Below are positions 1-64,000 of a stretch of DNA of 64,000 nt, in pieces; positions within the stretch are counted from its first letter, which is position 1, and each line of letters opens with the position of its first letter. Source of the stretch: Kaistia sp. 32K (lineage in GTDB: Bacteria > Pseudomonadota > Alphaproteobacteria > Rhizobiales > Kaistiaceae); the NCBI RefSeq assembly GCF_016629525.1, contig NZ_AP024269.1:3224001-3288000 (forward strand), written 5' to 3'. Under the pieces are notes generated by a model. The model searched no databases, had not been told where the DNA came from, and saw nothing but the letters and a program-made list of their open reading frames with translations. The position numbers and the translations under genes are program-made.

Positions 1-449
1 TGGCCGAAGTGGCCAAGACGGGCCTGCCGGGTGACCATCATTTCTACATCACGTTTGAAACCCGGGCGCCCGGCGTCCGCGTCTCGACGCGGCTGATGAC
101 CGACTATCCCGAAGAGATGACCATCATCATCCAGCACCAGTACTGGGACCTCTCGGTGACGGAGCACGCCTTCGAGATCGGCCTCTCCTTCAAGGGCGTG
201 CCGGAGCGGCTGCTGATCCCGTTCACGGCGCTGAAGTCCTTCGTCGATCCGTCGGTGCAGTTCGGCCTGCAGTTCGAGACCGCGCCGGCCGACGAGGACG
301 CGCTGGAGACCGGCGCGGAGATGGAGGATGTCGAGACCTCGCCGATCGTCCTCGACGCGCCGGCCGAGACGGAAGAAGCTCCCGCCGAGCCGAGCGAAAA
401 GCCGGCCGCCGAAGTCGTGCGGCTCGACGCGTTTCGCAAGAAGAGCTAA
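1..449 (+). CDS. sspB: SspB family ClpXP protease adaptor (5' end outside window)
   Basis: Alphaproteobacterial SspB delivers ssrA-tagged and other substrates to the ClpXP protease in the cytoplasm. The visible protein has the family core: a KTGLPGDHHFYITF stretch at its start, then EEMTIIIQHQYWDLSV and PSVQFGLQFE. An acidic, low-complexity tail follows, ending in a basic VVRLDAFRKKS that resembles the ClpX-binding tail of SspB proteins. The reading frame is open to the first bases of the window and the family normally has about 25 more N-terminal residues, so the true start is upstream. The GTG at 9 is internal. It lies 57 bases before fumC in the same direction, a common neighbour in Hyphomicrobiales. 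Confidence 0.9.
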   Translation, partial: AEVAKTGLPGDHHFYITFETRAPGVRVSTRLMTDYPEEMTIIIQHQYWDLSVTEHAFEIGLSFKGVPERLLIPFTALKSFVDPSVQFGLQFETAPADEDALETGAEMEDVETSPIVLDAPAETEEAPAEPSEKPAAEVVRLDAFRKKS

Positions 450-506
450 TCCCCTCCCCGACTGCTCACTGAACGAGGCCGCGCCAGCGGCTGGGAAAGG
501 CTGACT

Positions 507-1898
507 ATGACGACGACCCGTATCGAAACGGATACTTTTGGCCCGATCGAAGTGGCCAGCGACCGCTACTGGGGCGCCCAGGCGCAGCGTTCGCTCGGCA
601 ATTTCAAGATCGGTCTCGAGAAGCAGCCGCTGCCGATCGTGCGGGCGCTCGGCGTCATCAAGCGCGCCGCGGCGGAAGTGAACGCCAAGCTCGGCCGCCT
701 CGACCCGGAGATCTCGAAGGCGATCGTCGCCGCCGCGCAGGAAGTCATCGACGGCAAGCTCGACGACCATTTCCCGCTCGTCGTCTGGCAGACCGGCTCG
801 GGCACGCAGTCGAACATGAACGCCAACGAGGTGGTCTCCAACCGCGCCATCGAGATGCTGGGCGGCGTGATGGGCTCCAAGAAGCCCGTCCATCCGAACG
901 ACCACGTCAACATGAGCCAGTCGTCGAACGACACCTATCCGACGGCGATGCACATCGCCTCGGCCGAGGAGATCATCCACCGCCTGCTGCCGGCGCTGAA
1001 GCACCTGCACGCGGCCCTCGACGCCAAGGCCAAGGACTGGGCGGCAATCGTCAAGATCGGCCGCACGCACACCCAGGACGCCACGCCGCTGACGCTCGGC
1101 CAGGAATTCTCGGGCTACGCCCAGCAGGTCGAGAACGGCATCAAGCGCATCGAGATGACGCTGCCGGACCTGATGCAGCTCGCCCAGGGCGGCACCGCCG
1201 TCGGCACCGGCCTGAACGCGCCGATCGGCTTCGCCGAGGATGTCGCAGCCGCGATCGCCGAGATCACCGGCCTCCCCTTCACCTCGGCGCCGAACAAGTT
1301 CGAGGCGCTCGCGGCGCATGACGCCATGGTGTTCTCGCACGGCGCGATCAACACGGTCGCGGCGTCGCTGTTCAAGATCGCCAACGACATCCGCCTGCTC
1401 GGCTCCGGCCCGCGCGCCGGCCTCGGCGAGCTGTCGCTGCCGGAGAACGAGCCGGGCTCGTCGATCATGCCGGGCAAGGTCAACCCGACCCAGTGCGAGG
1501 CGCTGACCCAGGTCTGCGTGCAGGTGTTCGGCAACCAGGCCGCCCTCACCTTCGCCGGCAGCCAGGGCCATTTCGAGCTCAACGTCTACAATCCGGTGAT
1601 GGCCTACAACTTCCTGCAGTCGGTGCGGATCCTCGCCGACGCGGCGGTCTCCTTCACCGATAATTGCGTCGTCGGCATCGAGCCGCGCCTCGACAACATT
1701 CAGTCGGGCGTCGAGCGCTCGCTGATGCTGGTGACCGCGCTGGCGCCGAAGATCGGCTACGACAACGCCGCCAAGATCGCCAAGACCGCGCACAAGAACG
1801 GTACGACTTTGCGCGAGGAAGCCGTCGGCGGCGGCTATGTGACGGATGCCGAGTTCGACGCGGTCGTGCGCCCCGAGGACATGATCCACCCCAACTGA
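507..1898 (+). CDS. fumC: Class II fumarate hydratase
   Basis: Iron-independent fumarase of the TCA cycle, interconverting fumarate and L-malate as a cytoplasmic homotetramer. The 463-residue length is normal for FumC. All superfamily blocks are present: [14 protein letters not shown], the [14 protein letters not shown] region, the [10 protein letters not shown] block carrying the active-site His, and the signature [13 protein letters not shown] with the catalytic Ser loop. The ATG at 507 follows a purine-rich stretch (gggaaagg). It is the second gene of a run with sspB and is followed by a strong hairpin at 1936-1972. Confidence 0.97.
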
Positions 1899-1935
1899 GG
1901 CGGCTCACCTCCGTTACATTACGGAGCTGGACAAT

Positions 1936-1972
1936 TCGTCCTCCATGCGCACTGATAGGGCATGGAGGACGA
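1936..1972 (+). terminator. Strong hairpin downstream of fumC, probable terminator
   Basis: A perfect 13-bp inverted repeat (arms 1936-1948 and 1960-1972, 11-base loop) lies 37 bases after the fumC stop. A shorter perfect repeat, CTCCGT/ACGGAG (1909-1914 and 1921-1926), precedes it. There is no T-run after the stem, so it may be an attenuator or a 3'-end-stabilising structure rather than a full intrinsic terminator. Confidence 0.5.
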
Positions 1973-2094
1973 TATGCGTCCGCGCCCCCGACGGTCAGGG
2001 GCGGCGCGATCGATCCTTCGGACTGCGCCGGCACCGTCGAAACGCCGCCGCCCTGCGCGGCGAAAGTCGGGATCGGCTTCCAAGGAGGACCGAC

Positions 2095-2295
2095 ATGACC
2101 GCAGAAATCATCAACCTGAACCGCTTCCGCAAGGAAAAGGTCCGGCAAGAGAAGGCCGCGACGGCCGAGGAAAACCGCGTGCGGTTCGGCCGGAACCGGG
2201 CCGAGAGGGCGCTGGACCGGATTGCGGCCGAGAAGGCCCGCCGTCATCTCGACGACCACCAGCGGGACGACGGCAAGGATCCGACCGTCGCATGA
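2095..2295 (+). CDS. DUF4169 family small basic protein
   Basis: 66-residue highly charged protein starting MTAEIINLNRFRKEK, with RFGRNRAERALDRIAAEK in the middle; this matches the DUF4169 family found next to fumC in many Hyphomicrobiales. The sequence looks like one or two amphipathic helices rich in Arg, Glu and Ala. Function is unknown. The start at 2095 is set by a very good ribosome binding site, AAGGAGG at 2082-2088. Its stop overlaps the next gene's ATG (ATGA), so the two are almost certainly co-translated. Confidence 0.85.
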   Translation: MTAEIINLNRFRKEKVRQEKAATAEENRVRFGRNRAERALDRIAAEKARRHLDDHQRDDGKDPTVA

Positions 2296-2543
2296 AGAAG
2301 CGCTCGGTCTCGATCGCCGGCCATCAGACGTCCATCTCGATCGAAGAACCGTTCTGGCAGGCGCTCCGGACCATCGCGGCCTCGCGCGGCCAGAGCCTCG
2401 CCGGCCTGATCGCGGCCATCGACGGCGAACGCCAGGCCGAGACCAACCTGTCCTCGGCCATCCGGCTGGCGGTCCTCGCCTGGTATCAGGCCAAGCTCCA
2501 TCCGGACGGCACGGAGGCCCCCCGCTCCGTCAATTCGGAATAG
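2292..2543 (+). CDS. Ribbon-helix-helix domain protein
   Basis: 83-residue protein of the RHH_4 type (a small MetJ/Arc-like fold family common in alphaproteobacteria). The first strand, KKRSVSIAGHQTSISIEE, is followed by FWQALRTIAASRGQSLAGLI, matching the strand-helix-helix layout. It probably forms a DNA-binding dimer, but the target is unknown. It is translationally coupled to the DUF4169 gene by a 4-base overlap. Its last 14 bases overlap the end of the convergent AsmA-family gene. Confidence 0.85.
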   Translation: MKKRSVSIAGHQTSISIEEPFWQALRTIAASRGQSLAGLIAAIDGERQAETNLSSAIRLAVLAWYQAKLHPDGTEAPRSVNSE

Positions 2544-5500
2544 AGGCCGGCGGCACCAGCACCATCGGCGCGCCGGGATCGTTCCCCTGCGACGGCATCT
2601 GCAGCTGCAAGGGCGGCTGCGGCCGGGCCTGAGGCCGCGGCGCCGGCTCGTCGATGCCCTTCAGAAGCGTCTCGATGCCGTCGGAGAAGTCGAGCTGCCG
2701 CTTCGCGGCCGCCTCGGCGGCCTTGCGGGCCTGCTCTTCCTTCTGCAGGCGCAGCGCCTCGGCCTTCTTCGCGGCTTCGGCTTTCTTCGCGGCAGCGGCC
2801 TCCGCGGCGGCCTTGTCGGCAGCCGCCTTGTCCGCCGCTTCCTTGGCAGCGCGCTCCGCCGCTTCCCGCTCCGCCTTCGCGGCCGCTTCGGCCGCCTTGT
2901 CCGCCTCGGCCTTCCGCGCCGCCTCGGCACGGCGCTCGTCGTCCTCGCGGGCGACGCGGACCAGCCGGCTCAGCTTTTCCTTCTCGACGATTTCCGCCTG
3001 CAACTTCTCGATCCGCTCGACCTCGCGCTCGAAGGCGCGGACCGACAGGAAGCCGGCCAGCGGCGCGACGTCGATCCGGCGCGTCGGCTCGGCGAGCGGA
3101 CCGGAGAAGACGAGGCCGACCTGCGGTATGGCGCCGCTCACCCGATCCTCGCCGGGATCGATCGTCAGGGTCCACTGGCTGTCGAGCGTCTCGGCATTCA
3201 AATCGATGGTGGCGCCGCCGACCATCGTCGCGCTGGGGCTGGTCACTCCCAGATTCTGCGCCCGGATGGTACCGGCCGCGATCGAGAACGCGCCCTCGAT
3301 ATGGTCGAACGCCAGCGTGCCGGCGTCCAGATAGCCGGCGAACAGCTTGCGCAACTCCGCCTCGCCGATCTCGCGCCCGGCGTTCGAGGCGCGGATGACG
3401 GCGCCGAAGGCCTCCGGATTGACGAAGCGCGCCGACCCGGCGCCGACGCGGAGCGAGCCGCCGCCGGAAAGCGACGAGACGACGCCCGCGGCCGAGCGTC
3501 CCGTGCCTTCGAACTGAGCGGAGATATCGAGCGTGCCGTCGGCGACCGAGCGACCGTCGCGCTGCCAGACCAGATCAGAGAGCGCCGCCCCGGTCACCGA
3601 AACCTGCCCCGAGATCGAGGCATCGCCCTCGGGATTGACGATGGACAGCGAGCCGGTAGCCTTGCCGCCGGCGAAATCGCCATGCGTCAGGCGCAGTTCG
3701 GTGCGCTCGCCGGAGAAGCTCGTCTCCAGCGCGGCATTCGAGACCGTGACTCCATCGGAGACCAGAAGCCGGTCGGCGGAGATCCGGAACGCCGCGTCGA
3801 AACCGTCGAGAACCGGTCGCCCGAAGGTCGTCTTCGACCAGGGGGTCTCTGTGCTGGCGAGCAGGTCCTGCGGCAGGCCGAGCGCCAGCGAGGTGGCGCG
3901 CGTCAGATCCGCCTCGTCGACGGCGACATCGCCCTTGAGCCGCCAGCGGCTCGCCTCGCGGCCGAAATCGATGGATCCGCTGGCCTGGACGTCGCCGAGC
4001 CGCGCATCGCGGAAGAAGAGCGTCGCGACGCCGTCCTTCACATCGAGCGAGGTCGTCGCCTCGAGCGGCAGCGCCTCCTGGATGCCGGGCAGCGACAGGC
4101 CGGCCAGGGCCAGCGCCGCGGTGGCGTCCGGTCCATGCGCCGTCACCGTGCCCTCGAAGGTCGGCAATCCGGCCGCGTCGACGCCGATCTTGCCGTCCGT
4201 CGCATAGGCAAGGCCGGCGAAATCGCCCTTGATGGTCGCCGCCGCGCCCTCGGCGAGCGTGCCGTCGCCCTCGATCGTCAGCCGCGCCTTGCCCGGCGGG
4301 TCGAGCGGCAGGGCGCTGTAGCCGAGCTGGCGGATCAACAGGCCGGCATCCGGGTTCTCGACCGCCGCGGAGAGCTTCAGATTGCCCTCGCGCCAGCCGG
4401 CCGGCGTGCCGACGAAGCCGAGCGCGGCATCGATCGCCGTGCCGCCGGCAGTGCCGTTCAGCGTCAAATTGGCATGGGTGATGTTATCGCTGGCGCGGGC
4501 ATTGATCACGGTCGCGAGCTTGGTGGGGCCAAGCAGCGGCGCCGTCTCCTTGAACCAGCGCGAAACGGCGGAACCTGGCAGCAGGCGCTCGACGAGCGCC
4601 GCGGTGCCGGTCAGGTCGGAAGCCTCGATCGAGGCAGAGATCTGGCCGCTCGGGGCGCCCTTCATGTCGGCGACGCGGCCGCTCGCCGTGATCGCCGCGC
4701 CGGCGAGGTTGCCGATCGAAAGACGGTTAGCCTCCAGCACGCCATTGGCGAAGCTGCCATCGGCGGTGACCTGCTCCAGCAGCATGTCGCCGACCTCGAG
4801 CTCGCCGGTCGAGATCTTGACCTGGAAGCCGTCGGCGATGCTGTCGGTATCGCTGAGGCTCTGGCCGACGAACAATTCGCCGAGCGAGGTCAGCTGGTCG
4901 AAATCGAGCCGGTTGGCCTTGAGCTCGACGGAGAGATTGCGGCGGCCGTCGCCGCTGGCCTCCTGCCAGCCGAGGCTGCCGCGAACGCTGGAATCGCGCA
5001 TGCGCGCCGCCATGCCCGTGACCTGGATCGCGCCGGGCGCCAGATGCAGCTGGCCCGACATGTCGAAGGGCTGCAGCTGCGGCCGGGACGCCATCTTGCC
5101 GCTGCGCCACCAGGCCGCGAAGATCGACGGCTGCTCCGAGATCAGCCGCACCGCGCCGTCGAAGCTCGCCTCGGGCGACGTCGTGACGATGCCGTCGGCG
5201 GCGAGACGCGTGCGTCCGGGCAGGTCGGCGCCGAGTTCCTCGATCTTCCAGCCGGCCTGCGCGGTGACCGCGTCGAAGCGGAGATTCTGGATCACCGAGC
5301 CGCCGATGACGATGCCCGGGATATCGAAGCCGATGCGGCCGGGGATCGACGGGACCGGCAGGTCCGAGAGCGCCGAGACGACCGCCTTCGAGGCCATGTC
5401 GACATTGGCGGGCTCGTTCGGCCCCTTGCCGATGGAGCGATCGAGATCCAGCTGCCGCGCCTTCAGCGTCGCGTCGAAGCGCATCGCCTTGCCGAGATCG

Positions 5501-6342
5501 ACCGTGGCGGCGCCCGTCAGGCTATAGGGCCGGTCCTCGGGCCCCTGCGACAGGGTGATCGCCGGCAGCCGCAACTGCTCCGGCCGCAGATCGAAGCTGC
5601 CGGAGGCGCGCCAGCTCGGCGTCTTCTTCCGCCCGCCGTCATCGTCGGCGACATGCAGCAGCGAGAAGCCCCCCGACCAGTTCAGGCCATTGTCGTCGCG
5701 CTTGAGCGGCCCTTCGGCCGAGAAGGCGACCGGGACGGTGGCCGGATTGGCCTCGACCTTGACCCGGATCGAACCGTCCGCATCACGGCGGCCGGTGGCG
5801 ACGCGGAACGTCGTCGGCACGCCCTCGGCGACCAGGCCTCCCTCGATCTTCCAGGGACCCGTCAGCGAGCGCGCGTCGACGGCGGCGTTGATGCCGGTCA
5901 GCGACAGCGACCGGCCCGTGCGCTCGTCGCGATAATCGATCGAGCCGTCGGAGACATCGACCTTTTCCAGCGTCACGGCGTCGGGATTGAGGGCCTTCGA
6001 GGCCTCGGAGCGGCGGAGCCAGTCGGGCGTGCCGTCGGCGGCGACGGTGACCTGCAGGCGCGGCCGGGTGATCGCCATGTCGACGACCTTGAACGTGCCC
6101 GAAATCAGGGGGATCAGTTCGATCCGGACGGCGAACCGGTCGACCTTCATCATCGGCTTGTCGGGCGTGCCGCCGACCCGCACGTCGGTGAAGACGAGCG
6201 ACGGCATCGGCAGGAGCGACGCGTTGGCGGTGCCGGCGACGGTGACCGGCTGGCCGAGGATCTTCTCCGCCTCCCGCTCGAAGGTCGAGCGAAAGGCGTT
6301 CCAGTCGACGAACCAAGGGATCACCAGCGCCGAGAACAGCAC
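2530..6342 (-). CDS. AsmA family envelope protein with long Ala/Lys-rich C-terminal region
   Basis: Very large (about 1270 residues) AsmA-like protein. The family is anchored in the inner membrane by one N-terminal segment, spans the periplasm with repeated beta-rich modules and is linked to outer-membrane lipid homeostasis. The start matches AsmA: FVDWNAFRSTFEREAEKILG, then a TDVRVGG-containing strand. A C-terminal AsmA-like module sits near residues 880-1090. After it comes a roughly 100-residue Ala/Glu/Lys-rich stretch, probably coiled coil, and a Pro/Gln-rich tail. The GTG at 6342 cuts the membrane segment in half. In frame upstream, the sequence NRLYLIIGGIIIA completes it, with a CTG at 6384 preceded by GGAGG five bases away; the true start may be that CTG. 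Confidence 0.85.
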   Translation of the reverse strand: MLFSALVIPWFVDWNAFRSTFEREAEKILGQPVTVAGTANASLLPMPSLVFTDVRVGGTPDKPMMKVDRFAVRIELIPLISGTFKVVDMAITRPRLQVTVAADGTPDWLRRSEASKALNPDAVTLEKVDVSDGSIDYRDERTGRSLSLTGINAAVDARSLTGPWKIEGGLVAEGVPTTFRVATGRRDADGSIRVKVEANPATVPVAFSAEGPLKRDDNGLNWSGGFSLLHVADDDGGRKKTPSWRASGSFDLRPEQLRLPAITLSQGPEDRPYSLTGAATVDLGKAMRFDATLKARQLDLDRSIGKGPNEPANVDMASKAVVSALSDLPVPSIPGRIGFDIPGIVIGGSVIQNLRFDAVTAQAGWKIEELGADLPGRTRLAADGIVTTSPEASFDGAVRLISEQPSIFAAWWRSGKMASRPQLQPFDMSGQLHLAPGAIQVTGMAARMRDSSVRGSLGWQEASGDGRRNLSVELKANRLDFDQLTSLGELFVGQSLSDTDSIADGFQVKISTGELEVGDMLLEQVTADGSFANGVLEANRLSIGNLAGAAITASGRVADMKGAPSGQISASIEASDLTGTAALVERLLPGSAVSRWFKETAPLLGPTKLATVINARASDNITHANLTLNGTAGGTAIDAALGFVGTPAGWREGNLKLSAAVENPDAGLLIRQLGYSALPLDPPGKARLTIEGDGTLAEGAAATIKGDFAGLAYATDGKIGVDAAGLPTFEGTVTAHGPDATAALALAGLSLPGIQEALPLEATTSLDVKDGVATLFFRDARLGDVQASGSIDFGREASRWRLKGDVAVDEADLTRATSLALGLPQDLLASTETPWSKTTFGRPVLDGFDAAFRISADRLLVSDGVTVSNAALETSFSGERTELRLTHGDFAGGKATGSLSIVNPEGDASISGQVSVTGAALSDLVWQRDGRSVADGTLDISAQFEGTGRSAAGVVSSLSGGGSLRVGAGSARFVNPEAFGAVIRASNAGREIGEAELRKLFAGYLDAGTLAFDHIEGAFSIAAGTIRAQNLGVTSPSATMVGGATIDLNAETLDSQWTLTIDPGEDRVSGAIPQVGLVFSGPLAEPTRRIDVAPLAGFLSVRAFEREVERIEKLQAEIVEKEKLSRLVRVAREDDERRAEAARKAEADKAAEAAAKAEREAAERAAKEAADKAAADKAAAEAAAAKKAEAAKKAEALRLQKEEQARKAAEAAAKRQLDFSDGIETLLKGIDEPAPRPQARPQPPLQLQMPSQGNDPGAPMVLVPPASIPN

Positions 6343-6421
6343 GGCGATGATGATGCCCCCGATGATCAGGTACAGCCTGTTCAGATCAACCTCCGCCTTG
6401 CCGGCCCCGGCTCCGATGTCG

Positions 6422-7843
6422 TCATGCGTCCGGCAGGATCTTGCCCGGGTTCAGGATGCCGAGCGGATCGAGCGTCGCCTTGATCATGCGCATCACATCG
6501 AGCCCGTGACCATGCTCCTTGATCAGATATTTGCGCTTGCCCTGGCCGACGCCATGTTCGCCGGTGCAGGTGCCGTCCAGCGCGATGGCCCGCTCGTTCA
6601 TCCGGCTGATCACGGCTTCCGCCTTGGCGATCTCTTCCGGATTGGTGATGTCGATCAGGAGCTGGGTGTGGAAATTGCCGTCACCCACGTGACCGACGAC
6701 GGGTCCGATCAAGCCGTTGGCCGCGATATCGGCGCTGGTCTCGGCGACGCATTCGGCCAGCTTCGAGATCGGCACGCAGACGTCGGTCGAAACGCTCTGG
6801 ATGTTGTCGCCGGGACGAAGGCCCTTCACGGCGAAATAGGAATCGTGCCGCGCCTGCCAGAGCTTGGTGCGATCCTCGGGGCGGGTCGCCGAGGCGAATT
6901 CGCCGCCGCCGAACTCCTGCGCGATCGCGGCGAACTGCTCCGCCTGCTCGGCGACGGAGGCCGGCGAGCCGTGGAACTCGAGGAACAGGTGCGGCGTCTC
7001 GGGCAGGCCGAGCTTGGCGAACTCGTTGGTGGCGCGGATCATCATCGCGTCGCCGAGTTCGACGCGGGCGATCGGGATGCCGCTCTGGATCGTCAGGATC
7101 GCCGCGTTGCAGGCATCCTCGACCGTCGGGAACGAGCAGACGCCCGCCGCGACCGATTCCGGCAGGCCGTGCAGGCGCACGGTGACCTCGGTGATGATGC
7201 CGAGCGTGCCTTCCGAGCCGACCAGAAGCCGCGTCAGGTCGTAGCCGGCCGAGCTCTTCTTGGCGCGGCTGCCGGTGCGGACGATCGAGCCGTCGGCCAT
7301 GACGGCCGTCAGGCGGACGACGTTCTCGCGCATCGTGCCGTAGCGCACGGCATTGGTGCCGGAAGCGCGCGTCGCCGCCATGCCGCCGAGGCTGGCGTCG
7401 GCGCCGGGATCGATCGGGAAGAACAGGCCCTGGTCGCGGATGTTGTTGTTGAGCTGGATCCGCGTCACGCCCGCCTCGACCGTGCAGTCGAGATCCTCGG
7501 CATGCACGGCGACGATCCGGTTCATCTGCGACAGATCGATCGACACGCCGCCCTTCGGCGCGTTGACATGGCCCTCGAGCGAGGTGCCGGTGCCGAACGG
7601 GATGACCGGAACGCGATGCGCGGCGCAGATCTTGACGATGTCGGAGACTTCTTCCGTCGACACGGCGAACACGACGGCGTCGGCCGGCTCGTTCGGCAGC
7701 CAGGTCGTCGTGTTGGCGTGCTGGCGCCGGATCTCGAGCCCGCGCGTGAAGCGCGGACCGAAGCGCTCCTGCAGGATCTCGAGGGCCGTGGCCAACGCTA
7801 CTTCGTCACGCGCATCCTCGTTGCGCAGCGCCGAAACTGTCAT
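6422..7843 (-). CDS. FAD-binding oxidoreductase, D-lactate dehydrogenase (cytochrome)/GlcD type
   Basis: Member of the vanillyl-alcohol-oxidase flavoprotein superfamily, oxidising D-lactate or a related D-2-hydroxy acid and passing electrons to the respiratory chain. The PP-loop region PFGTGTSLEGH binds FAD, followed by DPGADASLGGM and ASGTNAVRYGTM. The C-terminal FAD-oxidase domain has the metal/substrate motif GHVGDGNFH and the signature GEHGVGQGKRKYL. The ATG at 7843 (MTVSALRNEDA) has GGGAGG just upstream; the frame is open further upstream, but that part has no family similarity. 473 residues is normal. The AsmA gene follows in the same direction, so they may be co-transcribed. The exact substrate cannot be decided from sequence. 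Confidence 0.88.
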   Translation of the reverse strand: MTVSALRNEDARDEVALATALEILQERFGPRFTRGLEIRRQHANTTTWLPNEPADAVVFAVSTEEVSDIVKICAAHRVPVIPFGTGTSLEGHVNAPKGGVSIDLSQMNRIVAVHAEDLDCTVEAGVTRIQLNNNIRDQGLFFPIDPGADASLGGMAATRASGTNAVRYGTMRENVVRLTAVMADGSIVRTGSRAKKSSAGYDLTRLLVGSEGTLGIITEVTVRLHGLPESVAAGVCSFPTVEDACNAAILTIQSGIPIARVELGDAMMIRATNEFAKLGLPETPHLFLEFHGSPASVAEQAEQFAAIAQEFGGGEFASATRPEDRTKLWQARHDSYFAVKGLRPGDNIQSVSTDVCVPISKLAECVAETSADIAANGLIGPVVGHVGDGNFHTQLLIDITNPEEIAKAEAVISRMNERAIALDGTCTGEHGVGQGKRKYLIKEHGHGLDVMRMIKATLDPLGILNPGKILPDA

Positions 7844-8016
7844 ACTAAAAAGCCTCCCAACGGGTTCTTGGCCCGCAAGCCATGTCGGGCGCAACCTATC
7901 AAAACCCTGCTGCCGCGCCAAAGACTTCCTGACGCTTTTGCCGGGCCGCACCGCCGAATTCGGTGGCTTTCGCAGGCCGGTTTACACCCGCAAGGAACGG
8001 CCGACCAGCGGGTCGG

Positions 8017-9000
8017 TCATACCGAACCGCTGAGCGCGATCTTGCCCGTCCGCCCCGGCCGGGCGCTCGCCGCGGCGGCCCCTGCCGGATTGGCGAGGCC
8101 GAAGCGCTGGTCGATCCCGAGCCGCAGCTGCCCCGACGCGGCCAGGCTGACGAGCTCGCCGATCAGCCGCACCATCTCCTCACGGCCGGTCGCCGCCGAG
8201 CGGCGGGCGCCCCAGAAACCCTTGACCGAGACATCGCGGAAGATCAGGTCGCCGGAGGGGATCACCAGCGGCTCGTTCGACATGGCGCCAAACGACATCA
8301 GCAGACCACCATCGGCCAGCAGGCTCGTCAGCCGCCCGCCATCCTTGCCGCCGACGGAATCGACGGCCCGCACGATCGGCGCGTCACCGGCGATGGACCG
8401 GACGCGCTCTTCCCAGCCGGGCGTCTCGGTCGAGACGGCGTTGCCGATGTCGAGCGCCGTCAGCTCGGCGAGACCCGCGTCGCGCCGGACGAGGCTGATG
8501 ACATGGATGCCGCGCGCCTTGGCAACCATGGCGACGATGCGGCCGACGGCGCCATTGGCGGCGTTCAGGATCATCCACTCGCCGCTGGCGATGCCGAGGT
8601 CTTCCAGCAGCATCAGCGAACTCAACGGCATCGAGAGCAGCTGGCAACCGGTGTCGTCGCCAATCGCATCCGGCAGCGGCACGGCGCGGATCGCCGGCGC
8701 GACGAAATAATCGCTCCACGCGCCGCGGACCCCGCTGACGACGATGCGCTGGCCAACCGCGGGCGCCGTGACGTCCGGGCCGAGCGCATCGACGATCCCC
8801 AGCGCCTCGCTGCCGCCGATCGCCGGCAAGTCCGGCCTGTGGCCATAGGTGCCGCGAATGGTCCAGAGATCGTGATTGTGGATCGGTGACAGCACCATGC
8901 GGACCCGGATCTCGCCCGGCCCGGGCTCGGGAACCGGACGCTCGCCGGACTGAAGGACTTCGGCGGGATCGCCAAAACGCTCATAGAGGGCCGCTCGCAT
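8017..9000 (-). CDS. MDR-family zinc-independent oxidoreductase (alcohol dehydrogenase/quinone or enoyl reductase type)
   Basis: Medium-chain dehydrogenase/reductase of 327 residues. The N-terminal GroES-like half contains GEIRVRMVLSPIHNHDLW and GGSEALGIVDALG. The Rossmann half has NAANGAVGRIVAMVAKARG, the NADP(H)-binding loop. Structural-zinc cysteines are not visible, which suggests the quinone oxidoreductase/enoyl-reductase (MECR-like) branch rather than a classical zinc alcohol dehydrogenase. The ATG at 9000 (MRAALYERFGDP) fits family starts and has a GGGAG upstream. It is divergent from the helicase gene. Substrate unknown. Confidence 0.82.
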   Translation of the reverse strand: MRAALYERFGDPAEVLQSGERPVPEPGPGEIRVRMVLSPIHNHDLWTIRGTYGHRPDLPAIGGSEALGIVDALGPDVTAPAVGQRIVVSGVRGAWSDYFVAPAIRAVPLPDAIGDDTGCQLLSMPLSSLMLLEDLGIASGEWMILNAANGAVGRIVAMVAKARGIHVISLVRRDAGLAELTALDIGNAVSTETPGWEERVRSIAGDAPIVRAVDSVGGKDGGRLTSLLADGGLLMSFGAMSNEPLVIPSGDLIFRDVSVKGFWGARRSAATGREEMVRLIGELVSLAASGQLRLGIDQRFGLANPAGAAAASARPGRTGKIALSGSV

Positions 9001-9188
9001 GATAAAAACTCCCTGAGTGCCTGCCCTTGTCAGCGCGGGAATGCCGCCATCGCCCTCCGATACAGGGTGGGACGATGGCGGCTTCGCTTGGACAGGCAGG
9101 TCCTGTTTCTGTAGGAAAGCTGGCATGGACGGCCGCCGCGGTCCATATTTGTTCTCATGTCCCGTTCTTCGAATCGACCGCCCCGCAG

Positions 9189-11540
9189 ATGACCGTTCCC
9201 TTCGATAGTTCCGCCCCCGCCCCGCGCCCCGGCGGCATCGCTGCGCGCGCGCTCGGCCGGGCTGCCGCCCCCGACTATGTCGCGCGCCTCAATCCTGAGC
9301 AGCGCCTCGCGGTCGAGACGACGGAAGGGCCGGTTCTCGTGCTCGCCGGCGCCGGCACCGGCAAGACGCGCGTGCTGACGACGCGCATCGCCCACCTGCT
9401 TGCGACCCAGAAGGCCTATCCGAGCCAGATCCTCGCCGTCACCTTCACCAACAAGGCGGCGCGCGAGATGCGCCACCGCATCGGCGAGCTGATCGGCCCC
9501 TCGGTCGAGGGCATGAACTGGCTCGGCACGTTCCACTCGATCGGCGTCAAGATCCTGCGCCGCCATGCGGAACTCGTGGGCTTGCGCTCCGACTTCACCA
9601 TTCTCGACACCGACGACCAGATCCGCCTGATGAAGCAGGTGATCCAGGCCGAGAACATCGACGAGAAGCGCTGGCCGGCGCGGCAGCTCGCCAATCTGAT
9701 CGACAGCTGGAAGAACCGCGGCCTGACGCCGGCCGACGTGCCGCCGGGCGATGGCGGCTCCTTTGCCGACGGCCGCGGCATCAAGCTCTACCGGGACTAC
9801 CAGGCACGCCTGAAGACGCTGAACGCCTGCGATTTCGGCGATCTGCTGCTCGAAAACCTGCGCCTGTTCCGCGAGCATCCGGACGTGCTCCGGGACTATC
9901 ACCAGCGCTTCCACTACATGCTGGTCGACGAGTACCAGGACACCAACGTCGCGCAGTATCTCTGGTTGCGTCTGCTGGCGCAGGGCCGCAAGAACATCTG
10001 CTGCGTCGGCGACGACGACCAGTCGATCTATGGCTGGCGCGGCGCCGAGGTCGACAACATCCTCCGCTTCGAGAAGGATTTCCCGGGCGCCGTCGTCATC
10101 AAGCTTGAGCGCAATTATCGCTCGACCTCGCACATCCTCGGCGCTGCCTCGCACCTCATCACCCACAATGAGGGCCGGCTCGGCAAGACGCTGTTCACCG
10201 ACGCGACCGACCCGGACGCCGCCCGCGTCCGCGTCGCCTCGGCCTGGGATTCGGAGGAAGAGGCCCGCGCCGTCGGCGAGGAGATCGAGAGCCTGCAGCG
10301 CCAGGGCCACAAGCTCAACGACATGGCGATCCTGGTGCGCGCCTCGTTCCAGATGCGCTCCTTCGAAGAGCGCTTCGTCACGATTGGCCTCAACTACCGC
10401 GTCATCGGCGGCCCGCGCTTCTACGAGCGGCAGGAAATCCGCGACGCCCTCGCCTATCTGCGCGTCGTCGCGCAGCCGGCCGACGACCTTGCCTTCGAGC
10501 GCATCGTCAACGTGCCGAAGCGCGGCATCGGCGAGACGACGGTCCGCCTGCTGCACGACCATGCGCGGGCCCGCAACATCCCGATCCTCCAGGCGACCGA
10601 CGAGCTGATCCAGACGGAGGAGATCAAGTCGTCGAAGACGCGCACCGCGCTGCGCGATCTCCTCGCTTCGTTCGCGCTCTGGCGCTCGAAGCTCGACCAG
10701 ATGAAGCATGGCGAGCTGGCCGAGATGATCCTGGAGGAGAGCGGCTACACCGAGATGTGGCAGCAGGACAGATCGGCCGACGCGCCGGGCCGGCTGGAAA
10801 ACCTCAAGGAGCTGATCCGCTCGATGGAGGAGTTCGAGTCGCTCGCCGGCTTCCTCGAGCATATCGCCCTCGTCATGGACACCGACCGCGCCGAGAACCA
10901 GGACGCGGTCTCGATCATGACGCTGCACTCGGCCAAGGGCCTCGAATTCGAGACCGTCTTCCTGCCGGGCTGGGAGGAAGGCCTGTTCCCGCACCAGCGC
11001 TCGCTCGACGAGAGCGGCCGCGCCGGCCTGGAGGAAGAACGCCGTCTCGCCTATGTCGGCATCACCCGCGCCAAGAAGCGCGCCATGATCTGGTTCTCCT
11101 CGAACCGCCGCATCCATGGCCTCTGGCAATCGAACGTGCCGTCGCGCTTCCTCGACGAACTGCCGGAAAAGCATGTCGAGGTGATCGAGCAGACGTCGAG
11201 CTATGGCGGCTACAATGTCGGCGGCGTCGGCAATTACGGCGCCAGCCGCTTCGACCGCGCCGACAGTTTCAACAACACCTATTCGACCCCCGGCTGGCAG
11301 CGCGCCCAGGCGAACAAGGCATCCGCCCAGGCGCATGCCCGTTCGGCGCCGCGCCAGATCGAAGGCGAGCTGGTGGCGAAATCGACCGGCTCCGCGTCGA
11401 AATACAAGCTCGGCGAGCGGGTCTTCCATCAGAAGTTCGGCTATGGCGCCATCGTCGAGATCGAGGGCAACAAGCTGACCGTCGATTTCGAGAAGACCGG
11501 CACCAAGAAGGTCGTCGACAGTTTTGTGACCAAGCACTAG
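9189..11540 (+). CDS. uvrD: UvrD/PcrA-type superfamily 1 DNA helicase
   Basis: 3'-5' DNA helicase acting in nucleotide excision and mismatch repair and in clearing recombinase filaments. All SF1A motifs are present: Q-motif LNPEQRLAVE, Walker A AGAGTGKT near residue 55, DEXX box VDEYQDTN, GDDDQSIYGWRGA, TLHSAKGLEFETVFLPG, and YVGITRAKKRA. The C-terminal end, LGERVFHQKFGYGAIVEIEG, is the Tudor-like domain of PcrA/UvrD that contacts RNA polymerase. I chose the ATG at 9189 (MTVPFDSSAPAPRPGG); the frame is open to 9027 but that stretch is unlike the family. 783 residues is typical. Confidence 0.94.
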   Translation: MTVPFDSSAPAPRPGGIAARALGRAAAPDYVARLNPEQRLAVETTEGPVLVLAGAGTGKTRVLTTRIAHLLATQKAYPSQILAVTFTNKAAREMRHRIGELIGPSVEGMNWLGTFHSIGVKILRRHAELVGLRSDFTILDTDDQIRLMKQVIQAENIDEKRWPARQLANLIDSWKNRGLTPADVPPGDGGSFADGRGIKLYRDYQARLKTLNACDFGDLLLENLRLFREHPDVLRDYHQRFHYMLVDEYQDTNVAQYLWLRLLAQGRKNICCVGDDDQSIYGWRGAEVDNILRFEKDFPGAVVIKLERNYRSTSHILGAASHLITHNEGRLGKTLFTDATDPDAARVRVASAWDSEEEARAVGEEIESLQRQGHKLNDMAILVRASFQMRSFEERFVTIGLNYRVIGGPRFYERQEIRDALAYLRVVAQPADDLAFERIVNVPKRGIGETTVRLLHDHARARNIPILQATDELIQTEEIKSSKTRTALRDLLASFALWRSKLDQMKHGELAEMILEESGYTEMWQQDRSADAPGRLENLKELIRSMEEFESLAGFLEHIALVMDTDRAENQDAVSIMTLHSAKGLEFETVFLPGWEEGLFPHQRSLDESGRAGLEEERRLAYVGITRAKKRAMIWFSSNRRIHGLWQSNVPSRFLDELPEKHVEVIEQTSSYGGYNVGGVGNYGASRFDRADSFNNTYSTPGWQRAQANKASAQAHARSAPRQIEGELVAKSTGSASKYKLGERVFHQKFGYGAIVEIEGNKLTVDFEKTGTKKVVDSFVTKH

Positions 11541-11684
11541 CCCGGCTAGAGCCGCATCAGTCCCTCTCAGGCCCGCGCGGCGGGACGGAGGTTGGATGTC
11601 GGCTTTCGGCCCATAAGCAATTTCCCAATCGGCTCCGAGGCGGGGTATGAAAACACCTTCCGCCGCCAGACAAGGTTCGCCAGC

Positions 11685-12551
11685 TTGACCCTCATCGCCT
11701 CCCTCAACCTTGCCAAGGAATCCGACGCCACCCGCCTCATCGAGGCGATCGGTGAGGATGAAGCGCTTGGCTTTCCCTCCGCTGCGACGACGGAGCAGGA
11801 TGACCAGAGCTGGACCGTCGACGTCTATTTCGAGGAGCAGCCCGACGAGGCGGCGCTCGCCCGCGTGCTCGCCGAGGTACTCGGCGCCGATGCCGGCCAA
11901 TTTGTCGTCGCGCCCCTCCCGGACGAGGACTGGGTCGCGAAGTCGCTGGAGGGCCTGAAGCCGGTCCGCGCCGGGCGCTTCCTCGTGCATGGCAGCCACG
12001 ACCGCGACAAGATCCAGCCGGGCGATATCGCCATCGAGATCGAGGCCGGCGAGGCGTTCGGCACCGGCCATCACGGCACGACGGCGGGCTGCCTGGAAGA
12101 GATCGACCGGCTCGGCAAGCTCCACGACTACAAGAGCATCCTCGACCTCGGCACCGGTACGGGCGTGCTCGCCATCGCCATCGCCAAGGCCTGGCAGAAG
12201 CCGGTGCTCGCCACCGACATCGATCCGATCGCCACCCGCGTCACGGCCGAGAACGCGGCGCTGAACGGCGTCTCGGAGCTGATCGAAGCGGCGACGGCGG
12301 AAGGCTTCGGCAATCCCGTCCTCGCCGACCGCGCGCCGTATGACCTGATCGTCGCCAACATCCTGGCCGGCCCGCTGATCGCGCTCGCGCCCGATGTCGC
12401 GGCCCATCTGGCGCCGAAGGGCACGGTCGTCCTCTCCGGCCTGCTCACCGCCCAAGGGCCGGCCGTCACCGCCGCCTACGAGGCCGAGGGCCTCAAGCTG
12501 ACGCGGACCGGCGAACAGGAAGGCTGGCTGACCCTCACGCTGGAGCGGTAG
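11685..12551 (+). CDS. prmA: Ribosomal protein L11 methyltransferase
   Basis: SAM-dependent trimethylation of ribosomal protein L11. The SAM-binding motif is LDLGTGTGVLAIA, followed by DIDPIATRVTAENA and the catalytic/acceptor loop IVANILAGPL. The region before it, EAGEAFGTGHHGTT, is diagnostic of PrmA. No ATG exists in frame near the start. The TTG at 11685 (TLIASLNLAKES) gives 289 residues, a normal length, with a purine-rich AAGG eight bases upstream; a TTG at 11592 with GGAGG almost touching it is a weaker alternative. Confidence 0.9.
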   Translation: MTLIASLNLAKESDATRLIEAIGEDEALGFPSAATTEQDDQSWTVDVYFEEQPDEAALARVLAEVLGADAGQFVVAPLPDEDWVAKSLEGLKPVRAGRFLVHGSHDRDKIQPGDIAIEIEAGEAFGTGHHGTTAGCLEEIDRLGKLHDYKSILDLGTGTGVLAIAIAKAWQKPVLATDIDPIATRVTAENAALNGVSELIEAATAEGFGNPVLADRAPYDLIVANILAGPLIALAPDVAAHLAPKGTVVLSGLLTAQGPAVTAAYEAEGLKLTRTGEQEGWLTLTLER

Positions 12552-12588
12552 GGGGAACTGCGTCGCGCGCGCAGCCAATCTCGACCAT

Positions 12589-12725
12589 CATCCTGAGGTG
12601 CCCGGCAAAGCCGGGCCTCGAAGGAGGGTCCAGGAAACGCCCGGGACCTCCGGACTTCGTCTGCAAACTGGAGTGCCCGCTGGATCCTCCTTCGAGGCTT
12701 CGCTCGCGCGAAGCACCTCAGGATG
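12589..12725. repeat. Inverted pair of palindromic intergenic repeats (type A)
   Basis: Copy 1 runs from CATCCTGAGGTG at 12589 to CTCGAAGGAGGG ending at 12628; copy 2, from CCTCC at 12686 to CACCTCAGGATG ending at 12725, is its reverse complement apart from the hairpin loops. Each copy contains its own inner hairpin (CCCGGC/GCCGGG in copy 1, GCTTCGC/GCGAAGC in copy 2). The arrangement is a BIME-like pair of REP units. Confidence 0.7.
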
Positions 12726-12752
12726 TTGGCGGAGCAGGCTGACCCAGCCAAA

Positions 12753-12790
12753 TGGATCCCGGATCTCCGCTTCGCTGCGTCCGGGATGAC
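12753..12790. repeat. Palindromic intergenic repeat (type B, single copy)
   Basis: TGGATCCCGG at 12753-12762 pairs with CCGGGATGAC-type sequence at 12781-12790. The same two ends bound each arm of the 32-bp inverted repeat at 48344-48454, so this is a dispersed REP-like family with at least three units in the window. Confidence 0.65.
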
Positions 12791-12840
12791 GACGGAACTG
12801 TGTCGTCGCGGCTCAAGCGGCTATCGCCCCCGAAGCAGCC

Positions 12841-12963
12841 CCTCACCCAACCCTCTCCCGCGAGCGGGAGAGGGCCTAGGCCGGCACCCTCATGATCCGC
12901 GAGCGCGACAACCGACGCAGGCGATCCCCCTCGCCCGCTTGCGGGAGAGGGGCGGGGTGAGGG
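12841..12963. repeat. Inverted pair of palindromic intergenic repeats (type C)
   Basis: Copy 1 at 12841-12874 begins CCTCACCCAACCCTCTCCCG and contains the hairpin CTCTCCCGC-GAGCGGGAGAG. Copy 2 at 12928-12963 is the inverse, ending GGGGCGGGGTGAGGG. The pair lies directly between prmA and the convergent CoA-transferase gene. The rest of the 12552-12970 interval holds no recognisable gene. Confidence 0.65.
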
Positions 12964-12970
12964 CGCGCCC

Positions 12971-14473
12971 CTACCCCACTGCCGGCAGCATCGAGCCGGT
13001 TTCCTCCTGGCGCAGGTGCCAGGAGAAGGCCTCGGCCAGCAGATGCGGGGTCTGGCCGCCATGCTCTCTCACGGCGCGGCGGTAATAGTCGGCCGCAAGT
13101 TCGCGGTAGCTCGGGTGGATGCAGTTGGCGATGATCACCTCGGCGCGCTCGCGCGGCGCCAGGCCGCGCAGGTCAGCGAGGCCGATCTCGGTCACCACGA
13201 CATCGACGTCGTGCTCGTTGTGGTCGACATGCGGCACCATCGGCACGATGCGCGAGATCGAGCCGTCCTTGGCGAGCGACTTGGTGACGAAGATGCCCAT
13301 ATAGGCGTTGCGGGCGAAATCGCCGGAGCCGCCGATGCCGTTCATCATGTGCGTGCCGCCGACATGGGTCGAGTTGACGTTTCCGTAAATGTCACATTCG
13401 AGCGCCGTGTTGATGGCGATGACGCCGAGGCGGCGCAGCACTTCCGGATGGTTCGAGACTTCCTGCGGCCGCAGCACCAGGCGGCTCTTGTACTGCCCGA
13501 TATTCGGCATCACCCGCGCTTGGCAGGCGGCCGACAGCGTGATCGACGATCCCGACGCGAAGGCGAGCTTGCCGGAATCAAACAGCTCGAAGGTGCTGTC
13601 CTGCAGCACTTCGCTGTACATGGTGAGGTCGTGGAACGGGCTGTCGATCAGGCCGTGCAGCACGGCGTTGGCGATCGAGCCGATACCGGCCTGCAGCGGT
13701 CCCAGCCGGTTGGTGAGGCGGCCCTTGCGCACCTCGGAGCCGAGAAACTCGATCAGATGCCCGGCGATCGCCCGCGTCTCGTCATCCGGCGCCGTCGCCT
13801 CGGCGGAGCTGTCGACCCGCTCGGTGACGACGATGGCGGCGATCTTGGCCGGATCGATCGGAATGAATGGCAGGCCGACGCGGCTGTCGGGCGTGATGAC
13901 GGGGATCGGCTCGCGATGCGGCCGCCGCGTCGGGATATAGATGTCGTGCAGGCCCTCGAGATCGGCCGACTGGCCGAGATTGAGCTCGATGATCACCTTT
14001 TCGGCGAGGATCGCGAAGGTGGCGGAGTTGCCGACGGAGGTCGTCGGGATGATGCCGCCCTCGCGGGTGATCGCCACCGCCTCGACGACGGCGACGTCGA
14101 TCGGCCCCATCTGGCGCGAGCGCAGCAGTTCGACCGTCTCGGAGAGATGCTGGTCGATGAACATCACCTCGCCCTTGTTGAGGGCGGCGCGCAGCACGCG
14201 ATCGGACTGGAAGGGCAGCCGGCGCTTCAGCACATGCGAACGCGTCAGCACCTCGTCGATGCCGTTGCCGAGCGAGGCGCCGGTGATCAGCGTGATGCCG
14301 AAGGGCTCGGTGGCGGCCCGTTCGGCCAGCGCCAGCGGCACCGCCTTGGCATCGCCGGCGCGGGTGAAGCCGCTCATGCCGACGGTCATGCCGTCACGGA
14401 TCAGCGACGCTGCCTCCGCCGGCGACATGACCTTGTCGAGAAGCGACGCGAGGCGGATGCGATCCTTGAGCAT
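12971..14473 (-). CDS. Acetyl-CoA hydrolase/transferase family protein, likely succinate (acetyl-CoA:succinate) CoA-transferase
   Basis: Class I CoA-transferase of the Cat1/AarC/ScpC group, moving CoA between succinate and acetate or propionate. The N-terminal block MTVGMSGFTRAGDAKAVP and the C-terminal glycine motif NGIGGSGDFARNAY are characteristic of the succinate CoA-transferase subgroup. The ATG at 14473 (MLKDRIRLASLL) fits family starts best; a second ATG at 14485 adds four residues. 500 residues is typical. It probably links TCA intermediates with acetate handling. The precise acceptor acid is not decidable from sequence. Confidence 0.88.
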   Translation of the reverse strand: MLKDRIRLASLLDKVMSPAEAASLIRDGMTVGMSGFTRAGDAKAVPLALAERAATEPFGITLITGASLGNGIDEVLTRSHVLKRRLPFQSDRVLRAALNKGEVMFIDQHLSETVELLRSRQMGPIDVAVVEAVAITREGGIIPTTSVGNSATFAILAEKVIIELNLGQSADLEGLHDIYIPTRRPHREPIPVITPDSRVGLPFIPIDPAKIAAIVVTERVDSSAEATAPDDETRAIAGHLIEFLGSEVRKGRLTNRLGPLQAGIGSIANAVLHGLIDSPFHDLTMYSEVLQDSTFELFDSGKLAFASGSSITLSAACQARVMPNIGQYKSRLVLRPQEVSNHPEVLRRLGVIAINTALECDIYGNVNSTHVGGTHMMNGIGGSGDFARNAYMGIFVTKSLAKDGSISRIVPMVPHVDHNEHDVDVVVTEIGLADLRGLAPRERAEVIIANCIHPSYRELAADYYRRAVREHGGQTPHLLAEAFSWHLRQEETGSMLPAVG

Positions 14474-14536
14474 GATGTCCAGCATGTAAGTGGGAGTTGC
14501 CGGACCATAGGACGGGGCGAAGGCAGAATCACCCCG

Positions 14537-14576
14537 CAAAAAGCACAAAATCCGCGACGGGCGGTCGCGGATTTTG
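14537..14576 (-). terminator. Rho-independent terminator for the small gene at 14645-14863
   Basis: A perfect 13-bp stem (14546-14558 with 14564-14576, 5-base loop) is followed, reading on the minus strand, by TGCTTTTTGC. It lies 69 bases after the stop of the small minus-strand gene and before the CoA-transferase start, so it isolates the two transcripts. Confidence 0.8.
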
Positions 14577-14644
14577 CAGAACAGGCGCCGATCCCAACGA
14601 TCCGCGCGTCTCGATCGACACCAGGCCGACCCGAGCCAGTCTCG

Positions 14645-14863
14645 TCAGACGATCGAGCCCATGGCGCGGCGCTCATGCGTCTCGCGGTCATAGCCGAAGG
14701 TCGCCAGCGCCGCGTCGTCGAGCGACAGCTGGTAGCCGTTCACGAAGCGCGGCATGCGGCGCTCGCGGACGTGGGTCATCCGGGCAGCAGCGCGCCGAAC
14801 GACGCCCTGCCCGCGGCTTCCTGCCGGGGCAACGCCGATTTCGCCGTAAGCTGCAGCCAACAT
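14645..14863 (-). CDS. Small protein of unknown function
   Basis: 72-residue basic protein starting MLAAAYGEIGVAP and ending YDRETHERRAMGSIV. I do not recognise a family; the segment LSLDDAALATFGYDRE looks like a short helix-turn-helix-like pair, distantly reminiscent of DUF1127-type small proteins, but the match is too weak to name. Support for it being real: a good ribosome binding site (AAGGAA about 10 bases before the ATG at 14863), a dedicated intrinsic terminator downstream, and its own upstream region of about 240 bases shared divergently with the aminopeptidase gene. Confidence 0.6.
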   Translation of the reverse strand: MLAAAYGEIGVAPAGSRGQGVVRRAAARMTHVRERRMPRFVNGYQLSLDDAALATFGYDRETHERRAMGSIV

Positions 14864-15105
14864 GATCCGAATTCCTTTTTTTGCTGGAGATGCACCCTGC
14901 ATCCCTTAACCATGGTCTTCATACCCCTAACGCTGACGTGAAGGTACATCTGTAACGGAATGACAGACATGCGGTTTTTGCATCGCACAAGGTGTCGCCA
15001 CAATTGCGCCGCGATGCAAACACCGGTGTTGCCGGAATTGCCGTCGCCACCGCGCCCCGTTAGGGTCTCGCAAACCATCGCGACCCGCGAAAAAGGCCCC
15101 TGCTG

Positions 15106-16941
15106 ATGTTCCAGAACTACGACGCGCCCAGCCGTGCCCACCCGATCGCCGACCGGCTGGGCGCGCTCCGCGCCCATCTCGCCCGCCTCGGCCTCGCCGG
15201 TTTCATCGTGCCGCATGCCGACGAATATCAGGGCGAGTACATTCCGGCCTCGGCGGAGCGCCTCGCCTGGCTGACCGGCTTCACCGGCTCCGCCGGCGCG
15301 GCAATCGTGCTCGCGGACGAGGCGGCGGTGTTCGTCGACGGACGCTACACGCTGCAGGTGCGCGACCAGGTGGATGTCGCCGATTTCACGCCGCAGGACC
15401 TGATCGCCCTGCCGCCACATCAGTGGCTGAAGGGCAAGCTCAAGGCGGGCGACCGGATCGGCTATGATCCGCGCCTGTTGACGCTTGCGGAAGTTCGCCG
15501 GCTCGAGGCGGCCTGCAAGGCGAACAAGGCGGAGCTGGTGGCGCTCGACGAAAACCCGATCGACGCGATCTGGACCGACCGCCCCGCCCCGCCGCTCACC
15601 CAGGTGATGGCGCAGCCGGACGAGCTCGCCGGCGAGACGGCCGACGCCAAGATCCGTCGCCTGCAGGCGATCCTCGCCGAGAAGGATGTCGACGCGGCGA
15701 TCCTGGCCCAGTCCGATTCGATCGCCTGGACCTTCAACATCCGCGGCGCCGACGTGCCGCACAATCCGGTCGTGCTTTCCTACGCGCTGCTCCGCCGCGA
15801 CCAGCGCCCGACGCTCTATGTCAACGGCCGCAAGCTCTCCAACATGCTGCGCGACGCGCTTGCCGAGCGCGCGGACATCAAGGAAGAGCGCGCGCTGCTC
15901 GCCGATCTCGCCGAACTCGGCGCCGACGGCCGCCGCGTGCTCCTCGATCCGCAGACGACCCCCGCCCTCTTCGCCAGCACGCTCACGGACGCCAAGGCGG
16001 TGATCGTCGAGGGCGCCGACCCGGTCGTGCTGCCGAAGGCGCGCAAGAACGCGGTCGAGCTCGACGGCACCCGCCGGGCGCACCGCCGCGACGGCGTCGC
16101 CATGACCCGCTTCCTCGCCTGGCTCGACGCGAACGGCGCCAGGGGCACGGAGACGGAGATCAGCGTCGCCAAGAAGCTGGAGGCGTTCCGCGCCGAGGCG
16201 GGCGATGAAGACGGCTCGCCGCTACTGGAGATCTCGTTCGACACCATTTCCGGCGCCGGCTCGGATGGCGCGATCGTGCATTACCGCGTCAACGAGGCGA
16301 CGGACCGCAAGCTGGAGAGCGGCACGCTCTATCTGGTCGATTCCGGCGCGCAATATCGCGACGGCACCACCGACATCACCCGCACCATCGCCATCGGCCA
16401 GCCTTCGGCGGAAATGCGGGATCGCTTCACGCGCGTGCTCAAGGGCCACATCGCCCTCGCCACCGCGCGCTTTCCGACGGGGACGACGGGCGCGCAGCTC
16501 GATACGCTGGCGCGCCACGCGCTCTGGCAGGCCGGCCTTGATTTCGACCACGGCACCGGCCACGGCGTCGGCGCCTTCCTCTCCGTGCATGAGGGGCCGG
16601 TCCGCATCTCGAAGGCGGGGCACCTGCCGCCCGAGCCCGGCATGATCCTCTCGAACGAGCCCGGCTACTACAAGACCGGCGCCTATGGCATCCGGATCGA
16701 GAATCTGATCGTCGTGACCCCGCCCGCCGCGATCGCCGGCGGCGACCGCCAGATGCTCGGCTTCGAGACCATCACGCTGGCGCCGATCGATCGCAACCTG
16801 ATCGACGTCGCCCTGCTCTCCCCGGCCGAACGCGCCTGGATGGACGCCTATCACGCCCGCGTCCGCGAGGCGCTCGCCCCGACGCTCGCGGGTGAAGATC
16901 TGCAATTCCTGATCCGCGCCACGCAACCGCTGGACGCATAA
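15106..16941 (+). CDS. pepP: Xaa-Pro aminopeptidase (M24 family aminopeptidase P)
   Basis: Cytosolic dinuclear-metal enzyme removing the N-terminal residue from peptides with proline at position two. Three-domain form of 611 residues: two creatinase-N-like domains, then the M24 pita-bread domain. Metal ligands are visible: Asp in VDSGAQYRDGTTDITRT, His in GTGHGVGAFLSVHEGP, Glu in SNEPGYY and Glu in GFETITLAPID. The ATG at 15106 directly precedes the creatinase-type start. The C-terminal extension after the M24 domain is usual for the large aminopeptidase P form. A near-perfect hairpin follows at 16958-16994. Confidence 0.93.
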   Translation: MFQNYDAPSRAHPIADRLGALRAHLARLGLAGFIVPHADEYQGEYIPASAERLAWLTGFTGSAGAAIVLADEAAVFVDGRYTLQVRDQVDVADFTPQDLIALPPHQWLKGKLKAGDRIGYDPRLLTLAEVRRLEAACKANKAELVALDENPIDAIWTDRPAPPLTQVMAQPDELAGETADAKIRRLQAILAEKDVDAAILAQSDSIAWTFNIRGADVPHNPVVLSYALLRRDQRPTLYVNGRKLSNMLRDALAERADIKEERALLADLAELGADGRRVLLDPQTTPALFASTLTDAKAVIVEGADPVVLPKARKNAVELDGTRRAHRRDGVAMTRFLAWLDANGARGTETEISVAKKLEAFRAEAGDEDGSPLLEISFDTISGAGSDGAIVHYRVNEATDRKLESGTLYLVDSGAQYRDGTTDITRTIAIGQPSAEMRDRFTRVLKGHIALATARFPTGTTGAQLDTLARHALWQAGLDFDHGTGHGVGAFLSVHEGPVRISKAGHLPPEPGMILSNEPGYYKTGAYGIRIENLIVVTPPAAIAGGDRQMLGFETITLAPIDRNLIDVALLSPAERAWMDAYHARVREALAPTLAGEDLQFLIRATQPLDA

Positions 16942-16957
16942 GCAGAACCGCCTTTGT

Positions 16958-16994
16958 CATCACGAAGCCTGTCATGTCGACAGGTTTCGTGATG
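16958..16994 (+). terminator. Hairpin downstream of pepP
   Basis: Arms 16958-16973 and 16979-16994 pair over 16 bases with a single G-U, around a 5-base loop. It begins 17 bases after the pepP stop. No T-run follows, so termination is inferred from position and stem strength only. Confidence 0.55.
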
Positions 16995-17069
16995 GAACGT
17001 CGCCGGCATGACTCCGTTGTCCGATCGAGCCTGAGCTCAATTGGCTATAAAAAACACGGAGTTACGACC

Positions 17070-17645
17070 ATGAACACGATCTTCAGGACAACGGCCCTGG
17101 TCGCTCTCCTTGCTGCTGGCCCCGCGCTGGCGCAGGACGCACCTCCTCCTGCCGAGACCAGCGCGCCAGCCGCGACCACAACCACGGTTGCGCCGGCCGA
17201 TCGCTTCATCGTGCTGGAGGACGGCACGACCGACTGGCTCGCCTCCAACCTGATGGGCTCGACGGTCTATAGCGGCACGGACGAGAACCTCGGCAAGATC
17301 GTCGACATCCTCGCGACCGACGACGGCCAGGTGAAGGCCGTGGTGATCGGCGTCGGCGGCTTCCTCGGCATCGGCCGCAAGGACGTCGCGGTCGCGCCCG
17401 CCACCCTCGATCGCCTCAAGGTCGACAATGGCGTCAAGCTGGTGCTGGCCACCAGCAAGGAAGAGCTGAACGCCGCGCCGGAGTTCAAGACAGTAGCCAA
17501 GCAGGAATCGGACGCCGCCAAGGCGGCAGCGCCGGCCGCGGATGCGACCATGCCAGCCGCTGACCCGATGACGCCGCCGGCGGCAACCGAGCCTGCACCG
17601 GTGACGGACCCGGCCGCACCGGCAACGGCCCCCGCGGCGCCGTAA
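17070..17645 (+). CDS. Secreted PRC-barrel domain protein
   Basis: 191-residue exported protein. A clear Sec signal peptide (FRTTALVALLAAGPALAQ) predicts cleavage after about residue 22. A PRC-barrel domain follows at about residues 45-115 (LMGSTVYSGTDENLGKIVD, GIGRKDVAVAP), and the last 50 residues are Ala/Pro/Asp-rich and probably disordered. PRC-barrel proteins of this type are common in the alphaproteobacterial periplasm; their ligand is generally unknown. The ATG at 17070 has GGAG at a good distance; the frame is open upstream but lacks signal-peptide sense. It ends in an intrinsic terminator. Confidence 0.85.
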   Translation: MNTIFRTTALVALLAAGPALAQDAPPPAETSAPAATTTTVAPADRFIVLEDGTTDWLASNLMGSTVYSGTDENLGKIVDILATDDGQVKAVVIGVGGFLGIGRKDVAVAPATLDRLKVDNGVKLVLATSKEELNAAPEFKTVAKQESDAAKAAAPAADATMPAADPMTPPAATEPAPVTDPAAPATAPAAP

Positions 17646-17673
17646 GACCCAGAAGCCGTGGAAACGGAGGCCT

Positions 17674-17699
17674 GCCCGCGAGGGCGGGCCTCATTTTTT
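17674..17699 (+). terminator. Rho-independent terminator after the PRC-barrel gene
   Basis: A GCCCGC/GCGGGC stem is followed by TCATTTTTTG, 29 bases after the stop. It also separates this gene from the convergent ligA. Confidence 0.8.
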
Positions 17700-17716
17700 G
17701 GCTGTACCCTGGAAGA

Positions 17717-21230
<3,514 letters not shown>

Positions 21231-21665
21231 TTTGATTTCCAAAAACGGATCGACAGGCGGTATGGCCTGTTCGAAGTGCAGCCGGTCGTTGGAGGCGAAG
21301 CGGTGATACTAGCCAGAAGCGGTCGGCGCGGGAGCAACCTATACTAGACAGGTCTTTGTGGCGGGGCCGTGACCAGGGTCACAGGTCGTCCAGCAAGCTT
21401 ACTTCCGGGGAAGCTCATCAATAGCTCTACGGCTTCCTTGCGATCAACCACAAATTCCGTAGCCAGGCACAGATTCCGGCGGTGTGGCCAAAAGGACGCG
21501 CGAGCCGCCTGAGTTCGGCCGCGCCAAAACGCGGCAAGCCCTCTCCCGCCCGCCCCTATGAGATCCCTATGCGACGGCCGCTCCGTACCCCTCGATCCCC
21601 TATGCGCTCGCCCGCACCTTAGCCGCGCGGCGCACAGATCGCGCTGGGTACACCATGAAGAGCCA
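21231..21665. other. Intergenic region, no gene seen
   Basis: 435 bases between the divergent MFS and small-protein genes. It contains a perfect GTGACC-AG-GGTCAC palindrome near 21368-21381, which could be a regulator site, and three copies of CCCTATG (21554, 21565, 21598). No frame here looks like protein. Confidence 0.5.
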
Positions 21666-21899
21666 ATGCACACGTCAAGCGACATGAATCCGGTCCCGCT
21701 CGCGGCGACCGGTTCCACGAGCCTCCACTTCCTCGTCGGCCAGGACCGGCTCGGCCACTGGCTGGCGATCGAGACCGGCGGCCACGCGGGCGGACTGTTC
21801 ACCGACCAGGCGTCGGCGCTCCGCTATGCCAGCGCCGAATGCGGCTATCGCCCGGACGCCGTCGAGCTGGTCGAGGAACGGCTCGAACTGCCGATCTAG
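21666..21899 (+). CDS. Small conserved-type protein of unknown function
   Basis: 77 residues: FLVGQDRLGHWLAIETGGHAGGLFTDQASALRYASAE followed by a short acidic end. The layout (W, then GGLF, then an Ala-rich helix ending in E) recalls small proteins of unknown role that I associate with Hyphomicrobiales genomes. Likely start is ATG 21666, with ATG 21684 as an alternative; the ribosome binding site is weak. It points toward the DapA-like gene, 106 bases downstream. Confidence 0.6.
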   Translation: MHTSSDMNPVPLAATGSTSLHFLVGQDRLGHWLAIETGGHAGGLFTDQASALRYASAECGYRPDAVELVEERLELPI

Positions 21900-22005
21900 C
21901 CCCGCGCGGCCCATGGACGGGACAGGCATCCGGCCTGTCCCGGCTCGCATCCAAGGCTTTGATATTTTTACGCATCCTCTCTGATCTCAACGGAAGGCAA
22001 CGGCC

Positions 22006-22965
22006 GTGAAAGACGTCATCCCCCGCGGCTCGATGACCGCGCTCGTAACGCCCTTCAAGCGCGACGGCATCGACGAGCGGGCGTTCGGCGATTTCGTCGC
22101 GTGGCAGGTTCGGAAGGGCACGGACGGGCTGGTTCCCTGCGGCGTCGCCGGCGAGGGATCGACCCTCACCGAAGCAGAGCGCGACCGGCTGATCCGCATC
22201 GCCGTCGAGGCGGCCTCGCGCCGGCCGGTGATCGCCGCGACCGGCAGCAACAGCACCGAGAAGACGATAGCCCGAACGCGGGACGCCCGGCTCGCCGGGG
22301 CCGACGCCGTCCTCGTCGTGACGCCCTATTACAACCGCCCGTCGCAAGAGGGCCTGTTCCAGCATTTCGCGGCGCTCGCCGCCGCCGTCGATATCCCGAT
22401 CCTGCTGGAGAACGCGCCCGACCGCACGGGCGTCTCGCTCACCGAAGCGACGCTGGAGCGACTGCGGCGGATCCCGTCGATCGTCGGCATCGTCGCGTCT
22501 GCCAGCGGCGGGACCGCCCCGGCGCTTCGCCCGGACGCCAGCCGACCGGACTTCGCCTGCCTCGCCGGCCGGGACGAACTCGCCGTCCAGCACCACGCGC
22601 TCGGCGGCAGCGGCGCGGTCTCGGCGATCGCCAATCTGCTGCCGGGCGTCTCGGCCGCGATCCAGGAGGCCTGCCGCCAGCACGATCTCGCCCTCGCCTC
22701 GGCGCTGCATCGCCAGATCCTGCCGCTCCTCGTCCTTCTCGATCGCGAGCCCGAACCGGTGGCGATCAAATATGCCGTGTCGTGCCTCCGACCCGGTTTC
22801 AATCCGGCTCCCCGGCTGCCGCTGGCCCCGCCGGCCGAGGCTTCGATGCGAGCCATCGAGGCGGCGGTGGCGCATCTGGTCGACACGCCGGAAGGCTTCG
22901 CCGAGATGATTCTCCACGGCGACCGGCCGGGATCGTCGGGAACCGAGAGGGCCCGGCTGTCCTGA
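22006..22965 (+). CDS. DapA/NAL-superfamily protein lacking the Schiff-base lysine
   Basis: 319-residue TIM-barrel protein clearly related to dihydrodipicolinate synthase (PRGSMTALVTPF start, VVTPYYNRPSQEGLFQHF core). Key residues differ: the Schiff-base Lys of the GIKEATG block is Val163 (GIVASASGG), the Tyr of the YNVPxRTG block is Glu135 (ENAPDRTG), and the two Thr of GTTGES are Val47 and Ala48. Tyr109 and Arg140 are kept. It is therefore unlikely to be the lysine-pathway aldolase; it may be a pseudoenzyme or have acquired another activity. GTG start at 22006 with GGAAGG upstream. The frame is intact, so it is not an obvious pseudogene. Confidence 0.85.
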   Translation: MKDVIPRGSMTALVTPFKRDGIDERAFGDFVAWQVRKGTDGLVPCGVAGEGSTLTEAERDRLIRIAVEAASRRPVIAATGSNSTEKTIARTRDARLAGADAVLVVTPYYNRPSQEGLFQHFAALAAAVDIPILLENAPDRTGVSLTEATLERLRRIPSIVGIVASASGGTAPALRPDASRPDFACLAGRDELAVQHHALGGSGAVSAIANLLPGVSAAIQEACRQHDLALASALHRQILPLLVLLDREPEPVAIKYAVSCLRPGFNPAPRLPLAPPAEASMRAIEAAVAHLVDTPEGFAEMILHGDRPGSSGTERARLS

Positions 22966-23079
22966 TGCAGCCAGCGGGAAACACCTACCCTAACGGCATG
23001 GCCGATCGGAATGCATTGGCGTACGATGCCCCGGGCACTTCCGAGGCGGCGGTAGACGCGGCAACCGAAGGAGGCAGCC

Positions 23080-24474
23080 ATGCGCTCGCAGGAAGCAGCC
23101 GAACTCTCCGGCAAATTACGCGGTCCGGTCATCGATGGCGACAGCATCGACTATGACGACGTCCGCAAGCTCTACAACGGCATGATCGACAAGAAGCCGC
23201 GGATGATCGCGCGATGCAGCGACGTCGCGGACGTGATCGAGGCCGTGAATTTCGGCCGCGAACACAAGCTGCTCATCGCCATACGCGGCGGTGGCCACAA
23301 TGGTCCCGGCCTCGCCAGCGTGAATGACGGGCTGGTCATCGACCTGACGTCGATGAAGGGGGTCCGGGTGGATCCTGCCAGCCGTACCGTCCGCGTCGGC
23401 CCGGGCTGCACGCAGGGCGACGTCGATCATGCCGCGCATCCCTTCGGCCTCGCCGTTCCGGCCGGCATCGTCTCGACGACGGGCATCGCAGGACTGACGC
23501 TCGGCGGCGGCACCGGCTACCTGACCCGGCAATACGGCCTCACCATCGACAACCTGCTCGAGGCCGACGTCGTGCTGGCCGACGGCCGCTTCGTCACCGC
23601 CAGCGCGACGGAAAACCTGGATCTGTTCTGGGCGCTGCGGGGCGGCGGCGGCAATTTCGGCGTCGTGACGAGCTTCCTGTTCCAGGCGCGCCCCGTCGAC
23701 ATGGTCTATGGCGGTCCGATCTTCTGGGACCAGAAGGACGCCGGCGCCGTCATGCGCCGCTATCGCGACATGCTGCCCGGAGCGCCCGAGAAGCTCGGCG
23801 CCTTCCTCGGCCTCAAGACCATGCCCTCCGCCGATCCGTTCCCGCGCGAACATTGGGGCAAGCGGATCTGCGCGCTGATCTCCTGCTACAACGGCCCGCA
23901 GGCCGAGGGCGAGATGGCGATGAAGCCCTTCCTCGAAGGCCTGCCGCCGCCGCTAGTCAACTGGATGGGCATGATGCCCTTCCCGGCCCTGCAGAGCCTG
24001 TTCGACCCGCTACTGCCGTCCGGCATGCAATGGTACTGGCGCGGCGACTTCGTCAACGAGCTCAGCGACGCGGCGATCGACGCCCATCTGGCGCAGGCCG
24101 AGCAGACCCCGAGCACGCTGTCGCTGATGCATCTCTATCCGATCGACGGCGCCGTGCATCGCGTCGGCAGGGGCGATACGGCGTGGAACGCGCGCGGCGC
24201 GACCTGGTCGATGGTGATTGCCGGCATCGACCCGAACCCGCAGCAGGCCGGGCCGATCACCCGCTGGACCAAGGCCTATTGGGAGGCGGTCCATCCGCAC
24301 AACCAGAACGGCGGCAAGGGCGGCGGCTACGTCAACTTCATGATGGACGACGAAGGCGAAGGCCGCATCCGCGCCACCTATGGCGACAATTACGATCGCC
24401 TGGTCACGATCAAGGCGAAATACGACCCGGACAATGTTTTCCGGGTCAACCAGAACATCCGGCCGCTGCACTGA
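23080..24474 (+). CDS. FAD-linked oxidase, berberine-bridge-enzyme-like
   Basis: 464-residue flavoprotein with an FAD_binding_4 domain (RGGGHNGPGLASV, LGGGTGYLTRQYGL, DNLLEADVVLADGR) and a C-terminal BBE motif (YDPDNVFRVNQNI). The His of RGGGHN is the usual 8-alpha covalent flavin anchor. The Cys that makes the second bond in bicovalent members is replaced (AGIVSTTGIAGLTL), so single attachment is expected. It probably oxidises an alcohol, sugar or small metabolite with oxygen. ATG at 23080 with a strong AGGAGG. It follows the DapA-like gene by 114 bases in the same direction. Confidence 0.88.
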   Translation: MRSQEAAELSGKLRGPVIDGDSIDYDDVRKLYNGMIDKKPRMIARCSDVADVIEAVNFGREHKLLIAIRGGGHNGPGLASVNDGLVIDLTSMKGVRVDPASRTVRVGPGCTQGDVDHAAHPFGLAVPAGIVSTTGIAGLTLGGGTGYLTRQYGLTIDNLLEADVVLADGRFVTASATENLDLFWALRGGGGNFGVVTSFLFQARPVDMVYGGPIFWDQKDAGAVMRRYRDMLPGAPEKLGAFLGLKTMPSADPFPREHWGKRICALISCYNGPQAEGEMAMKPFLEGLPPPLVNWMGMMPFPALQSLFDPLLPSGMQWYWRGDFVNELSDAAIDAHLAQAEQTPSTLSLMHLYPIDGAVHRVGRGDTAWNARGATWSMVIAGIDPNPQQAGPITRWTKAYWEAVHPHNQNGGKGGGYVNFMMDDEGEGRIRATYGDNYDRLVTIKAKYDPDNVFRVNQNIRPLH

Positions 24475-24484
24475 GGCCGGTCGG

Positions 24485-24513
24485 GCGGCACGGACGGTCG
24501 ACGTCCGTGCCGC
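24485..24513. terminator. Hairpin between convergent genes, possible bidirectional terminator
   Basis: Arms of about 12 bases (GCGGCACGGACG with CGTCCGTGCCGC) lie between the flavoprotein stop (24474) and the ferric-reductase stop (24541). No T-run on either side. Confidence 0.5.
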
Positions 24514-24540
24514 CGCCAGGTCAAAGCATCCGCGCGATAC

Positions 24541-25383
24541 CTATTCGTCGTGCGTGTCGTGATAGCTGACGAGGCCGCGCTTCCAGTAGCCCGACGCCTT
24601 GACGCGCTGCTTCGGCACGCCATGGTCCTCGACCAGGATGCGTCGCAGCCGCTTGGCCGTATCGGACTCGCAGGCGACCCAGGCGAAGCCCTCGCCCTTC
24701 GGCAGTTCCAGCGCCGCAACCGCGTCGTCGAGCAACCTCCCCTCGCCCGGCGCCGCCGCGCCGCGATGCAGCCAGGTGATCTCGCTCGAAGCGCGGCTCG
24801 CGAGCGGCAGTTCATCCTCAGCGCCGCCGACCTCGATCAGCACCCGCACCTTCGCCTCGGGCCGGAGCTCCTCGAGCCGCCGCGCGATCGCCGGCAGCGC
24901 CGTCTCGTCGCCGACAAGCAGGTACCAGTCGAAATCATCCGGCACGATCATCGAGCCGCGCGGCCCGGCGACGTGCAGCGTGCTGCCAACCTCGGCCTGC
25001 ATCGCCCACGCGGTGGCGGGGCCGGCTTCATGGACGGCGAAATCGAGATCGAGCTCGCCGGCCGCGGCGTCGTAGCGGCGCGGCGTGTAGTCCCGGGCGA
25101 TCGGCCGCTCGGCCCCTTCCGGGAAGACGGGGCCGTTCGGTCCGAAGGTCGGCAGCGACGGCGTCTCCTCGCCCGGGCGGGCGAAGAACAGCTTGACGTG
25201 ATCGTCATGGCCACGGCTGGCGAATTCGGCGAGATCCGGTCCGGACAGCGTGACGCGGATCATCGAGCGCGTCAGCTCCACGACGCGTGTCACCGTCAGG
25301 CGACGGATCCTGAGCGGATAGCGAACGCGATAGGTCTCATGCGGCGCGGGGGAAACGATATCGGGGGATTGGGTATCGGACAT
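24541..25383 (-). CDS. Siderophore-interacting protein (NAD(P)H-dependent ferric-siderophore reductase)
   Basis: SIP/ViuB family: cytoplasmic FAD enzyme that reduces Fe(III)-siderophores and releases iron. FAD-binding motif RDYTPRRYD in the first beta-barrel domain; the C-terminal NAD(P)H domain holds LLVGDETALPAIARRLEEL and GFAWVACESD; the end KASGYWKRG is typical of the family. 280 residues is normal. The ATG at 25383 (MSDTQSPDIVS) has CTGGAG upstream. It stands alone; I found no clear Fur or Irr box, only a TAACGTTA palindrome at 25480-25487. Confidence 0.9.
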   Translation of the reverse strand: MSDTQSPDIVSPAPHETYRVRYPLRIRRLTVTRVVELTRSMIRVTLSGPDLAEFASRGHDDHVKLFFARPGEETPSLPTFGPNGPVFPEGAERPIARDYTPRRYDAAAGELDLDFAVHEAGPATAWAMQAEVGSTLHVAGPRGSMIVPDDFDWYLLVGDETALPAIARRLEELRPEAKVRVLIEVGGAEDELPLASRASSEITWLHRGAAAPGEGRLLDDAVAALELPKGEGFAWVACESDTAKRLRRILVEDHGVPKQRVKASGYWKRGLVSYHDTHDE

Positions 25384-25601
25384 GGTAACTCCAGGAAGGA
25401 GCAGTCCGACCGTGAGCAACGTCTTAGGCAACGCCGCGCAGGTCGAACCTGCTCGGGCAAGCTCGATCGGCGCGTTGTCTAACGTTAACGCCTACGTGCA
25501 GGCCTGTGGCGAGCCCGCAAACCACGCCCGTAAATTGACGCAGCGCAGCAGAAACCGCAAGCCTCGATCGAAAAGCCCAAGTCTCGATCGACAAGCCCTT
25601 G

Positions 25602-27272
25602 TCAGGCGGAGCCGTGAATGAGCTGGTGCGCGGCGGCGCGCGCCTCGTCGGTGATGACGCTGCCGGCCAGCATGCGGGCGATCTCCTCGCGCCGCTCGTC
25701 GCCGGTCAGCGGCGTCACGCCGGTGGCCACGCGGTCTTCCCCGTCGACGCCGTCCTTGGCGATGCGGAGATGGCTTCCGGCCCTTGCCGCGACCTGCGGC
25801 GCATGGGTGACGGAGAGCACCTGCACCCGCTCGGCCAACCGCGCCAGGCGCTTGCCGATCGCCTCGGCGACCGCGCCGCCGACGCCGGTGTCGATCTCGT
25901 CGAAAACGAGGGTCGGCGCCGAGCCGCGATCGGCGAGCGCCACCTTGATCGCGAGCAGGAAGCGCGAAAGCTCGCCGCCGGAGGCGACCTTCATCATCGG
26001 CCCCGGCCGCGTGCCCGGATTGGTGCGGACGAAGAAATTGACAATGTCGATGCCGGCATCGCCGCGCGCCTCGGCATCCGTCTCGATCGAGACGATGAAG
26101 GCGGCGCGCTCGAGCTTGAGCGCCGGAAGCTCCTCGGCGACGCGGCCTTCGAGCTCCTCGGCGACGAGGCGGCGGCGGGCCGAAAGCGCAGCGGCGAGCG
26201 CGTCGTAGCGCCGGCAGGCGGCCTCGGACGCCGCTTCCAGCGCGGCGAGACGCTCCTCGCCGGAATCGAGCGCCGCCAGATCGGCGACCATCCGGTCGCG
26301 CAGCGCGGCGAGATTCTCGACCGCGACATCGTGCTTGCGCGCGGCGCCGCGGAGCGCGAACAGGCGCTCCTCGGTCCGCTCCAGTTCCTTGGGATCGAAC
26401 TCGCTGTCGCGCATCGAACGCGTCAGGATCGTTTCAGCCTCTTCCAGCGCGTCGATCGCGCTGTCGATCGCCTCGACGACGCCGTCGAGCAAGCCACCGG
26501 CCTGGTCACGCTTGCGCTCCAGCCGGCGGGCCAGGCTCGCCAGATTCGGGATCGGCGAGGTGTGGCCGGCGATCGTGTCATGTGCGTCCGAGAGGTCGCC
26601 GGCGACCTTCTCGGCCTGCATCATCGTATGGCGGCGCTGGGCGAGTTCGGTCTCCTCGCCGGGCTGCGGCGCGAGCTTCGAGAGCTCCTCGACGGAAGCG
26701 CGGAGATAGTCGCCCTCGCTGCGCGCCGAGGCGATCCGCCGCCGGAGCGCGGCGACTTCGCTTTCGGCCGAGCGCCAGTCGCGAAACGCGTCGGCGACCG
26801 CCGCCACTTCCGGATCGAGCGCGCCAAAGGCGTCGAGCAGGCGGCGGTGAATGGACGAATCGATTAGCGCCCGGTCGTCATGCTGGCCGTGGATCTCGAC
26901 CAGCGACGCGCCGACATCGCGCAGCAGCGCGACGCTGACCGGCTGGTCGTTGACGAAGGCGCGCGTGCGGCCGTCGCCGGTCTGGACCCGGCGGAGGATG
27001 ATGTCGCCGTCATGATCGATGGCATTGTCGCCGAGAAGCGTCCGCGCCGGATGGCCGGCATGGACGTCGAACACGGCCGTCACCTCGCCCTGGCTGGCGC
27101 CCTGGCGGACGAGCGCGCCATCACCTCGCCCGCCAAGGGCGAGCGAGAGCGCGTCGAGCAGGATCGATTTGCCCGCGCCGGTCTCACCGGTCAGGACCGT
27201 GAGACCGCGCGCGAAGTCGATCTCGAGCCGATCGATGAGAACGATGTCGCGGATTGCGAGCGCGGCGAGCAT
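25602..27272 (-). CDS. recN: DNA repair protein RecN
   Basis: SMC-like ATPase acting early in double-strand break repair. Walker A GETGAGKSILLDAL lies near residue 30, the ABC signature SGGELSRFLLAIK near 430 and Walker B LVFDEIDTGVGG after it, with the coiled-coil arms between. 556 residues is typical. It starts 19 bases after the bamD stop, in the common alphaproteobacterial order bamD-recN, and is often upstream of ligA, which in this window is separated from it. Confidence 0.95.
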   Translation of the reverse strand: MLAALAIRDIVLIDRLEIDFARGLTVLTGETGAGKSILLDALSLALGGRGDGALVRQGASQGEVTAVFDVHAGHPARTLLGDNAIDHDGDIILRRVQTGDGRTRAFVNDQPVSVALLRDVGASLVEIHGQHDDRALIDSSIHRRLLDAFGALDPEVAAVADAFRDWRSAESEVAALRRRIASARSEGDYLRASVEELSKLAPQPGEETELAQRRHTMMQAEKVAGDLSDAHDTIAGHTSPIPNLASLARRLERKRDQAGGLLDGVVEAIDSAIDALEEAETILTRSMRDSEFDPKELERTEERLFALRGAARKHDVAVENLAALRDRMVADLAALDSGEERLAALEAASEAACRRYDALAAALSARRRLVAEELEGRVAEELPALKLERAAFIVSIETDAEARGDAGIDIVNFFVRTNPGTRPGPMMKVASGGELSRFLLAIKVALADRGSAPTLVFDEIDTGVGGAVAEAIGKRLARLAERVQVLSVTHAPQVAARAGSHLRIAKDGVDGEDRVATGVTPLTGDERREEIARMLAGSVITDEARAAAHQLIHGSA

Positions 27273-27291
27273 GGCGCGCCCTGTCCCCCTG

Positions 27292-28164
27292 TTAACCCGT
27301 CACGGAGCGGTATGCGCGGCTGATCCAGGAGCCCTTGTTCTCCGAAGGCGAAACGCCGCCCGTCTGGAGAAGCGAATAGGCGTCCTTGTACCACTTCGAA
27401 TCCGGGAAGTTGTGGCCGAGCACGGCGGCGGCGGTCTGCGCTTCCGGAACGACGCCCATCGCGTAATAGGCGGCGGTCAGGCGATAGAGCGCTTCCTCGG
27501 CGTGACGCGTATTGCCGTAATCGGTCACGACAACCTTGAAGCGGTTGATCGCGGCCGGATATTCCTTGCGCTCGAGATAGTAACGGCCGACCTGCATTTC
27601 CTTGCCGGCCAGCTGGTCGCGCGCCACGACGATCGCCTTCTGCGCGTCGTCGACATATTCGGAGTTCGGATACTTGTCGACGACCTCCTGCATGGCGGCG
27701 ATCGCCTTCTTGGTCGCGTCCTGATCGCGCGTGACCTCGGGGATCTGCTTGAAGTAGGACTGGCCGATCATGTACTGCGCGTAGCCGGCATCCGAGCTCG
27801 ACGGATAGAGCGAGATGTAGCGGCGGGCGGCCGTCACGGTCTCTTCGTAGTTGCCGAGGCGATAGTTCGTAAACGCCGTCATGATCAGCGCCTTGCGGGC
27901 CCATTCCGTATAGGGATGCTGCTGATCGACCTTCTCGAATTCCTTGGCGGCCGACTTGAGCTTGCCGTTCTGCATTAGGGTCAGGCCCTGATTGTACATC
28001 TGGCCTGCCGGAACGTCGGGCTCGTCGGCGGCATCATCGTCCTTGGTCAGCGAACAGCCGGCGACCGCGACCAGCGCAACAAGCGCAGCGGCACGCAGGG
28101 TGACGGAGCCGAACCGGCCAAAATTGGCAAAGGTCGACGGGCGGATCGAGCTAATATCGTTCAT
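27292..28164 (-). CDS. bamD: Outer membrane protein assembly factor BamD
   Basis: Lipoprotein of the BAM complex that inserts beta-barrel proteins in the outer membrane. N-terminal hydrophobic segment ends in the lipobox AVAGC with Cys37. Tetratricopeptide-like repeats follow (YNQGLTLMQNGKLKSAAKEF, YPSSSDAGYAQYMIG, YPNSEYVDDAQ). 290 residues matches the family. It is followed closely by recN and preceded by lpxC at 182 bases, placing outer-membrane biogenesis directly after the division cluster. Confidence 0.95.
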   Translation of the reverse strand: MNDISSIRPSTFANFGRFGSVTLRAAALVALVAVAGCSLTKDDDAADEPDVPAGQMYNQGLTLMQNGKLKSAAKEFEKVDQQHPYTEWARKALIMTAFTNYRLGNYEETVTAARRYISLYPSSSDAGYAQYMIGQSYFKQIPEVTRDQDATKKAIAAMQEVVDKYPNSEYVDDAQKAIVVARDQLAGKEMQVGRYYLERKEYPAAINRFKVVVTDYGNTRHAEEALYRLTAAYYAMGVVPEAQTAAAVLGHNFPDSKWYKDAYSLLQTGGVSPSENKGSWISRAYRSVTG

Positions 28165-28346
28165 TCACACATCGAACCGGCGCGAGCCGGCATCGCCTCT
28201 TTCGATGGGGCAAAGCGGTGCAGCCTCTCTAGCGGAAACAGCACGATGACGCCACCAGCCGTCGCAACGCATTGCCGCAATTTCGTGGCAGAGAAGCACG
28301 CGACTTCGGAAATATCCGGATTGTGCGGAATATGCCGCCGTTCGGC

Positions 28347-29297
28347 CTAGGACTTGTCCGGGCCGAAGGCAGCCGCCGGCAGACGAACCGGCATCTGGGG
28401 ATGCACGACATCGCGCTTCGCCGGCACCGAGGCGTCGACATAGGTCCACGCATCCGAATCAGCGAACAGCGCTTCGACGATCCGCGCGTTCATGAGATGC
28501 CCGCCGCGATAGGAGCGGTAGGTGCCCAGAATCGGCGCGCCGGCGAGTGCCAGGTCGCCGACCGCGTCGAGCGTCTTGTGGCGCACGAACTCGTCCGCAA
28601 AGCGCAGGCCTTCCGGGTTGATCACCTTGTCCTCGCCGAGCACGACCGTGTTGTCGAGCGAGGAACCAAGCGCCAGACCGCGCGACCAGTAGAACTCGAC
28701 ATCCTTCATGAAGCCGAAGGTACGGGCGCGCGCGAGATCGCGACGGAAGACGTCGGCGTCGAGGTCGACGACGAAGGCCTGGCGGCCGATCAGCGGCGAA
28801 GTGAAGTCGATGTCGATCTCAAACCGGCGGCCGTCGAAGGGCAGAAGCTCGGCGAAGGCGCCCTTGTGCTCGATGCGGACGGGCTTCAGGACCTTGACGA
28901 AGCGGCGCGGCGCGGCGAGCGCGACCAGCCCGGCCTGGTCGACCAGATCGACGAAAGCGGCGGCGCTGCCGTCCATCATCGGTACTTCGGCCGCGTCGAT
29001 CTCGACGAGGACGTTGTCGACGCCGAGGCCGTTGAAGGTCGCGAGCAGGTGCTCGATGGTCGAGACCGAGACGCCGTCGAAGGCGACCGTGGTGCAGGAA
29101 TCCGTCGCATGCAGGCGATCGATTCGCGCCTCGATCGGCTGCGTGTCGCCCGCGTCGATACGGTGGAAGACGATGCCCGTACCAGCTTCGGCCGGGTTGA
29201 GGGCCATTGCCACGGGCTTACCGCTATGCACGCCGATACCCGAAACCACAACGCGATCGCGCAACGTGGTCTGGTACATGCCCTGTCGTTTAGCCAT
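28347..29297 (-). CDS. lpxC: UDP-3-O-acyl-N-acetylglucosamine deacetylase
   Basis: Zinc enzyme for the first committed step of lipid A synthesis. Zinc ligands are in STIEHLLATF (His) and VRHKTLDAVGDL (His and Asp). The protein begins MAKRQGMYQTTLRDRVVVSGIGVHSG; the ATG at 29297 is used, with an internal ATG six codons later as alternative. 316 residues is normal. It lies after ftsZ beyond an intrinsic terminator, so it probably has its own promoter in 29298-29514. Confidence 0.95.
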   Translation of the reverse strand: MAKRQGMYQTTLRDRVVVSGIGVHSGKPVAMALNPAEAGTGIVFHRIDAGDTQPIEARIDRLHATDSCTTVAFDGVSVSTIEHLLATFNGLGVDNVLVEIDAAEVPMMDGSAAAFVDLVDQAGLVALAAPRRFVKVLKPVRIEHKGAFAELLPFDGRRFEIDIDFTSPLIGRQAFVVDLDADVFRRDLARARTFGFMKDVEFYWSRGLALGSSLDNTVVLGEDKVINPEGLRFADEFVRHKTLDAVGDLALAGAPILGTYRSYRGGHLMNARIVEALFADSDAWTYVDASVPAKRDVVHPQMPVRLPAAAFGPDKS

Positions 29298-29514
29298 CAA
29301 TTCGCCCCAAGAGAGCTTGTCAAAATCCCCGACTGCTCTGTGGTCCGCCCCGCCGCTGTTCCGACCGACTGATACCCATGGACCAGGTAGGCAGGCCAAC
29401 AGGGAATCGTCAGATTCGTCAGCATGTTGTGATGGATAGATAGAGCCTCGACCACCCGGTCAACAAATCACTCTTTCTAACCTTCTGTAACGCACCCCCG
29501 CGCCCGGAACGAAA

Positions 29515-29546
29515 GAGGCCCGGCGCTGTTTCCAGAGCCGGGCCTC
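29515..29546 (-). terminator. Rho-independent terminator after ftsZ
   Basis: Perfect 10-bp stem GAGGCCCGGC/GCCGGGCCTC (29515-29524, 29537-29546), 17 bases after the ftsZ stop; on the minus strand it is followed by TTTCGTTCC. Confidence 0.75.
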
Positions 29547-29563
29547 GAGAGAGCCGATCCGTA

Positions 29564-31327
29564 TCAGTTGGCCTGACGACGGAGGAAGGCCGGGATCTCC
29601 AGCTGGTCGTCCTCGCTGCGCGGCATCACGCGGCCGTGCTGGTCGAGCTCCGCCTGACGCGGACGATAGTCCTGCGACTGCTGCGGCGCACGCGGCGGAA
29701 CCGGCTGCTGCGGAGCGCGCGGCGCGCCGGCCTGGGGCTGGCGCTGCGGCTGCAGCGGAGCGCCCTGCTGCGGGGCGCGCTGCTGCGGCGCCGGCTGCTG
29801 GCGGTTCACCTGCGGCGCGGCTTCTTCTTCGCGACGGCCAAGACCTACATTCGCCAGACGGCGGAGCAGGCTCATCGGGCCGCGATCTTCCTCGTGATGC
29901 GGCTGGGCTTCGGCGCGCTGGGCCTGCATCTCGCGCTGGGCGACGGCGGGGAAGTCCTCGACGCGCGGCATGCGGGAAGCGGCCGGAGCTTCGGCTGCCG
30001 GCGGGATGAAGGGCTGCGGAGCCGGAACATGCTCTTCCCGCACCGGAGCCGGGACCATGTCGAACTCGTGATCGAGCTCGGCCTCGGCGTAGGAAACCGC
30101 CGGCGGGGCCATCGGGGCGATGGTGACGCCCGGATCGCGCATAACCGGCTGGGCCGGGGCATGATGCTGGACCGGAGCCTGCTGCGGCACGGCCGGACGG
30201 AAGGCCGGAGCCTGCTGGACCGGCGCGGCGGCGCGGGTATCGATCGAGGCCGGACGCGAGGCCTGCGGCGTCTGCGGAGCGGTCGCGGCCTGGGCAGCGG
30301 CCTTCATGCGGTTGTGCATGTCCTGCTGCGTGCGATCACCGGGGGAGACCTCGTCCTTGAGGTCCGACTCGATGCCCGTGGCAACGACCGAAACGCGGAT
30401 GACGCCCTCAAGGCTTTCCTCGAACGTCGCTCCGAGAATGATGTTGGCGTCGGGATCCACTTCCTCGCGGATGCGGGTCGCGGCTTCGTCGACTTCGAAC
30501 AGGGTCAGGTCGCGGCCGCCGGTGATCGAGATCAGCAGGCCACGCGCGCCGTGCATCGAGGTCTCGTCGAGCAGCGGATTGGCGATCGCCGCCTCGGCGG
30601 CCATGATCGCGCGACGGTCGCCCGAGGCTTCGCCCGTGCCCATCATCGCCTTGCCCATCTCGCGCATCACCGAACGGACGTCGGCGAAGTCGAGGTTGAT
30701 CAGGCCTTCCTTGACCATCAGGTCGGTGATGCAGGCGACGCCCGAGTAGAGCACCTGGTCGGCCATCGCGAAGGCGTCGGCGAAGGTGGTCTTCTCGTTG
30801 GCGATCCGGAACAGGTTCTGGTTCGGGATGACGATGAGCGTGTCGACGCTCTCCTGAAGCTCCTGGATGCCAGCCTCGGCGACGCGCATGCGGCGGGCGC
30901 CTTCGAACTGGAACGGCTTCGTCACGACGCCGACGGTCAGTATACCGTGCGAGCGGGCCGTGCGGGCGATGACCGGTGCGGCGCCGGTGCCGGTGCCGCC
31001 GCCCATGCCGGCGGTGACGAACACCATGTGCGAGCCGGCGAGATGGTCATTGATCTCGTCGATGACCTCCTCGGCGGCAGCGCGGCCGACATCCGGCATC
31101 GATCCGGCGCCGAGACCCTCGGTGACGGCGACGCCCATCTGAATCAGGCGTTCGGCGCGAGCCGACATCAGCGCCTGGCTGTCCGTGTTGGCGCAGACGA
31201 ACTCGACGCCCTCGAGGCCCGAGCGAATCATGTTGTTGACGGCGTTGCCACCCGCGCCGCCGACACCAAAGACCGTGATCTTGGGCTTCAGCTCAGTGAT
31301 ATCCGGCATTTTCAGGTTGATCGTCAT
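29564..31327 (-). CDS. ftsZ: Cell division protein FtsZ
   Basis: Tubulin-like GTPase forming the Z ring. GTP-binding signature [14 protein letters not shown]7 loop [11 protein letters not shown], and N-terminal [14 protein letters not shown] are all present. The globular domain ends near residue 320. A linker of roughly 230 residues follows, very rich in Pro, Gln and Ala, then the conserved C-terminal peptide [12 protein letters not shown] that docks FtsA and other partners. ATG at 31327 ([15 protein letters not shown]) with GAGG upstream. Last gene of the ddl-ftsQ-ftsA-ftsZ unit. Confidence 0.97.
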
Positions 31328-31426
31328 GGTGACCTCGTCGTCTTGACCCCTAAGCCGGTGGCGTACCCCGACCATATTTCCATCAAACTGGCGCTGCCCG
31401 CCGCGGCCGCGCCCTCTTGCTGCAAC

Positions 31427-32749
31427 TCAGAAACTCTCTCGGAACCAGTGACCGAAGCGGGCGAAATAGCCGCCTGTTCCCGTCATGGCCAATCGATGCC
31501 CTCGCATCGCGGATACCTGCTCGATCTGCGCGACCTGCGGATAGATCAGGAGACCTACCGCGGCCGAGAAGGCCGGCCCGCGCGCCGCCTCCGGCAGACC
31601 CGTTACGCCGAGCGGACGACCCAGGCGGACATTGCGGGCAAGAATGCGCCGCGCCGCCTCGGTGATGCCCGTCAGCTGGCTGGCGCCGCCCGTCAGGACA
31701 ATGCGTCGGCCGACCATGGTCTGGAATCCGGAGGCGTTGAGCCGATCACGGACGAGCTCCAGAATTTCTTCGATGCGGGCGCGGATGATCCGCGTCAGCG
31801 CCGAGCGCGGGATCTGGTTCGGAAGATCGCGGTCGTCGTCGCCGATCGGCGGGACCGAGAGGATGTCGCGGTCGTCCGACACGCTCGGCAGCGCGCTGCC
31901 ATGCATGGTCTTCAGCCGCTCGGCATCCTCGATCCGGGTCGAAAGACCGCGGGCGATGTCGGTGGTGACGTGCAGGCCGCCGATGGCGATCGCGTCGGCA
32001 TGGACGAACTGGCCGTCCATGAAGACCGAGATCGTCGTCGTGCCGCCGCCGAGATCGACGCAGGCGACGCCGAGCTCCGTCTCGTCGTCGACGAGCGCCG
32101 AGAGGCCGGAGGCATAGGGCGTCGCGACCATCGCCTCGACGGAGAGATGGCAGCGGCCGATGCAGAGCTCGAGATTGCGCAGCGGCGCGGTCTCGCCGGT
32201 GACGACATGCATGTCGACGCCGAGACGCTCGCCCAGCATGCCGCGCGGATCGCGGATGCCGCCATTGCCGTCGATGGCATAACCGATCGGCAGCGAATGG
32301 ATGACCGAGCGGTCGTCGGTGATCGAATGCTCGCGGCCGGCGGAAAGCACGCGCTTGATATCGGCCTCGACGACCTCGTGGCCGGCGAGCGCGACGCTGG
32401 CGGAAAAGGCCTCGCTGGCGAGGCGACCGCAGGAAACGTTGACGATGAGCGACTCGACCGTGCAGCCCGCCATCCGCTCGGCCGCGTCGACCGCCATGCG
32501 GATCGCCTGTTCAGCCTTGTCGAGATCGACGACGACGCCCGACTTGATGCCGCGCGAACGCTGGTGGCCAATGCCGAGCACCTCGACCGCATGGGTCCGG
32601 CCGGGCAACACGTCGCCGACCTCGCGCGGCTTCAGCCGGGCGATCAGGCAGCAGATCTTCGACGAGCCGATGTCGAGGATCGACACGACCGTGCTCTTCT
32701 TGGTGGGCAGCGGGCGCATGCGGCTGTCGGAGGATACAAACAACGACAT
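31427..32749 (-). CDS. ftsA: Cell division protein FtsA
   Basis: Actin-like ATPase that tethers FtsZ to the membrane. Phosphate-1 loop VSILDIGSSKICCLIA, phosphate-2 ACVDLGGGTTTISVF, and adenosine motif IVLTGGASQLTGI are visible; the C-terminus ends in a short amphipathic segment (YFARFGHWFRESF) suited to membrane binding. The start ATG shares one base with the ftsQ stop, so translation is coupled. 440 residues is typical for Hyphomicrobiales. Confidence 0.96.
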   Translation of the reverse strand: MSLFVSSDSRMRPLPTKKSTVVSILDIGSSKICCLIARLKPREVGDVLPGRTHAVEVLGIGHQRSRGIKSGVVVDLDKAEQAIRMAVDAAERMAGCTVESLIVNVSCGRLASEAFSASVALAGHEVVEADIKRVLSAGREHSITDDRSVIHSLPIGYAIDGNGGIRDPRGMLGERLGVDMHVVTGETAPLRNLELCIGRCHLSVEAMVATPYASGLSALVDDETELGVACVDLGGGTTTISVFMDGQFVHADAIAIGGLHVTTDIARGLSTRIEDAERLKTMHGSALPSVSDDRDILSVPPIGDDDRDLPNQIPRSALTRIIRARIEEILELVRDRLNASGFQTMVGRRIVLTGGASQLTGITEAARRILARNVRLGRPLGVTGLPEAARGPAFSAAVGLLIYPQVAQIEQVSAMRGHRLAMTGTGGYFARFGHWFRESF

Positions 32750-33657
32750 CAGGTGCTCGCTCCCTTACGCTTGGCGAGCTTCTCGCGTTCCTTGATCAGC
32801 GCAGTCCGCCGTTCGGCCGCTTCCGGCGTCAGGCGAACGAACATCTGGTTGCCGAGGCGCAGGTCGATGCTCTGGATATCCTTCGACAGGATGCCATCCT
32901 TCTGGTCGAGCGCGGCGATGAGCGAGACGGCCGCCTCGGGCTCGTCCTGCGGCAGCATCAGCGTCACGCCGTTGTCGAGCACGAGGTTCCAGCGCCGTTC
33001 CGAGATCAGCACGGCGGCGCGCAGGCGCGAGCGGATCGACGGCGCGGCATCGGCGAGCTTGAGCGCCTCGCCGGCGCGCTTGTCGGCGCCCTGCCCCACC
33101 ACCCGGATCAGGTCGTAGTGCCCGTCGGAGGCTTCGCTGATGACGCGGCCGGTCTCGTCGATGACCGAGAGCGTCTGGTCGCGCTGCCACAGCACATAGG
33201 GCTTGCGCTCCTGGATCGTGATCTTGAGCGTCGCGGGATAGATCTTGCGCAGCGTCGCGTTCTCGACCCAGGGCAGCGTCTCGACGCGTTCGCGCGCGGC
33301 TGCGAGATCGAACAGCGCCAGCGACGCCTCGGGCGGCAGCTCCAGGCGGTTCAGGACCGCGATCTCCGACGTCTCGGTCTGGCCGGTGATGCGGACATTG
33401 TCGATCGCGAGGCCGGAGGTCGAGCTGATCCAGGTCAGCGTCTCGTCGACACGATCGGCCGAGACGATGCCGGCGATGCCGGTGGCGGCGAAAAGCAGCG
33501 CCGTGCCCTTCAGGCCGGCATGACGAGGCACCTGCCAGTTGGCCCGGGAGAGCGCGCGGATCCGCCGGCGCAGCCAGAGCCTGAAGCCCGAGGCCACATC
33601 CGCAGCCGGCGCATCATTCGCCGTTTCCTTGGTCGATCTCGGGCTTATCTGCCGCAA
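32749..33657 (-). CDS. ftsQ: Cell division protein FtsQ
   Basis: Bitopic divisome scaffold. A basic cytoplasmic N-terminus leads to one membrane segment at about residues 50-70 ([15 protein letters not shown]), a POTRA domain ([19 protein letters not shown]) and a beta domain ([16 protein letters not shown]). No ATG is available. I chose TTG 33657 because GGTGGAGG sits seven bases upstream; a TTG at 33678 is in frame but has no good ribosome binding site. The chosen start overlaps the end of ddl by 13 bases. Confidence 0.9.
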
Positions 33658-34568
33658 GATGCGTCCTCCACCATCCAACTAACCAGAGCCGGAAAATCCA
33701 TTCCGGCATGTCGCGCCATATCCGGGACCAGCGACGTCGCCGTCATGCCCGGCTGGGTGTTCACTTCGAGGCAGACGAGCTCCCCCGTACCGTCCGGGCG
33801 ATCGTCATATCGGAAGTCGGCACGGCTGATGCCGCGACATCCGAGAGCCCGATGCGCCCGTACCGCTAGATTCTGTATACTTTGGTAAATATTTGGTGAA
33901 AGCGGCGCCGGAATTACGTGGCGGGCACCATGGTCGGAATATTTGGAATCATAGTCGTACCAGCCACCATCGGCCATCACGAGCTCAATGATATCAAAGG
34001 CTTCGTCGCCCTTGACACCGCAGGTGAGCTCCCGTCCGCCGACGTAACGCTCGACCATGACGGTCTCGCCATAGGCCCAGTCATCCGCAAATAATTGCTG
34101 AGGCGGGTTAATCGCGCCCTCGCGGACGATCAGCACGCCGAAGCTCGACCCCTCCGCCACCGGCTTGACGACATAGGGCGGCTCCATCGGATGGGCGCGG
34201 GCGGCCTCCAGGCGATGGACGAGCAGCGACTCGGCGACCGGAATGCCGGCGGCCTTCATCACGTCCTTGGCGCGCGCCTTGTTCATGGCGAGCGCCGAAG
34301 CGAGCACGCCGGAATGCGTATAGGGAATGCCGAGGATCTCGAGCACGCCCTGGATCGAGCCATCCTCGCCGAACGGACCATGGAGCGCGTTGAGGGCGAC
34401 GTCCGGCTTCAGCTTCGCCAGCACCTCGGCGATGTCGCGCTGCACGTCGACGCGCGTAACCCGGTAGCCAGCCTGCTCCAATGCGTCGGCGCAGCCGTTC
34501 CCCGAATTGAGCGACACCGGACGCTCGCTGGACCACCCGCCCATGAGGACGGCGACATGCTTCGCCAA
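33645..34568 (-). CDS. ddl: D-alanine--D-alanine ligase
   Basis: ATP-grasp enzyme making the D-Ala-D-Ala dipeptide for the stem peptide. Start [21 protein letters not shown] and the substrate loop YDYDSKYSD are typical, followed by the metal-binding [13 protein letters not shown]. 307 residues is normal. The start is TTG at 34568, preceded by GGAAGGAAAG, and is needed to include the first strand. It is the first gene after the terminator at 34818-34854, so it should be led by a promoter in 34569-34810. Confidence 0.95.
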
Positions 34569-34620
34569 AACGCTTTCCTTCCAACCGAATCGGATTCGGT
34601 CGGAATATCTACGAAAATTG

Positions 34621-34635
34621 GTAAAGAAGCGTTAA
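34621..34635 (-). promoter_or_regulatory. Possible CtrA binding site upstream of ddl-ftsQAZ
   Basis: Read on the minus strand it is TTAA-N7-TTAC, one base from the CtrA consensus TTAA-N7-TTAA, 53 bases upstream of the ddl start. CtrA is known to regulate ftsQA and ftsZ in Caulobacter; here the assignment rests only on the motif and its position. Confidence 0.4.
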
Positions 34636-34817
34636 CCAAACCGCCTCGCGGGCCGCAAAAAAATTCTTCGAGTCCGGGCCGTCTTTTCGGGCGCGGAAAC
34701 CGAGCTGGCCCAACGCCCGATTTTGGCGGAAATGCTGGATTTTTCCGACCGATCGGTCGCGCCGGCCGGTGCAGAAAGCTGTCGAAAAAACGCCTCCGCA
34801 AGGACGACTTGCCGCAC

Positions 34818-34854
34818 AAAAAAAGCACCCCGGCCGAGCTTGGCCGGGGTGCTT
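34818..34854 (-). terminator. Strong Rho-independent terminator after murC
   Basis: A perfect 13-bp stem (AAGCACCCCGGCC at 34823-34835 with its complement at 34842-34854, 6-base loop) is followed on the minus strand by seven T residues (34824-34818). It lies 71 bases after the murC stop and splits the division cluster into two transcription units. Confidence 0.9.
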
Positions 34855-34925
34855 CGTTAACGGTTCGGAAAGGCCCGGCAATCGCCGGATGCAGCCCTCG
34901 GAAAGAGGACTCGCGGAACGTGCCG

Positions 34926-36338
34926 TCAGACGGTCGGCGCCACGGCCTCGAGCTCGGCCGGCAGCGCATAGGCCCAGTTGGTGATCGAGCCGGCGCCGAG
35001 GCAGACGACATAGTCGCCGGGCTTGGCGATGGCGGCGATCTCGGGGGCGAGCGCCTGCGGGCCGAGCAGGACGCGCGCATCGCGATGGCCGCGCACCTTC
35101 AGCCCGTCGACGAGATGATCGCTGTCGATGCCCTCGATCGGGCTCTCGCCCGCCGCGTAGACGGGGGCGACGAACACGGTGTCGGCGTCGTTGAAGCAGG
35201 TGCAGAAGCCGTCGAAGAGATCGCGCAGGCGGGTGTAGCGGTGCGGCTGGACGACGGCGATGACGCGTCCCTTGGTCGAGGCGCGCGCCGCCTTCAGCAC
35301 CGCGGCGATCTCGACCGGATGGTGGCCGTAATCGTCGAACACCTCGACGCCATTCCAGGAGCCGGTACGGGTGAAGCGCCGCTTGACGCCGCCGAAGGCC
35401 GCGAGCCCCTTGCGGATCGCCTCGTCGGAAATGCCGAGATGATGGGCGATGGCGATCGCGCCGGTGGCGTTCTGCACATTGTGCTCGCCCGGCATCGGCA
35501 GCACGAGGTCGACCAGCTCAGACGTCTCGCCGGTCACGCGGTCGCGGATGCTGGCGGTGAAGATGGAGACGCCACCCTCGTTGCGCAGATTGCTGTAGCG
35601 GATGTCGGCCTGCGGGTTGGCGCCATAGGTGATGATGCGCCGGTCCTCGATCTTGCCGATCAGCGACTGCACCTCGGGATGATCGAGGCACATGACGGCG
35701 AAGCCGTAGAACGGGATGTTCTCGATGAACTGCTTGTAGGCGTCGCGCGCCTTGTCGAAGCTGCCGTAGTGATCGAGATGCTCGGGATCGATGTTGGTGA
35801 CGAGCGCCACGTCGGCCGGCAGCTTGACGAAGGTGCCGTCGCTCTCGTCCGCCTCGACGACGACCCAGTCGCTGGCGCCCATGCGGGCGTTGGTGCCGTA
35901 GGCGTTGATGATGCCGCCATTGATGACGGTGGGGTCGAAGCCGCCGGCGTCGAGCAACGCCGCCACCATCGAGGTGGTCGTGGTCTTGCCGTGCGTGCCG
36001 GCGATGGCGATGGCGCTCTTCAGGCGCATCAGCTCGGCCAGCATCTCGGCGCGGCGGACGACGGGAAGGAGCCGCTCGCGCGCCGCCTTCAGCTCCGGAT
36101 TGTTCGCCTTGATGGCCGAGGAGACGACGACGACGCGGGCGTCGTTGAGATTGGCGGCGTCATGGCCGATCGCGATCGTGGCGCCCTTCGCCTTCAGGCG
36201 CTGGACATTGGCGTTCTCGGACGCGTCCGAGCCCTGCACGCGATAGCCGAGATTGACCAGCACCTCGGCAATGCCGCTCATGCCGATACCGCCAATGCCG
36301 ACGAAATGAACGGGACCAATGTCCCGGGGCATCTTCAT
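34926..36338 (-). CDS. murC: UDP-N-acetylmuramate--L-alanine ligase
   Basis: Adds L-Ala to UDP-MurNAc. Rossmann-like start [21 protein letters not shown] loop [17 protein letters not shown], and the [12 protein letters not shown] motif of the C-terminal domain are present. 470 residues is normal. It begins two bases after the murG stop. It is the last gene of the upstream transcription unit, since a strong terminator follows; in most relatives murB would be next. Confidence 0.96.
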
Positions 36339-36340
36339 GT

Positions 36341-37459
36341 TCAGACTCCGGTAGATGCGCCAGACCGCCCGCCACCGGCTACGCGCTCGACCAGATCGGC
36401 CAGGCGTTCAACGGCATCGGGGCGTCCGACTGATTTCGCTGAGGCCGCCGCCCGGGCGAGACGCCCCGGCTCGGCCAGAAAGGCCGTCAGTTCGCGCGCC
36501 AGGCGGTCGGCTGTCAACTCGGCCTGCGGCACGACCCATCCGCCGCCCACCTTGGCGAGCACGAGCGCGTTGGCGCTCTGGTCCTGATCGATGGCGCCGG
36601 GCAACGGCACCATGATCGCCGGACGGCCGATCACGGCCAGTTCGCAGACGGTCGACGCGCCGGAGCGCGAGATGACGAGATGGCTATTCGCGATGCGCGC
36701 CGGCATGTCCTGGAAGAACGGCGCCAGCTCCGCCTGGACGCCGAGCCTGTCATAGGCGGCGCGGACACGCTCCAGATCTTCCGGGCGGCATTGCTGCGTG
36801 ATGACGAGCCGCGCGCGCGAGCCGGCGTCGAGCTTTTCCAGCGCGTCAGGCAGGAGATCGGAGAAGAAGCGGGCGCCCTGGCTGCCGCCGAAGATGACGA
36901 GCCGGAGCGGTCCCCCCTCTGGCAGCGCCGGATAGGCGATTGTGCTGGCGTCGATCACCGCATGGCGGACGGGATTGCCGGTCTGGACCACCTTGCCGCC
37001 GGCGGCATTCGCATGGCCGACTTCCGGGAACGAGGTCGCCACCGCGCTGACGCGCGACGCCAGGAGGCGGTTGGCGCGGCCGAGCACGGCGTTGGCGTCA
37101 TGCGCCACGGTCGGGATGCCGAGATGGACAGCCGCGAGCAAAGGCGGCACGGTCGGATAGCCGCCAAAGCCGACGACGGCGCTGGGCCGCACCCGCTTCA
37201 GCATCGCCTTCGACTGGCGATAGCCCTGCCAGAGCTTCCAGGCGGCGGAGACCAGAGCGGTCGGCGACTTCACCGACGGCGTCGCCGAGCGGATGATGTG
37301 CGTCTCGTCGGCGGGGAAATTCTGGCCGTAGGTCTCGGCGCGATGGTCGGTGGCGAGATGCACCGACCATCCCCGCGCCTTCAGGACGAAAGCCAGCGCC
37401 TCGGCCGGGAACAGATGCCCGCCCGTTCCGCCGGCACAAAGCAGGATGGTCTTTTCCAT
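36341..37459 (-). CDS. murG: UDP-N-acetylglucosamine--N-acetylmuramyl-(pentapeptide) pyrophosphoryl-undecaprenol N-acetylglucosamine transferase
   Basis: GT-B glycosyltransferase converting lipid I to lipid II at the inner membrane face. The N-terminal glycine loop [15 protein letters not shown] and the second-domain motifs [14 protein letters not shown] and [24 protein letters not shown] are diagnostic. 372 residues is normal. Spaced four bases from ftsW and two from murC. Confidence 0.96.
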
Positions 37460-37463
37460 GGCC

Positions 37464-38624
37464 TCACGCAGCCTTGGGACCGGCCGTCGCGAAACGGCTG
37501 AACCCGGATGTCAGACGCGCCGGCTCGAAGCGGCGACGGGTCAAAGCGAGCACCAGCCCCATCTGGAAGGCGATCGCCAGCATCGACGAGCCGCCATAGG
37601 AGATGAACGGCAGCGTCATGCCCTTGGCCGGCATCAGGTTCAAATTCACCGCCATGTTGATGACCGACTGGACGCCGAACAGCACCATGAGGCCCGACGA
37701 GGCGAGGCGAACGAACGCGTCCTCGTTCTTCAGGCTGTGGCTCAGGCCGCGCACGACGACGAAGCCGAACATCAGCACCAGGCCCATGCAGAGGATGATG
37801 CCGAACTCTTCCGCGGCGACCGCGAAGATGAAGTCGGTATGGCTGTCCGGCAGGATGCGCTTGACGACGCCCTCGCCGGGGCCGCGGCCGAACCAGCCGC
37901 CATGGACGATCGAATTCAGCGCCGTGTCGACCTGGAACGTATCGCCGGCGCCCGGATCGAGGAAGCGGTTGATACGGCCTGCGAAGTGCGGAAACACCGT
38001 GTAGGCGGCAACAATGCCGACGGCGGCGAGGCCGGCGAGCCCGACGATCCAGAACCAGGAAAGCCCCGCCATGAAGAACACCGCCGACCAGGCGATGACG
38101 ACGAGCATGGTCTGACCGAGATCGGGCTGCGCCACCAGCAGCGCCGCGACGATGGCGAGAAGCAGCATCGCGAAGATGTTGCCGGGAATGTCGTTGCGGC
38201 GCGAATTCTCGGTGAAGAGCCAGGCCGAGAGCACCAGGAAGGCCGGCTTGATGAATTCGGACGGCTGCAGCGAGAAGCCGAGCACGTTGATCCAGCGGCG
38301 GGCGCCCTTCACTTCCTGACCGACGAAGAGGGTCAGGAACATCAGCACGATCGAGATCGAGAACACGATCAGCGCGGTGCGGCGCACATTGCGCGGCGAC
38401 AGGAACGAGGTGGCGATCATGATGATGATCGTCGGCACCATGAACATGACGTGGCGTTCGACGAAGTGGAAGCTGTCGAGCCCGATGCGCTCGGCGACCG
38501 GCGGACTGCCGGCGAGCGACAGCACGACGCCGCAGATCATCAGCCCGAGCAGGCCAAACAGCAGATATTTGTCGACGGTCCACCACCACTCGGCGAAGAC
38601 ACTGCGATCGGCCCTGCTGACCAT
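37464..38624 (-). CDS. ftsW: Lipid II glycosyltransferase FtsW (SEDS family)
   Basis: Septal peptidoglycan polymerase working with FtsI. About ten hydrophobic segments; SEDS signatures KGARRWINVLGFSLQPSEF and the large periplasmic loop with DPGAGDTFQVD and GGWFGRGPGEGVVK are seen, followed by FAVAAEEFGIILCMGLV and the C-terminal FISYGGSSMLA. The ATG at 38624 shares a base with the murD stop; a GTG one codon upstream is possible. Confidence 0.96.
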   Translation of the reverse strand: MVSRADRSVFAEWWWTVDKYLLFGLLGLMICGVVLSLAGSPPVAERIGLDSFHFVERHVMFMVPTIIIMIATSFLSPRNVRRTALIVFSISIVLMFLTLFVGQEVKGARRWINVLGFSLQPSEFIKPAFLVLSAWLFTENSRRNDIPGNIFAMLLLAIVAALLVAQPDLGQTMLVVIAWSAVFFMAGLSWFWIVGLAGLAAVGIVAAYTVFPHFAGRINRFLDPGAGDTFQVDTALNSIVHGGWFGRGPGEGVVKRILPDSHTDFIFAVAAEEFGIILCMGLVLMFGFVVVRGLSHSLKNEDAFVRLASSGLMVLFGVQSVINMAVNLNLMPAKGMTLPFISYGGSSMLAIAFQMGLVLALTRRRFEPARLTSGFSRFATAGPKAA

Positions 38625-40024
38625 CACTTCACCTCAACGACGGGTTCCGCGCTCGCAAGCGCCTGGACGAGGCCGCGGAAATGATCGCCGCGGATCTCGA
38701 AATTTCGATACTGGTCATAGGAAGCGCAGGCGGGCGACAGCAGCACCACCGGCTCGCTCGCGCCATCGGCGGCCGCGTCCCGCGCTGCCGCGGCGACCGC
38801 CGCGTCCATCGTGCCCGCCATCACCGTGTCGACCTTGCCGGCGAGCGTCGCGGCGAACTCTTCCGCGGCCGCGCCGATCAGATACGCCCTGGCGATCTTC
38901 GGGAAATAGGGTTCGAGGCTGGTGATGCCGCCGGTCTTGGCCTTGCCGCCGGCGATCCAGTAGATGCGGTCGAAGCTCGACAGCGCCTTCTCGGCCGCGT
39001 CGGCATTGGTCGCCTTCGAGTCGTTGACGAACAGCACCTTGCCGATCCGCGCCACCTCTTCCATGCGGTGGGCGAGGCCCGGAAAGCTCTTCAGCCCCTC
39101 CAGGATGACCGGCTCGGAAATGCCGATGATGCGCGCGGCCGCGATCGCGGCGGCGGCGTTCTGCGCATTGTGCCGGCCACGGAGCGAGCCGATGCCCTTC
39201 AAATCGACCACTTCGCGAGCGGTGGCGTCCTCGACCTCGAAGACGTGGCCGCGATCGGCGTAATAGCCGTTGGCGACGGGACGACGGACCGAGATCCGCT
39301 CGACCGGCGTGCCGCGCTGGTCGAGATCCGAGGCGATGGTGGCGCACCATTCGTCGTCGATGCCGACGACGGCCGTCCCCGCCCCGTTGACGAGGCGCGC
39401 CTTGATGGCGGCGTAGCGCGCCATGGTGTCGTGCCGGTCGAGGTGATCCTCGGTCAGGTTGAGCAGCACGCCGACGGTCGGGTCGATAGTCGGCGCCAGA
39501 TCGATCTGGAACGACGAGCACTCGACGATTTGGATGCGGCCGCTGTCCGGCGGATCGAGCGACAGGATCGCCGTGCCGATATTGCCGCCGAGCTGGACGT
39601 CCCAGCCATCGGTGCGGAAGAGATGCGCGATCAGCGCCGTCGTCGTCGACTTGCCGTTGGTGCCGGTAATGGCGATGAAGGGCGCGTCCGGGGCGATCGC
39701 CCGCCGCTCGCGGCAGAAGAGCTCGATATCGCCGATGATCTCGACGCTGGCAGCCCTGGCGAGTTCGACCGTCCAGTGCGGCACCGGATGGGTCAGCGGC
39801 ACGCCCGGCGACAGCACGAGCGCGTCGACGCCGGCGAAATCCAGCGCCTTCAGGTCGCCGGTCGGAATTCCGGCGGCATTCGCCTTCGCCACCGAATCCG
39901 GATTGTCGTCCCACGCCACGACCGTCGCGCCGCCGGTGACGAGTGCCTCAGCCGTGACGAGACCGCTGCCGCCCAGTCCGAAGACCGCGACCGACTTGCC
40001 GGCGAAGGAGGTGATCGGCGTCAT
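38624..40024 (-). CDS. murD: UDP-N-acetylmuramoyl-L-alanine--D-glutamate ligase
   Basis: Adds D-Glu to UDP-MurNAc-L-Ala. N-terminal [20 protein letters not shown] loop [18 protein letters not shown], then [10 protein letters not shown] and [15 protein letters not shown], and the closing [19 protein letters not shown]. 466 residues is normal. Six bases separate it from mraY, and it is coupled to ftsW by overlap. Confidence 0.96.
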
Positions 40025-40030
40025 GGACGG

Positions 40031-41116
40031 CTACCGGATCTTCAGGCTGGAGAGACCGATCAGGGCGAGGACGACCGCGATGATCCAGAAGCGGATCACG
40101 ACCTGCGGCTCGGTCCAGCCGAGATGTTCGAAATGGTGGTGGATCGGCGCCATCTTGAAGACGCGCTTGCCGGTCAGCTTGAACGAGACGACCTGGATGA
40201 TCACCGAGACGGCTTCGAGCACGAACAGGCCGCCGACGATGGCGAGCACGATCTCGTGCTTGGTGGCGACGGCGATGGCGCCGAGCATGCCACCGAGCGC
40301 CAGCGAGCCGGTGTCGCCCATGAAGATCGCCGCCGGCGGGGCGTTGAACCAGAGGAAGCCGAGGCCGGCGCCGAGCATCGCGCCGCAGAGGACGGCGAGC
40401 TCGCCCGTGCCCGGCACGAAATGGATCTGCAGATATTCGGCGAAGATCGCGTTGCCCGAGAGGTAGGCCATGACGCCGAACGAGGCGGTGGCGACCATGA
40501 CGGGCACGATCGCGAGGCCGTCGAGGCCGTCGGTCAGGTTCACCGCATTGCCGGCGCCGACGATGACGAAGGCGCCGAAGGGAATGAAGAACCAGCCGAG
40601 ATCGAGGACGAAGGCCTTGATGAAGGGGAAGGTCAGCGCGTTCGACAGCGGCCCGGTCGACAGATGCGAGATCGCGATGCAGGCGATCGCGGCGATGGCG
40701 AACTCGACGGCGAGACGCGAGCGGCCGGAGAAACCCTTGTGGCTCTGCTTGGTGACCTTCAGGTAGTCGTCATAGAAGCCGATCAGGCCGAAGCCGACCG
40801 TGACGCCGAGCACCGTCCAGACATAGAAGCTTGAGAGATTGGCCCAGAGCAGCGTCGAGACGATCAGGCCGGACAGGATCATCAGGCCGCCCATGGTGGG
40901 CGTGCCCTTCTTGGTGACCAGGTGGCTCTGCGGACCATCCTCGCGGATCGGCTGGCCCTTGCCCTGCTTGACCTTCAGCGCCCGGATGATGGCGGGACCG
41001 AACAGGAAGACGAAGATCAGCGCGGTCATCGTCGCGCCGCCCACCCGGAAGGTGATGTAGCGGAAGACGTTGAGCCCCGAGAATTGCGCGGAGAGATCCC
41101 CCAGCAGGTACAGCAT
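40031..41116 (-). CDS. mraY: Phospho-N-acetylmuramoyl-pentapeptide-transferase
   Basis: Ten-helix membrane enzyme transferring phospho-MurNAc-pentapeptide to undecaprenyl phosphate (lipid I). Signature sequences: [29 protein letters not shown] with the catalytic Asp pair, [12 protein letters not shown], and [12 protein letters not shown]. 361 residues is normal. Its start overlaps the murF stop by one base. Confidence 0.97.
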
Positions 41117-42567
41117 CAGACGGGTCCTTCAGTGGCGGGATCGCCTTGGAGGGGCGTCGGCGCGTAGCGGGATTTCAGGGCATCGACGATCGGCGCCATG
41201 CGGCTGCCATTCGAGCCCTTGACCATCACGACATCGCCGGCGGCAATCTCATCGAGAAGAATCGGCTCGAGTTCGTTTGCAGTTTCGGAATAATGGCCCC
41301 GCAGGGCCGGCGGCAAGACCTCCCAGAGGGCCTGCATCGACGGACCGGCGAGAAAGACGCGGTCGACGCCGGCGGCGATCAGCGGCTCGACCAGCTCCGC
41401 ATGCAGCCGCAGCGTGTCCTCGCCGAGTTCCAGCATGTCGCCGAGAACCGCGATGCGCTGGCCGTCCCCATCCGTCTGGGCTTGCGCCAGCACAGCGAAC
41501 GCCGCGCGCATCGAAACCGGGCTCGCATTGTAGCTTTCGTCAATCAGCGTCGCGAAGCCGCCGCCGATGGCGAGTTCGTGCCGGGCGCCCCGCCCCTTCG
41601 CCGCCGAGACGCCGGAGAGCGCGATCGAGGCGCGGACGACGTCGCCGCCGAGCTGGGCGACCGCCAGCAGCACGGCGAGCGCGTTCTGCACCAGATGCCG
41701 TCCCGGCGCGCCGATCGTGAACGAGATTTCCTGGTCGAGGATGCGGGCGCCGACATGCGAGAGCGTCGACTGCATGTCGAGCGCCTCGAGCCGCGCATCG
41801 GCATCGCGGCCGGTGCCGAACGACAGCACCTGATTGACGCCGGCGTCCATGGCGAGCAGCGCCAGCCGCTCGAACTGCGGGATGTCGCCGTTCAGGATGA
41901 CGCTGCCGCCGGGCACGACGCCGGAGAAGATCTCGGCCTTCGCCCGGGTGATGCCGTCGACGCCGTCGGGGAAGAATTCGAGATGCACGGGCTCGATCGT
42001 CGTGACTATGGCGACATGCGGGCGGACCTGCGCCACCAGCGGCGTGATCTCGCCGGCGTGGTTCATGCCGATCTCGAACACGGCGAACTCGGCGTCGAGC
42101 GGCATCCGCGAAAGCGTCAGCGGCACGCCCCAATGATTGTTGAACGAGGCCGGCGAGTAATGCGTCGGCGCCTCGGCCGCCAGAACATGCGCCAGCATCT
42201 CCTTCGTCGACGTCTTGCCGACGCTGCCGGTGACGGCGGCGATGCGGGCCGAGGAGCGGGCGCGCGAGGCATGGGCGAGATGCTGGAGCGCTTCCAGCAC
42301 GTCGGAGACGACGACGAGCGGGATCGTCATCCGGCCGAGCCCGGCGAGATTGTCCTCGGAGACGACGGCGACGGTCGCGCCATGCGCGGTGGCGCTGCCG
42401 ACGAAGCGGTGCCCGTCGAACCGGTCGCCGCGAATGGCGAAGAAGACGTCGCCCGGCTGGACCGTGCGGCTATCGATCGAGATGCCGGTAACGGCGGGAC
42501 CGACGCTGGTCGGCCGGCCCTTCATGCCGTTGACGAGGTCGTCGAACGTCCAGAGTGGATTGCTCAT
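41116..42567 (-). CDS. murF: UDP-N-acetylmuramoyl-tripeptide--D-alanyl-D-alanine ligase
   Basis: Adds D-Ala-D-Ala to the tripeptide precursor. Features: [16 protein letters not shown] near residue 30, ATP loop [29 protein letters not shown], and [15 protein letters not shown]. 483 residues is slightly long but in range. Its ATG overlaps the murE stop by four bases (ATGA). Confidence 0.96.
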
Positions 42568-44024
42568 GCCTGTGCCTCCGCGGCGAGCGCCGCCGCGACG
42601 ACCTCATGGTCGGAGAAGGGCAGCACGACGCCATTGACGATCTGGCCAGTCTCATGCCCCTTGCCGGCGATACAGAGCACATCGCCCTCGCCCAGCATGG
42701 AGATCGCTTCGACGATCGCCGTCTTGCGGTCGCCGATCTCGATGGCGTTCACCGCGCCGGCCAGGATCTCGGCCCGGATGCGGGCGGGATCTTCCGAGCG
42801 CGGATTGTCGTCGGTGACGATGACGACGTCGGCATTGCGGGTCGCGGCCTCGCCCATCAGCGGGCGCTTGCCGGCGTCGCGGTCGCCGCCGGCGCCGAAG
42901 ACGACGAAGAGCCGCTTGCGCGTCATCGGGCGCAGCGCGCCGAGCGCGTGGTCGAGCGCGTCCGGCTTGTGGGCGTAGTCGATGAAGACGAGGGCCCCCT
43001 TGTCGGTGACGCCGACGCGTTCGAGCCGCCCCGGCGCGCCGACGAGGCCGCCGAGCGCCTGGATCGCGGTCGCGGGGTCGATTCCCGCGCCGATCGCAAG
43101 GCCGGCGGCAACCAGCGCATTGGAGATCTGGAAACCGCCGGCGAGCGGCAGGCGGACATCCATCGGCGTCCCGAACACTTCCAGCGACAGGGCTTGGCTG
43201 TAGAGGTCGGGCACCGCCTTGATCAGGCGGATGGCGCGCCCCGCCTTGCCGATGTCGATGAGGCGCTGGCCGCGCCGCCGCGCGACGGCGATCACCGCCT
43301 CGGCATAGGGCCCATCGGCATCGACGACGGCGCTCTGGCCTTCCGGCAGCAGGCGGCCGAACAGCTTCAGCTTGGCTTCGAGATAGTGCTCGACCGTCGG
43401 ATGGTAATCCATGTGGTCGCGGCCGAGATTGGTGAAGGCGGCGGCGGTGAGGCGCACGCCGTCGAGCCGGTGCTGGTCGAGGCCGTGGCTCGACGCTTCG
43501 AGCGCGGCGTGGGTGACGCCCTGCCGCGCGAGCTTGTCGAGGATCTGGTGCAACTGGATCGGGTCGGGCGTGGTCAGGCTGCCATAGTCGGAGCCGTCCG
43601 GCGACACGACGCCGATGGTGCCGATCGAGGCGGCCTTCTTGCCGGCCTTCTCGAAGATCTGGCGGACGAAGGCCGCGACGGAGGTCTTGCCGCTGGTGCC
43701 GGTCACGGCGACCAGCTGTTCCGGCTGAAGCGGATAGAAGCGCGATGCGATCAACGCCAGCGCCAGGCGGGGGTCGGCGGCGCGCAGCACCGGCACGCCG
43801 AGATCGGCCGGCAGATCGGTGTCGGCCCCGGCCAGGATCGCGGCCGCGCCGCGCTTAACCGCTTCGGGCGCGAACCGGCCGCCATCGGCCGCAACACCCT
43901 TGAGCGCCGCGAACAAAAATCCCGGCCCGACCGCGCGGCTGTCCGCCGTCAGTCCGGAAATCTCGATCGCGCCCTCTTCCGACGCGATCGAAAAATCGTT
44001 CGAAGCTAGATCACCAAGCCGCAT
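42564..44024 (-). CDS. murE: UDP-N-acetylmuramoyl-L-alanyl-D-glutamate--2,6-diaminopimelate ligase
   Basis: Adds meso-diaminopimelate as the third stem residue. DSRAVGPGFLFAALKG, ATP loop VTGTSGKTSVAAFVRQIF and the substrate-specificity motif DDNPRSEDP (DNPR marks DAP rather than Lys use) are visible. ATG at 44024 (MRLGDLASNDF) is preferred; an in-frame TTG at 44051 would add nine residues. The 64 bases to ftsI form the only appreciable gap in the mraZ-murC unit. Confidence 0.95.
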   Translation of the reverse strand: MRLGDLASNDFSIASEEGAIEISGLTADSRAVGPGFLFAALKGVAADGGRFAPEAVKRGAAAILAGADTDLPADLGVPVLRAADPRLALALIASRFYPLQPEQLVAVTGTSGKTSVAAFVRQIFEKAGKKAASIGTIGVVSPDGSDYGSLTTPDPIQLHQILDKLARQGVTHAALEASSHGLDQHRLDGVRLTAAAFTNLGRDHMDYHPTVEHYLEAKLKLFGRLLPEGQSAVVDADGPYAEAVIAVARRRGQRLIDIGKAGRAIRLIKAVPDLYSQALSLEVFGTPMDVRLPLAGGFQISNALVAAGLAIGAGIDPATAIQALGGLVGAPGRLERVGVTDKGALVFIDYAHKPDALDHALGALRPMTRKRLFVVFGAGGDRDAGKRPLMGEAATRNADVVIVTDDNPRSEDPARIRAEILAGAVNAIEIGDRKTAIVEAISMLGEGDVLCIAGKGHETGQIVNGVVLPFSDHEVVAAALAAEAQA

Positions 44025-44088
44025 TCTCGGATCGAATCCTCTTGATCTCAACGTTTAGGGTCAGACCCCGAGGACCGCTCTTCGATCC

Positions 44089-45822
44089 TCAATACGACAC
44101 AAGCATGGCATCCGGGTGGCTTTCGTTCTCGGTCCGGGGCTGAACGCCCAGAATCGCGGCGGCGCGACGGATGACGTTGGAGCTGACATTGGCGGCGTTC
44201 CAGGCCGCGAGCGCCGGCAGGCCGGGCTTCTCGGGCTTCGGATCGTCGATCGAGATCAGCATCACATATTCCGGGTTATCCATCGGGAAGGCCGACAGGA
44301 AGGAGTTGAGGTAGTGCCCCTCGACATAGCGCCCGTTGACGATCTTCTCGGCCGTGCCGGTCTTGCCGCCGACGACATAGCCGGCGACGTCGGCGTTGCG
44401 GCCGGATCCCTTGACGGCGTTGAAGCGGAACAGCCAGCGCATCTCGTCGCTGGTCTTCTTGGAGATCATCTGCGTCGAGTCGGCCATCGCGTCTTCCGGC
44501 GTGCGCGGGAAGAAGGTGGGCGAGAACAGATGGCCGCCATTGACGAGCGCGGCATCGGCCATCGCGGCCTGCATCGGCGTGACGGCGATGCCGTGGCCGA
44601 AGGAGACGGTGAGCTGCGTCGCCTGGCTCCAGCGCTTCGGAACCTGCGGCGTCGCGACCTCGGGCAGGTCCGTCTTCAGCCGGGTCGAGAGGCCGAACTT
44701 CTTCAGATAGGCCTGCTGCTCTTCCTGGCCGACGGCGAGCGCCATCTTGGCGGTGCCGATGTTCGACGAATACTGGAAGATCTCCGGCACGGTCAGGAAG
44801 CGCGCCTTGGCGTGGAAGTCGCGGATCGTGTTGCGGCCGACGCGGATCGGGAAACGCGCGTCGATGCTGTCGCTCATCTTCACGCGGCCGGAATCGAGCG
44901 CCATCGCGAAGGTGAAGCTCTTGAACACCGAGCCGAGTTCGAAGGTGCCGGCGGTCAGGCGGTTGAGACGATCGGGCTTGTTGGCGTCGACCGGATTGTT
45001 CGGGTCGAAATCGGGCAAGGACGCCATCGCCATGACCTCGCCGGTCTTGGCGTTGAGGATCACGCCCATGGCGGCGACCGACTGGTAGCGCTGCATGGCG
45101 CCGACCAGCTCGTCGCGCAGGATGTGCTGGACGCGAAGGTCGATCGAGAGCCGCACCGGCTGCAGATCGGCGCCCTTGGTGGCGAAGCCGGCGCCGTGCA
45201 GGTCGCCGAGACCGCGCTCGTCGATCGCCTTCTCGATGCCGGCGATGCCCTGGTTGTCGATGTTGACGAGGCCGACGATATGCGCGGCGGCCGGGCCGCC
45301 CGGATAGAAGCGCCGGTTCTCGGTCAGGAAGCCGACGCCGGGAATGCCGAGATTGTGCAGTTCGGACTGCTGCTTCGGCGTGATCTCGCGCTTGACCCAG
45401 ACGAAGCCGGCATTGGTCGAGAGCCGCTTGCGCAGCTGGTCGGCGTCGATGTCGGGCAGCACGCTGGTGATGAGCTCGGCCGCCTCATCCGGATCGACGA
45501 TCTTGTTCGGCTCGGCGAAGAGCGACGACGTCTTGATGTCGGTGGCGAGGATTTCACCATTGCGGTCGACGATGTTCGGCCGCGCGCTCGCGACCGACGA
45601 GGAGGCGCTGCCGCGCGCGCCGGCCGCCGCCTGCTCGCTCATGCCGAGCATGACGAGCCGGCCGCCGATCACGCCATAGACCAGCATGAACACCATCATC
45701 GTCAGCCCGATGCGGCTGCGCGTCTGGTCATGCTTGGCCTTGCTCGCCCCCTTCAGCGCGACATGGCGCGCGCCATTGGCGGGGCTGAACATGTTGGGAC
45801 GGTCGGTGAGCGTCATCGTCAT
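44089..45822 (-). CDS. ftsI: Septal peptidoglycan transpeptidase (PBP3)
   Basis: Class B penicillin-binding protein of the divisome. One N-terminal membrane segment (TMMVFMLVYGVIGGRLVML), a pedestal domain, then the transpeptidase with SxxK in GSVFKSF near residue 300, SxN in YSSNIGTAKM and KTG in GGKTGTAEK. 577 residues is typical. Overlaps ftsL by four bases. Confidence 0.96.
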   Translation of the reverse strand: MTMTLTDRPNMFSPANGARHVALKGASKAKHDQTRSRIGLTMMVFMLVYGVIGGRLVMLGMSEQAAAGARGSASSSVASARPNIVDRNGEILATDIKTSSLFAEPNKIVDPDEAAELITSVLPDIDADQLRKRLSTNAGFVWVKREITPKQQSELHNLGIPGVGFLTENRRFYPGGPAAAHIVGLVNIDNQGIAGIEKAIDERGLGDLHGAGFATKGADLQPVRLSIDLRVQHILRDELVGAMQRYQSVAAMGVILNAKTGEVMAMASLPDFDPNNPVDANKPDRLNRLTAGTFELGSVFKSFTFAMALDSGRVKMSDSIDARFPIRVGRNTIRDFHAKARFLTVPEIFQYSSNIGTAKMALAVGQEEQQAYLKKFGLSTRLKTDLPEVATPQVPKRWSQATQLTVSFGHGIAVTPMQAAMADAALVNGGHLFSPTFFPRTPEDAMADSTQMISKKTSDEMRWLFRFNAVKGSGRNADVAGYVVGGKTGTAEKIVNGRYVEGHYLNSFLSAFPMDNPEYVMLISIDDPKPEKPGLPALAAWNAANVSSNVIRRAAAILGVQPRTENESHPDAMLVSY

Positions 45823-46238
45823 GGCTGTGCTCCCGTATAACGGGGCCTGGCGGGGGGAATGGGCTTGGCCTGGGAAAGAGCCTTGGCCACGGGCAGCGGC
45901 TTGGTGACGCCGCTGGTGATGATCCCGTCGATGGAGGCGGACGGCACCTGGATCGGCTTGTCCGGCACTTCGTCCAGCGACGCGAGCTGACGGACGTCAA
46001 GCGCCTTCAGGTGCAGATAATCGCCGTAGCGCTCGACCAGGCCCTGCAGCCTGGCCGGCTGGTCGAGCACGCTCCATTCGGCCCGAAGCACCGTCATCGC
46101 TTCCTTCTCGCGGGCGATGTCGCGGCGCAACTCCATGACGTGATCGGCGGCGCGGCCGGCGCGATCCTTCATGGCGTAGGTCAGCACGGCGCCGGCGACC
46201 ATCAAAGCAACCCAGATGACATTGAGTGCCCGGAGCAT
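45819..46238 (-). CDS. ftsL: Cell division protein FtsL
   Basis: Small bitopic divisome protein. A short N-terminus, one membrane helix (NVIWVALMVAGAVLTYAM), then a predicted coiled coil (RREIxxEKEAMTVLRAEW-like region) and a Pro-rich tail. The alphaproteobacterial form is divergent, so the name rests on size, topology and its position between rsmH and ftsI. It shares one base with rsmH and four with ftsI. Confidence 0.88.
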   Translation of the reverse strand: MLRALNVIWVALMVAGAVLTYAMKDRAGRAADHVMELRRDIAREKEAMTVLRAEWSVLDQPARLQGLVERYGDYLHLKALDVRQLASLDEVPDKPIQVPSASIDGIITSGVTKPLPVAKALSQAKPIPPARPRYTGAQP

Positions 46239-47257
46239 TACGACCTCGCCGCTTTGAATTCTGGGAGCGCTGGGACGCCAGCCGCCTCGGCATCGAACGG
46301 ACGCGACGGCGCCTCGGTGCGAATGCCGGCGCGAAGCTTGGCCGAGCGGGCGCGCGGATTGCGCGCGGTCTCGGCATCGCCCGCCACGACCGCGCCCTTG
46401 ACCGCCAGCGTGAAGGTCGGCGTCGCCACGGTGCGTTCCGGCAGATGGCGCGAGCCGCCCGCCCTCACCTCGCTGCGATCGGCGAGGAAGCGCTTGACAA
46501 TGCGATCCTCGAGCGAATGGAACGAAACGATCACCAGCCGTCCGCCCGGCTTCAGCACGCGCTCGGCGGCGACGAGCGCCCGGCCGAGCTCGTCGAGCTC
46601 CTGGTTGACGTAGATCCGGAGCGCCTGGAACGTGCGGGTCGCGGGATGGATCGGGTCGGTCGGCTTCTTGCCGACGACGCGCTCGACGAGGCCGGCGAGC
46701 TCGCTGGTGCGCAGATACGGCTTGGCGACACGGTCCTGGGTGATGGCGCGGGCGACGGCGCCAGCGCGGCGCTCCTCGCCGAGCACCGAGATGATGCGGG
46801 CGAGATCGCGCGCCTCCATCGTGTTGACCACATCGGCGGCGCTCGGCCCTTCCTGGCTCATGCGCATGTCGAGCGGGCCGTCGAAACGGAACGAGAAGCC
46901 GCGTTCGGCCTCGTCGAGCTGCATCGACGAAACGCCGATGTCGAGCACCACGCCGTCGACCGTCTCGTGGCCGAGCGAGGCCGCGATCGCGTCGAGATCG
47001 CCGAAGCGGCCGTGGGCGAGCTGCAGCCGGCCGCCATATTCGGCAACGATTGCCTGACCGTCAGCGATCGCATTGGGATCGCGATCGATGCCGATGACAT
47101 TCGCGCCGGCGTCGAGGATGGCACGGCTGTAGCCGCCGAGGCCGAAGGTGCCGTCAATAACCACGCCGCCCGGCGCGGGCGCGAGATAGCGCAGGACCTC
47201 GTCGAGGAGGACGGGAACGTGACGGTCGGCGCCGCCCTGCGATGCGCCGGCGATCAT
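46238..47257 (-). CDS. rsmH: 16S rRNA (cytosine(1402)-N(4))-methyltransferase
   Basis: SAM-dependent methylase (MraW) modifying C1402 in the 16S rRNA decoding centre. [13 protein letters not shown] start, SAM loop [49 protein letters not shown] are all diagnostic. The ATG at 47257 overlaps the mraZ stop by four bases. The frame remains open to 47905 through mraZ, but that is only antiphase reading. 339 residues is normal. Confidence 0.96.
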
Positions 47258-47724
47258 TCCGTCCCTCCCGAGGCGCGCGAGCCGGAGCCCAGGCGACGCC
47301 GCAATTCGCGAACGCGGTTCTTCGCCTCGTCGCGATAGGCGACGAACCGTTCCGGTTCCCAGATCTGAAACTTGTAGCCCTGCCCCACGAAGGTCACCGT
47401 GTCGCGGATGCCGGCATGGGCCTTGATCGCCTCCGAGAGCGCCACGCGCCCTTCCGGATCGACCTTCAGCACCTCGCTCTCGCCGATCAGCGTCGTCGAG
47501 AGAAACTCGTGATCCTCGGAGAACGGCTCGAACAGCGTCAGGCTGGCGCGGATCTGCGTCACGAGGCGATTGCCCCCCGCGTCGACCGCGTTCTGGTCCA
47601 GCGTCGGACAGCAATAGAGCCCTTCGAAACCATCGCGCACGAGCACGGAGCGAAACGAGGCGGGAATCGACACCCGCCCTTTCGAGTCCAGCTTGTTGGT
47701 GAAGGTTGAAACGAATTCGTCCAT
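47254..47724 (-). CDS. mraZ: Transcriptional regulator MraZ
   Basis: AbrB-like DNA-binding protein that represses the division cluster in E. coli. Two SpoVT/AbrB-like halves with the paired motifs [14 protein letters not shown] and [16 protein letters not shown] at 47724 ([12 protein letters not shown]) fits the family; the frame is open upstream without similarity. 156 residues is normal. First gene of the dcw cluster; the probable MraZ boxes lie 161-205 bases upstream. Confidence 0.95.
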
Positions 47725-47884
47725 CACCCCTCGCGCTGGCGCCCCTTTCGAAAATGGCCATTGACGATCCGCCCGCGTGCCGAGCCTGGAAAACACTCAA
47801 AGGACGCAGACTGGAAACAACACCCCGGCGTACCGCACCGCTCCACGGATCGACCTGAATGTGTCGACCGCAGCGCCCTCGAAC

Positions 47885-47929
47885 CGGGATGATTTGGGAT
47901 AACATGGGTGCGTATGGGCGTCAATGGAA
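47885..47929 (+). promoter_or_regulatory. Row of MraZ-type binding repeats (TGGGN, 10-bp spacing)
   Basis: On the + strand, TGGGA (47895), TGGGT (47905) and TGGGC (47915) stand exactly 10 bases apart, flanked in the same register by CGGGA (47885) and TGGAA (47925). MraZ in E. coli binds TGGGN repeats separated by five bases, which is this spacing. The repeats read as NCCCA on the mraZ coding strand. Confidence 0.7.
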
Positions 47930-48343
47930 TCGGCCCCCACGACAGGCGGGTGCCCAGACGCCAATCACACCTCGTTAGCCTTAATTTTCCGTAGCTTTTT
48001 CAAGGAAAGGCGCCAGAAAACCGGCACCGGCCAACCGCGCCGCTGCGACAAGTCGAACGCGGCGGGAGATGGGGGCAAGGCGGCAAGCGAGGACAGGCCG
48101 GGACGAACGGCATCGTGCCGGGCCATCCGGTGGGAGCGCCGCCCATGGCTGGCCCATGGCGCTGATGGCAGCAGGAGGGCGCGCTTTCTCTCGAACCTGC
48201 CGCAGGACGGGAGGTGGCCGCCTTGGCTTCACCTCACCCTGAGGGAGCGGTGACGGGGAGCGTAGCCGCCTTTCAGGCGGTTGCCAGGGCGCCGGGTGCG
48301 TTCAGAACAAGGGGAATCTTGCCTCGCAACCCTGCCCCACGCT
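47930..48343. other. Intergenic region, no gene seen
   Basis: About 410 bases between the MraZ boxes and the long inverted repeat. I see small GC-rich hairpins (for example CCGCC/GGCGG around 48260-48285) but no convincing protein or RNA gene. It may contain the distal mraZ promoter region. Confidence 0.45.
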
Positions 48344-48454
48344 CGCCGTCATCCCGGCCTCCGAGCCGGGATCCAATTCCGCCGGGTTGCTGGCCGCGCG
48401 GGCTCCCGAGCTTGCGTCGGCATGGATCCCGGCTCGGAGGCCGGGATGACGGCG
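48344..48454. repeat. Perfect 32-bp inverted repeat (BIME-like)
   Basis: Left arm 48344-48375 and right arm 48423-48454 are exact reverse complements, separated by 47 bases. Each arm is itself partly palindromic (CCCGGC...GCCGGG) and carries the TGGATCCCGG/CCGGGATGAC ends seen in the repeat at 12753-12790. Confidence 0.8.
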
Positions 48455-48564
48455 GAGGGTGGCACGGTCCGAGCCGCGTATCGATGGCATCTGAGCCTCG
48501 AAACCGCCGCGGCGCCCGCGAGCGGGCCCGGAACTCGCGTGATCCGAAAAAAGGGGGAAGATTT

Positions 48565-48954
48565 GCCAGCCGGCCTGTAAGCCGGGTTCTGTAGGGCGGC
48601 GGCGAACCGCCGCGTGACGACCATTCATCTGGGACGCCCGTTACCGGACGCCTCTCGCGACCAACCCGGGCGACGGACCTGGAAACAGGCTGGGCTTGCG
48701 CCCGTGTCGCCCCTATTCGGTCTTGCTCCCGGTGGGGTTTACCGTGCCGTTCCCATTGCTGGGACCGCGGTGGGCTCTTACCCCACCCTTTCACCCTTAC
48801 CCGTGGCGCGAACGCCCGGGCGGTTTGCTTTCTGTGGCACTTTCCCTGGGGTCGCCCCCGCCGGGCGTTACCCGGCACCGTGTTTCCATGGAGCCCGGAC
48901 TTTCCTCCCCTGCGACCTTTCGGTCTTGCAGCAGCGGTCGTCCGGCCGACTGGC
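48565..48954 (-). ncRNA. rnpB: RNase P RNA, bacterial type A
   Basis: Catalytic RNA of RNase P, which matures tRNA 5' ends. The universal block GAGGAAAGTCCGGGCTCC is present on the minus strand near 48910, and the 3' portion has ACAGAACCCGGCTTA. The 5' and 3' ends pair over 11 bases to form helix P1 (48944-48954 with 48565-48575), which I used to set the limits; about 390 nt is normal. A T-run (48547-48552 on the opposite strand as A) follows the 3' end and may terminate it. Confidence 0.93.
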
Positions 48955-48963
48955 ACTGCGGGG

Positions 48964-48990
48964 CTTACGAGGGCGACGGGTGCGGGTCAA
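48964..48990 (-). promoter_or_regulatory. Possible rnpB promoter
   Basis: On the minus strand TTGACC (48990-48985) and CGTAAG (48969-48964) precede the rnpB 5' end by about ten bases. The 15-base spacer is short, so this is tentative. Confidence 0.3.
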
Positions 48991-49092
48991 GTACGCGAAA
49001 CAGAAACTCTTGAAACCGCACCCGATCATGTTGGCCCGACGCTCGCGGCCGACTGCCGGCCAGGGGGAGCGCCGGCCAAACCGGCATTCGAA

Positions 49093-49593
49093 CTAGTTCG
49101 AGGCGATGATCTGCTGGACCTTGCCGCAATAGCGCAGCGGCCCCTTGGTCATGCGCGTGGCGCCATGGCCACCATTGTACTTCAGGATCGTGCCGCACAG
49201 GTCGCCGCCGGCGAGCTTGCGGGCCTGGCCGAGATACATCATGCCGTAGCGGATGTTGGTGTCGGGATCGTAGAGGCCCTTGGCGCTGCCCTTGTATCCC
49301 ATGCCGCGCGCCGTCTGCAGCTTGACCTGCATCAGGCCGATCTCGCCGGCGTTGCCGGTCATGTTGGGCTTGTAGTTGCTCTCGACCGTGACAACGGCAT
49401 GCGCCAGCGACAGGGGGACGTTGTTGGCGCTGGCGTAATCCTTGATCATCGTGTCGAACCGGCTGCGCTCGGCAGCGGCGACGCGGATATCGTTCGACTT
49501 CAACAGCCGGCCTGACTGGGCGGAGGCAGGCGAGATGGCGAAGCTGCTGGTGGCAACCAGCGCGGCCATGGCGAGTACGCAGAACTTCTTCAT
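49093..49593 (-). CDS. Small secreted lytic transglycosylase (SLT domain)
   Basis: Periplasmic peptidoglycan-cleaving enzyme of 166 residues. Sec signal peptide MKKFCVLAMAALVATSSFA ends near SPASAQ. The SLT domain has the catalytic Glu in AVVTVESNYKP, the GEIGLMQVKL motif, and the NIRYGMMYLGQ and YNGG blocks of the family. It is a minimal single-domain form. Located 138 bases before rnpB, near the amidase and the cell-wall cluster. Confidence 0.88.
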   Translation of the reverse strand: MKKFCVLAMAALVATSSFAISPASAQSGRLLKSNDIRVAAAERSRFDTMIKDYASANNVPLSLAHAVVTVESNYKPNMTGNAGEIGLMQVKLQTARGMGYKGSAKGLYDPDTNIRYGMMYLGQARKLAGGDLCGTILKYNGGHGATRMTKGPLRYCGKVQQIIASN

Positions 49594-49737
49594 ACCTGGG
49601 GGTGAACTCTCATCATTGAAGATGGGAGCTTCTCTCGCCGCCCAAGAGTCCCGAAATGGGGCACCTGAACTAAAATCAGATTACAGGCTTTAACATTCCG
49701 TGATCGCCACGCGAACCGGTCAAATTGCTTTGCCGGT

Positions 49738-50535
49738 TTAGCGGTTTACCCCTTCCGCAACGGCATTTTCGCCCTTGTCGGCGAGGGCCCGGCCCAGCCG
49801 ATGCAGGGTCGCGATCGTCGAGGAATCGGCGATTCCATCGACCCGCTCGGGGCGGAAATGACGCTGGAACGCGGTCACCACCTGCTCCGTCGCCAGATCG
49901 TAAACACCTGTGATCTGAATGGGATATCCGTAGAGCGCGAGCATGGCCTGCAGCGCCTCGATCGGCGCGCCGCTTTCACCCGCGCTAAAAAAACGACCGC
50001 CCCGAATCGGCTCCGGCTCGACGAAATGGCCTACCCCAGCGGCGGCAAGGCGCGACCAGGGAAACTTCTCGCCGGGGTCGCGTTTGCGGGCCGGCGCAAC
50101 GTCCGAGTGAGCAAGGATTCGTTCCGGACGAATGCCGTGACGAGCGCAAATGTCGCAGGCAAGCGCGATCACCGCTTCGATCTGAACGTCCGGAAAATCG
50201 GGATAGCCATGGTCGTGGCCCAGATTGGCGATCTCGATTCCGATCGATCGGGAGTTGATATCGTCCTTGCCGTGCCACGAAGAGACGCCGGCATGCCACG
50301 CCCGATCCGCCTCGGCGACGAGCTGGGTGATCGTCCCGTCCTCGGCCACGACATAGTGGCAGGAGACCTGCGAGGCCGGGTCGCAGAGCAGGTCGATCGC
50401 CGCCTCGGCGGTCTTCATGTCGGTATAGTGCAGGATGAGGATATCCACCGGCGCGCCGTCCGCGCGGGGACCGAAATTCGGCGAGGGCCGCCAGGCCACA
50501 TTGGGCAGAGCCGCGTCAGGCAATCGTTTCTCCAT
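49738..50535 (-). CDS. N-acetylmuramoyl-L-alanine amidase (AmpD/AmiD type) with peptidoglycan-binding domain
   Basis: Amidase_2 zinc amidase cutting the MurNAc-L-Ala bond. Zinc His in ILHYTDM, then NSRSIGIEIAN, and ERILAHSDVAPARKRDPG containing the second His and the Lys/Asp region. A PG_binding_1 domain follows at about residues 185-250 (EALQAMLALYGYPIQITGVYD). No signal peptide is visible, suggesting cytoplasmic recycling of anhydro-muropeptides. A hairpin (around 49714-49738) lies at its stop. 265 residues. Confidence 0.88.
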   Translation of the reverse strand: MEKRLPDAALPNVAWRPSPNFGPRADGAPVDILILHYTDMKTAEAAIDLLCDPASQVSCHYVVAEDGTITQLVAEADRAWHAGVSSWHGKDDINSRSIGIEIANLGHDHGYPDFPDVQIEAVIALACDICARHGIRPERILAHSDVAPARKRDPGEKFPWSRLAAAGVGHFVEPEPIRGGRFFSAGESGAPIEALQAMLALYGYPIQITGVYDLATEQVVTAFQRHFRPERVDGIADSSTIATLHRLGRALADKGENAVAEGVNR

Positions 50536-50576
50536 GATCGGAAAGCCCGCGTCGCGCGGCCCTACCCCATTCTATC

Positions 50577-51293
50577 TCAGGCAAACGCCCGCTCGCGGCG
50601 GATGCGGTCATAGGCGCCGTTCAGCGCCGCGAGCTTGGCGGTGGCGATGGCAAGGAACTCCGCCGGCACGCCGCGCGCGATCAGCCGGTCGGGATGCGTC
50701 TCCGCGACGATCCGCCGGTAATGCCGCTTGACGTCGTCGTTCGAGGCGCCGCGATCGATGCCGAGGATGAGATAGGGATCGCCCTCCTCCGGCACGACAT
50801 GGCGGCTGCTGATGCGGGCGAAGGCCGCCTCGGGGATGCCGAAGATCGACGCCACGCTGTCGAGGAAGGCCATCTCGTCCTGATGCACCATGCCGTCGGC
50901 CTTGGCGATGTGGAACAGGCCGTCGATGATGTCCTCGAACACCGGCGAGCCGGGATCGAACAGGCTGGCGAGTTTTCGCGCATAGGCGTCGAAGCCGGCG
51001 ACGTCCTGCTTGGCGAGGTTGAACAGCCGCGCCACGTTCTGGCGCTCGTTCGGCGGAATCTCGAAGAGTTCCTCGAACGCCGCCACCTCGCGAGGCGTCA
51101 CGACGCCGTCGGCCTTCGCCATTTTCGCCGAGAGGGCGATCATCGAGACGGAGAAAGCCACCTGCCGCCGGTTCTCGGGCGTGCCGAGCAAAGCCGTGCG
51201 CACAGCTTCAATGAGACCGTCCAGCGCCTGACCGATGGTGCAGGTGCAGGGCAGTTGCCGGATGAAATCGCCGAGTCGTTGCCAGATTGTCAT
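50577..51293 (-). CDS. TerB/J-domain co-chaperone (DjlA-like)
   Basis: 238-residue protein with an N-terminal TerB-like helical domain (ALSAKMAKADGVVTPREV, HIAKADGMVHQDEMAFLD) and a C-terminal J domain (YLILGIDRGASNDDVKRHYR then HPD in AETHPDRL), the DnaK-stimulating tripeptide. Unlike E. coli DjlA it lacks a clear N-terminal membrane helix. It lies 41 bases before the amidase in the same direction, so the two are probably one operon. Confidence 0.88.
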   Translation of the reverse strand: MTIWQRLGDFIRQLPCTCTIGQALDGLIEAVRTALLGTPENRRQVAFSVSMIALSAKMAKADGVVTPREVAAFEELFEIPPNERQNVARLFNLAKQDVAGFDAYARKLASLFDPGSPVFEDIIDGLFHIAKADGMVHQDEMAFLDSVASIFGIPEAAFARISSRHVVPEEGDPYLILGIDRGASNDDVKRHYRRIVAETHPDRLIARGVPAEFLAIATAKLAALNGAYDRIRRERAFA

Positions 51294-51400
51294 CGACAGA
51301 GAATAGGCGAGCCGGCCGTTCGAGGCGAGAGTCCAGGGTGTCGCGCTGGCATGCGTCTAGCGAATGGCTTGCCCTCCGCCGAAGCGACCGCGAAAGCGCC

Positions 51401-54079
51401 CTACTCGATTTCCAGCAGGCTGACCTTGCGCGCGACGGAGACGGCGAGGCTGCGGCGGCCGACGCCGAGCTTGGCATAGAGGTTCTTCAGGTGGAACTTG
51501 ACCGTCGCCTCGGTCAGGCCGAGATCGCGGGCGATTTCCTTGTTTGTCGCATCGCGCGCCAGAAATTCCAGCACCTCCGCCTCGCGCACGCTGAGAAGCT
51601 CCGTGCCGAGGCGCGGCTGCGCCGCCTTGACCTGGTGGAAGGCGCCGGCGATGCGGCTGACGAACTCGGCCGTCTTCGGGCTGAAGGTGGAGAGGCCGAA
51701 GCGGCGGACGATGCCGCGCACCGCCTGCGACAGCGGCCTTCCCTCGTCCAGGAAGATCTGCAGGCAGTCCTGCGGCCGCGCCAGCGCGATCGAGCGCTGC
51801 AGCGCCGCCAGCGCATCCTCCATCCGCCCCGCCGCCCAATAGGCCTCGATCGCGACGACCGTGCCGGCGAGCAGGTGCCAGCCATGCTCCGCCTCCGTCG
51901 CGTCGGCGATCAGGTGCTCCGTCCGGCGCACGGCGGCGTCCGCCGCGCCGGTGCGGGCGAGCAGCCGCGCCGAGACGACGGCCGCGTCGCTCCATTCGCG
52001 CCAGGTCGGCCACGCGGCCGCGTCTTCGAGATCCGGCATGGCGGCGATGAGCTGGCCGGCGGATTCCACCAGCCCTGCCCGCGTCAGGAGCTCGGCCCGC
52101 AGGATGGCGACGGCGAGGCGGAGGCGCTGCAGGTCGCGCTCGATCGCCACTTCCTCGGCGCGGTCCAGCACGCCCTGCGCCGCCTCGATGCCGACGAGCC
52201 CCATCTGCGCCCGCGCCTGCGTGCCGAAGCCGCGCACGAACAGGTCCACCCAGCCCTCGCCACGCGCGAGATAGGGCAGATCCTCGGTCATCATCTTCGC
52301 CGCGGCGGCGACCTCGGATTGCTGGTAGAGCGCCTCGGCCAGCGGCAGGTGGACGATGGCCAGCAGGCGGCGGTCGCTCCATTGCGTGCGCTGGGTCAGT
52401 TCCTCCGCCTCGCGCGCCAGGAGCAGCGCCGCCGACGGCCGCCCCATCAGCATCGTCACCAGCGCCAGGTGGATGATCATGAAGATCTGCGCATAGGCCG
52501 CCCGCTCCTCGCGGTAGCAGGCGAGCGAGCGCAGCGCATTGGTGCGCGCCTTGTCGAGATCGCCGCGCCTTGTGTGCACGATGCAGAGATGGTTGTAGAC
52601 CCAGCCGCGCTCCCACGTGTCCTTGGGCCCGAAGCGGCCGAGCAGCCGGTCGAGCTCCTTCAGCTGCGCATCGTCGAGGCCGCAATCCTCGTAGATGTCG
52701 ATCATGCCCTCGATGTGCTCGTAGTCGAGCTCGGATTGCGGCCCGCTGTCGTCGAGGGCTTCGATCTCGCCGGATTCGCGCAGATCATCGATGATCTCGC
52801 GCGCCGAGCGGATGCGGCCGCGCTTCGCCAGCACCAGCGCGTAGATCAGCTTCAGGCTCGGCGAGCGGTAGATGTCGGCGGCGGGGATGTTCTCGATCAG
52901 CCGCTCCAGCACCGTGTGGCCGGCGCGCAGGAAGATGTTGACGCCGCCGGCCTGGCGGATCGTCTCGGCGGCGAGCGCGAAATCACCGGCGAGCGAGGCG
53001 TGGGTTACCGCCTTTTCGAGATGGTCGCGCGCCGCGAACCAGGTCGCGGCGCGGGAATGCAGGCCGAGGACGCGCTCGGAAGGGTGCAATTGCAGCTGCG
53101 AGGCGAAGGTGGCGCGCAGCACCGGATGCAGCCGGAACCAGCCCGGCCGCTGGTCGACGGGCACGATGATCGGCGCGAAATCCTCGAGATCGCGCACCGA
53201 GCGCTGCTCCACCGCGACGCCGGCGAGATGCGAGGCGAGATCGAGCGGGAAATCGGCGAGGATGGAGCAGACCGTCAGCGCCTCGCGCATGTCAGGCGGG
53301 ATGCGCGGCACGATCTCCTCCAGCACGAAATCGCGCAGGATCCGGTGCGTGCCGGCGACGATCTCGGCCCGCTCGCGCGGATCCTCCGTGCCGGAAAGCA
53401 GCGGCACGGCGAGCTGCACCAGCGCCGGCCAGCCGCCCGTCAGCTCCGCGAAGGCGTCGAACTCCGCCGCCGACAGCCGCTTGCCGACGAGCCGCCGCAT
53501 CTCGGTGCGGGTGAAGGCGAGCTCGCCCGAAAGCAGCTCCGTCAGGAAGCCGCGCAGGCGGAAGCGCGACAGCGGGATCTCCGGCCGGCTGCCGGAGGCG
53601 ATCACGACCCGCACATTGTCCGGCAGATGCCGGAAGAAGGCGGAGCAGCAGGCGAGGAACGCCTCGCCGCCGGCGGTCTGGAACTCGTCGAGGAAGAGAA
53701 CGACGCGCTCGCCGCATTCGGCGATCCGTTCGAGCAGGCGCTGCGTCTCGACCACCGGATCGTCGGCGCGGACCGCTGCCGGCCGCAGCGCAAACGCCGC
53801 GGCGACGCCATCGAGAAAGACGAAGGGGTCGGCGTCGGCCGCCGAGACGGAGAGCCAGCCGAAGCAGTCGCCGGGCTCCCGCACGCCCTCGAACGAGCTC
53901 GCCAGCAGCTCGGTCTTGCCGAAGCCCGGCGGCGCCTGCAGGACGACGATCTGGCCGGCGATGCCCTGCCGGATGCGGTCGGTGAGGAAGGGTCTCGGCA
54001 TGGCGTCGCCGAGACGTCGCGGCACATGGGTGCGCCGCCGCGCCTCGGCAGAGAGTTTGACGACAGTCAGTACCGTCAT
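51401..54079 (-). CDS. LuxR-family ATP-dependent transcriptional regulator, MalT-like
   Basis: 892-residue STAND-type activator. N-terminal P-loop VLQAPPGFGKTELL near residue 50 and a Walker B-like VVLFLDEFQTA; a long helical, TPR-like middle (residues about 400-800); and a C-terminal LuxR HTH (LSVREAEVLEFLARDATNKE, then TEATVKFHLKNLYAKLGV). Such proteins multimerise on a small inducer and activate catabolic genes. It is the last gene of the minus-strand run that carries the importer and hydantoin-type enzymes (126 bases after the second DUF917 gene), so it is the obvious candidate to sense that pathway's substrate. Confidence 0.9.
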   Translation of the reverse strand: MTVLTVVKLSAEARRRTHVPRRLGDAMPRPFLTDRIRQGIAGQIVVLQAPPGFGKTELLASSFEGVREPGDCFGWLSVSAADADPFVFLDGVAAAFALRPAAVRADDPVVETQRLLERIAECGERVVLFLDEFQTAGGEAFLACCSAFFRHLPDNVRVVIASGSRPEIPLSRFRLRGFLTELLSGELAFTRTEMRRLVGKRLSAAEFDAFAELTGGWPALVQLAVPLLSGTEDPRERAEIVAGTHRILRDFVLEEIVPRIPPDMREALTVCSILADFPLDLASHLAGVAVEQRSVRDLEDFAPIIVPVDQRPGWFRLHPVLRATFASQLQLHPSERVLGLHSRAATWFAARDHLEKAVTHASLAGDFALAAETIRQAGGVNIFLRAGHTVLERLIENIPAADIYRSPSLKLIYALVLAKRGRIRSAREIIDDLRESGEIEALDDSGPQSELDYEHIEGMIDIYEDCGLDDAQLKELDRLLGRFGPKDTWERGWVYNHLCIVHTRRGDLDKARTNALRSLACYREERAAYAQIFMIIHLALVTMLMGRPSAALLLAREAEELTQRTQWSDRRLLAIVHLPLAEALYQQSEVAAAAKMMTEDLPYLARGEGWVDLFVRGFGTQARAQMGLVGIEAAQGVLDRAEEVAIERDLQRLRLAVAILRAELLTRAGLVESAGQLIAAMPDLEDAAAWPTWREWSDAAVVSARLLARTGAADAAVRRTEHLIADATEAEHGWHLLAGTVVAIEAYWAAGRMEDALAALQRSIALARPQDCLQIFLDEGRPLSQAVRGIVRRFGLSTFSPKTAEFVSRIAGAFHQVKAAQPRLGTELLSVREAEVLEFLARDATNKEIARDLGLTEATVKFHLKNLYAKLGVGRRSLAVSVARKVSLLEIE

Positions 54080-54205
54080 GGGATTCGCAACAGGGTGCTT
54101 TCCATCTCGAAGACAGAGCCTCGCCCCAACTGGAATCCGAATATAGCGGCGCTTTTGCGATGCACTAGGGCCGATGCACTGGGACCGATGTGCTAGGACC
54201 CGGCG

Positions 54206-55291
54206 TCAGAGACCGAGCCCGACATAGTCGTGCTTGAGCCCAAAGGCGCGCGGGCCGAACACCTCGAGCGCCTCCGGCGTGCGCATGATCGGCGGCACGC
54301 GCACGGCCAGGACGTTGACCCGCTGGCCGTAGCGCAGCCGCTCCGTCAGGATCGGCTCCGCCGTGTCGACGTCGAGCAGGCAGATCAGGTCCGGCACGAT
54401 CGCCAGCACGTCGCTGCCCTGCTCCACCACCAGGTTCTCGTTCTGGATGCGGATCCGCATCGGCTCGCCGCCACCGAACGGCTCGATCGTGGCGATGCCG
54501 ACCGACCAGCCATTCTCCATCCGCCGCGCCACGTCCGTCACCTTGCCGGAGCCGACGATCCGCGCCTCCTCATAGTGGGTGGTGGCGAAGAAATCGATCA
54601 GCGCCTTCATCCCGTCGTGATGGTTCTCGCGCGCCTCGCGCAGCGTGCGGCCGATGCCGATCGCCAGCGACACGGTGCCCGGCACCGAAACGCGGCGCGC
54701 CGTCTCGCCGTTCATGCCGTAATTGGCGATATAGGCCTGTCCGCCCATGCGGATGGTGAGGCCGCGCGCGACCCATTCGGCCTTGGCGGCCGAATTCGTG
54801 CTGATGATGCCGCAATTGCCCTGCTCGTCGGCGATCGCCACCGGCGCCGCCGGCACGCCATAGACGTTGAAGGTCTCCATCTCGAGCTGCGGAAAGGCGC
54901 GGCCCATGCCGTCGCCATCGACCAGCGGCAGGCCCCGCTTCGCGGCGATCATCACCGGCGTGGTCGAGTTCACCCCGCCCGCCTCGAACGGCATGACGGC
55001 CTCGATCTTGTAGCCGACATGCGCCTCGTAGGTGTCGAAGGCGAGGCCGAGCTCCTCGCCGGAAGGGATCTTCTCGATCAGGATGGTCGGTGCGCCCATC
55101 GCGCCACAGGTCAGGACCCGGAGGTCGTCCGGCAGGTCCTCGAGCTGGAGCAGCGGCACCGGGCCGTGCTCCTCGATGGCGTTGCGCGCCAGCAGCTTGC
55201 CGATATAGGGATCGCCGCCGCCGCCGGTTCCCAGCACCGCCGCGCCGAGGGCGAGATCGTCGAGGTCGTCGAGCGTGATATGCGTGATCAT
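54206..55291 (-). CDS. DUF917 family protein (S-methyl-thiohydantoin desulfurase-like), copy 2
   Basis: 361 residues, full-length DUF917. Shared family blocks: AVLGTGGGGDPYIGKLL at the N-terminus, FEAGGVNSTTPVMIAAKRG, VDGDGMGRAFPQLEMETFNV, and the C-terminal PEALEVFGPRAFGLKH. Some members act on thiohydantoins; otherwise function is undefined, often beside hydantoinase/oxoprolinase genes as here. It begins one base after the end of the paralog at 55293-56381, so the pair is translationally linked and may form a heteromer. Substrate is unknown. Confidence 0.85.
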   Translation of the reverse strand: MITHITLDDLDDLALGAAVLGTGGGGDPYIGKLLARNAIEEHGPVPLLQLEDLPDDLRVLTCGAMGAPTILIEKIPSGEELGLAFDTYEAHVGYKIEAVMPFEAGGVNSTTPVMIAAKRGLPLVDGDGMGRAFPQLEMETFNVYGVPAAPVAIADEQGNCGIISTNSAAKAEWVARGLTIRMGGQAYIANYGMNGETARRVSVPGTVSLAIGIGRTLREARENHHDGMKALIDFFATTHYEEARIVGSGKVTDVARRMENGWSVGIATIEPFGGGEPMRIRIQNENLVVEQGSDVLAIVPDLICLLDVDTAEPILTERLRYGQRVNVLAVRVPPIMRTPEALEVFGPRAFGLKHDYVGLGL

Positions 55292-55292
55292 G

Positions 55293-56381
55293 TCAGGCCA
55301 TGGCCTCGATGGGGGTGAAGGGGTGGTCGAGGCCGAAGCAGCGCGGCCCGAACACGGCGAGCGCCTCGGGCGTGCGCATGATCTCCGGCACCGCGACGGC
55401 GACCACGGTGACGCGCTGGCCGTAGCGCAGCTCCTCGGTGGTGATCGGCTCGGCGCTCTCGCTGTCCATGATGCAGATGAGATCCGGCACGATCGCCTTG
55501 ACGACGCCGTCGACGGTGGCGATCAGGTTCTCGTTCTGGATCTCGATCCGCATCGAGCCGACCCAGGGCGCAAGCCCGTCGATGCGGCAGCGGCCGATCG
55601 AGAAGCCGTTGCGCGTCTCGCGCTGCACGTCGGCCAGCTTGCCGCTGAAGATGACGCGGGCGTGGTGGTAGAGCGTCTGCGGCATCAGCGCGAGCAGCGC
55701 GTCGAGCGGGTTCAGGTGGTTGGCCTTCGCCTCGCGCAGGCAGCGTCCGATGCGCATCGCGAGCGTCATGGTGTTGGGGACCGAGGTCCGCTTCACGTCG
55801 GCGCCGGACATGGAATATTCGGCGATATAGGCGCAGCCGCCCATGCGGATCGCCACCATGCGCGACAACCACTCCATCGACTTGTTGTCGGCGGCCATGA
55901 TCAGCGTCGAGTCGTTGTCCTCGTCGGTGACGTACATCGGGCTGCCCGACACGCCATAGACGCCGAACGTCTCCATCTGCAGTTCCGGGAAGGCCCGGCC
56001 CATGCCGTCGGCATCGACGATCGGGATGCCGAGCCGCGCGCCGACCACCAGCGGGATGGTCGAGTTGATGCCGCCGATCTCGATCGGCATCGTCGCGAAC
56101 GCCTTGCGGCCGAGATGCTTCTCCAGCGACTTGAAGGAGTGCAGCGCCTCCTCGCCGCTCGGCAGCTTCTCGATCAAAACCGTCGGCGCGCCCATCATCG
56201 CGGTCGGGATGACCAGCGCGTCGTCGGGCACGTCAGCGGGATCAATCAGGTCGATGGTCAGCCCCTCGTCGAGGCATTGCTGCGCCATCAGGCGGCCGAC
56301 ATAGGGGTTGCCGCCGCCGCCCGTTCCGAGGAAGGCGGCGCCGACGGCGAGGTCGCGGAGGTCTTCGGAGGTAAGCTTCAT
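55293..56381 (-). CDS. DUF917 family protein (S-methyl-thiohydantoin desulfurase-like), copy 1
   Basis: 362 residues, paralog of the following gene: AAFLGTGGGGNPYVGRLMAQ, IEIGGINSTIPLVVGARLG, VDADGMGRAFPELQMETF, PEALAVFGPRCFGLDHPF. It differs in a more Met-rich middle and retains every conserved glycine block. It lies four bases after the hydantoinase-A-like gene. The two copies are diverged enough that a simple recent duplication is unlikely; a two-subunit enzyme is plausible by inference. Confidence 0.85.
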   Translation of the reverse strand: MKLTSEDLRDLAVGAAFLGTGGGGNPYVGRLMAQQCLDEGLTIDLIDPADVPDDALVIPTAMMGAPTVLIEKLPSGEEALHSFKSLEKHLGRKAFATMPIEIGGINSTIPLVVGARLGIPIVDADGMGRAFPELQMETFGVYGVSGSPMYVTDEDNDSTLIMAADNKSMEWLSRMVAIRMGGCAYIAEYSMSGADVKRTSVPNTMTLAMRIGRCLREAKANHLNPLDALLALMPQTLYHHARVIFSGKLADVQRETRNGFSIGRCRIDGLAPWVGSMRIEIQNENLIATVDGVVKAIVPDLICIMDSESAEPITTEELRYGQRVTVVAVAVPEIMRTPEALAVFGPRCFGLDHPFTPIEAMA

Positions 56382-56385
56382 CGCT

Positions 56386-57927
56386 TCAGCCCATCACCAG
56401 GTCGCCGACCGCCTTGACGCGGATGCGCGTGGCGCTTCCGGGCAGGTAGGCGAGCGGGACCTCCTCGATGTCGACGATCTTGACGCTGGCCGGATCGGCG
56501 CCGGCATTGGTCGAGCGCTCGGTCGCCTCGGCCTTGGCGGAGGCGAGCACGATGTCGCGCGAGGTGCCTTCGAGCGAGAAGATGCGGTCGATCTCGCCGC
56601 CGACCTGGGCGATGGCCGCGCCGATGGCGTTGGCGACCGAGGCATTCTCCGGCCGGATCACCTTCGACGCCGACGGCAGGTCGCGCGAGACCAGGATGGA
56701 GCCGCCGCCGACCAGGATGACAGGCAGCGGATCGGCGCTCGTCTTCATGCGGTCGACCGCCTCGTCGACGATGCGGTGCATGGTGTCGAGCGCGTTGTTG
56801 ATCGTCTTGGCCGGGATATGGGCGACGCGCGAGCGGTCGCCGATGTCCTCGAGACCGGCCGCCACGACGATGTCGGTGGTGGTGAGCGTGTCGCCGCCAA
56901 AGACCAGCGCCTTCGAGATGATCTCGTAGCCGACCGAATCCGGGCCGATGCGCATACCCTCGTCGCGGACGATCGAGCCGCCGCCGAGGCCCACCGCGAG
57001 CACGTCCGGCATGCGGAAGTTCGTACGAACGCCGCCAATGTCGACGGCAACCGCCGATTCACGCGGGAAACCCTGCATCAGCATGCCGACGTCCGACGTC
57101 GTGCCGCCGATGTCGACGACCATCGCCTCGGTCTCGCCGGCAAGCAGCGCCGCGCCGCGCATCGAATTGGTCGGGCCGGAGGCGAAGGTCAGCACCGGGT
57201 AGCGCGCGACATAGTCCGGCGTCATCAGCGTGCCGTCGTTCTGGCTGATGAAGAACGGCGCCTCGATCGAGAGTTCCTTCAGCGCGTTGTGGAAGGAATT
57301 CACCACCTTCGTCGAGAGATCGGCGAGGCAGGCGTTCATGATCGTCGCGTTCTCGCGCTCCAGGAAGCCGACGCGGCCGATCTCGTGCGAGAGCGAGATG
57401 GAGAGATCCGGCACCTCGTTCAGGAGGATCTCGGCGGCGCGCTGCTCCATCACCGGCGTCACCGGCGAGAACACCGAGGTGATCGATGCGGTCTTCAGGC
57501 CCCGCGCGCGGATCTCGCCGGCGATCCGGAGAATCTCCTTCTCGTCGAGCGGCGAGATCTCGCGGCCGTCAAATTCGTGGCCGCCGCGCACCATGAAGAT
57601 GTGGCGGCCGAGCGTGGTGGCGAGGTCGTTGGGCCAATCCGTCATCGGCGGCAGGCCCTTGGTCGCCGGCAGGCCGAGGCGGATGGCGGCGACCTCGAGC
57701 AGGCGCTTGCGCTCGACCACGGCGTTGGTGAAGTGCGTGGTGCCGATCATCACCGCCTTGATCTCGGACACCGAGACGCCGGTCATGCTCAGCACGTTCT
57801 TGAGCACGGTGCTGATGCCCGAGCTCACATCCGACGTGGTCGGTGTCTTGCAGGCGCCCTTGACGGTCATGCCGTCCATGAGGGCGGCGTCCGTGTTGGT
57901 GCCGCCGACGTCAATGCCGATACGCAT
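56386..57927 (-). CDS. Hydantoinase/oxoprolinase family protein (HyuA N-terminal plus hydantoinase A domain)
   Basis: 513 residues, ASKHA-fold protein resembling the ATP-binding half of N-methylhydantoinase and 5-oxoprolinase. MRIGIDVGGTNTDAALMDG is the phosphate-1 loop, GTTHFTNAVVERKRLLEV follows, and MVVDIGGTTSDVGML is the second loop. No HyuB-type partner gene is present in the window, unlike classical HyuAB systems; the adjacent DUF917 pair may take that place (inference). Starts 39 bases after the ATPase gene ends. Confidence 0.88.
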   Translation of the reverse strand: MRIGIDVGGTNTDAALMDGMTVKGACKTPTTSDVSSGISTVLKNVLSMTGVSVSEIKAVMIGTTHFTNAVVERKRLLEVAAIRLGLPATKGLPPMTDWPNDLATTLGRHIFMVRGGHEFDGREISPLDEKEILRIAGEIRARGLKTASITSVFSPVTPVMEQRAAEILLNEVPDLSISLSHEIGRVGFLERENATIMNACLADLSTKVVNSFHNALKELSIEAPFFISQNDGTLMTPDYVARYPVLTFASGPTNSMRGAALLAGETEAMVVDIGGTTSDVGMLMQGFPRESAVAVDIGGVRTNFRMPDVLAVGLGGGSIVRDEGMRIGPDSVGYEIISKALVFGGDTLTTTDIVVAAGLEDIGDRSRVAHIPAKTINNALDTMHRIVDEAVDRMKTSADPLPVILVGGGSILVSRDLPSASKVIRPENASVANAIGAAIAQVGGEIDRIFSLEGTSRDIVLASAKAEATERSTNAGADPASVKIVDIEEVPLAYLPGSATRIRVKAVGDLVMG

Positions 57928-57966
57928 TATCGAACCTCGATCCTGGAATTGTTCGGTGCAGTCTTG

Positions 57967-59034
57967 TCAGGCGACCAGCGCCTCTGACCATTCGGGGTCC
58001 CAGCCGATCGTCACGACCGTGCCGGGGGCGAAGCGCTCGACATGCGCCTGGTTCTGGCGTTCGGCGATGATCTGCTGCTCGCCGACCTGGAGGCGGTAGC
58101 GCACGATGGCGCCCTGGTAGGTTTCGCTGAGCACGGTGGCGTCGAGGCGGATGTCACGCTCGCCGACGGCGCCGCCGATCAGCACGTTTTCCGGCCGCAC
58201 CACCAGCTTGGCGGCGGAGCCCGGCGCGACGCCGTTCGCGGCGCGGGCGAAGAGCGGACGTCCCGCGAGGACGACGGTGACGCCGTCGCCGTTGCGGTCG
58301 CTGACTGTCACGTCGAGCATGTTGGAATGGCCGATGAAGCTGGTGACGAACAAAGTCTTCGGCCGCTCGTAGATCTCCTGCGGCGTGCCGATCTGGACGA
58401 TGCGCGACTTCGACATCACGCCGATCCGGTCGGACATGGTCAGCGCCTCGTCCTGGTCGTGCGTGACATAGACGGTGGTGATGCCGAGCTTCTTCTGGAG
58501 ATCCTTGATCCAGAACTTCATTTCCTCGCGCAGGCCCTTGTCGAGCGCCGAAAGCGGCTCGTCGAGCAGCAGGATGCGCGGCTCGGTGACCAGCACGCGG
58601 GCGAGCGCCACGCGCTGCTGCTCGCCGCCCGAAAGCTGGCGCTGGTAGCGCTCGCCATAGCCGGCGAGGCCCACCTGCTTCAGCGCTTCGGTGACGCGCC
58701 AGGCGATCTCGTTCTTCGCGCGCTTGCGGAGCTTCAGGCCGAAGGCGATGTTCTCCGCCACGTTCATGTGCGGAAAGATCGCGTAGTTCTGGAAGACGAT
58801 GCCGATGTCGCGCTTCTCCGGCGGCAGCGCGGTGACGTCATCCGATCCGATCAGGATCTTGCCGGAAGTCGGCTTGATGAAGCCGGCGATCATGCGCAGC
58901 GTCGTCGACTTGCCGCAGCCGGAGGGGCCGAGGAGGGAGAAGAACTCCCCCTCCCCGATATGCAGGTCTATCTCGGAGACGGCGTTCCCCTCGCCATAGG
59001 TCTTGGTGAGGCTTTGGAGACGGATGTCAGACAT
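57967..59034 (-). CDS. ABC transporter ATP-binding protein (PotA/spermidine-type)
   Basis: 355 residues. Walker A LLGPSGCGKSTTLRMIAGF, Q-loop FQNYAIFPHM, signature LSGGEQQRVALARVL, Walker B ILLLDEPLSALDKGL, H-loop YVTHDQDEAL, and a C-terminal TOBE domain (VVRPENVLIGGAVGERDI). It energises the adjacent permeases. Last transporter gene before the catabolic genes. Confidence 0.92.
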   Translation of the reverse strand: MSDIRLQSLTKTYGEGNAVSEIDLHIGEGEFFSLLGPSGCGKSTTLRMIAGFIKPTSGKILIGSDDVTALPPEKRDIGIVFQNYAIFPHMNVAENIAFGLKLRKRAKNEIAWRVTEALKQVGLAGYGERYQRQLSGGEQQRVALARVLVTEPRILLLDEPLSALDKGLREEMKFWIKDLQKKLGITTVYVTHDQDEALTMSDRIGVMSKSRIVQIGTPQEIYERPKTLFVTSFIGHSNMLDVTVSDRNGDGVTVVLAGRPLFARAANGVAPGSAAKLVVRPENVLIGGAVGERDIRLDATVLSETYQGAIVRYRLQVGEQQIIAERQNQAHVERFAPGTVVTIGWDPEWSEALVA

Positions 59035-59082
59035 GGTGATGAGGTTCCGTTGCCGGGATCGATCGGGGCGGAGCGGTTCGCG

Positions 59083-60204
59083 TCAGCCGGCGAAGATGCC
59101 GTTCACGGTCTCGACGATGTCCTCTTCGTGCTCGTTGTAGCTCTTCCAGTCCGGCGTCCAGTAACCGGCGATCGCATCGGCCGTGTTGGTCACGCCCTTG
59201 GAGGCGAGGTTCGGGGTGATCACGACGTCCTTGTTGACCGGGCGCTGGTAGAAGGTGCTGCCCATGACCGACTGCAGCTTGGTGTCGAGCGTGCGGTTCA
59301 GAAGCGCGTAGGCGAGCTTCTTTTCGACCGGCTCGGCATAGCGGCTGACCGTCTTGGTCTGGGTCAGGATCGGCTTGATCTCGTCCCAGAGCATCGGCGC
59401 GACCTTCACGCCCTTGTCCATCTGCTGATAGACCTCGGCGTCGTGCTGGACGGCGATCTCGACCTCGCCGCGCTCCAGCAGCGTCTGCATGTTGCCGGTG
59501 AAGTCGGAGATCTTCATCGGCATGGCCTTGCGCATGGCCTCATAGCCGGCGTCGAGGTCGTACTGGTCCTTGCCGAACAGCTTGCAGGCGGCGATGAAGA
59601 AGTCCATCTGCAGACCGTTCGAGGTGACGTAGGTGCCGCGCTTGCCGGCGAACTTCTCTTCCCAGAAGTCCTTGAAGCTGGCCGGCTTCGGATCGACCAG
59701 GTCGGAGCGGTAGGCGTAGCAGTAACGCGTGTAGCTCCACGTCACGCCGACGCCGTTCTCGGTCGCGAACGGCCAGATCGACTTGGCGTTCGGCAGATTG
59801 GCGACCAGTTCGTCGATCGGCACGAAGAAATCGCCGGCCGCCGCCGTCTTGAACATCTCGCCATAGTTCCAGTTCACCAGCGCGAAGGGCGGCTTCTGCG
59901 GCCCGCCGGCGACGAATTTCGGGAACCAGGGGAAGGAGCTCTCGTAGGCGATCTTGCAGTTGAAGTCCTTCTCGAACTGGTTGAGCAGTTCCTTGCGGAC
60001 GATCTCCTCCCAGAAGCCACCCCACTCCGCGATGCGGAGCGTGGCGCCGCCGGCGTCGAAGACGCTGCCGTCATAGGAGACGTCCTGCGAGAAGGCGTGG
60101 TTGATGTTGAACAGATTGACGCCGGAACCGAGCGCGAGCGCGCCGGCCGAACCCTTCAGAAAGCCGCGTCGCGTAGGGGCGGCACCCTTGATCCAATTCT
60201 TCAT
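59083..60204 (-). CDS. ABC transporter substrate-binding protein (PotD-like, Tat-exported)
   Basis: 373-residue periplasmic receptor of the spermidine/putrescine-type class. A Tat signal (TRRGFLKGSAGALALG, twin Arg at residues 12-13) with cleavage near HAFSQD directs folded export. TRRGFLKG is a good Tat consensus. ATG at 60204 fits; upstream frame is not similar to the family. The ligand is unknown but gene context suggests a hydantoin-like or cationic small molecule. Confidence 0.88.
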   Translation of the reverse strand: MKNWIKGAAPTRRGFLKGSAGALALGSGVNLFNINHAFSQDVSYDGSVFDAGGATLRIAEWGGFWEEIVRKELLNQFEKDFNCKIAYESSFPWFPKFVAGGPQKPPFALVNWNYGEMFKTAAAGDFFVPIDELVANLPNAKSIWPFATENGVGVTWSYTRYCYAYRSDLVDPKPASFKDFWEEKFAGKRGTYVTSNGLQMDFFIAACKLFGKDQYDLDAGYEAMRKAMPMKISDFTGNMQTLLERGEVEIAVQHDAEVYQQMDKGVKVAPMLWDEIKPILTQTKTVSRYAEPVEKKLAYALLNRTLDTKLQSVMGSTFYQRPVNKDVVITPNLASKGVTNTADAIAGYWTPDWKSYNEHEEDIVETVNGIFAG

Positions 60205-60289
60205 TGTAGTTCCCCATTGTTGTTCTGGAACACCCCGGTCCTCTTGATGGGTGGGGTGAAGACATCGGCCTTTGAGCACGCGCACGGCC

Positions 60290-61093
60290 TCAGGCCCGGA
60301 AGACCCTCCGCAGGCTGACAAGTCGGGACGAAATGACGGTGGATAGGACGACGAGGGCGATGGCAAAGATGCCGGCGGCCGCCGCGGTGGGCTCGAATTT
60401 GTAGCGAAGCGAAATGTACATCGCCATCGGCAGCGGCTCGTGGTTCGGGACCGACAGGAACAGCGTGGTCTCGAACTGGCCGAAGGAGACGATGAAGGCG
60501 AAGATGCAGCCGGCGGAGATGCCCGGCGCGATGATCCGGAGCGTCACCTTGCGGAACGCCGTCCAGGGCGAGGCGCCGAGGCTGCGGGCCGCCTCCTCCA
60601 GCGACACGTCGAAGCCGACCAGCGAGGCGGTGACGGTGGCGATGACGAACGGGCTCGTCACCAGCACGTGGCAGATCAGCAGCCCGGTGAAGGTGCGGGC
60701 GAGGCCGATGTCGGTCGTCGTGAAGAAGACGTAGAGCGACAGGCCGAGCACGACCCCGGGCAGCACGATCGGCAGCATGAAATAGCCGCGCAGGAACGAG
60801 GCCGCCCGGCTGCCGGAGCGCGCCAGGTAGAGCGCGGCGAGCGTGCCGATCACGGTCGAGATCGCGGTGGCGGCCAGCGCCAGCAGGAAGGAATAGAGAT
60901 AGGCCGAGAGGAAGATCGGCGAGCTCAGGAAGGCCTTCACCCAGCGCAGCGACAGGCCCTGCGGCGGAAAGGTCAGGTAGTCGCCGGCATTGAGACCTGC
61001 GAGCACGACGATGGCGAGCGGCAGCAAGAGCACCAGCAGCGCGAAGCCGGCGATGAGCTTGAAGACGAGCGGGATCGCGGATTCGTCACGCAT
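60290..61093 (-). CDS. ABC transporter permease (PotC-like)
   Basis: 267 residues with about six membrane helices. The permease motif LEEAARSLGASPWTAFRKVTL contains the EAA loop that docks on the ATPase. The ATG at 61093 shares a base with the previous permease stop; longer upstream reading in this frame is an artefact. Confidence 0.9.
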   Translation of the reverse strand: MRDESAIPLVFKLIAGFALLVLLLPLAIVVLAGLNAGDYLTFPPQGLSLRWVKAFLSSPIFLSAYLYSFLLALAATAISTVIGTLAALYLARSGSRAASFLRGYFMLPIVLPGVVLGLSLYVFFTTTDIGLARTFTGLLICHVLVTSPFVIATVTASLVGFDVSLEEAARSLGASPWTAFRKVTLRIIAPGISAGCIFAFIVSFGQFETTLFLSVPNHEPLPMAMYISLRYKFEPTAAAAGIFAIALVVLSTVISSRLVSLRRVFRA

Positions 61094-62010
61094 CACGTCC
61101 GTCCTCCCGCCGTGCGCACGGCAGCCTTGTGGTAGATGAAAACCGCGAACAGGCTGGTCACGAAGAGCACGACCGCGACGGCGGCGCCGAACTGCCAGCG
61201 GCCGGTCTCGGCGATCTGCTGGTAGATGTGGATGGGCAGGACCATCACCTTCCAGCCGCCCATCAGCGCCGGCACGACATAGGACGAGATCGACAGCGCG
61301 AAGACGAGCAGCGATCCCGCCAGGATGCCCGGCATGGAGAGCGGCAGCACGACCCGCCAGAACGCCTGGGCGCGGGTAGCGCCAAGGCTGCGCGCCGCCT
61401 CCTCGAGCGAGGGGTGGATCGCCTTGATGATGCCGATCAGCGACAGCACCATGAAGGGCAGCGTCACCTGCACCAGCCCGACGACGACGCCGAAGGTGTT
61501 GTACATCAGGGGCAGCGGCTTCTCGATCAGGCCGATCGACATCAGCGCGCCGTTGATGAGCCCGTTGTCGCCCATCAGCACCATCAGCCCGTACATGCGG
61601 ATGACGGTGTCGAGCTGCATCGCCGACAGGACCAGGATCATCAGGAAGGTGTTGCGGCCGGGATGCTCGGTCTTGGCGATGACGAAGGCGAGCGGATAGC
61701 CGATCACCAGCGCGCAGGCCGCCACCACCGCCGCGATCCCGATCGAGCGCAGGATCGCCAGGTAATAAAGCGGCCGCGTGAAGATGCGGACGAAGTTGTC
61801 GAGGGTGAAATTGCCGGCGAAGGTGACGACGCCGGGCACCGACTTGTCGAAGGCGATGGCGAAGAGCGAGGCGGCCGGCGCCACGAAGAAGCAGAGGAAC
61901 AGGACGAAGGCGGGCACGACCAGCCACCACAGGCGGAAGCCGCCGAGCGCCTCGGTGATCGATCCGCGCGCGCGGATCCTTGGTACCGCCTGGGTCTCGG
62001 CTATCGCCAT
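61093..62010 (-). CDS. ABC transporter permease (PotB-like)
   Basis: 305 residues. Helices alternate from FRLWWLVVPAFVLFLCFFVAP onward and the EAA loop is LEEAARSLGATRAQAFWRVVL. ATG at 62010 (MAIAETQ) with AAGGAGG upstream decides the start against an in-frame ATG seven codons earlier. First of the four transporter genes; the racemase gene lies 38 bases before it. Confidence 0.9.
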   Translation of the reverse strand: MAIAETQAVPRIRARGSITEALGGFRLWWLVVPAFVLFLCFFVAPAASLFAIAFDKSVPGVVTFAGNFTLDNFVRIFTRPLYYLAILRSIGIAAVVAACALVIGYPLAFVIAKTEHPGRNTFLMILVLSAMQLDTVIRMYGLMVLMGDNGLINGALMSIGLIEKPLPLMYNTFGVVVGLVQVTLPFMVLSLIGIIKAIHPSLEEAARSLGATRAQAFWRVVLPLSMPGILAGSLLVFALSISSYVVPALMGGWKVMVLPIHIYQQIAETGRWQFGAAVAVVLFVTSLFAVFIYHKAAVRTAGGRT

Positions 62011-62048
62011 CGGGTTCGCCTCCTTCCGCATGCTGGTCCGGTCTGCGC

Positions 62049-62813
62049 CTATTCGGCCGCGATGGCGGAGGGCAGCGTGAAGCCGTAGCCGACCAGTTCC
62101 TTCTTGGGCGGCATCGGAAATGTGAGCTTGCTCTGGCTGAGGCCGACCCGCGCCAGCGCCGCCGCGATCGATACGGCGGTCGGGATCGGGTCGATCACCG
62201 GCACGTCGATACCCCTGGCCAGCAGCCCCTCGCGAACGGCGGCGGCGCAGCCCATCAGGCCGGTGCAGCCGAAGATGATCGCCTCGGCGCCGTCCTGCTC
62301 GACGGCGATGACCGCCTGCTCGACGAGCCGGGCGCGGGTGTTGACGAGATCGTCCTCGAGTTCCAGCACCGGGATGTTAACGTGGCGGACTGAGGCGAGC
62401 TTGGTGCTCAAGCCGTAGACGGCGGCCTCGTTCTCGAACTGGGCGCGCAGGCGGCGCAGCACGGTGATGACGCTGAAACGATGGCCGAGCATGGCGGCGA
62501 CGTGCATCGCCGTCTCGGCCGGGCCGAGGACCGGGATCGACACCACCTCGCGGGTGGCCCGCAGGCCGGGGTCGCCCATGCAGTCGATGACGATGGCGTC
62601 GGCGCCCTCGCGCTCCGCCTCGATCGCCTTCTCGACGGTACCGGGCACCGACATGGCGGTCTCGAATTCGCTTTCGATCGAGCCGGGTCCGGTTTCGATC
62701 TGGCTGTGGCTGACCGTCAGCCCTGCATAGTTGAGCGCGACGAGATCCGCCGGCTTGCGGAACCCTTTGGTGGTGATGGGGGACAAGACCCGCACATCGA
62801 TGAGATCGCTCAT
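62049..62813 (-). CDS. Aspartate/glutamate racemase family protein, hydantoin racemase-like
   Basis: 254 residues. Two catalytic-type cysteines are visible: Cys78 in IDCMGDPG and Cys183 in FGCTGLMGCA, the two-base mechanism of hydantoin and Asp/Glu racemases. The N-terminal VRVLSPITTKGF is typical of the hydantoin racemase branch. ATG at 62813 (MSDLIDV); the frame is open further upstream without similarity. First gene of the minus-strand cluster, so the promoter should lie in 62814-63098. Confidence 0.87.
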   Translation of the reverse strand: MSDLIDVRVLSPITTKGFRKPADLVALNYAGLTVSHSQIETGPGSIESEFETAMSVPGTVEKAIEAEREGADAIVIDCMGDPGLRATREVVSIPVLGPAETAMHVAAMLGHRFSVITVLRRLRAQFENEAAVYGLSTKLASVRHVNIPVLELEDDLVNTRARLVEQAVIAVEQDGAEAIIFGCTGLMGCAAAVREGLLARGIDVPVIDPIPTAVSIAAALARVGLSQSKLTFPMPPKKELVGYGFTLPSAIAAE

Positions 62814-63098
62814 GGCATTCCCTCGGCTCTGCTGCAGTGCCGAAAGGCTGGCACCGAAACGGCCGGGGGACCAAGGGTGAAGAAAGATAGGCGTCCAAGT
62901 GATTCGGAGGGTGGGTTTGCGCAACAAAACGCGCGCGACCTATCCGTTGGGATAGGAGCCGATGCCGCCCCGGCATTGATTTTCTTCTCTTTTCCGGCCG
63001 GATATGGTTGCACATTTTTCGGGCATGCCTGCAATGAGGGCACGAGTTGCTCCCGCCCGCGGTTTGACAGAAGCGGACGCGCTGGCGACCCTCGCCTC
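62814..63098. promoter_or_regulatory. Divergent intergenic region of the hydantoin-type cluster
   Basis: 285 bases between the racemase and the dipeptidase gene. No coding frame looks real; it must carry the promoters for both directions, but I could not find clear -35/-10 boxes or a palindromic operator by eye. Confidence 0.45.
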
Positions 63099-64000
63099 AT
63101 GACCCATGCACCGATCTCCGTCTTCGACGGTCACAATGACGTTTTGCTACGCCTCCACGACATGGGTGGCGGCGCCGCCGCGATCCGCTCCTTCCTGGAA
63201 GGCGGCGGCGGCGGCCATCTCGACCTGCCCCGCGCCCGCGCCGGCGGCCTTTCCGGCGGCCTGTTCGCCATCTTCCCGCCCTCGCCGTCGATGGACGGCT
63301 TCATGGAGCTGATGCTGGGCGAGAGCTACGACCTGCCGCTGCCCGAGCCGCTCGCGCTCTGCGACGGCCAGGCCTCGACGCTGGCCATGGCGGCGCTCCT
63401 CCTCCAGCTCGAGCGCCTCTCCGACGGCGCCGTCGCCGTCTGCCGGACGGTCGCCGAGATCCGCGCCGCCGAGGCGCGCGGCGCGCTCGCCGCCGTGCTG
63501 CATATCGAGGGCGCCGAGGCGATCGACGGCGATCTCGCCATGCTCGACGTGCTGCATGCCGCGGGCCTCCGCTCGATCGGCCCGGTCTGGAGCCGACCCA
63601 ACCGCTTCGGCCACGGCGTTCCCATGCGCTATCCGGGCTCGCCCGACACCGGCCCCGGCCTGACCGAGCGCGGCTTCGAGCTGGTGCGCGCCTGCAACCG
63701 CCTCGGCATCCTCGTCGACCTGTCGCATCTGAACGAGCGGGGCTTCTGGGACGTGGTCGAGGCGAGCGACGCGCCGCTCGTCGCGACCCACTCCAACGTC
63801 CACGCGCTGTCGCCGGTGGCGCGCAACCTGAACGACGCCCAGTTCGAGGCGATCCGCGCCAGCGAGGGCGTCGTCGGCTTGAACTACGCCACCGCCTTCC
63901 TGCGCGCCGACGGGCGCATGGACCCGAATACCGGCCTCGACATCCTGCTCCGCCATCTCGACGCCATGCTGGACCGTCTGGGGGAAGGCGGTGTCGCGCT
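63099..64000 (+). CDS. Peptidase M19 (membrane-type dipeptidase), 3' end outside window
   Basis: Reading frame open from ATG 63099 to the window end (300 residues plus a partial codon). Zinc-binding residues of the renal dipeptidase family are present: His12 and Asp14 in VFDGHNDVL, Glu137 in LHIEGAE, His210 in LVDLSH and His231 in VATHSN. It hydrolyses dipeptides and related amides. It is divergent from the racemase and may release an amino acid from a product of the importer-linked pathway (inference). About 50 to 100 residues are missing at the C-terminus. Confidence 0.88.
   Translation, partial: MTHAPISVFDGHNDVLLRLHDMGGGAAAIRSFLEGGGGGHLDLPRARAGGLSGGLFAIFPPSPSMDGFMELMLGESYDLPLPEPLALCDGQASTLAMAALLLQLERLSDGAVAVCRTVAEIRAAEARGALAAVLHIEGAEAIDGDLAMLDVLHAAGLRSIGPVWSRPNRFGHGVPMRYPGSPDTGPGLTERGFELVRACNRLGILVDLSHLNERGFWDVVEASDAPLVATHSNVHALSPVARNLNDAQFEAIRASEGVVGLNYATAFLRADGRMDPNTGLDILLRHLDAMLDRLGEGGVA

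Follow-up and report, generated by a model that had tools for sequence, protein, structure and literature searches.

The 64,000-nt stretch of the Kaistia sp. 32K chromosome analysed here, referred to as the window, carries at its right end an unbroken minus-strand run of nine genes, which extends from 62813 down to 51401 and encodes a racemase, two permeases, a solute-binding protein, a transport ATPase, a HyuA-like protein, two DUF917 proteins and a regulator (Table 1). Neighbouring genes of the run are separated by -1, 1, 4, 17, 39, 48 and 85 bp, with 126 bp ahead of the regulator gene. An M19 dipeptidase gene, which ends 166 bp past the window edge, also belongs to this block. Both the nine-gene run ending in an 892-residue regulator and the divergent M19 gene at its other end had been described in the initial annotation, and the coordinates and Pfam matches agree with that description. 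No tRNA gene was detected in the window, no Rfam family matched between 50400 and 64000, and no promoter-like site was found, while terminator-like sites numbered 7 versus 4.7 expected.

Table 1. Features of the block and their positions in the window.
Feature	Position	Strand	Basis or remark
Left edge of the block	51347..51400		Just below the regulator stop codon; from four closed sites
892-aa regulator, MalT-like repeat region and LuxR (GerE) DNA-binding domain	51401..54079	-	Pfam GerE, NCBIfam
D917b, second DUF917 / S-Me-THD-like protein, 361 aa	54206..55291	-	Pfam S-Me-THD_N/_C
D917a, first DUF917 / S-Me-THD-like protein, 362 aa	55293..56381	-	Pfam S-Me-THD_N/_C
HyuA-S, shortened HyuA-type ATPase, 513 aa	56386..57927	-	Pfam Hydant_A_N and Hydantoinase_A
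ABC importer ATPase, PotA type	57967..59034	-	Pfam ABC_tran and TOBE_2
Solute-binding protein, 373 aa, twin-arginine-like (Tat-type) signal TRRGFLK	59083..60204	-	Signal seen in the sequence
ABC permease, PotC type	60290..61093	-	Pfam BPD_transp_1
ABC permease, PotB type	61093..62031	-	Pfam BPD_transp_1
Asp/Glu/hydantoin racemase family protein, 254 aa	62049..62813	-	Pfam Asp_Glu_race
Divergent intergenic region, racemase / M19	62814..63098		Holds a nitroreductase gene in five congeneric copies
M19 membrane-dipeptidase family protein, 355 aa	63099..64000, on to 64166 (L004:1100-2167)	+	PF01244

The search for the same gene order in other genomes that the initial annotation had proposed was carried out, and the nine-gene order was found again in Kaistia relatives as well as on Rhizobium and Aminobacter plasmids. 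In addition, four congeneric genomes carry a closed site, where the match runs up to 51346-51355 and resumes at 64177-64243, suggesting that the LuxR-type regulator gene, the M19 gene and everything between them, a segment of about 12.8 kb, act as a single mobile unit. The earlier proposal of a catabolic island is thus borne out as far as one catabolic-looking unit with an order kept elsewhere is concerned, whereas composition reveals no island: overall GC changes without a sharp break, and so does third-position GC, at 0.91-0.95 in the block versus 0.75-0.90 in four neighbouring genes. No candidate target-site duplication was detected, as 51294-51420 and 64141-64260 have no directly repeated word in common at lengths from 7 to 20 bases. 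The nitroreductase of the five congeneric copies (L056-L060) was not found in the genome of the window, in a search run without a positive control; its candidacy as a cyclodipeptide oxidase found no support, the albonoursin synthase match (32 bits) ranking behind other nitroreductases (up to 45 bits).

The regulator includes a Walker A-like APPGFGKT motif, as read directly from its sequence. Its earlier designation as MalT-like is tenable in the sense of a distant match to the NCBIfam MalT model (217 bits), which stays below the equivalog cut-off of 537; the protein thus appears similar to MalT in architecture and is not MalT itself. Its probable role is to activate the operon on sensing an inducer. 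Pfam gave no match to the solute-binding protein at E 0.001. Among solved structures, hydantoin and allantoin racemases are the best matches of the racemase, which contains two cysteines, within IDCMGD and FGCTGL, that we take to be catalytic. The M19 domain PF01244 is matched with 287.6 bits over positions 1-318 of 319, and no second PF01244 protein was found in the genome. The presence of this dipeptidase suggests that the product resembles a peptide and is not an N-carbamoyl amino acid.

HyuA-S shares the ATPase subunit fold of CapA, the partner of CapB in the caprolactamase CapAB of Pseudomonas jessenii (PDB 6yra), over 499 of its 513 residues, while its Hydantoinase_A match in Pfam covers only 173 of 291 profile positions. 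As in CapAB and in HyuAB, the ATP-dependent 5-oxoprolinase/N-methylhydantoinase, both phosphate sites, P1 (DxGGTxTD) and P2 (DxGGT), are present, and D6 and D272 align with Asp11 and Asp295 of CapA; both aspartates are invariant in 46 of 46 sequences. On the basis of this likeness, HyuA-S is proposed to be the amide-activating (kinase) subunit, acting by phosphorylation. Nevertheless, HyuA-S is shorter than the CapA/HyuA type (513 versus about 690 residues), the stretch aligned with the adenosine motif GxxPGP of CapA is devoid of PGP, and about 80 C-terminal residues are absent relative to CapA. Because of these two differences from CapA, we infer rather than observe the use of ATP.

Both D917a and D917b score above the cut-offs of PF06032 and PF20906 (S-Me-THD is the current Pfam name of DUF917), and of 43 conserved positions that were compared, the two proteins agree at 42 and differ at one, E133, which is Q in D917b. 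The sole strong fold match of DUF917 is 2o3i, a structure listed without a function. A HyuB-like fold is not among the fold matches, which by itself excludes nothing. While CapB uses an Asp-His-Asp-His metal site, no histidine occurs in the invariant or nearly invariant columns of 37 DUF917 sequences. No paper assigning DUF917 a reaction was found in the accessible portions of the open-access literature. We propose D917a as the hydrolase partner of HyuA-S, and regard HyuA-S together with one or more DUF917 proteins as the core of the block.

This proposal draws on a survey of 123 loci selected by similarity to HyuA-S, of which 37 came from genome searches, 80 were the best of at least 576 places where a scan of species genomes detected relatives, 5 were taken from 121 plasmid records, and one is the window itself. 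The records derive from Proteobacteria, Firmicutes, Actinobacteria and Chloroflexota, and some of them are redundant or nearly so (L063/L101 and L070/L137, which seem to be identical contigs, as well as L122/L124 and L153/L155). Within the class, 26 of 385 sampled genomes contain HyuA-S at E <= 1e-60. Neighbours were searched by querying with single sequences and calling genes with a simple script, so that absences may be overstated. A DUF917 gene lies beside HyuA-S in 116 of the 123 loci; it is absent within 2.6 kb in seven, two of which are at a contig end, and within 4.2 kb in five. HyuB, the partner in HyuAB-type enzymes, was found within 10 kb in only six loci, so its absence from the block is not peculiar to the window. 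In two loci (L118 and L156) HyuB lies at most 0.2 kb upstream, where HyuA-S may pair with it. Other HyuA-S/DUF917 loci carry Dpp-type or NCS1 transporters, and since the transporter type differs between loci, the enzyme pair rather than the transporter appears to be the constant part. A tally of operon-member families, which covered 103 of the 135 listed members, gave a scatter that included dehydrogenases, TonB receptors and M19, and among the 25 families listed of 114 no single downstream pathway stood out. Candidate fusions of HyuA-S with DUF917 (ORFs of about 700-1270 aa) were rejected, as Pfam detected no DUF917 in the six that were scanned; in one long HyuA-S ORF (L077) the extension overlaps an opposite-strand gene. 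Database records name the pair "hydantoinase/oxoprolinase family" and "DUF917 domain-containing" protein.

We predict, with somewhat better than even confidence, that HyuA-S and DUF917 form a two-component, ATP-dependent cyclic-amide hydrolase, and hold it about evenly balanced whether the block as a whole is a mobile, regulated catabolic unit for a small cyclic amide. The binding protein and the ABC importer would take up the cyclic amide, HyuA-S would phosphorylate the amide oxygen with ATP, as thought for CapA and 5-oxoprolinase subunit A, and one or both DUF917 proteins, instead of HyuB, would hydrolyse the activated ring carbon, in a step resembling the ring-carbon displacement that the related thiohydantoin desulfurases carry out, although the set of residues differs. 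The racemase would fix the stereocentre, the M19 dipeptidase would split the opened, dipeptide-like product, and the LuxR-type ATPase would turn the operon on. As the M19 protein is the only one found in the genome, cyclic dipeptides (2,5-diketopiperazines) are the leading candidate class, an assignment that we deem possible, though not probable, with similar peptide-derived lactams alongside. In 109 of the 123 loci M19 was not found near HyuA-S, and the substrate may therefore vary by clade.

Hydantoin-utilization operons consist of a racemase, a hydantoinase and a carbamoylase, and the block has in common with them a hydantoin/allantoin-type racemase and a transporter. The block could thus belong to a hydantoin or dihydropyrimidine pathway, in which a 5-substituted hydantoin enters through the importer, the racemase is a hydantoin racemase, ring opening by HyuA-S/DUF917 yields an N-carbamoyl amino acid, and a carbamoylase encoded elsewhere completes the pathway; we deem this possible, though not probable. 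Besides the structural matches of the racemase in the window, 32 of the 123 loci encode a racemase no more than 9 kb away from HyuA-S, and NCS1 'cytosine/allantoin' permeases and PucR regulators occur nearby (cluster 8 in 25 loci and cluster 19 in 8), partners that favour hydantoin-, allantoin- or pyrimidine-like rings. Moreover, the authors of PMC11055893, in the accessible part of that work, suggested that DUF917 proteins are hydantoinases. Against this, single-sequence queries from this genome placed an M20-like carbamoylase near HyuA-S in only 2 of the 123 loci and a dihydropyrimidinase-like protein in 3, and the pathway leaves the M19 dipeptidase without a role. In the block itself a dipeptidase stands instead of hydantoinase and carbamoylase. 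The initial annotation had reported these two enzymes as missing, in agreement with our finding that M20 amidase and amidohydrolase queries from this genome (single-sequence, E <= 1e-10) matched nothing similar in 45001-75999.

The statement that HyuB is missing as well is true of the block, but the chromosome encodes a complete HyuA-HyuB fusion starting 243 bp beyond the window edge. Of the two genes, HyuB and a hydantoinase, whose presence just outside the window would have counted against the initial annotation, only HyuB was found, and no hydantoinase was matched by the single-sequence query over 45001-75999. The fusion gene has the same orientation as M19, from whose stop codon 76 bp separate it, adjoins the block in another genome (G014) too, and its closest solved relative is an N-methylhydantoinase; block and fusion could hence constitute a single pathway in which the actual lactamase is the fusion, while HyuA-S is a copy that has degenerated or serves regulation. 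We regard this as improbable, since all 14 genomes of the genus that were searched contain the fusion, six of them without a block-type HyuA-S, and it adjoins the same host gene where the block is absent, while the full conservation of both phosphate-site aspartates argues against degeneration. The occurrence of the fusion with or without the block marks it as a host gene, and membership in the block is ruled out by synteny.

The block DUF917 proteins have the same two Pfam domains as the thiohydantoin and S-methyl thiohydantoin desulfurases (NF058529 and NF058532), and share with the desulfurase of this genome a glycine-rich N-terminal motif, R129, R174, N283-E284 and P299-D300. This superfamily relationship would allow both to be desulfurases of ergothioneine breakdown, in a block for thiohydantoin or S-methyl-thiohydantoin catabolism, which is very unlikely. 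The two desulfurase models (cut-offs 440 and 450) give only 74.5 and 104.3 bits for D917a and 89.8 and 95.8 bits for D917b, D917a is 25% identical to the genome's own desulfurase, and four conserved residues (E71, E101, N106 and D125) differ from it; E170 was left out as a difference, the desulfurase having Glu in one alignment and Ser in the other. In addition, desulfurases are coupled to a urocanase-like gene, which is lacking in the block, whereas the block proteins are coupled to an ATPase-type gene. An ergothioneine-type pathway is encoded elsewhere, at 5.16 Mb, with a thiourocanate hydratase (1037.6 bits, cut-off 930), a thiohydantoin desulfurase that is another DUF917 copy (586.6 bits, cut-off 440), and an M20 amidase and an amidohydrolase beside it. 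As the genome has this pathway at another site, with a desulfurase above cut-off, the ergothioneine-derived thiohydantoin put forward by the initial annotation is unlikely to be the substrate. Uptake of a polyamine or 2-aminoethylphosphonate with unrelated cargo genes, as the resemblance of the ABC genes to PotABC/PhnS-type systems might suggest, is similarly implausible, because the solute-binding protein reaches only 19-27 bits with NCBIfam PhnS/PotD models (cut-offs 310-582) and the transporters of other HyuA-S/DUF917 loci are of Dpp or NCS1 type.

According to the accessible part of PMC11055893, PF01177 racemase, DUF917, AroM and peptide importers are enriched in non-CDPS cyclodipeptide-oxidase clusters, many of which contain peptidases; a HyuA-type partner is not named there, and no cyclodipeptide oxidase was identified in our block. 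Strains of Rhizobium, Bacillus, Leifsonia, Paenibacillus and Microbacterium degrade diketopiperazines, a cleavage observed with resting cells, and the enzymes of diketopiperazine cleavage were called unclear in 2013 (PMC3852281, accessible part). In the open-access literature we found no paper assigning a gene to cyclic dipeptide hydrolysis. A more far-reaching and rather doubtful idea is that HyuA-S and DUF917 represent an unrecognised, cross-phylum class of hydrolases that open cyclic amides with ATP and in which DUF917 replaces HyuB, acting here as a diketopiperazine hydrolase that feeds M19.

The HyuA-S/DUF917 pair is common, its adjacency having been checked in 123 loci, and our analysis distinguishes it from both HyuAB and the thiohydantoin desulfurases and proposes a two-step mechanism for it. 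The closed chromosomal site offers a natural comparison with and without the block among related species. If the cyclic-dipeptide reading is true, the degradation by whole cells that is described in the accessible part of PMC3852281 could be assigned to genes.

The window lies on a single 5.35 Mb contig (3224001-3288000), and the description of the block in the initial annotation proves accurate: nine minus-strand genes run without interruption from a racemase to the regulator, spaced by -1 to 85 bp except for 126 bp ahead of the regulator, and the M19 dipeptidase gene is indeed divergent from them. None of the ten genes encodes a recombinase. The search for the same gene order in other genomes, proposed at that stage, recovered it beyond the window. 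Of 123 loci chosen by similarity to the shortened HyuA-type ATPase HyuA-S, 10 carry racemase-permease-permease-binding protein-ATPase-HyuA-S-DUF917-DUF917-LuxR on one strand, namely six other genomes of the family, Chelativorans, plasmids of Rhizobium leguminosarum and Aminobacter niigataensis, and the window; this count includes L058, L093 and L173 despite some split genes. Three further loci keep the order without a co-directional LuxR gene. In the R. leguminosarum TpK plasmid pRL1 (L173), the nitroreductase, permeases, binding protein and second DUF917 are in pieces, which suggests frameshifts or sequencing errors. A nitroreductase gene occurs near HyuA-S in 13/123 loci. Eleven of these (L056-L061, L093-L096, L173), among them each of the five other congeneric copies that were examined (L056-L060), have it divergent from the racemase, and there the protein has about 335 aa, with an N-terminal extension of about 150 aa without Pfam match. 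A search for the nitroreductase in the window's genome did not find it.

Coordinates of features of the block, its edges and related loci (window numbering, continued into L004, unless another locus or contig is named)
Feature	Record	Position	Strand	Remark
LuxR-type regulator	window	51401	minus	end of run
HyuA-S	window	56386-57927	minus	513 aa
Racemase	window	62813	minus	beginning of run
M19 dipeptidase	window	63099		start
Left closed-site edge	window	51346-51355		BLAST
Right closed-site edge	L004	64177-64243		BLAST
Tandem 16-bp word	L004	64154-64185		just past window
HyuB upstream of HyuA-S	L118	1405-4675		
HyuB upstream of HyuA-S	L156	1116-4352		
AroM-LuxR regulator	L091	7450-8478		divergent
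Region with genes in pieces	L173	5770-15700		
Ergothioneine/thiohydantoin cluster	L005 (G000:C1:5155000-5174999)	7432-12890	minus	thiourocanate hydratase, thiohydantoin desulfurase, M20-family amidase, amidohydrolase-family enzyme
HyuA/HyuB locus	G000:C1	687-692 kb		
HyuA/HyuB locus	G000:C1	881-885 kb		
HyuA/HyuB locus	G000:C1	2404-2407 kb		

The initial annotation had held that HyuB and hydantoinase genes immediately outside the window would speak against its reading, and half of this is found there: the M19 gene is directly followed, after a spacer of 76 bp, by a plus-strand gene for a HyuA-HyuB fusion of 1211 aa, but synteny assigns it to the host rather than to the block. The fusion gene, as well as the TerB/DnaJ-domain gene bordering the block on the opposite side, is present in 14/14 genomes of the genus, and in G017, G018, G020 and G022 the two are adjacent with no block between them. 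These closed sites have 63 to 122 bp between the edges, and their alignment reveals conserved bases on either side. In the remaining eight genomes of the genus that lack the block here, similarity to one flank ends 0.25 to 1.8 kb from where similarity to the other begins. The block occupies the window's site in G014 and other places in G021, G023, G025 and G026, and HyuA-S (at least 58% identity) was found in 8/14 genomes, as fragments in G022 and a variant locus in G016. The closest named relatives of the window's HyuA-S come from Kaistia, which is probably the genus. Thus, the movable unit of about 12.8 kb extends from the regulator through the M19 gene and does not include the fusion, which is a host gene. 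Gain at the window's site rather than loss elsewhere is favoured, though not proven, because the block has other sites and plasmid copies. A tandem pair of CTGGAAAGATTGACGG extends across the M19 stop codon and over the block's right edge, and may be a junction mark. Elsewhere, the same genome holds a complete-looking ergothioneine/thiohydantoin breakdown cluster and three further HyuA/HyuB loci; in total it has five Hydantoinase_B and five Hydantoinase_A matches, HyuA-S included.

The constant element across the 123 neighbourhoods is HyuA-S with DUF917, which lies within about 2.6 kb of HyuA-S in 116 loci, while HyuB occurs within 10 kb in six. In L118 and L156, HyuB is directly upstream of HyuA-S with DUF917 nearby, which counts against a strict replacement of HyuB by DUF917; these loci could represent a stage between the HyuAB and the HyuA-S/DUF917 type. 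Within 4.2 kb of HyuA-S, 57 loci have a single DUF917 copy and 49 have two; three copies are found in 11 loci, four in one and none in five. Where two occur, 44/49 tips are nearest to a neighbour of the same position (first or second copy), which suggests an old duplication passed on as a pair. The transporters are of different types (PotABC-like, Dpp/Opp-like or NCS1), and plasmids of Enterococcus, Parageobacillus and Lactiplantibacillus carry NCS1 permease-DUF917-HyuA-S as the unit, two of the three with an adjacent PucR regulator. In an expression table for C. difficile, genes for a permease, a DUF917 protein and a hydantoinase carry consecutive locus tags and change in the same direction (PMC12915319). 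At L091, a regulator fuses an AroM (racemase-like) domain to a LuxR DNA-binding domain, possibly a racemase fold used as ligand sensor; similar genes occur in L082 and L090. The HyuA-S loci L122, L124 and L141, whose records are titled Poseidoniales archaeon, Acidimicrobiales and Acidobacteria, have almost identical strings of genes, including a molybdopterin large subunit and luciferase-like monooxygenases, a possible recent transfer or binning artefact.

As to the chemistry, HyuA-S would phosphorylate an amide oxygen, and DUF917 might then displace the phosphate or open the ring. The desulfurases of the DUF917 superfamily presumably, as their family names imply, displace sulfur at a ring carbon, so that attacking an activated ring carbon would match this chemistry. 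A pathway that ends in a dipeptidase is more easily explained by a cyclic dipeptide than by a hydantoin. Besides the M19 gene of the block, no other was found in the genome, and M19 lies within 9 kb of HyuA-S in 14/123 loci of several lineages, directly within the gene string in Arthrobacter, Bacillus and an alphaproteobacterial MAG; carbamoylase-like and dihydropyrimidinase-like genes are near HyuA-S in 2/123 and 3/123 loci, respectively. Some M19 enzymes cleave L,D-dipeptides, and such an enzyme combined with a racemase would suit substrates of mixed chirality. However, M19 is not nearby in most of the 123 sampled loci, and the NCS1/PucR partners in other HyuA-S clades point to hydantoin- or purine-like rings there; a cyclic dipeptide is therefore one candidate substrate.

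A 2013 study called the enzymes behind diketopiperazine cleavage unclear; it describes the activity in hydantoin- and dihydropyrimidine-degrading strains and two recombinant hydantoinases inactive on the nine tested compounds (PMC3852281). The caprolactamase authors suggested that a 5-oxoprolinase annotation may in many cases stand for a lactamase or a cyclic dipeptide hydrolase (PMC6061476). Cyclodipeptide oxidase clusters are described as enriched in DUF917, PF01177 racemases, AroM and peptide transporters, by authors who call DUF917 uncharacterised and suggest hydantoinase activity (PMC11055893). No reaction is assigned to the HyuA-S/DUF917 pair in the open-access literature searched, where four papers mention DUF917; a later report may exist among subscription papers or preprints. 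The block is a real, conserved, movable catabolic unit built round this pair, widespread rather than unique to the window, and HyuA-S/DUF917 is a predicted variant of the ATP-dependent lactamase kind.
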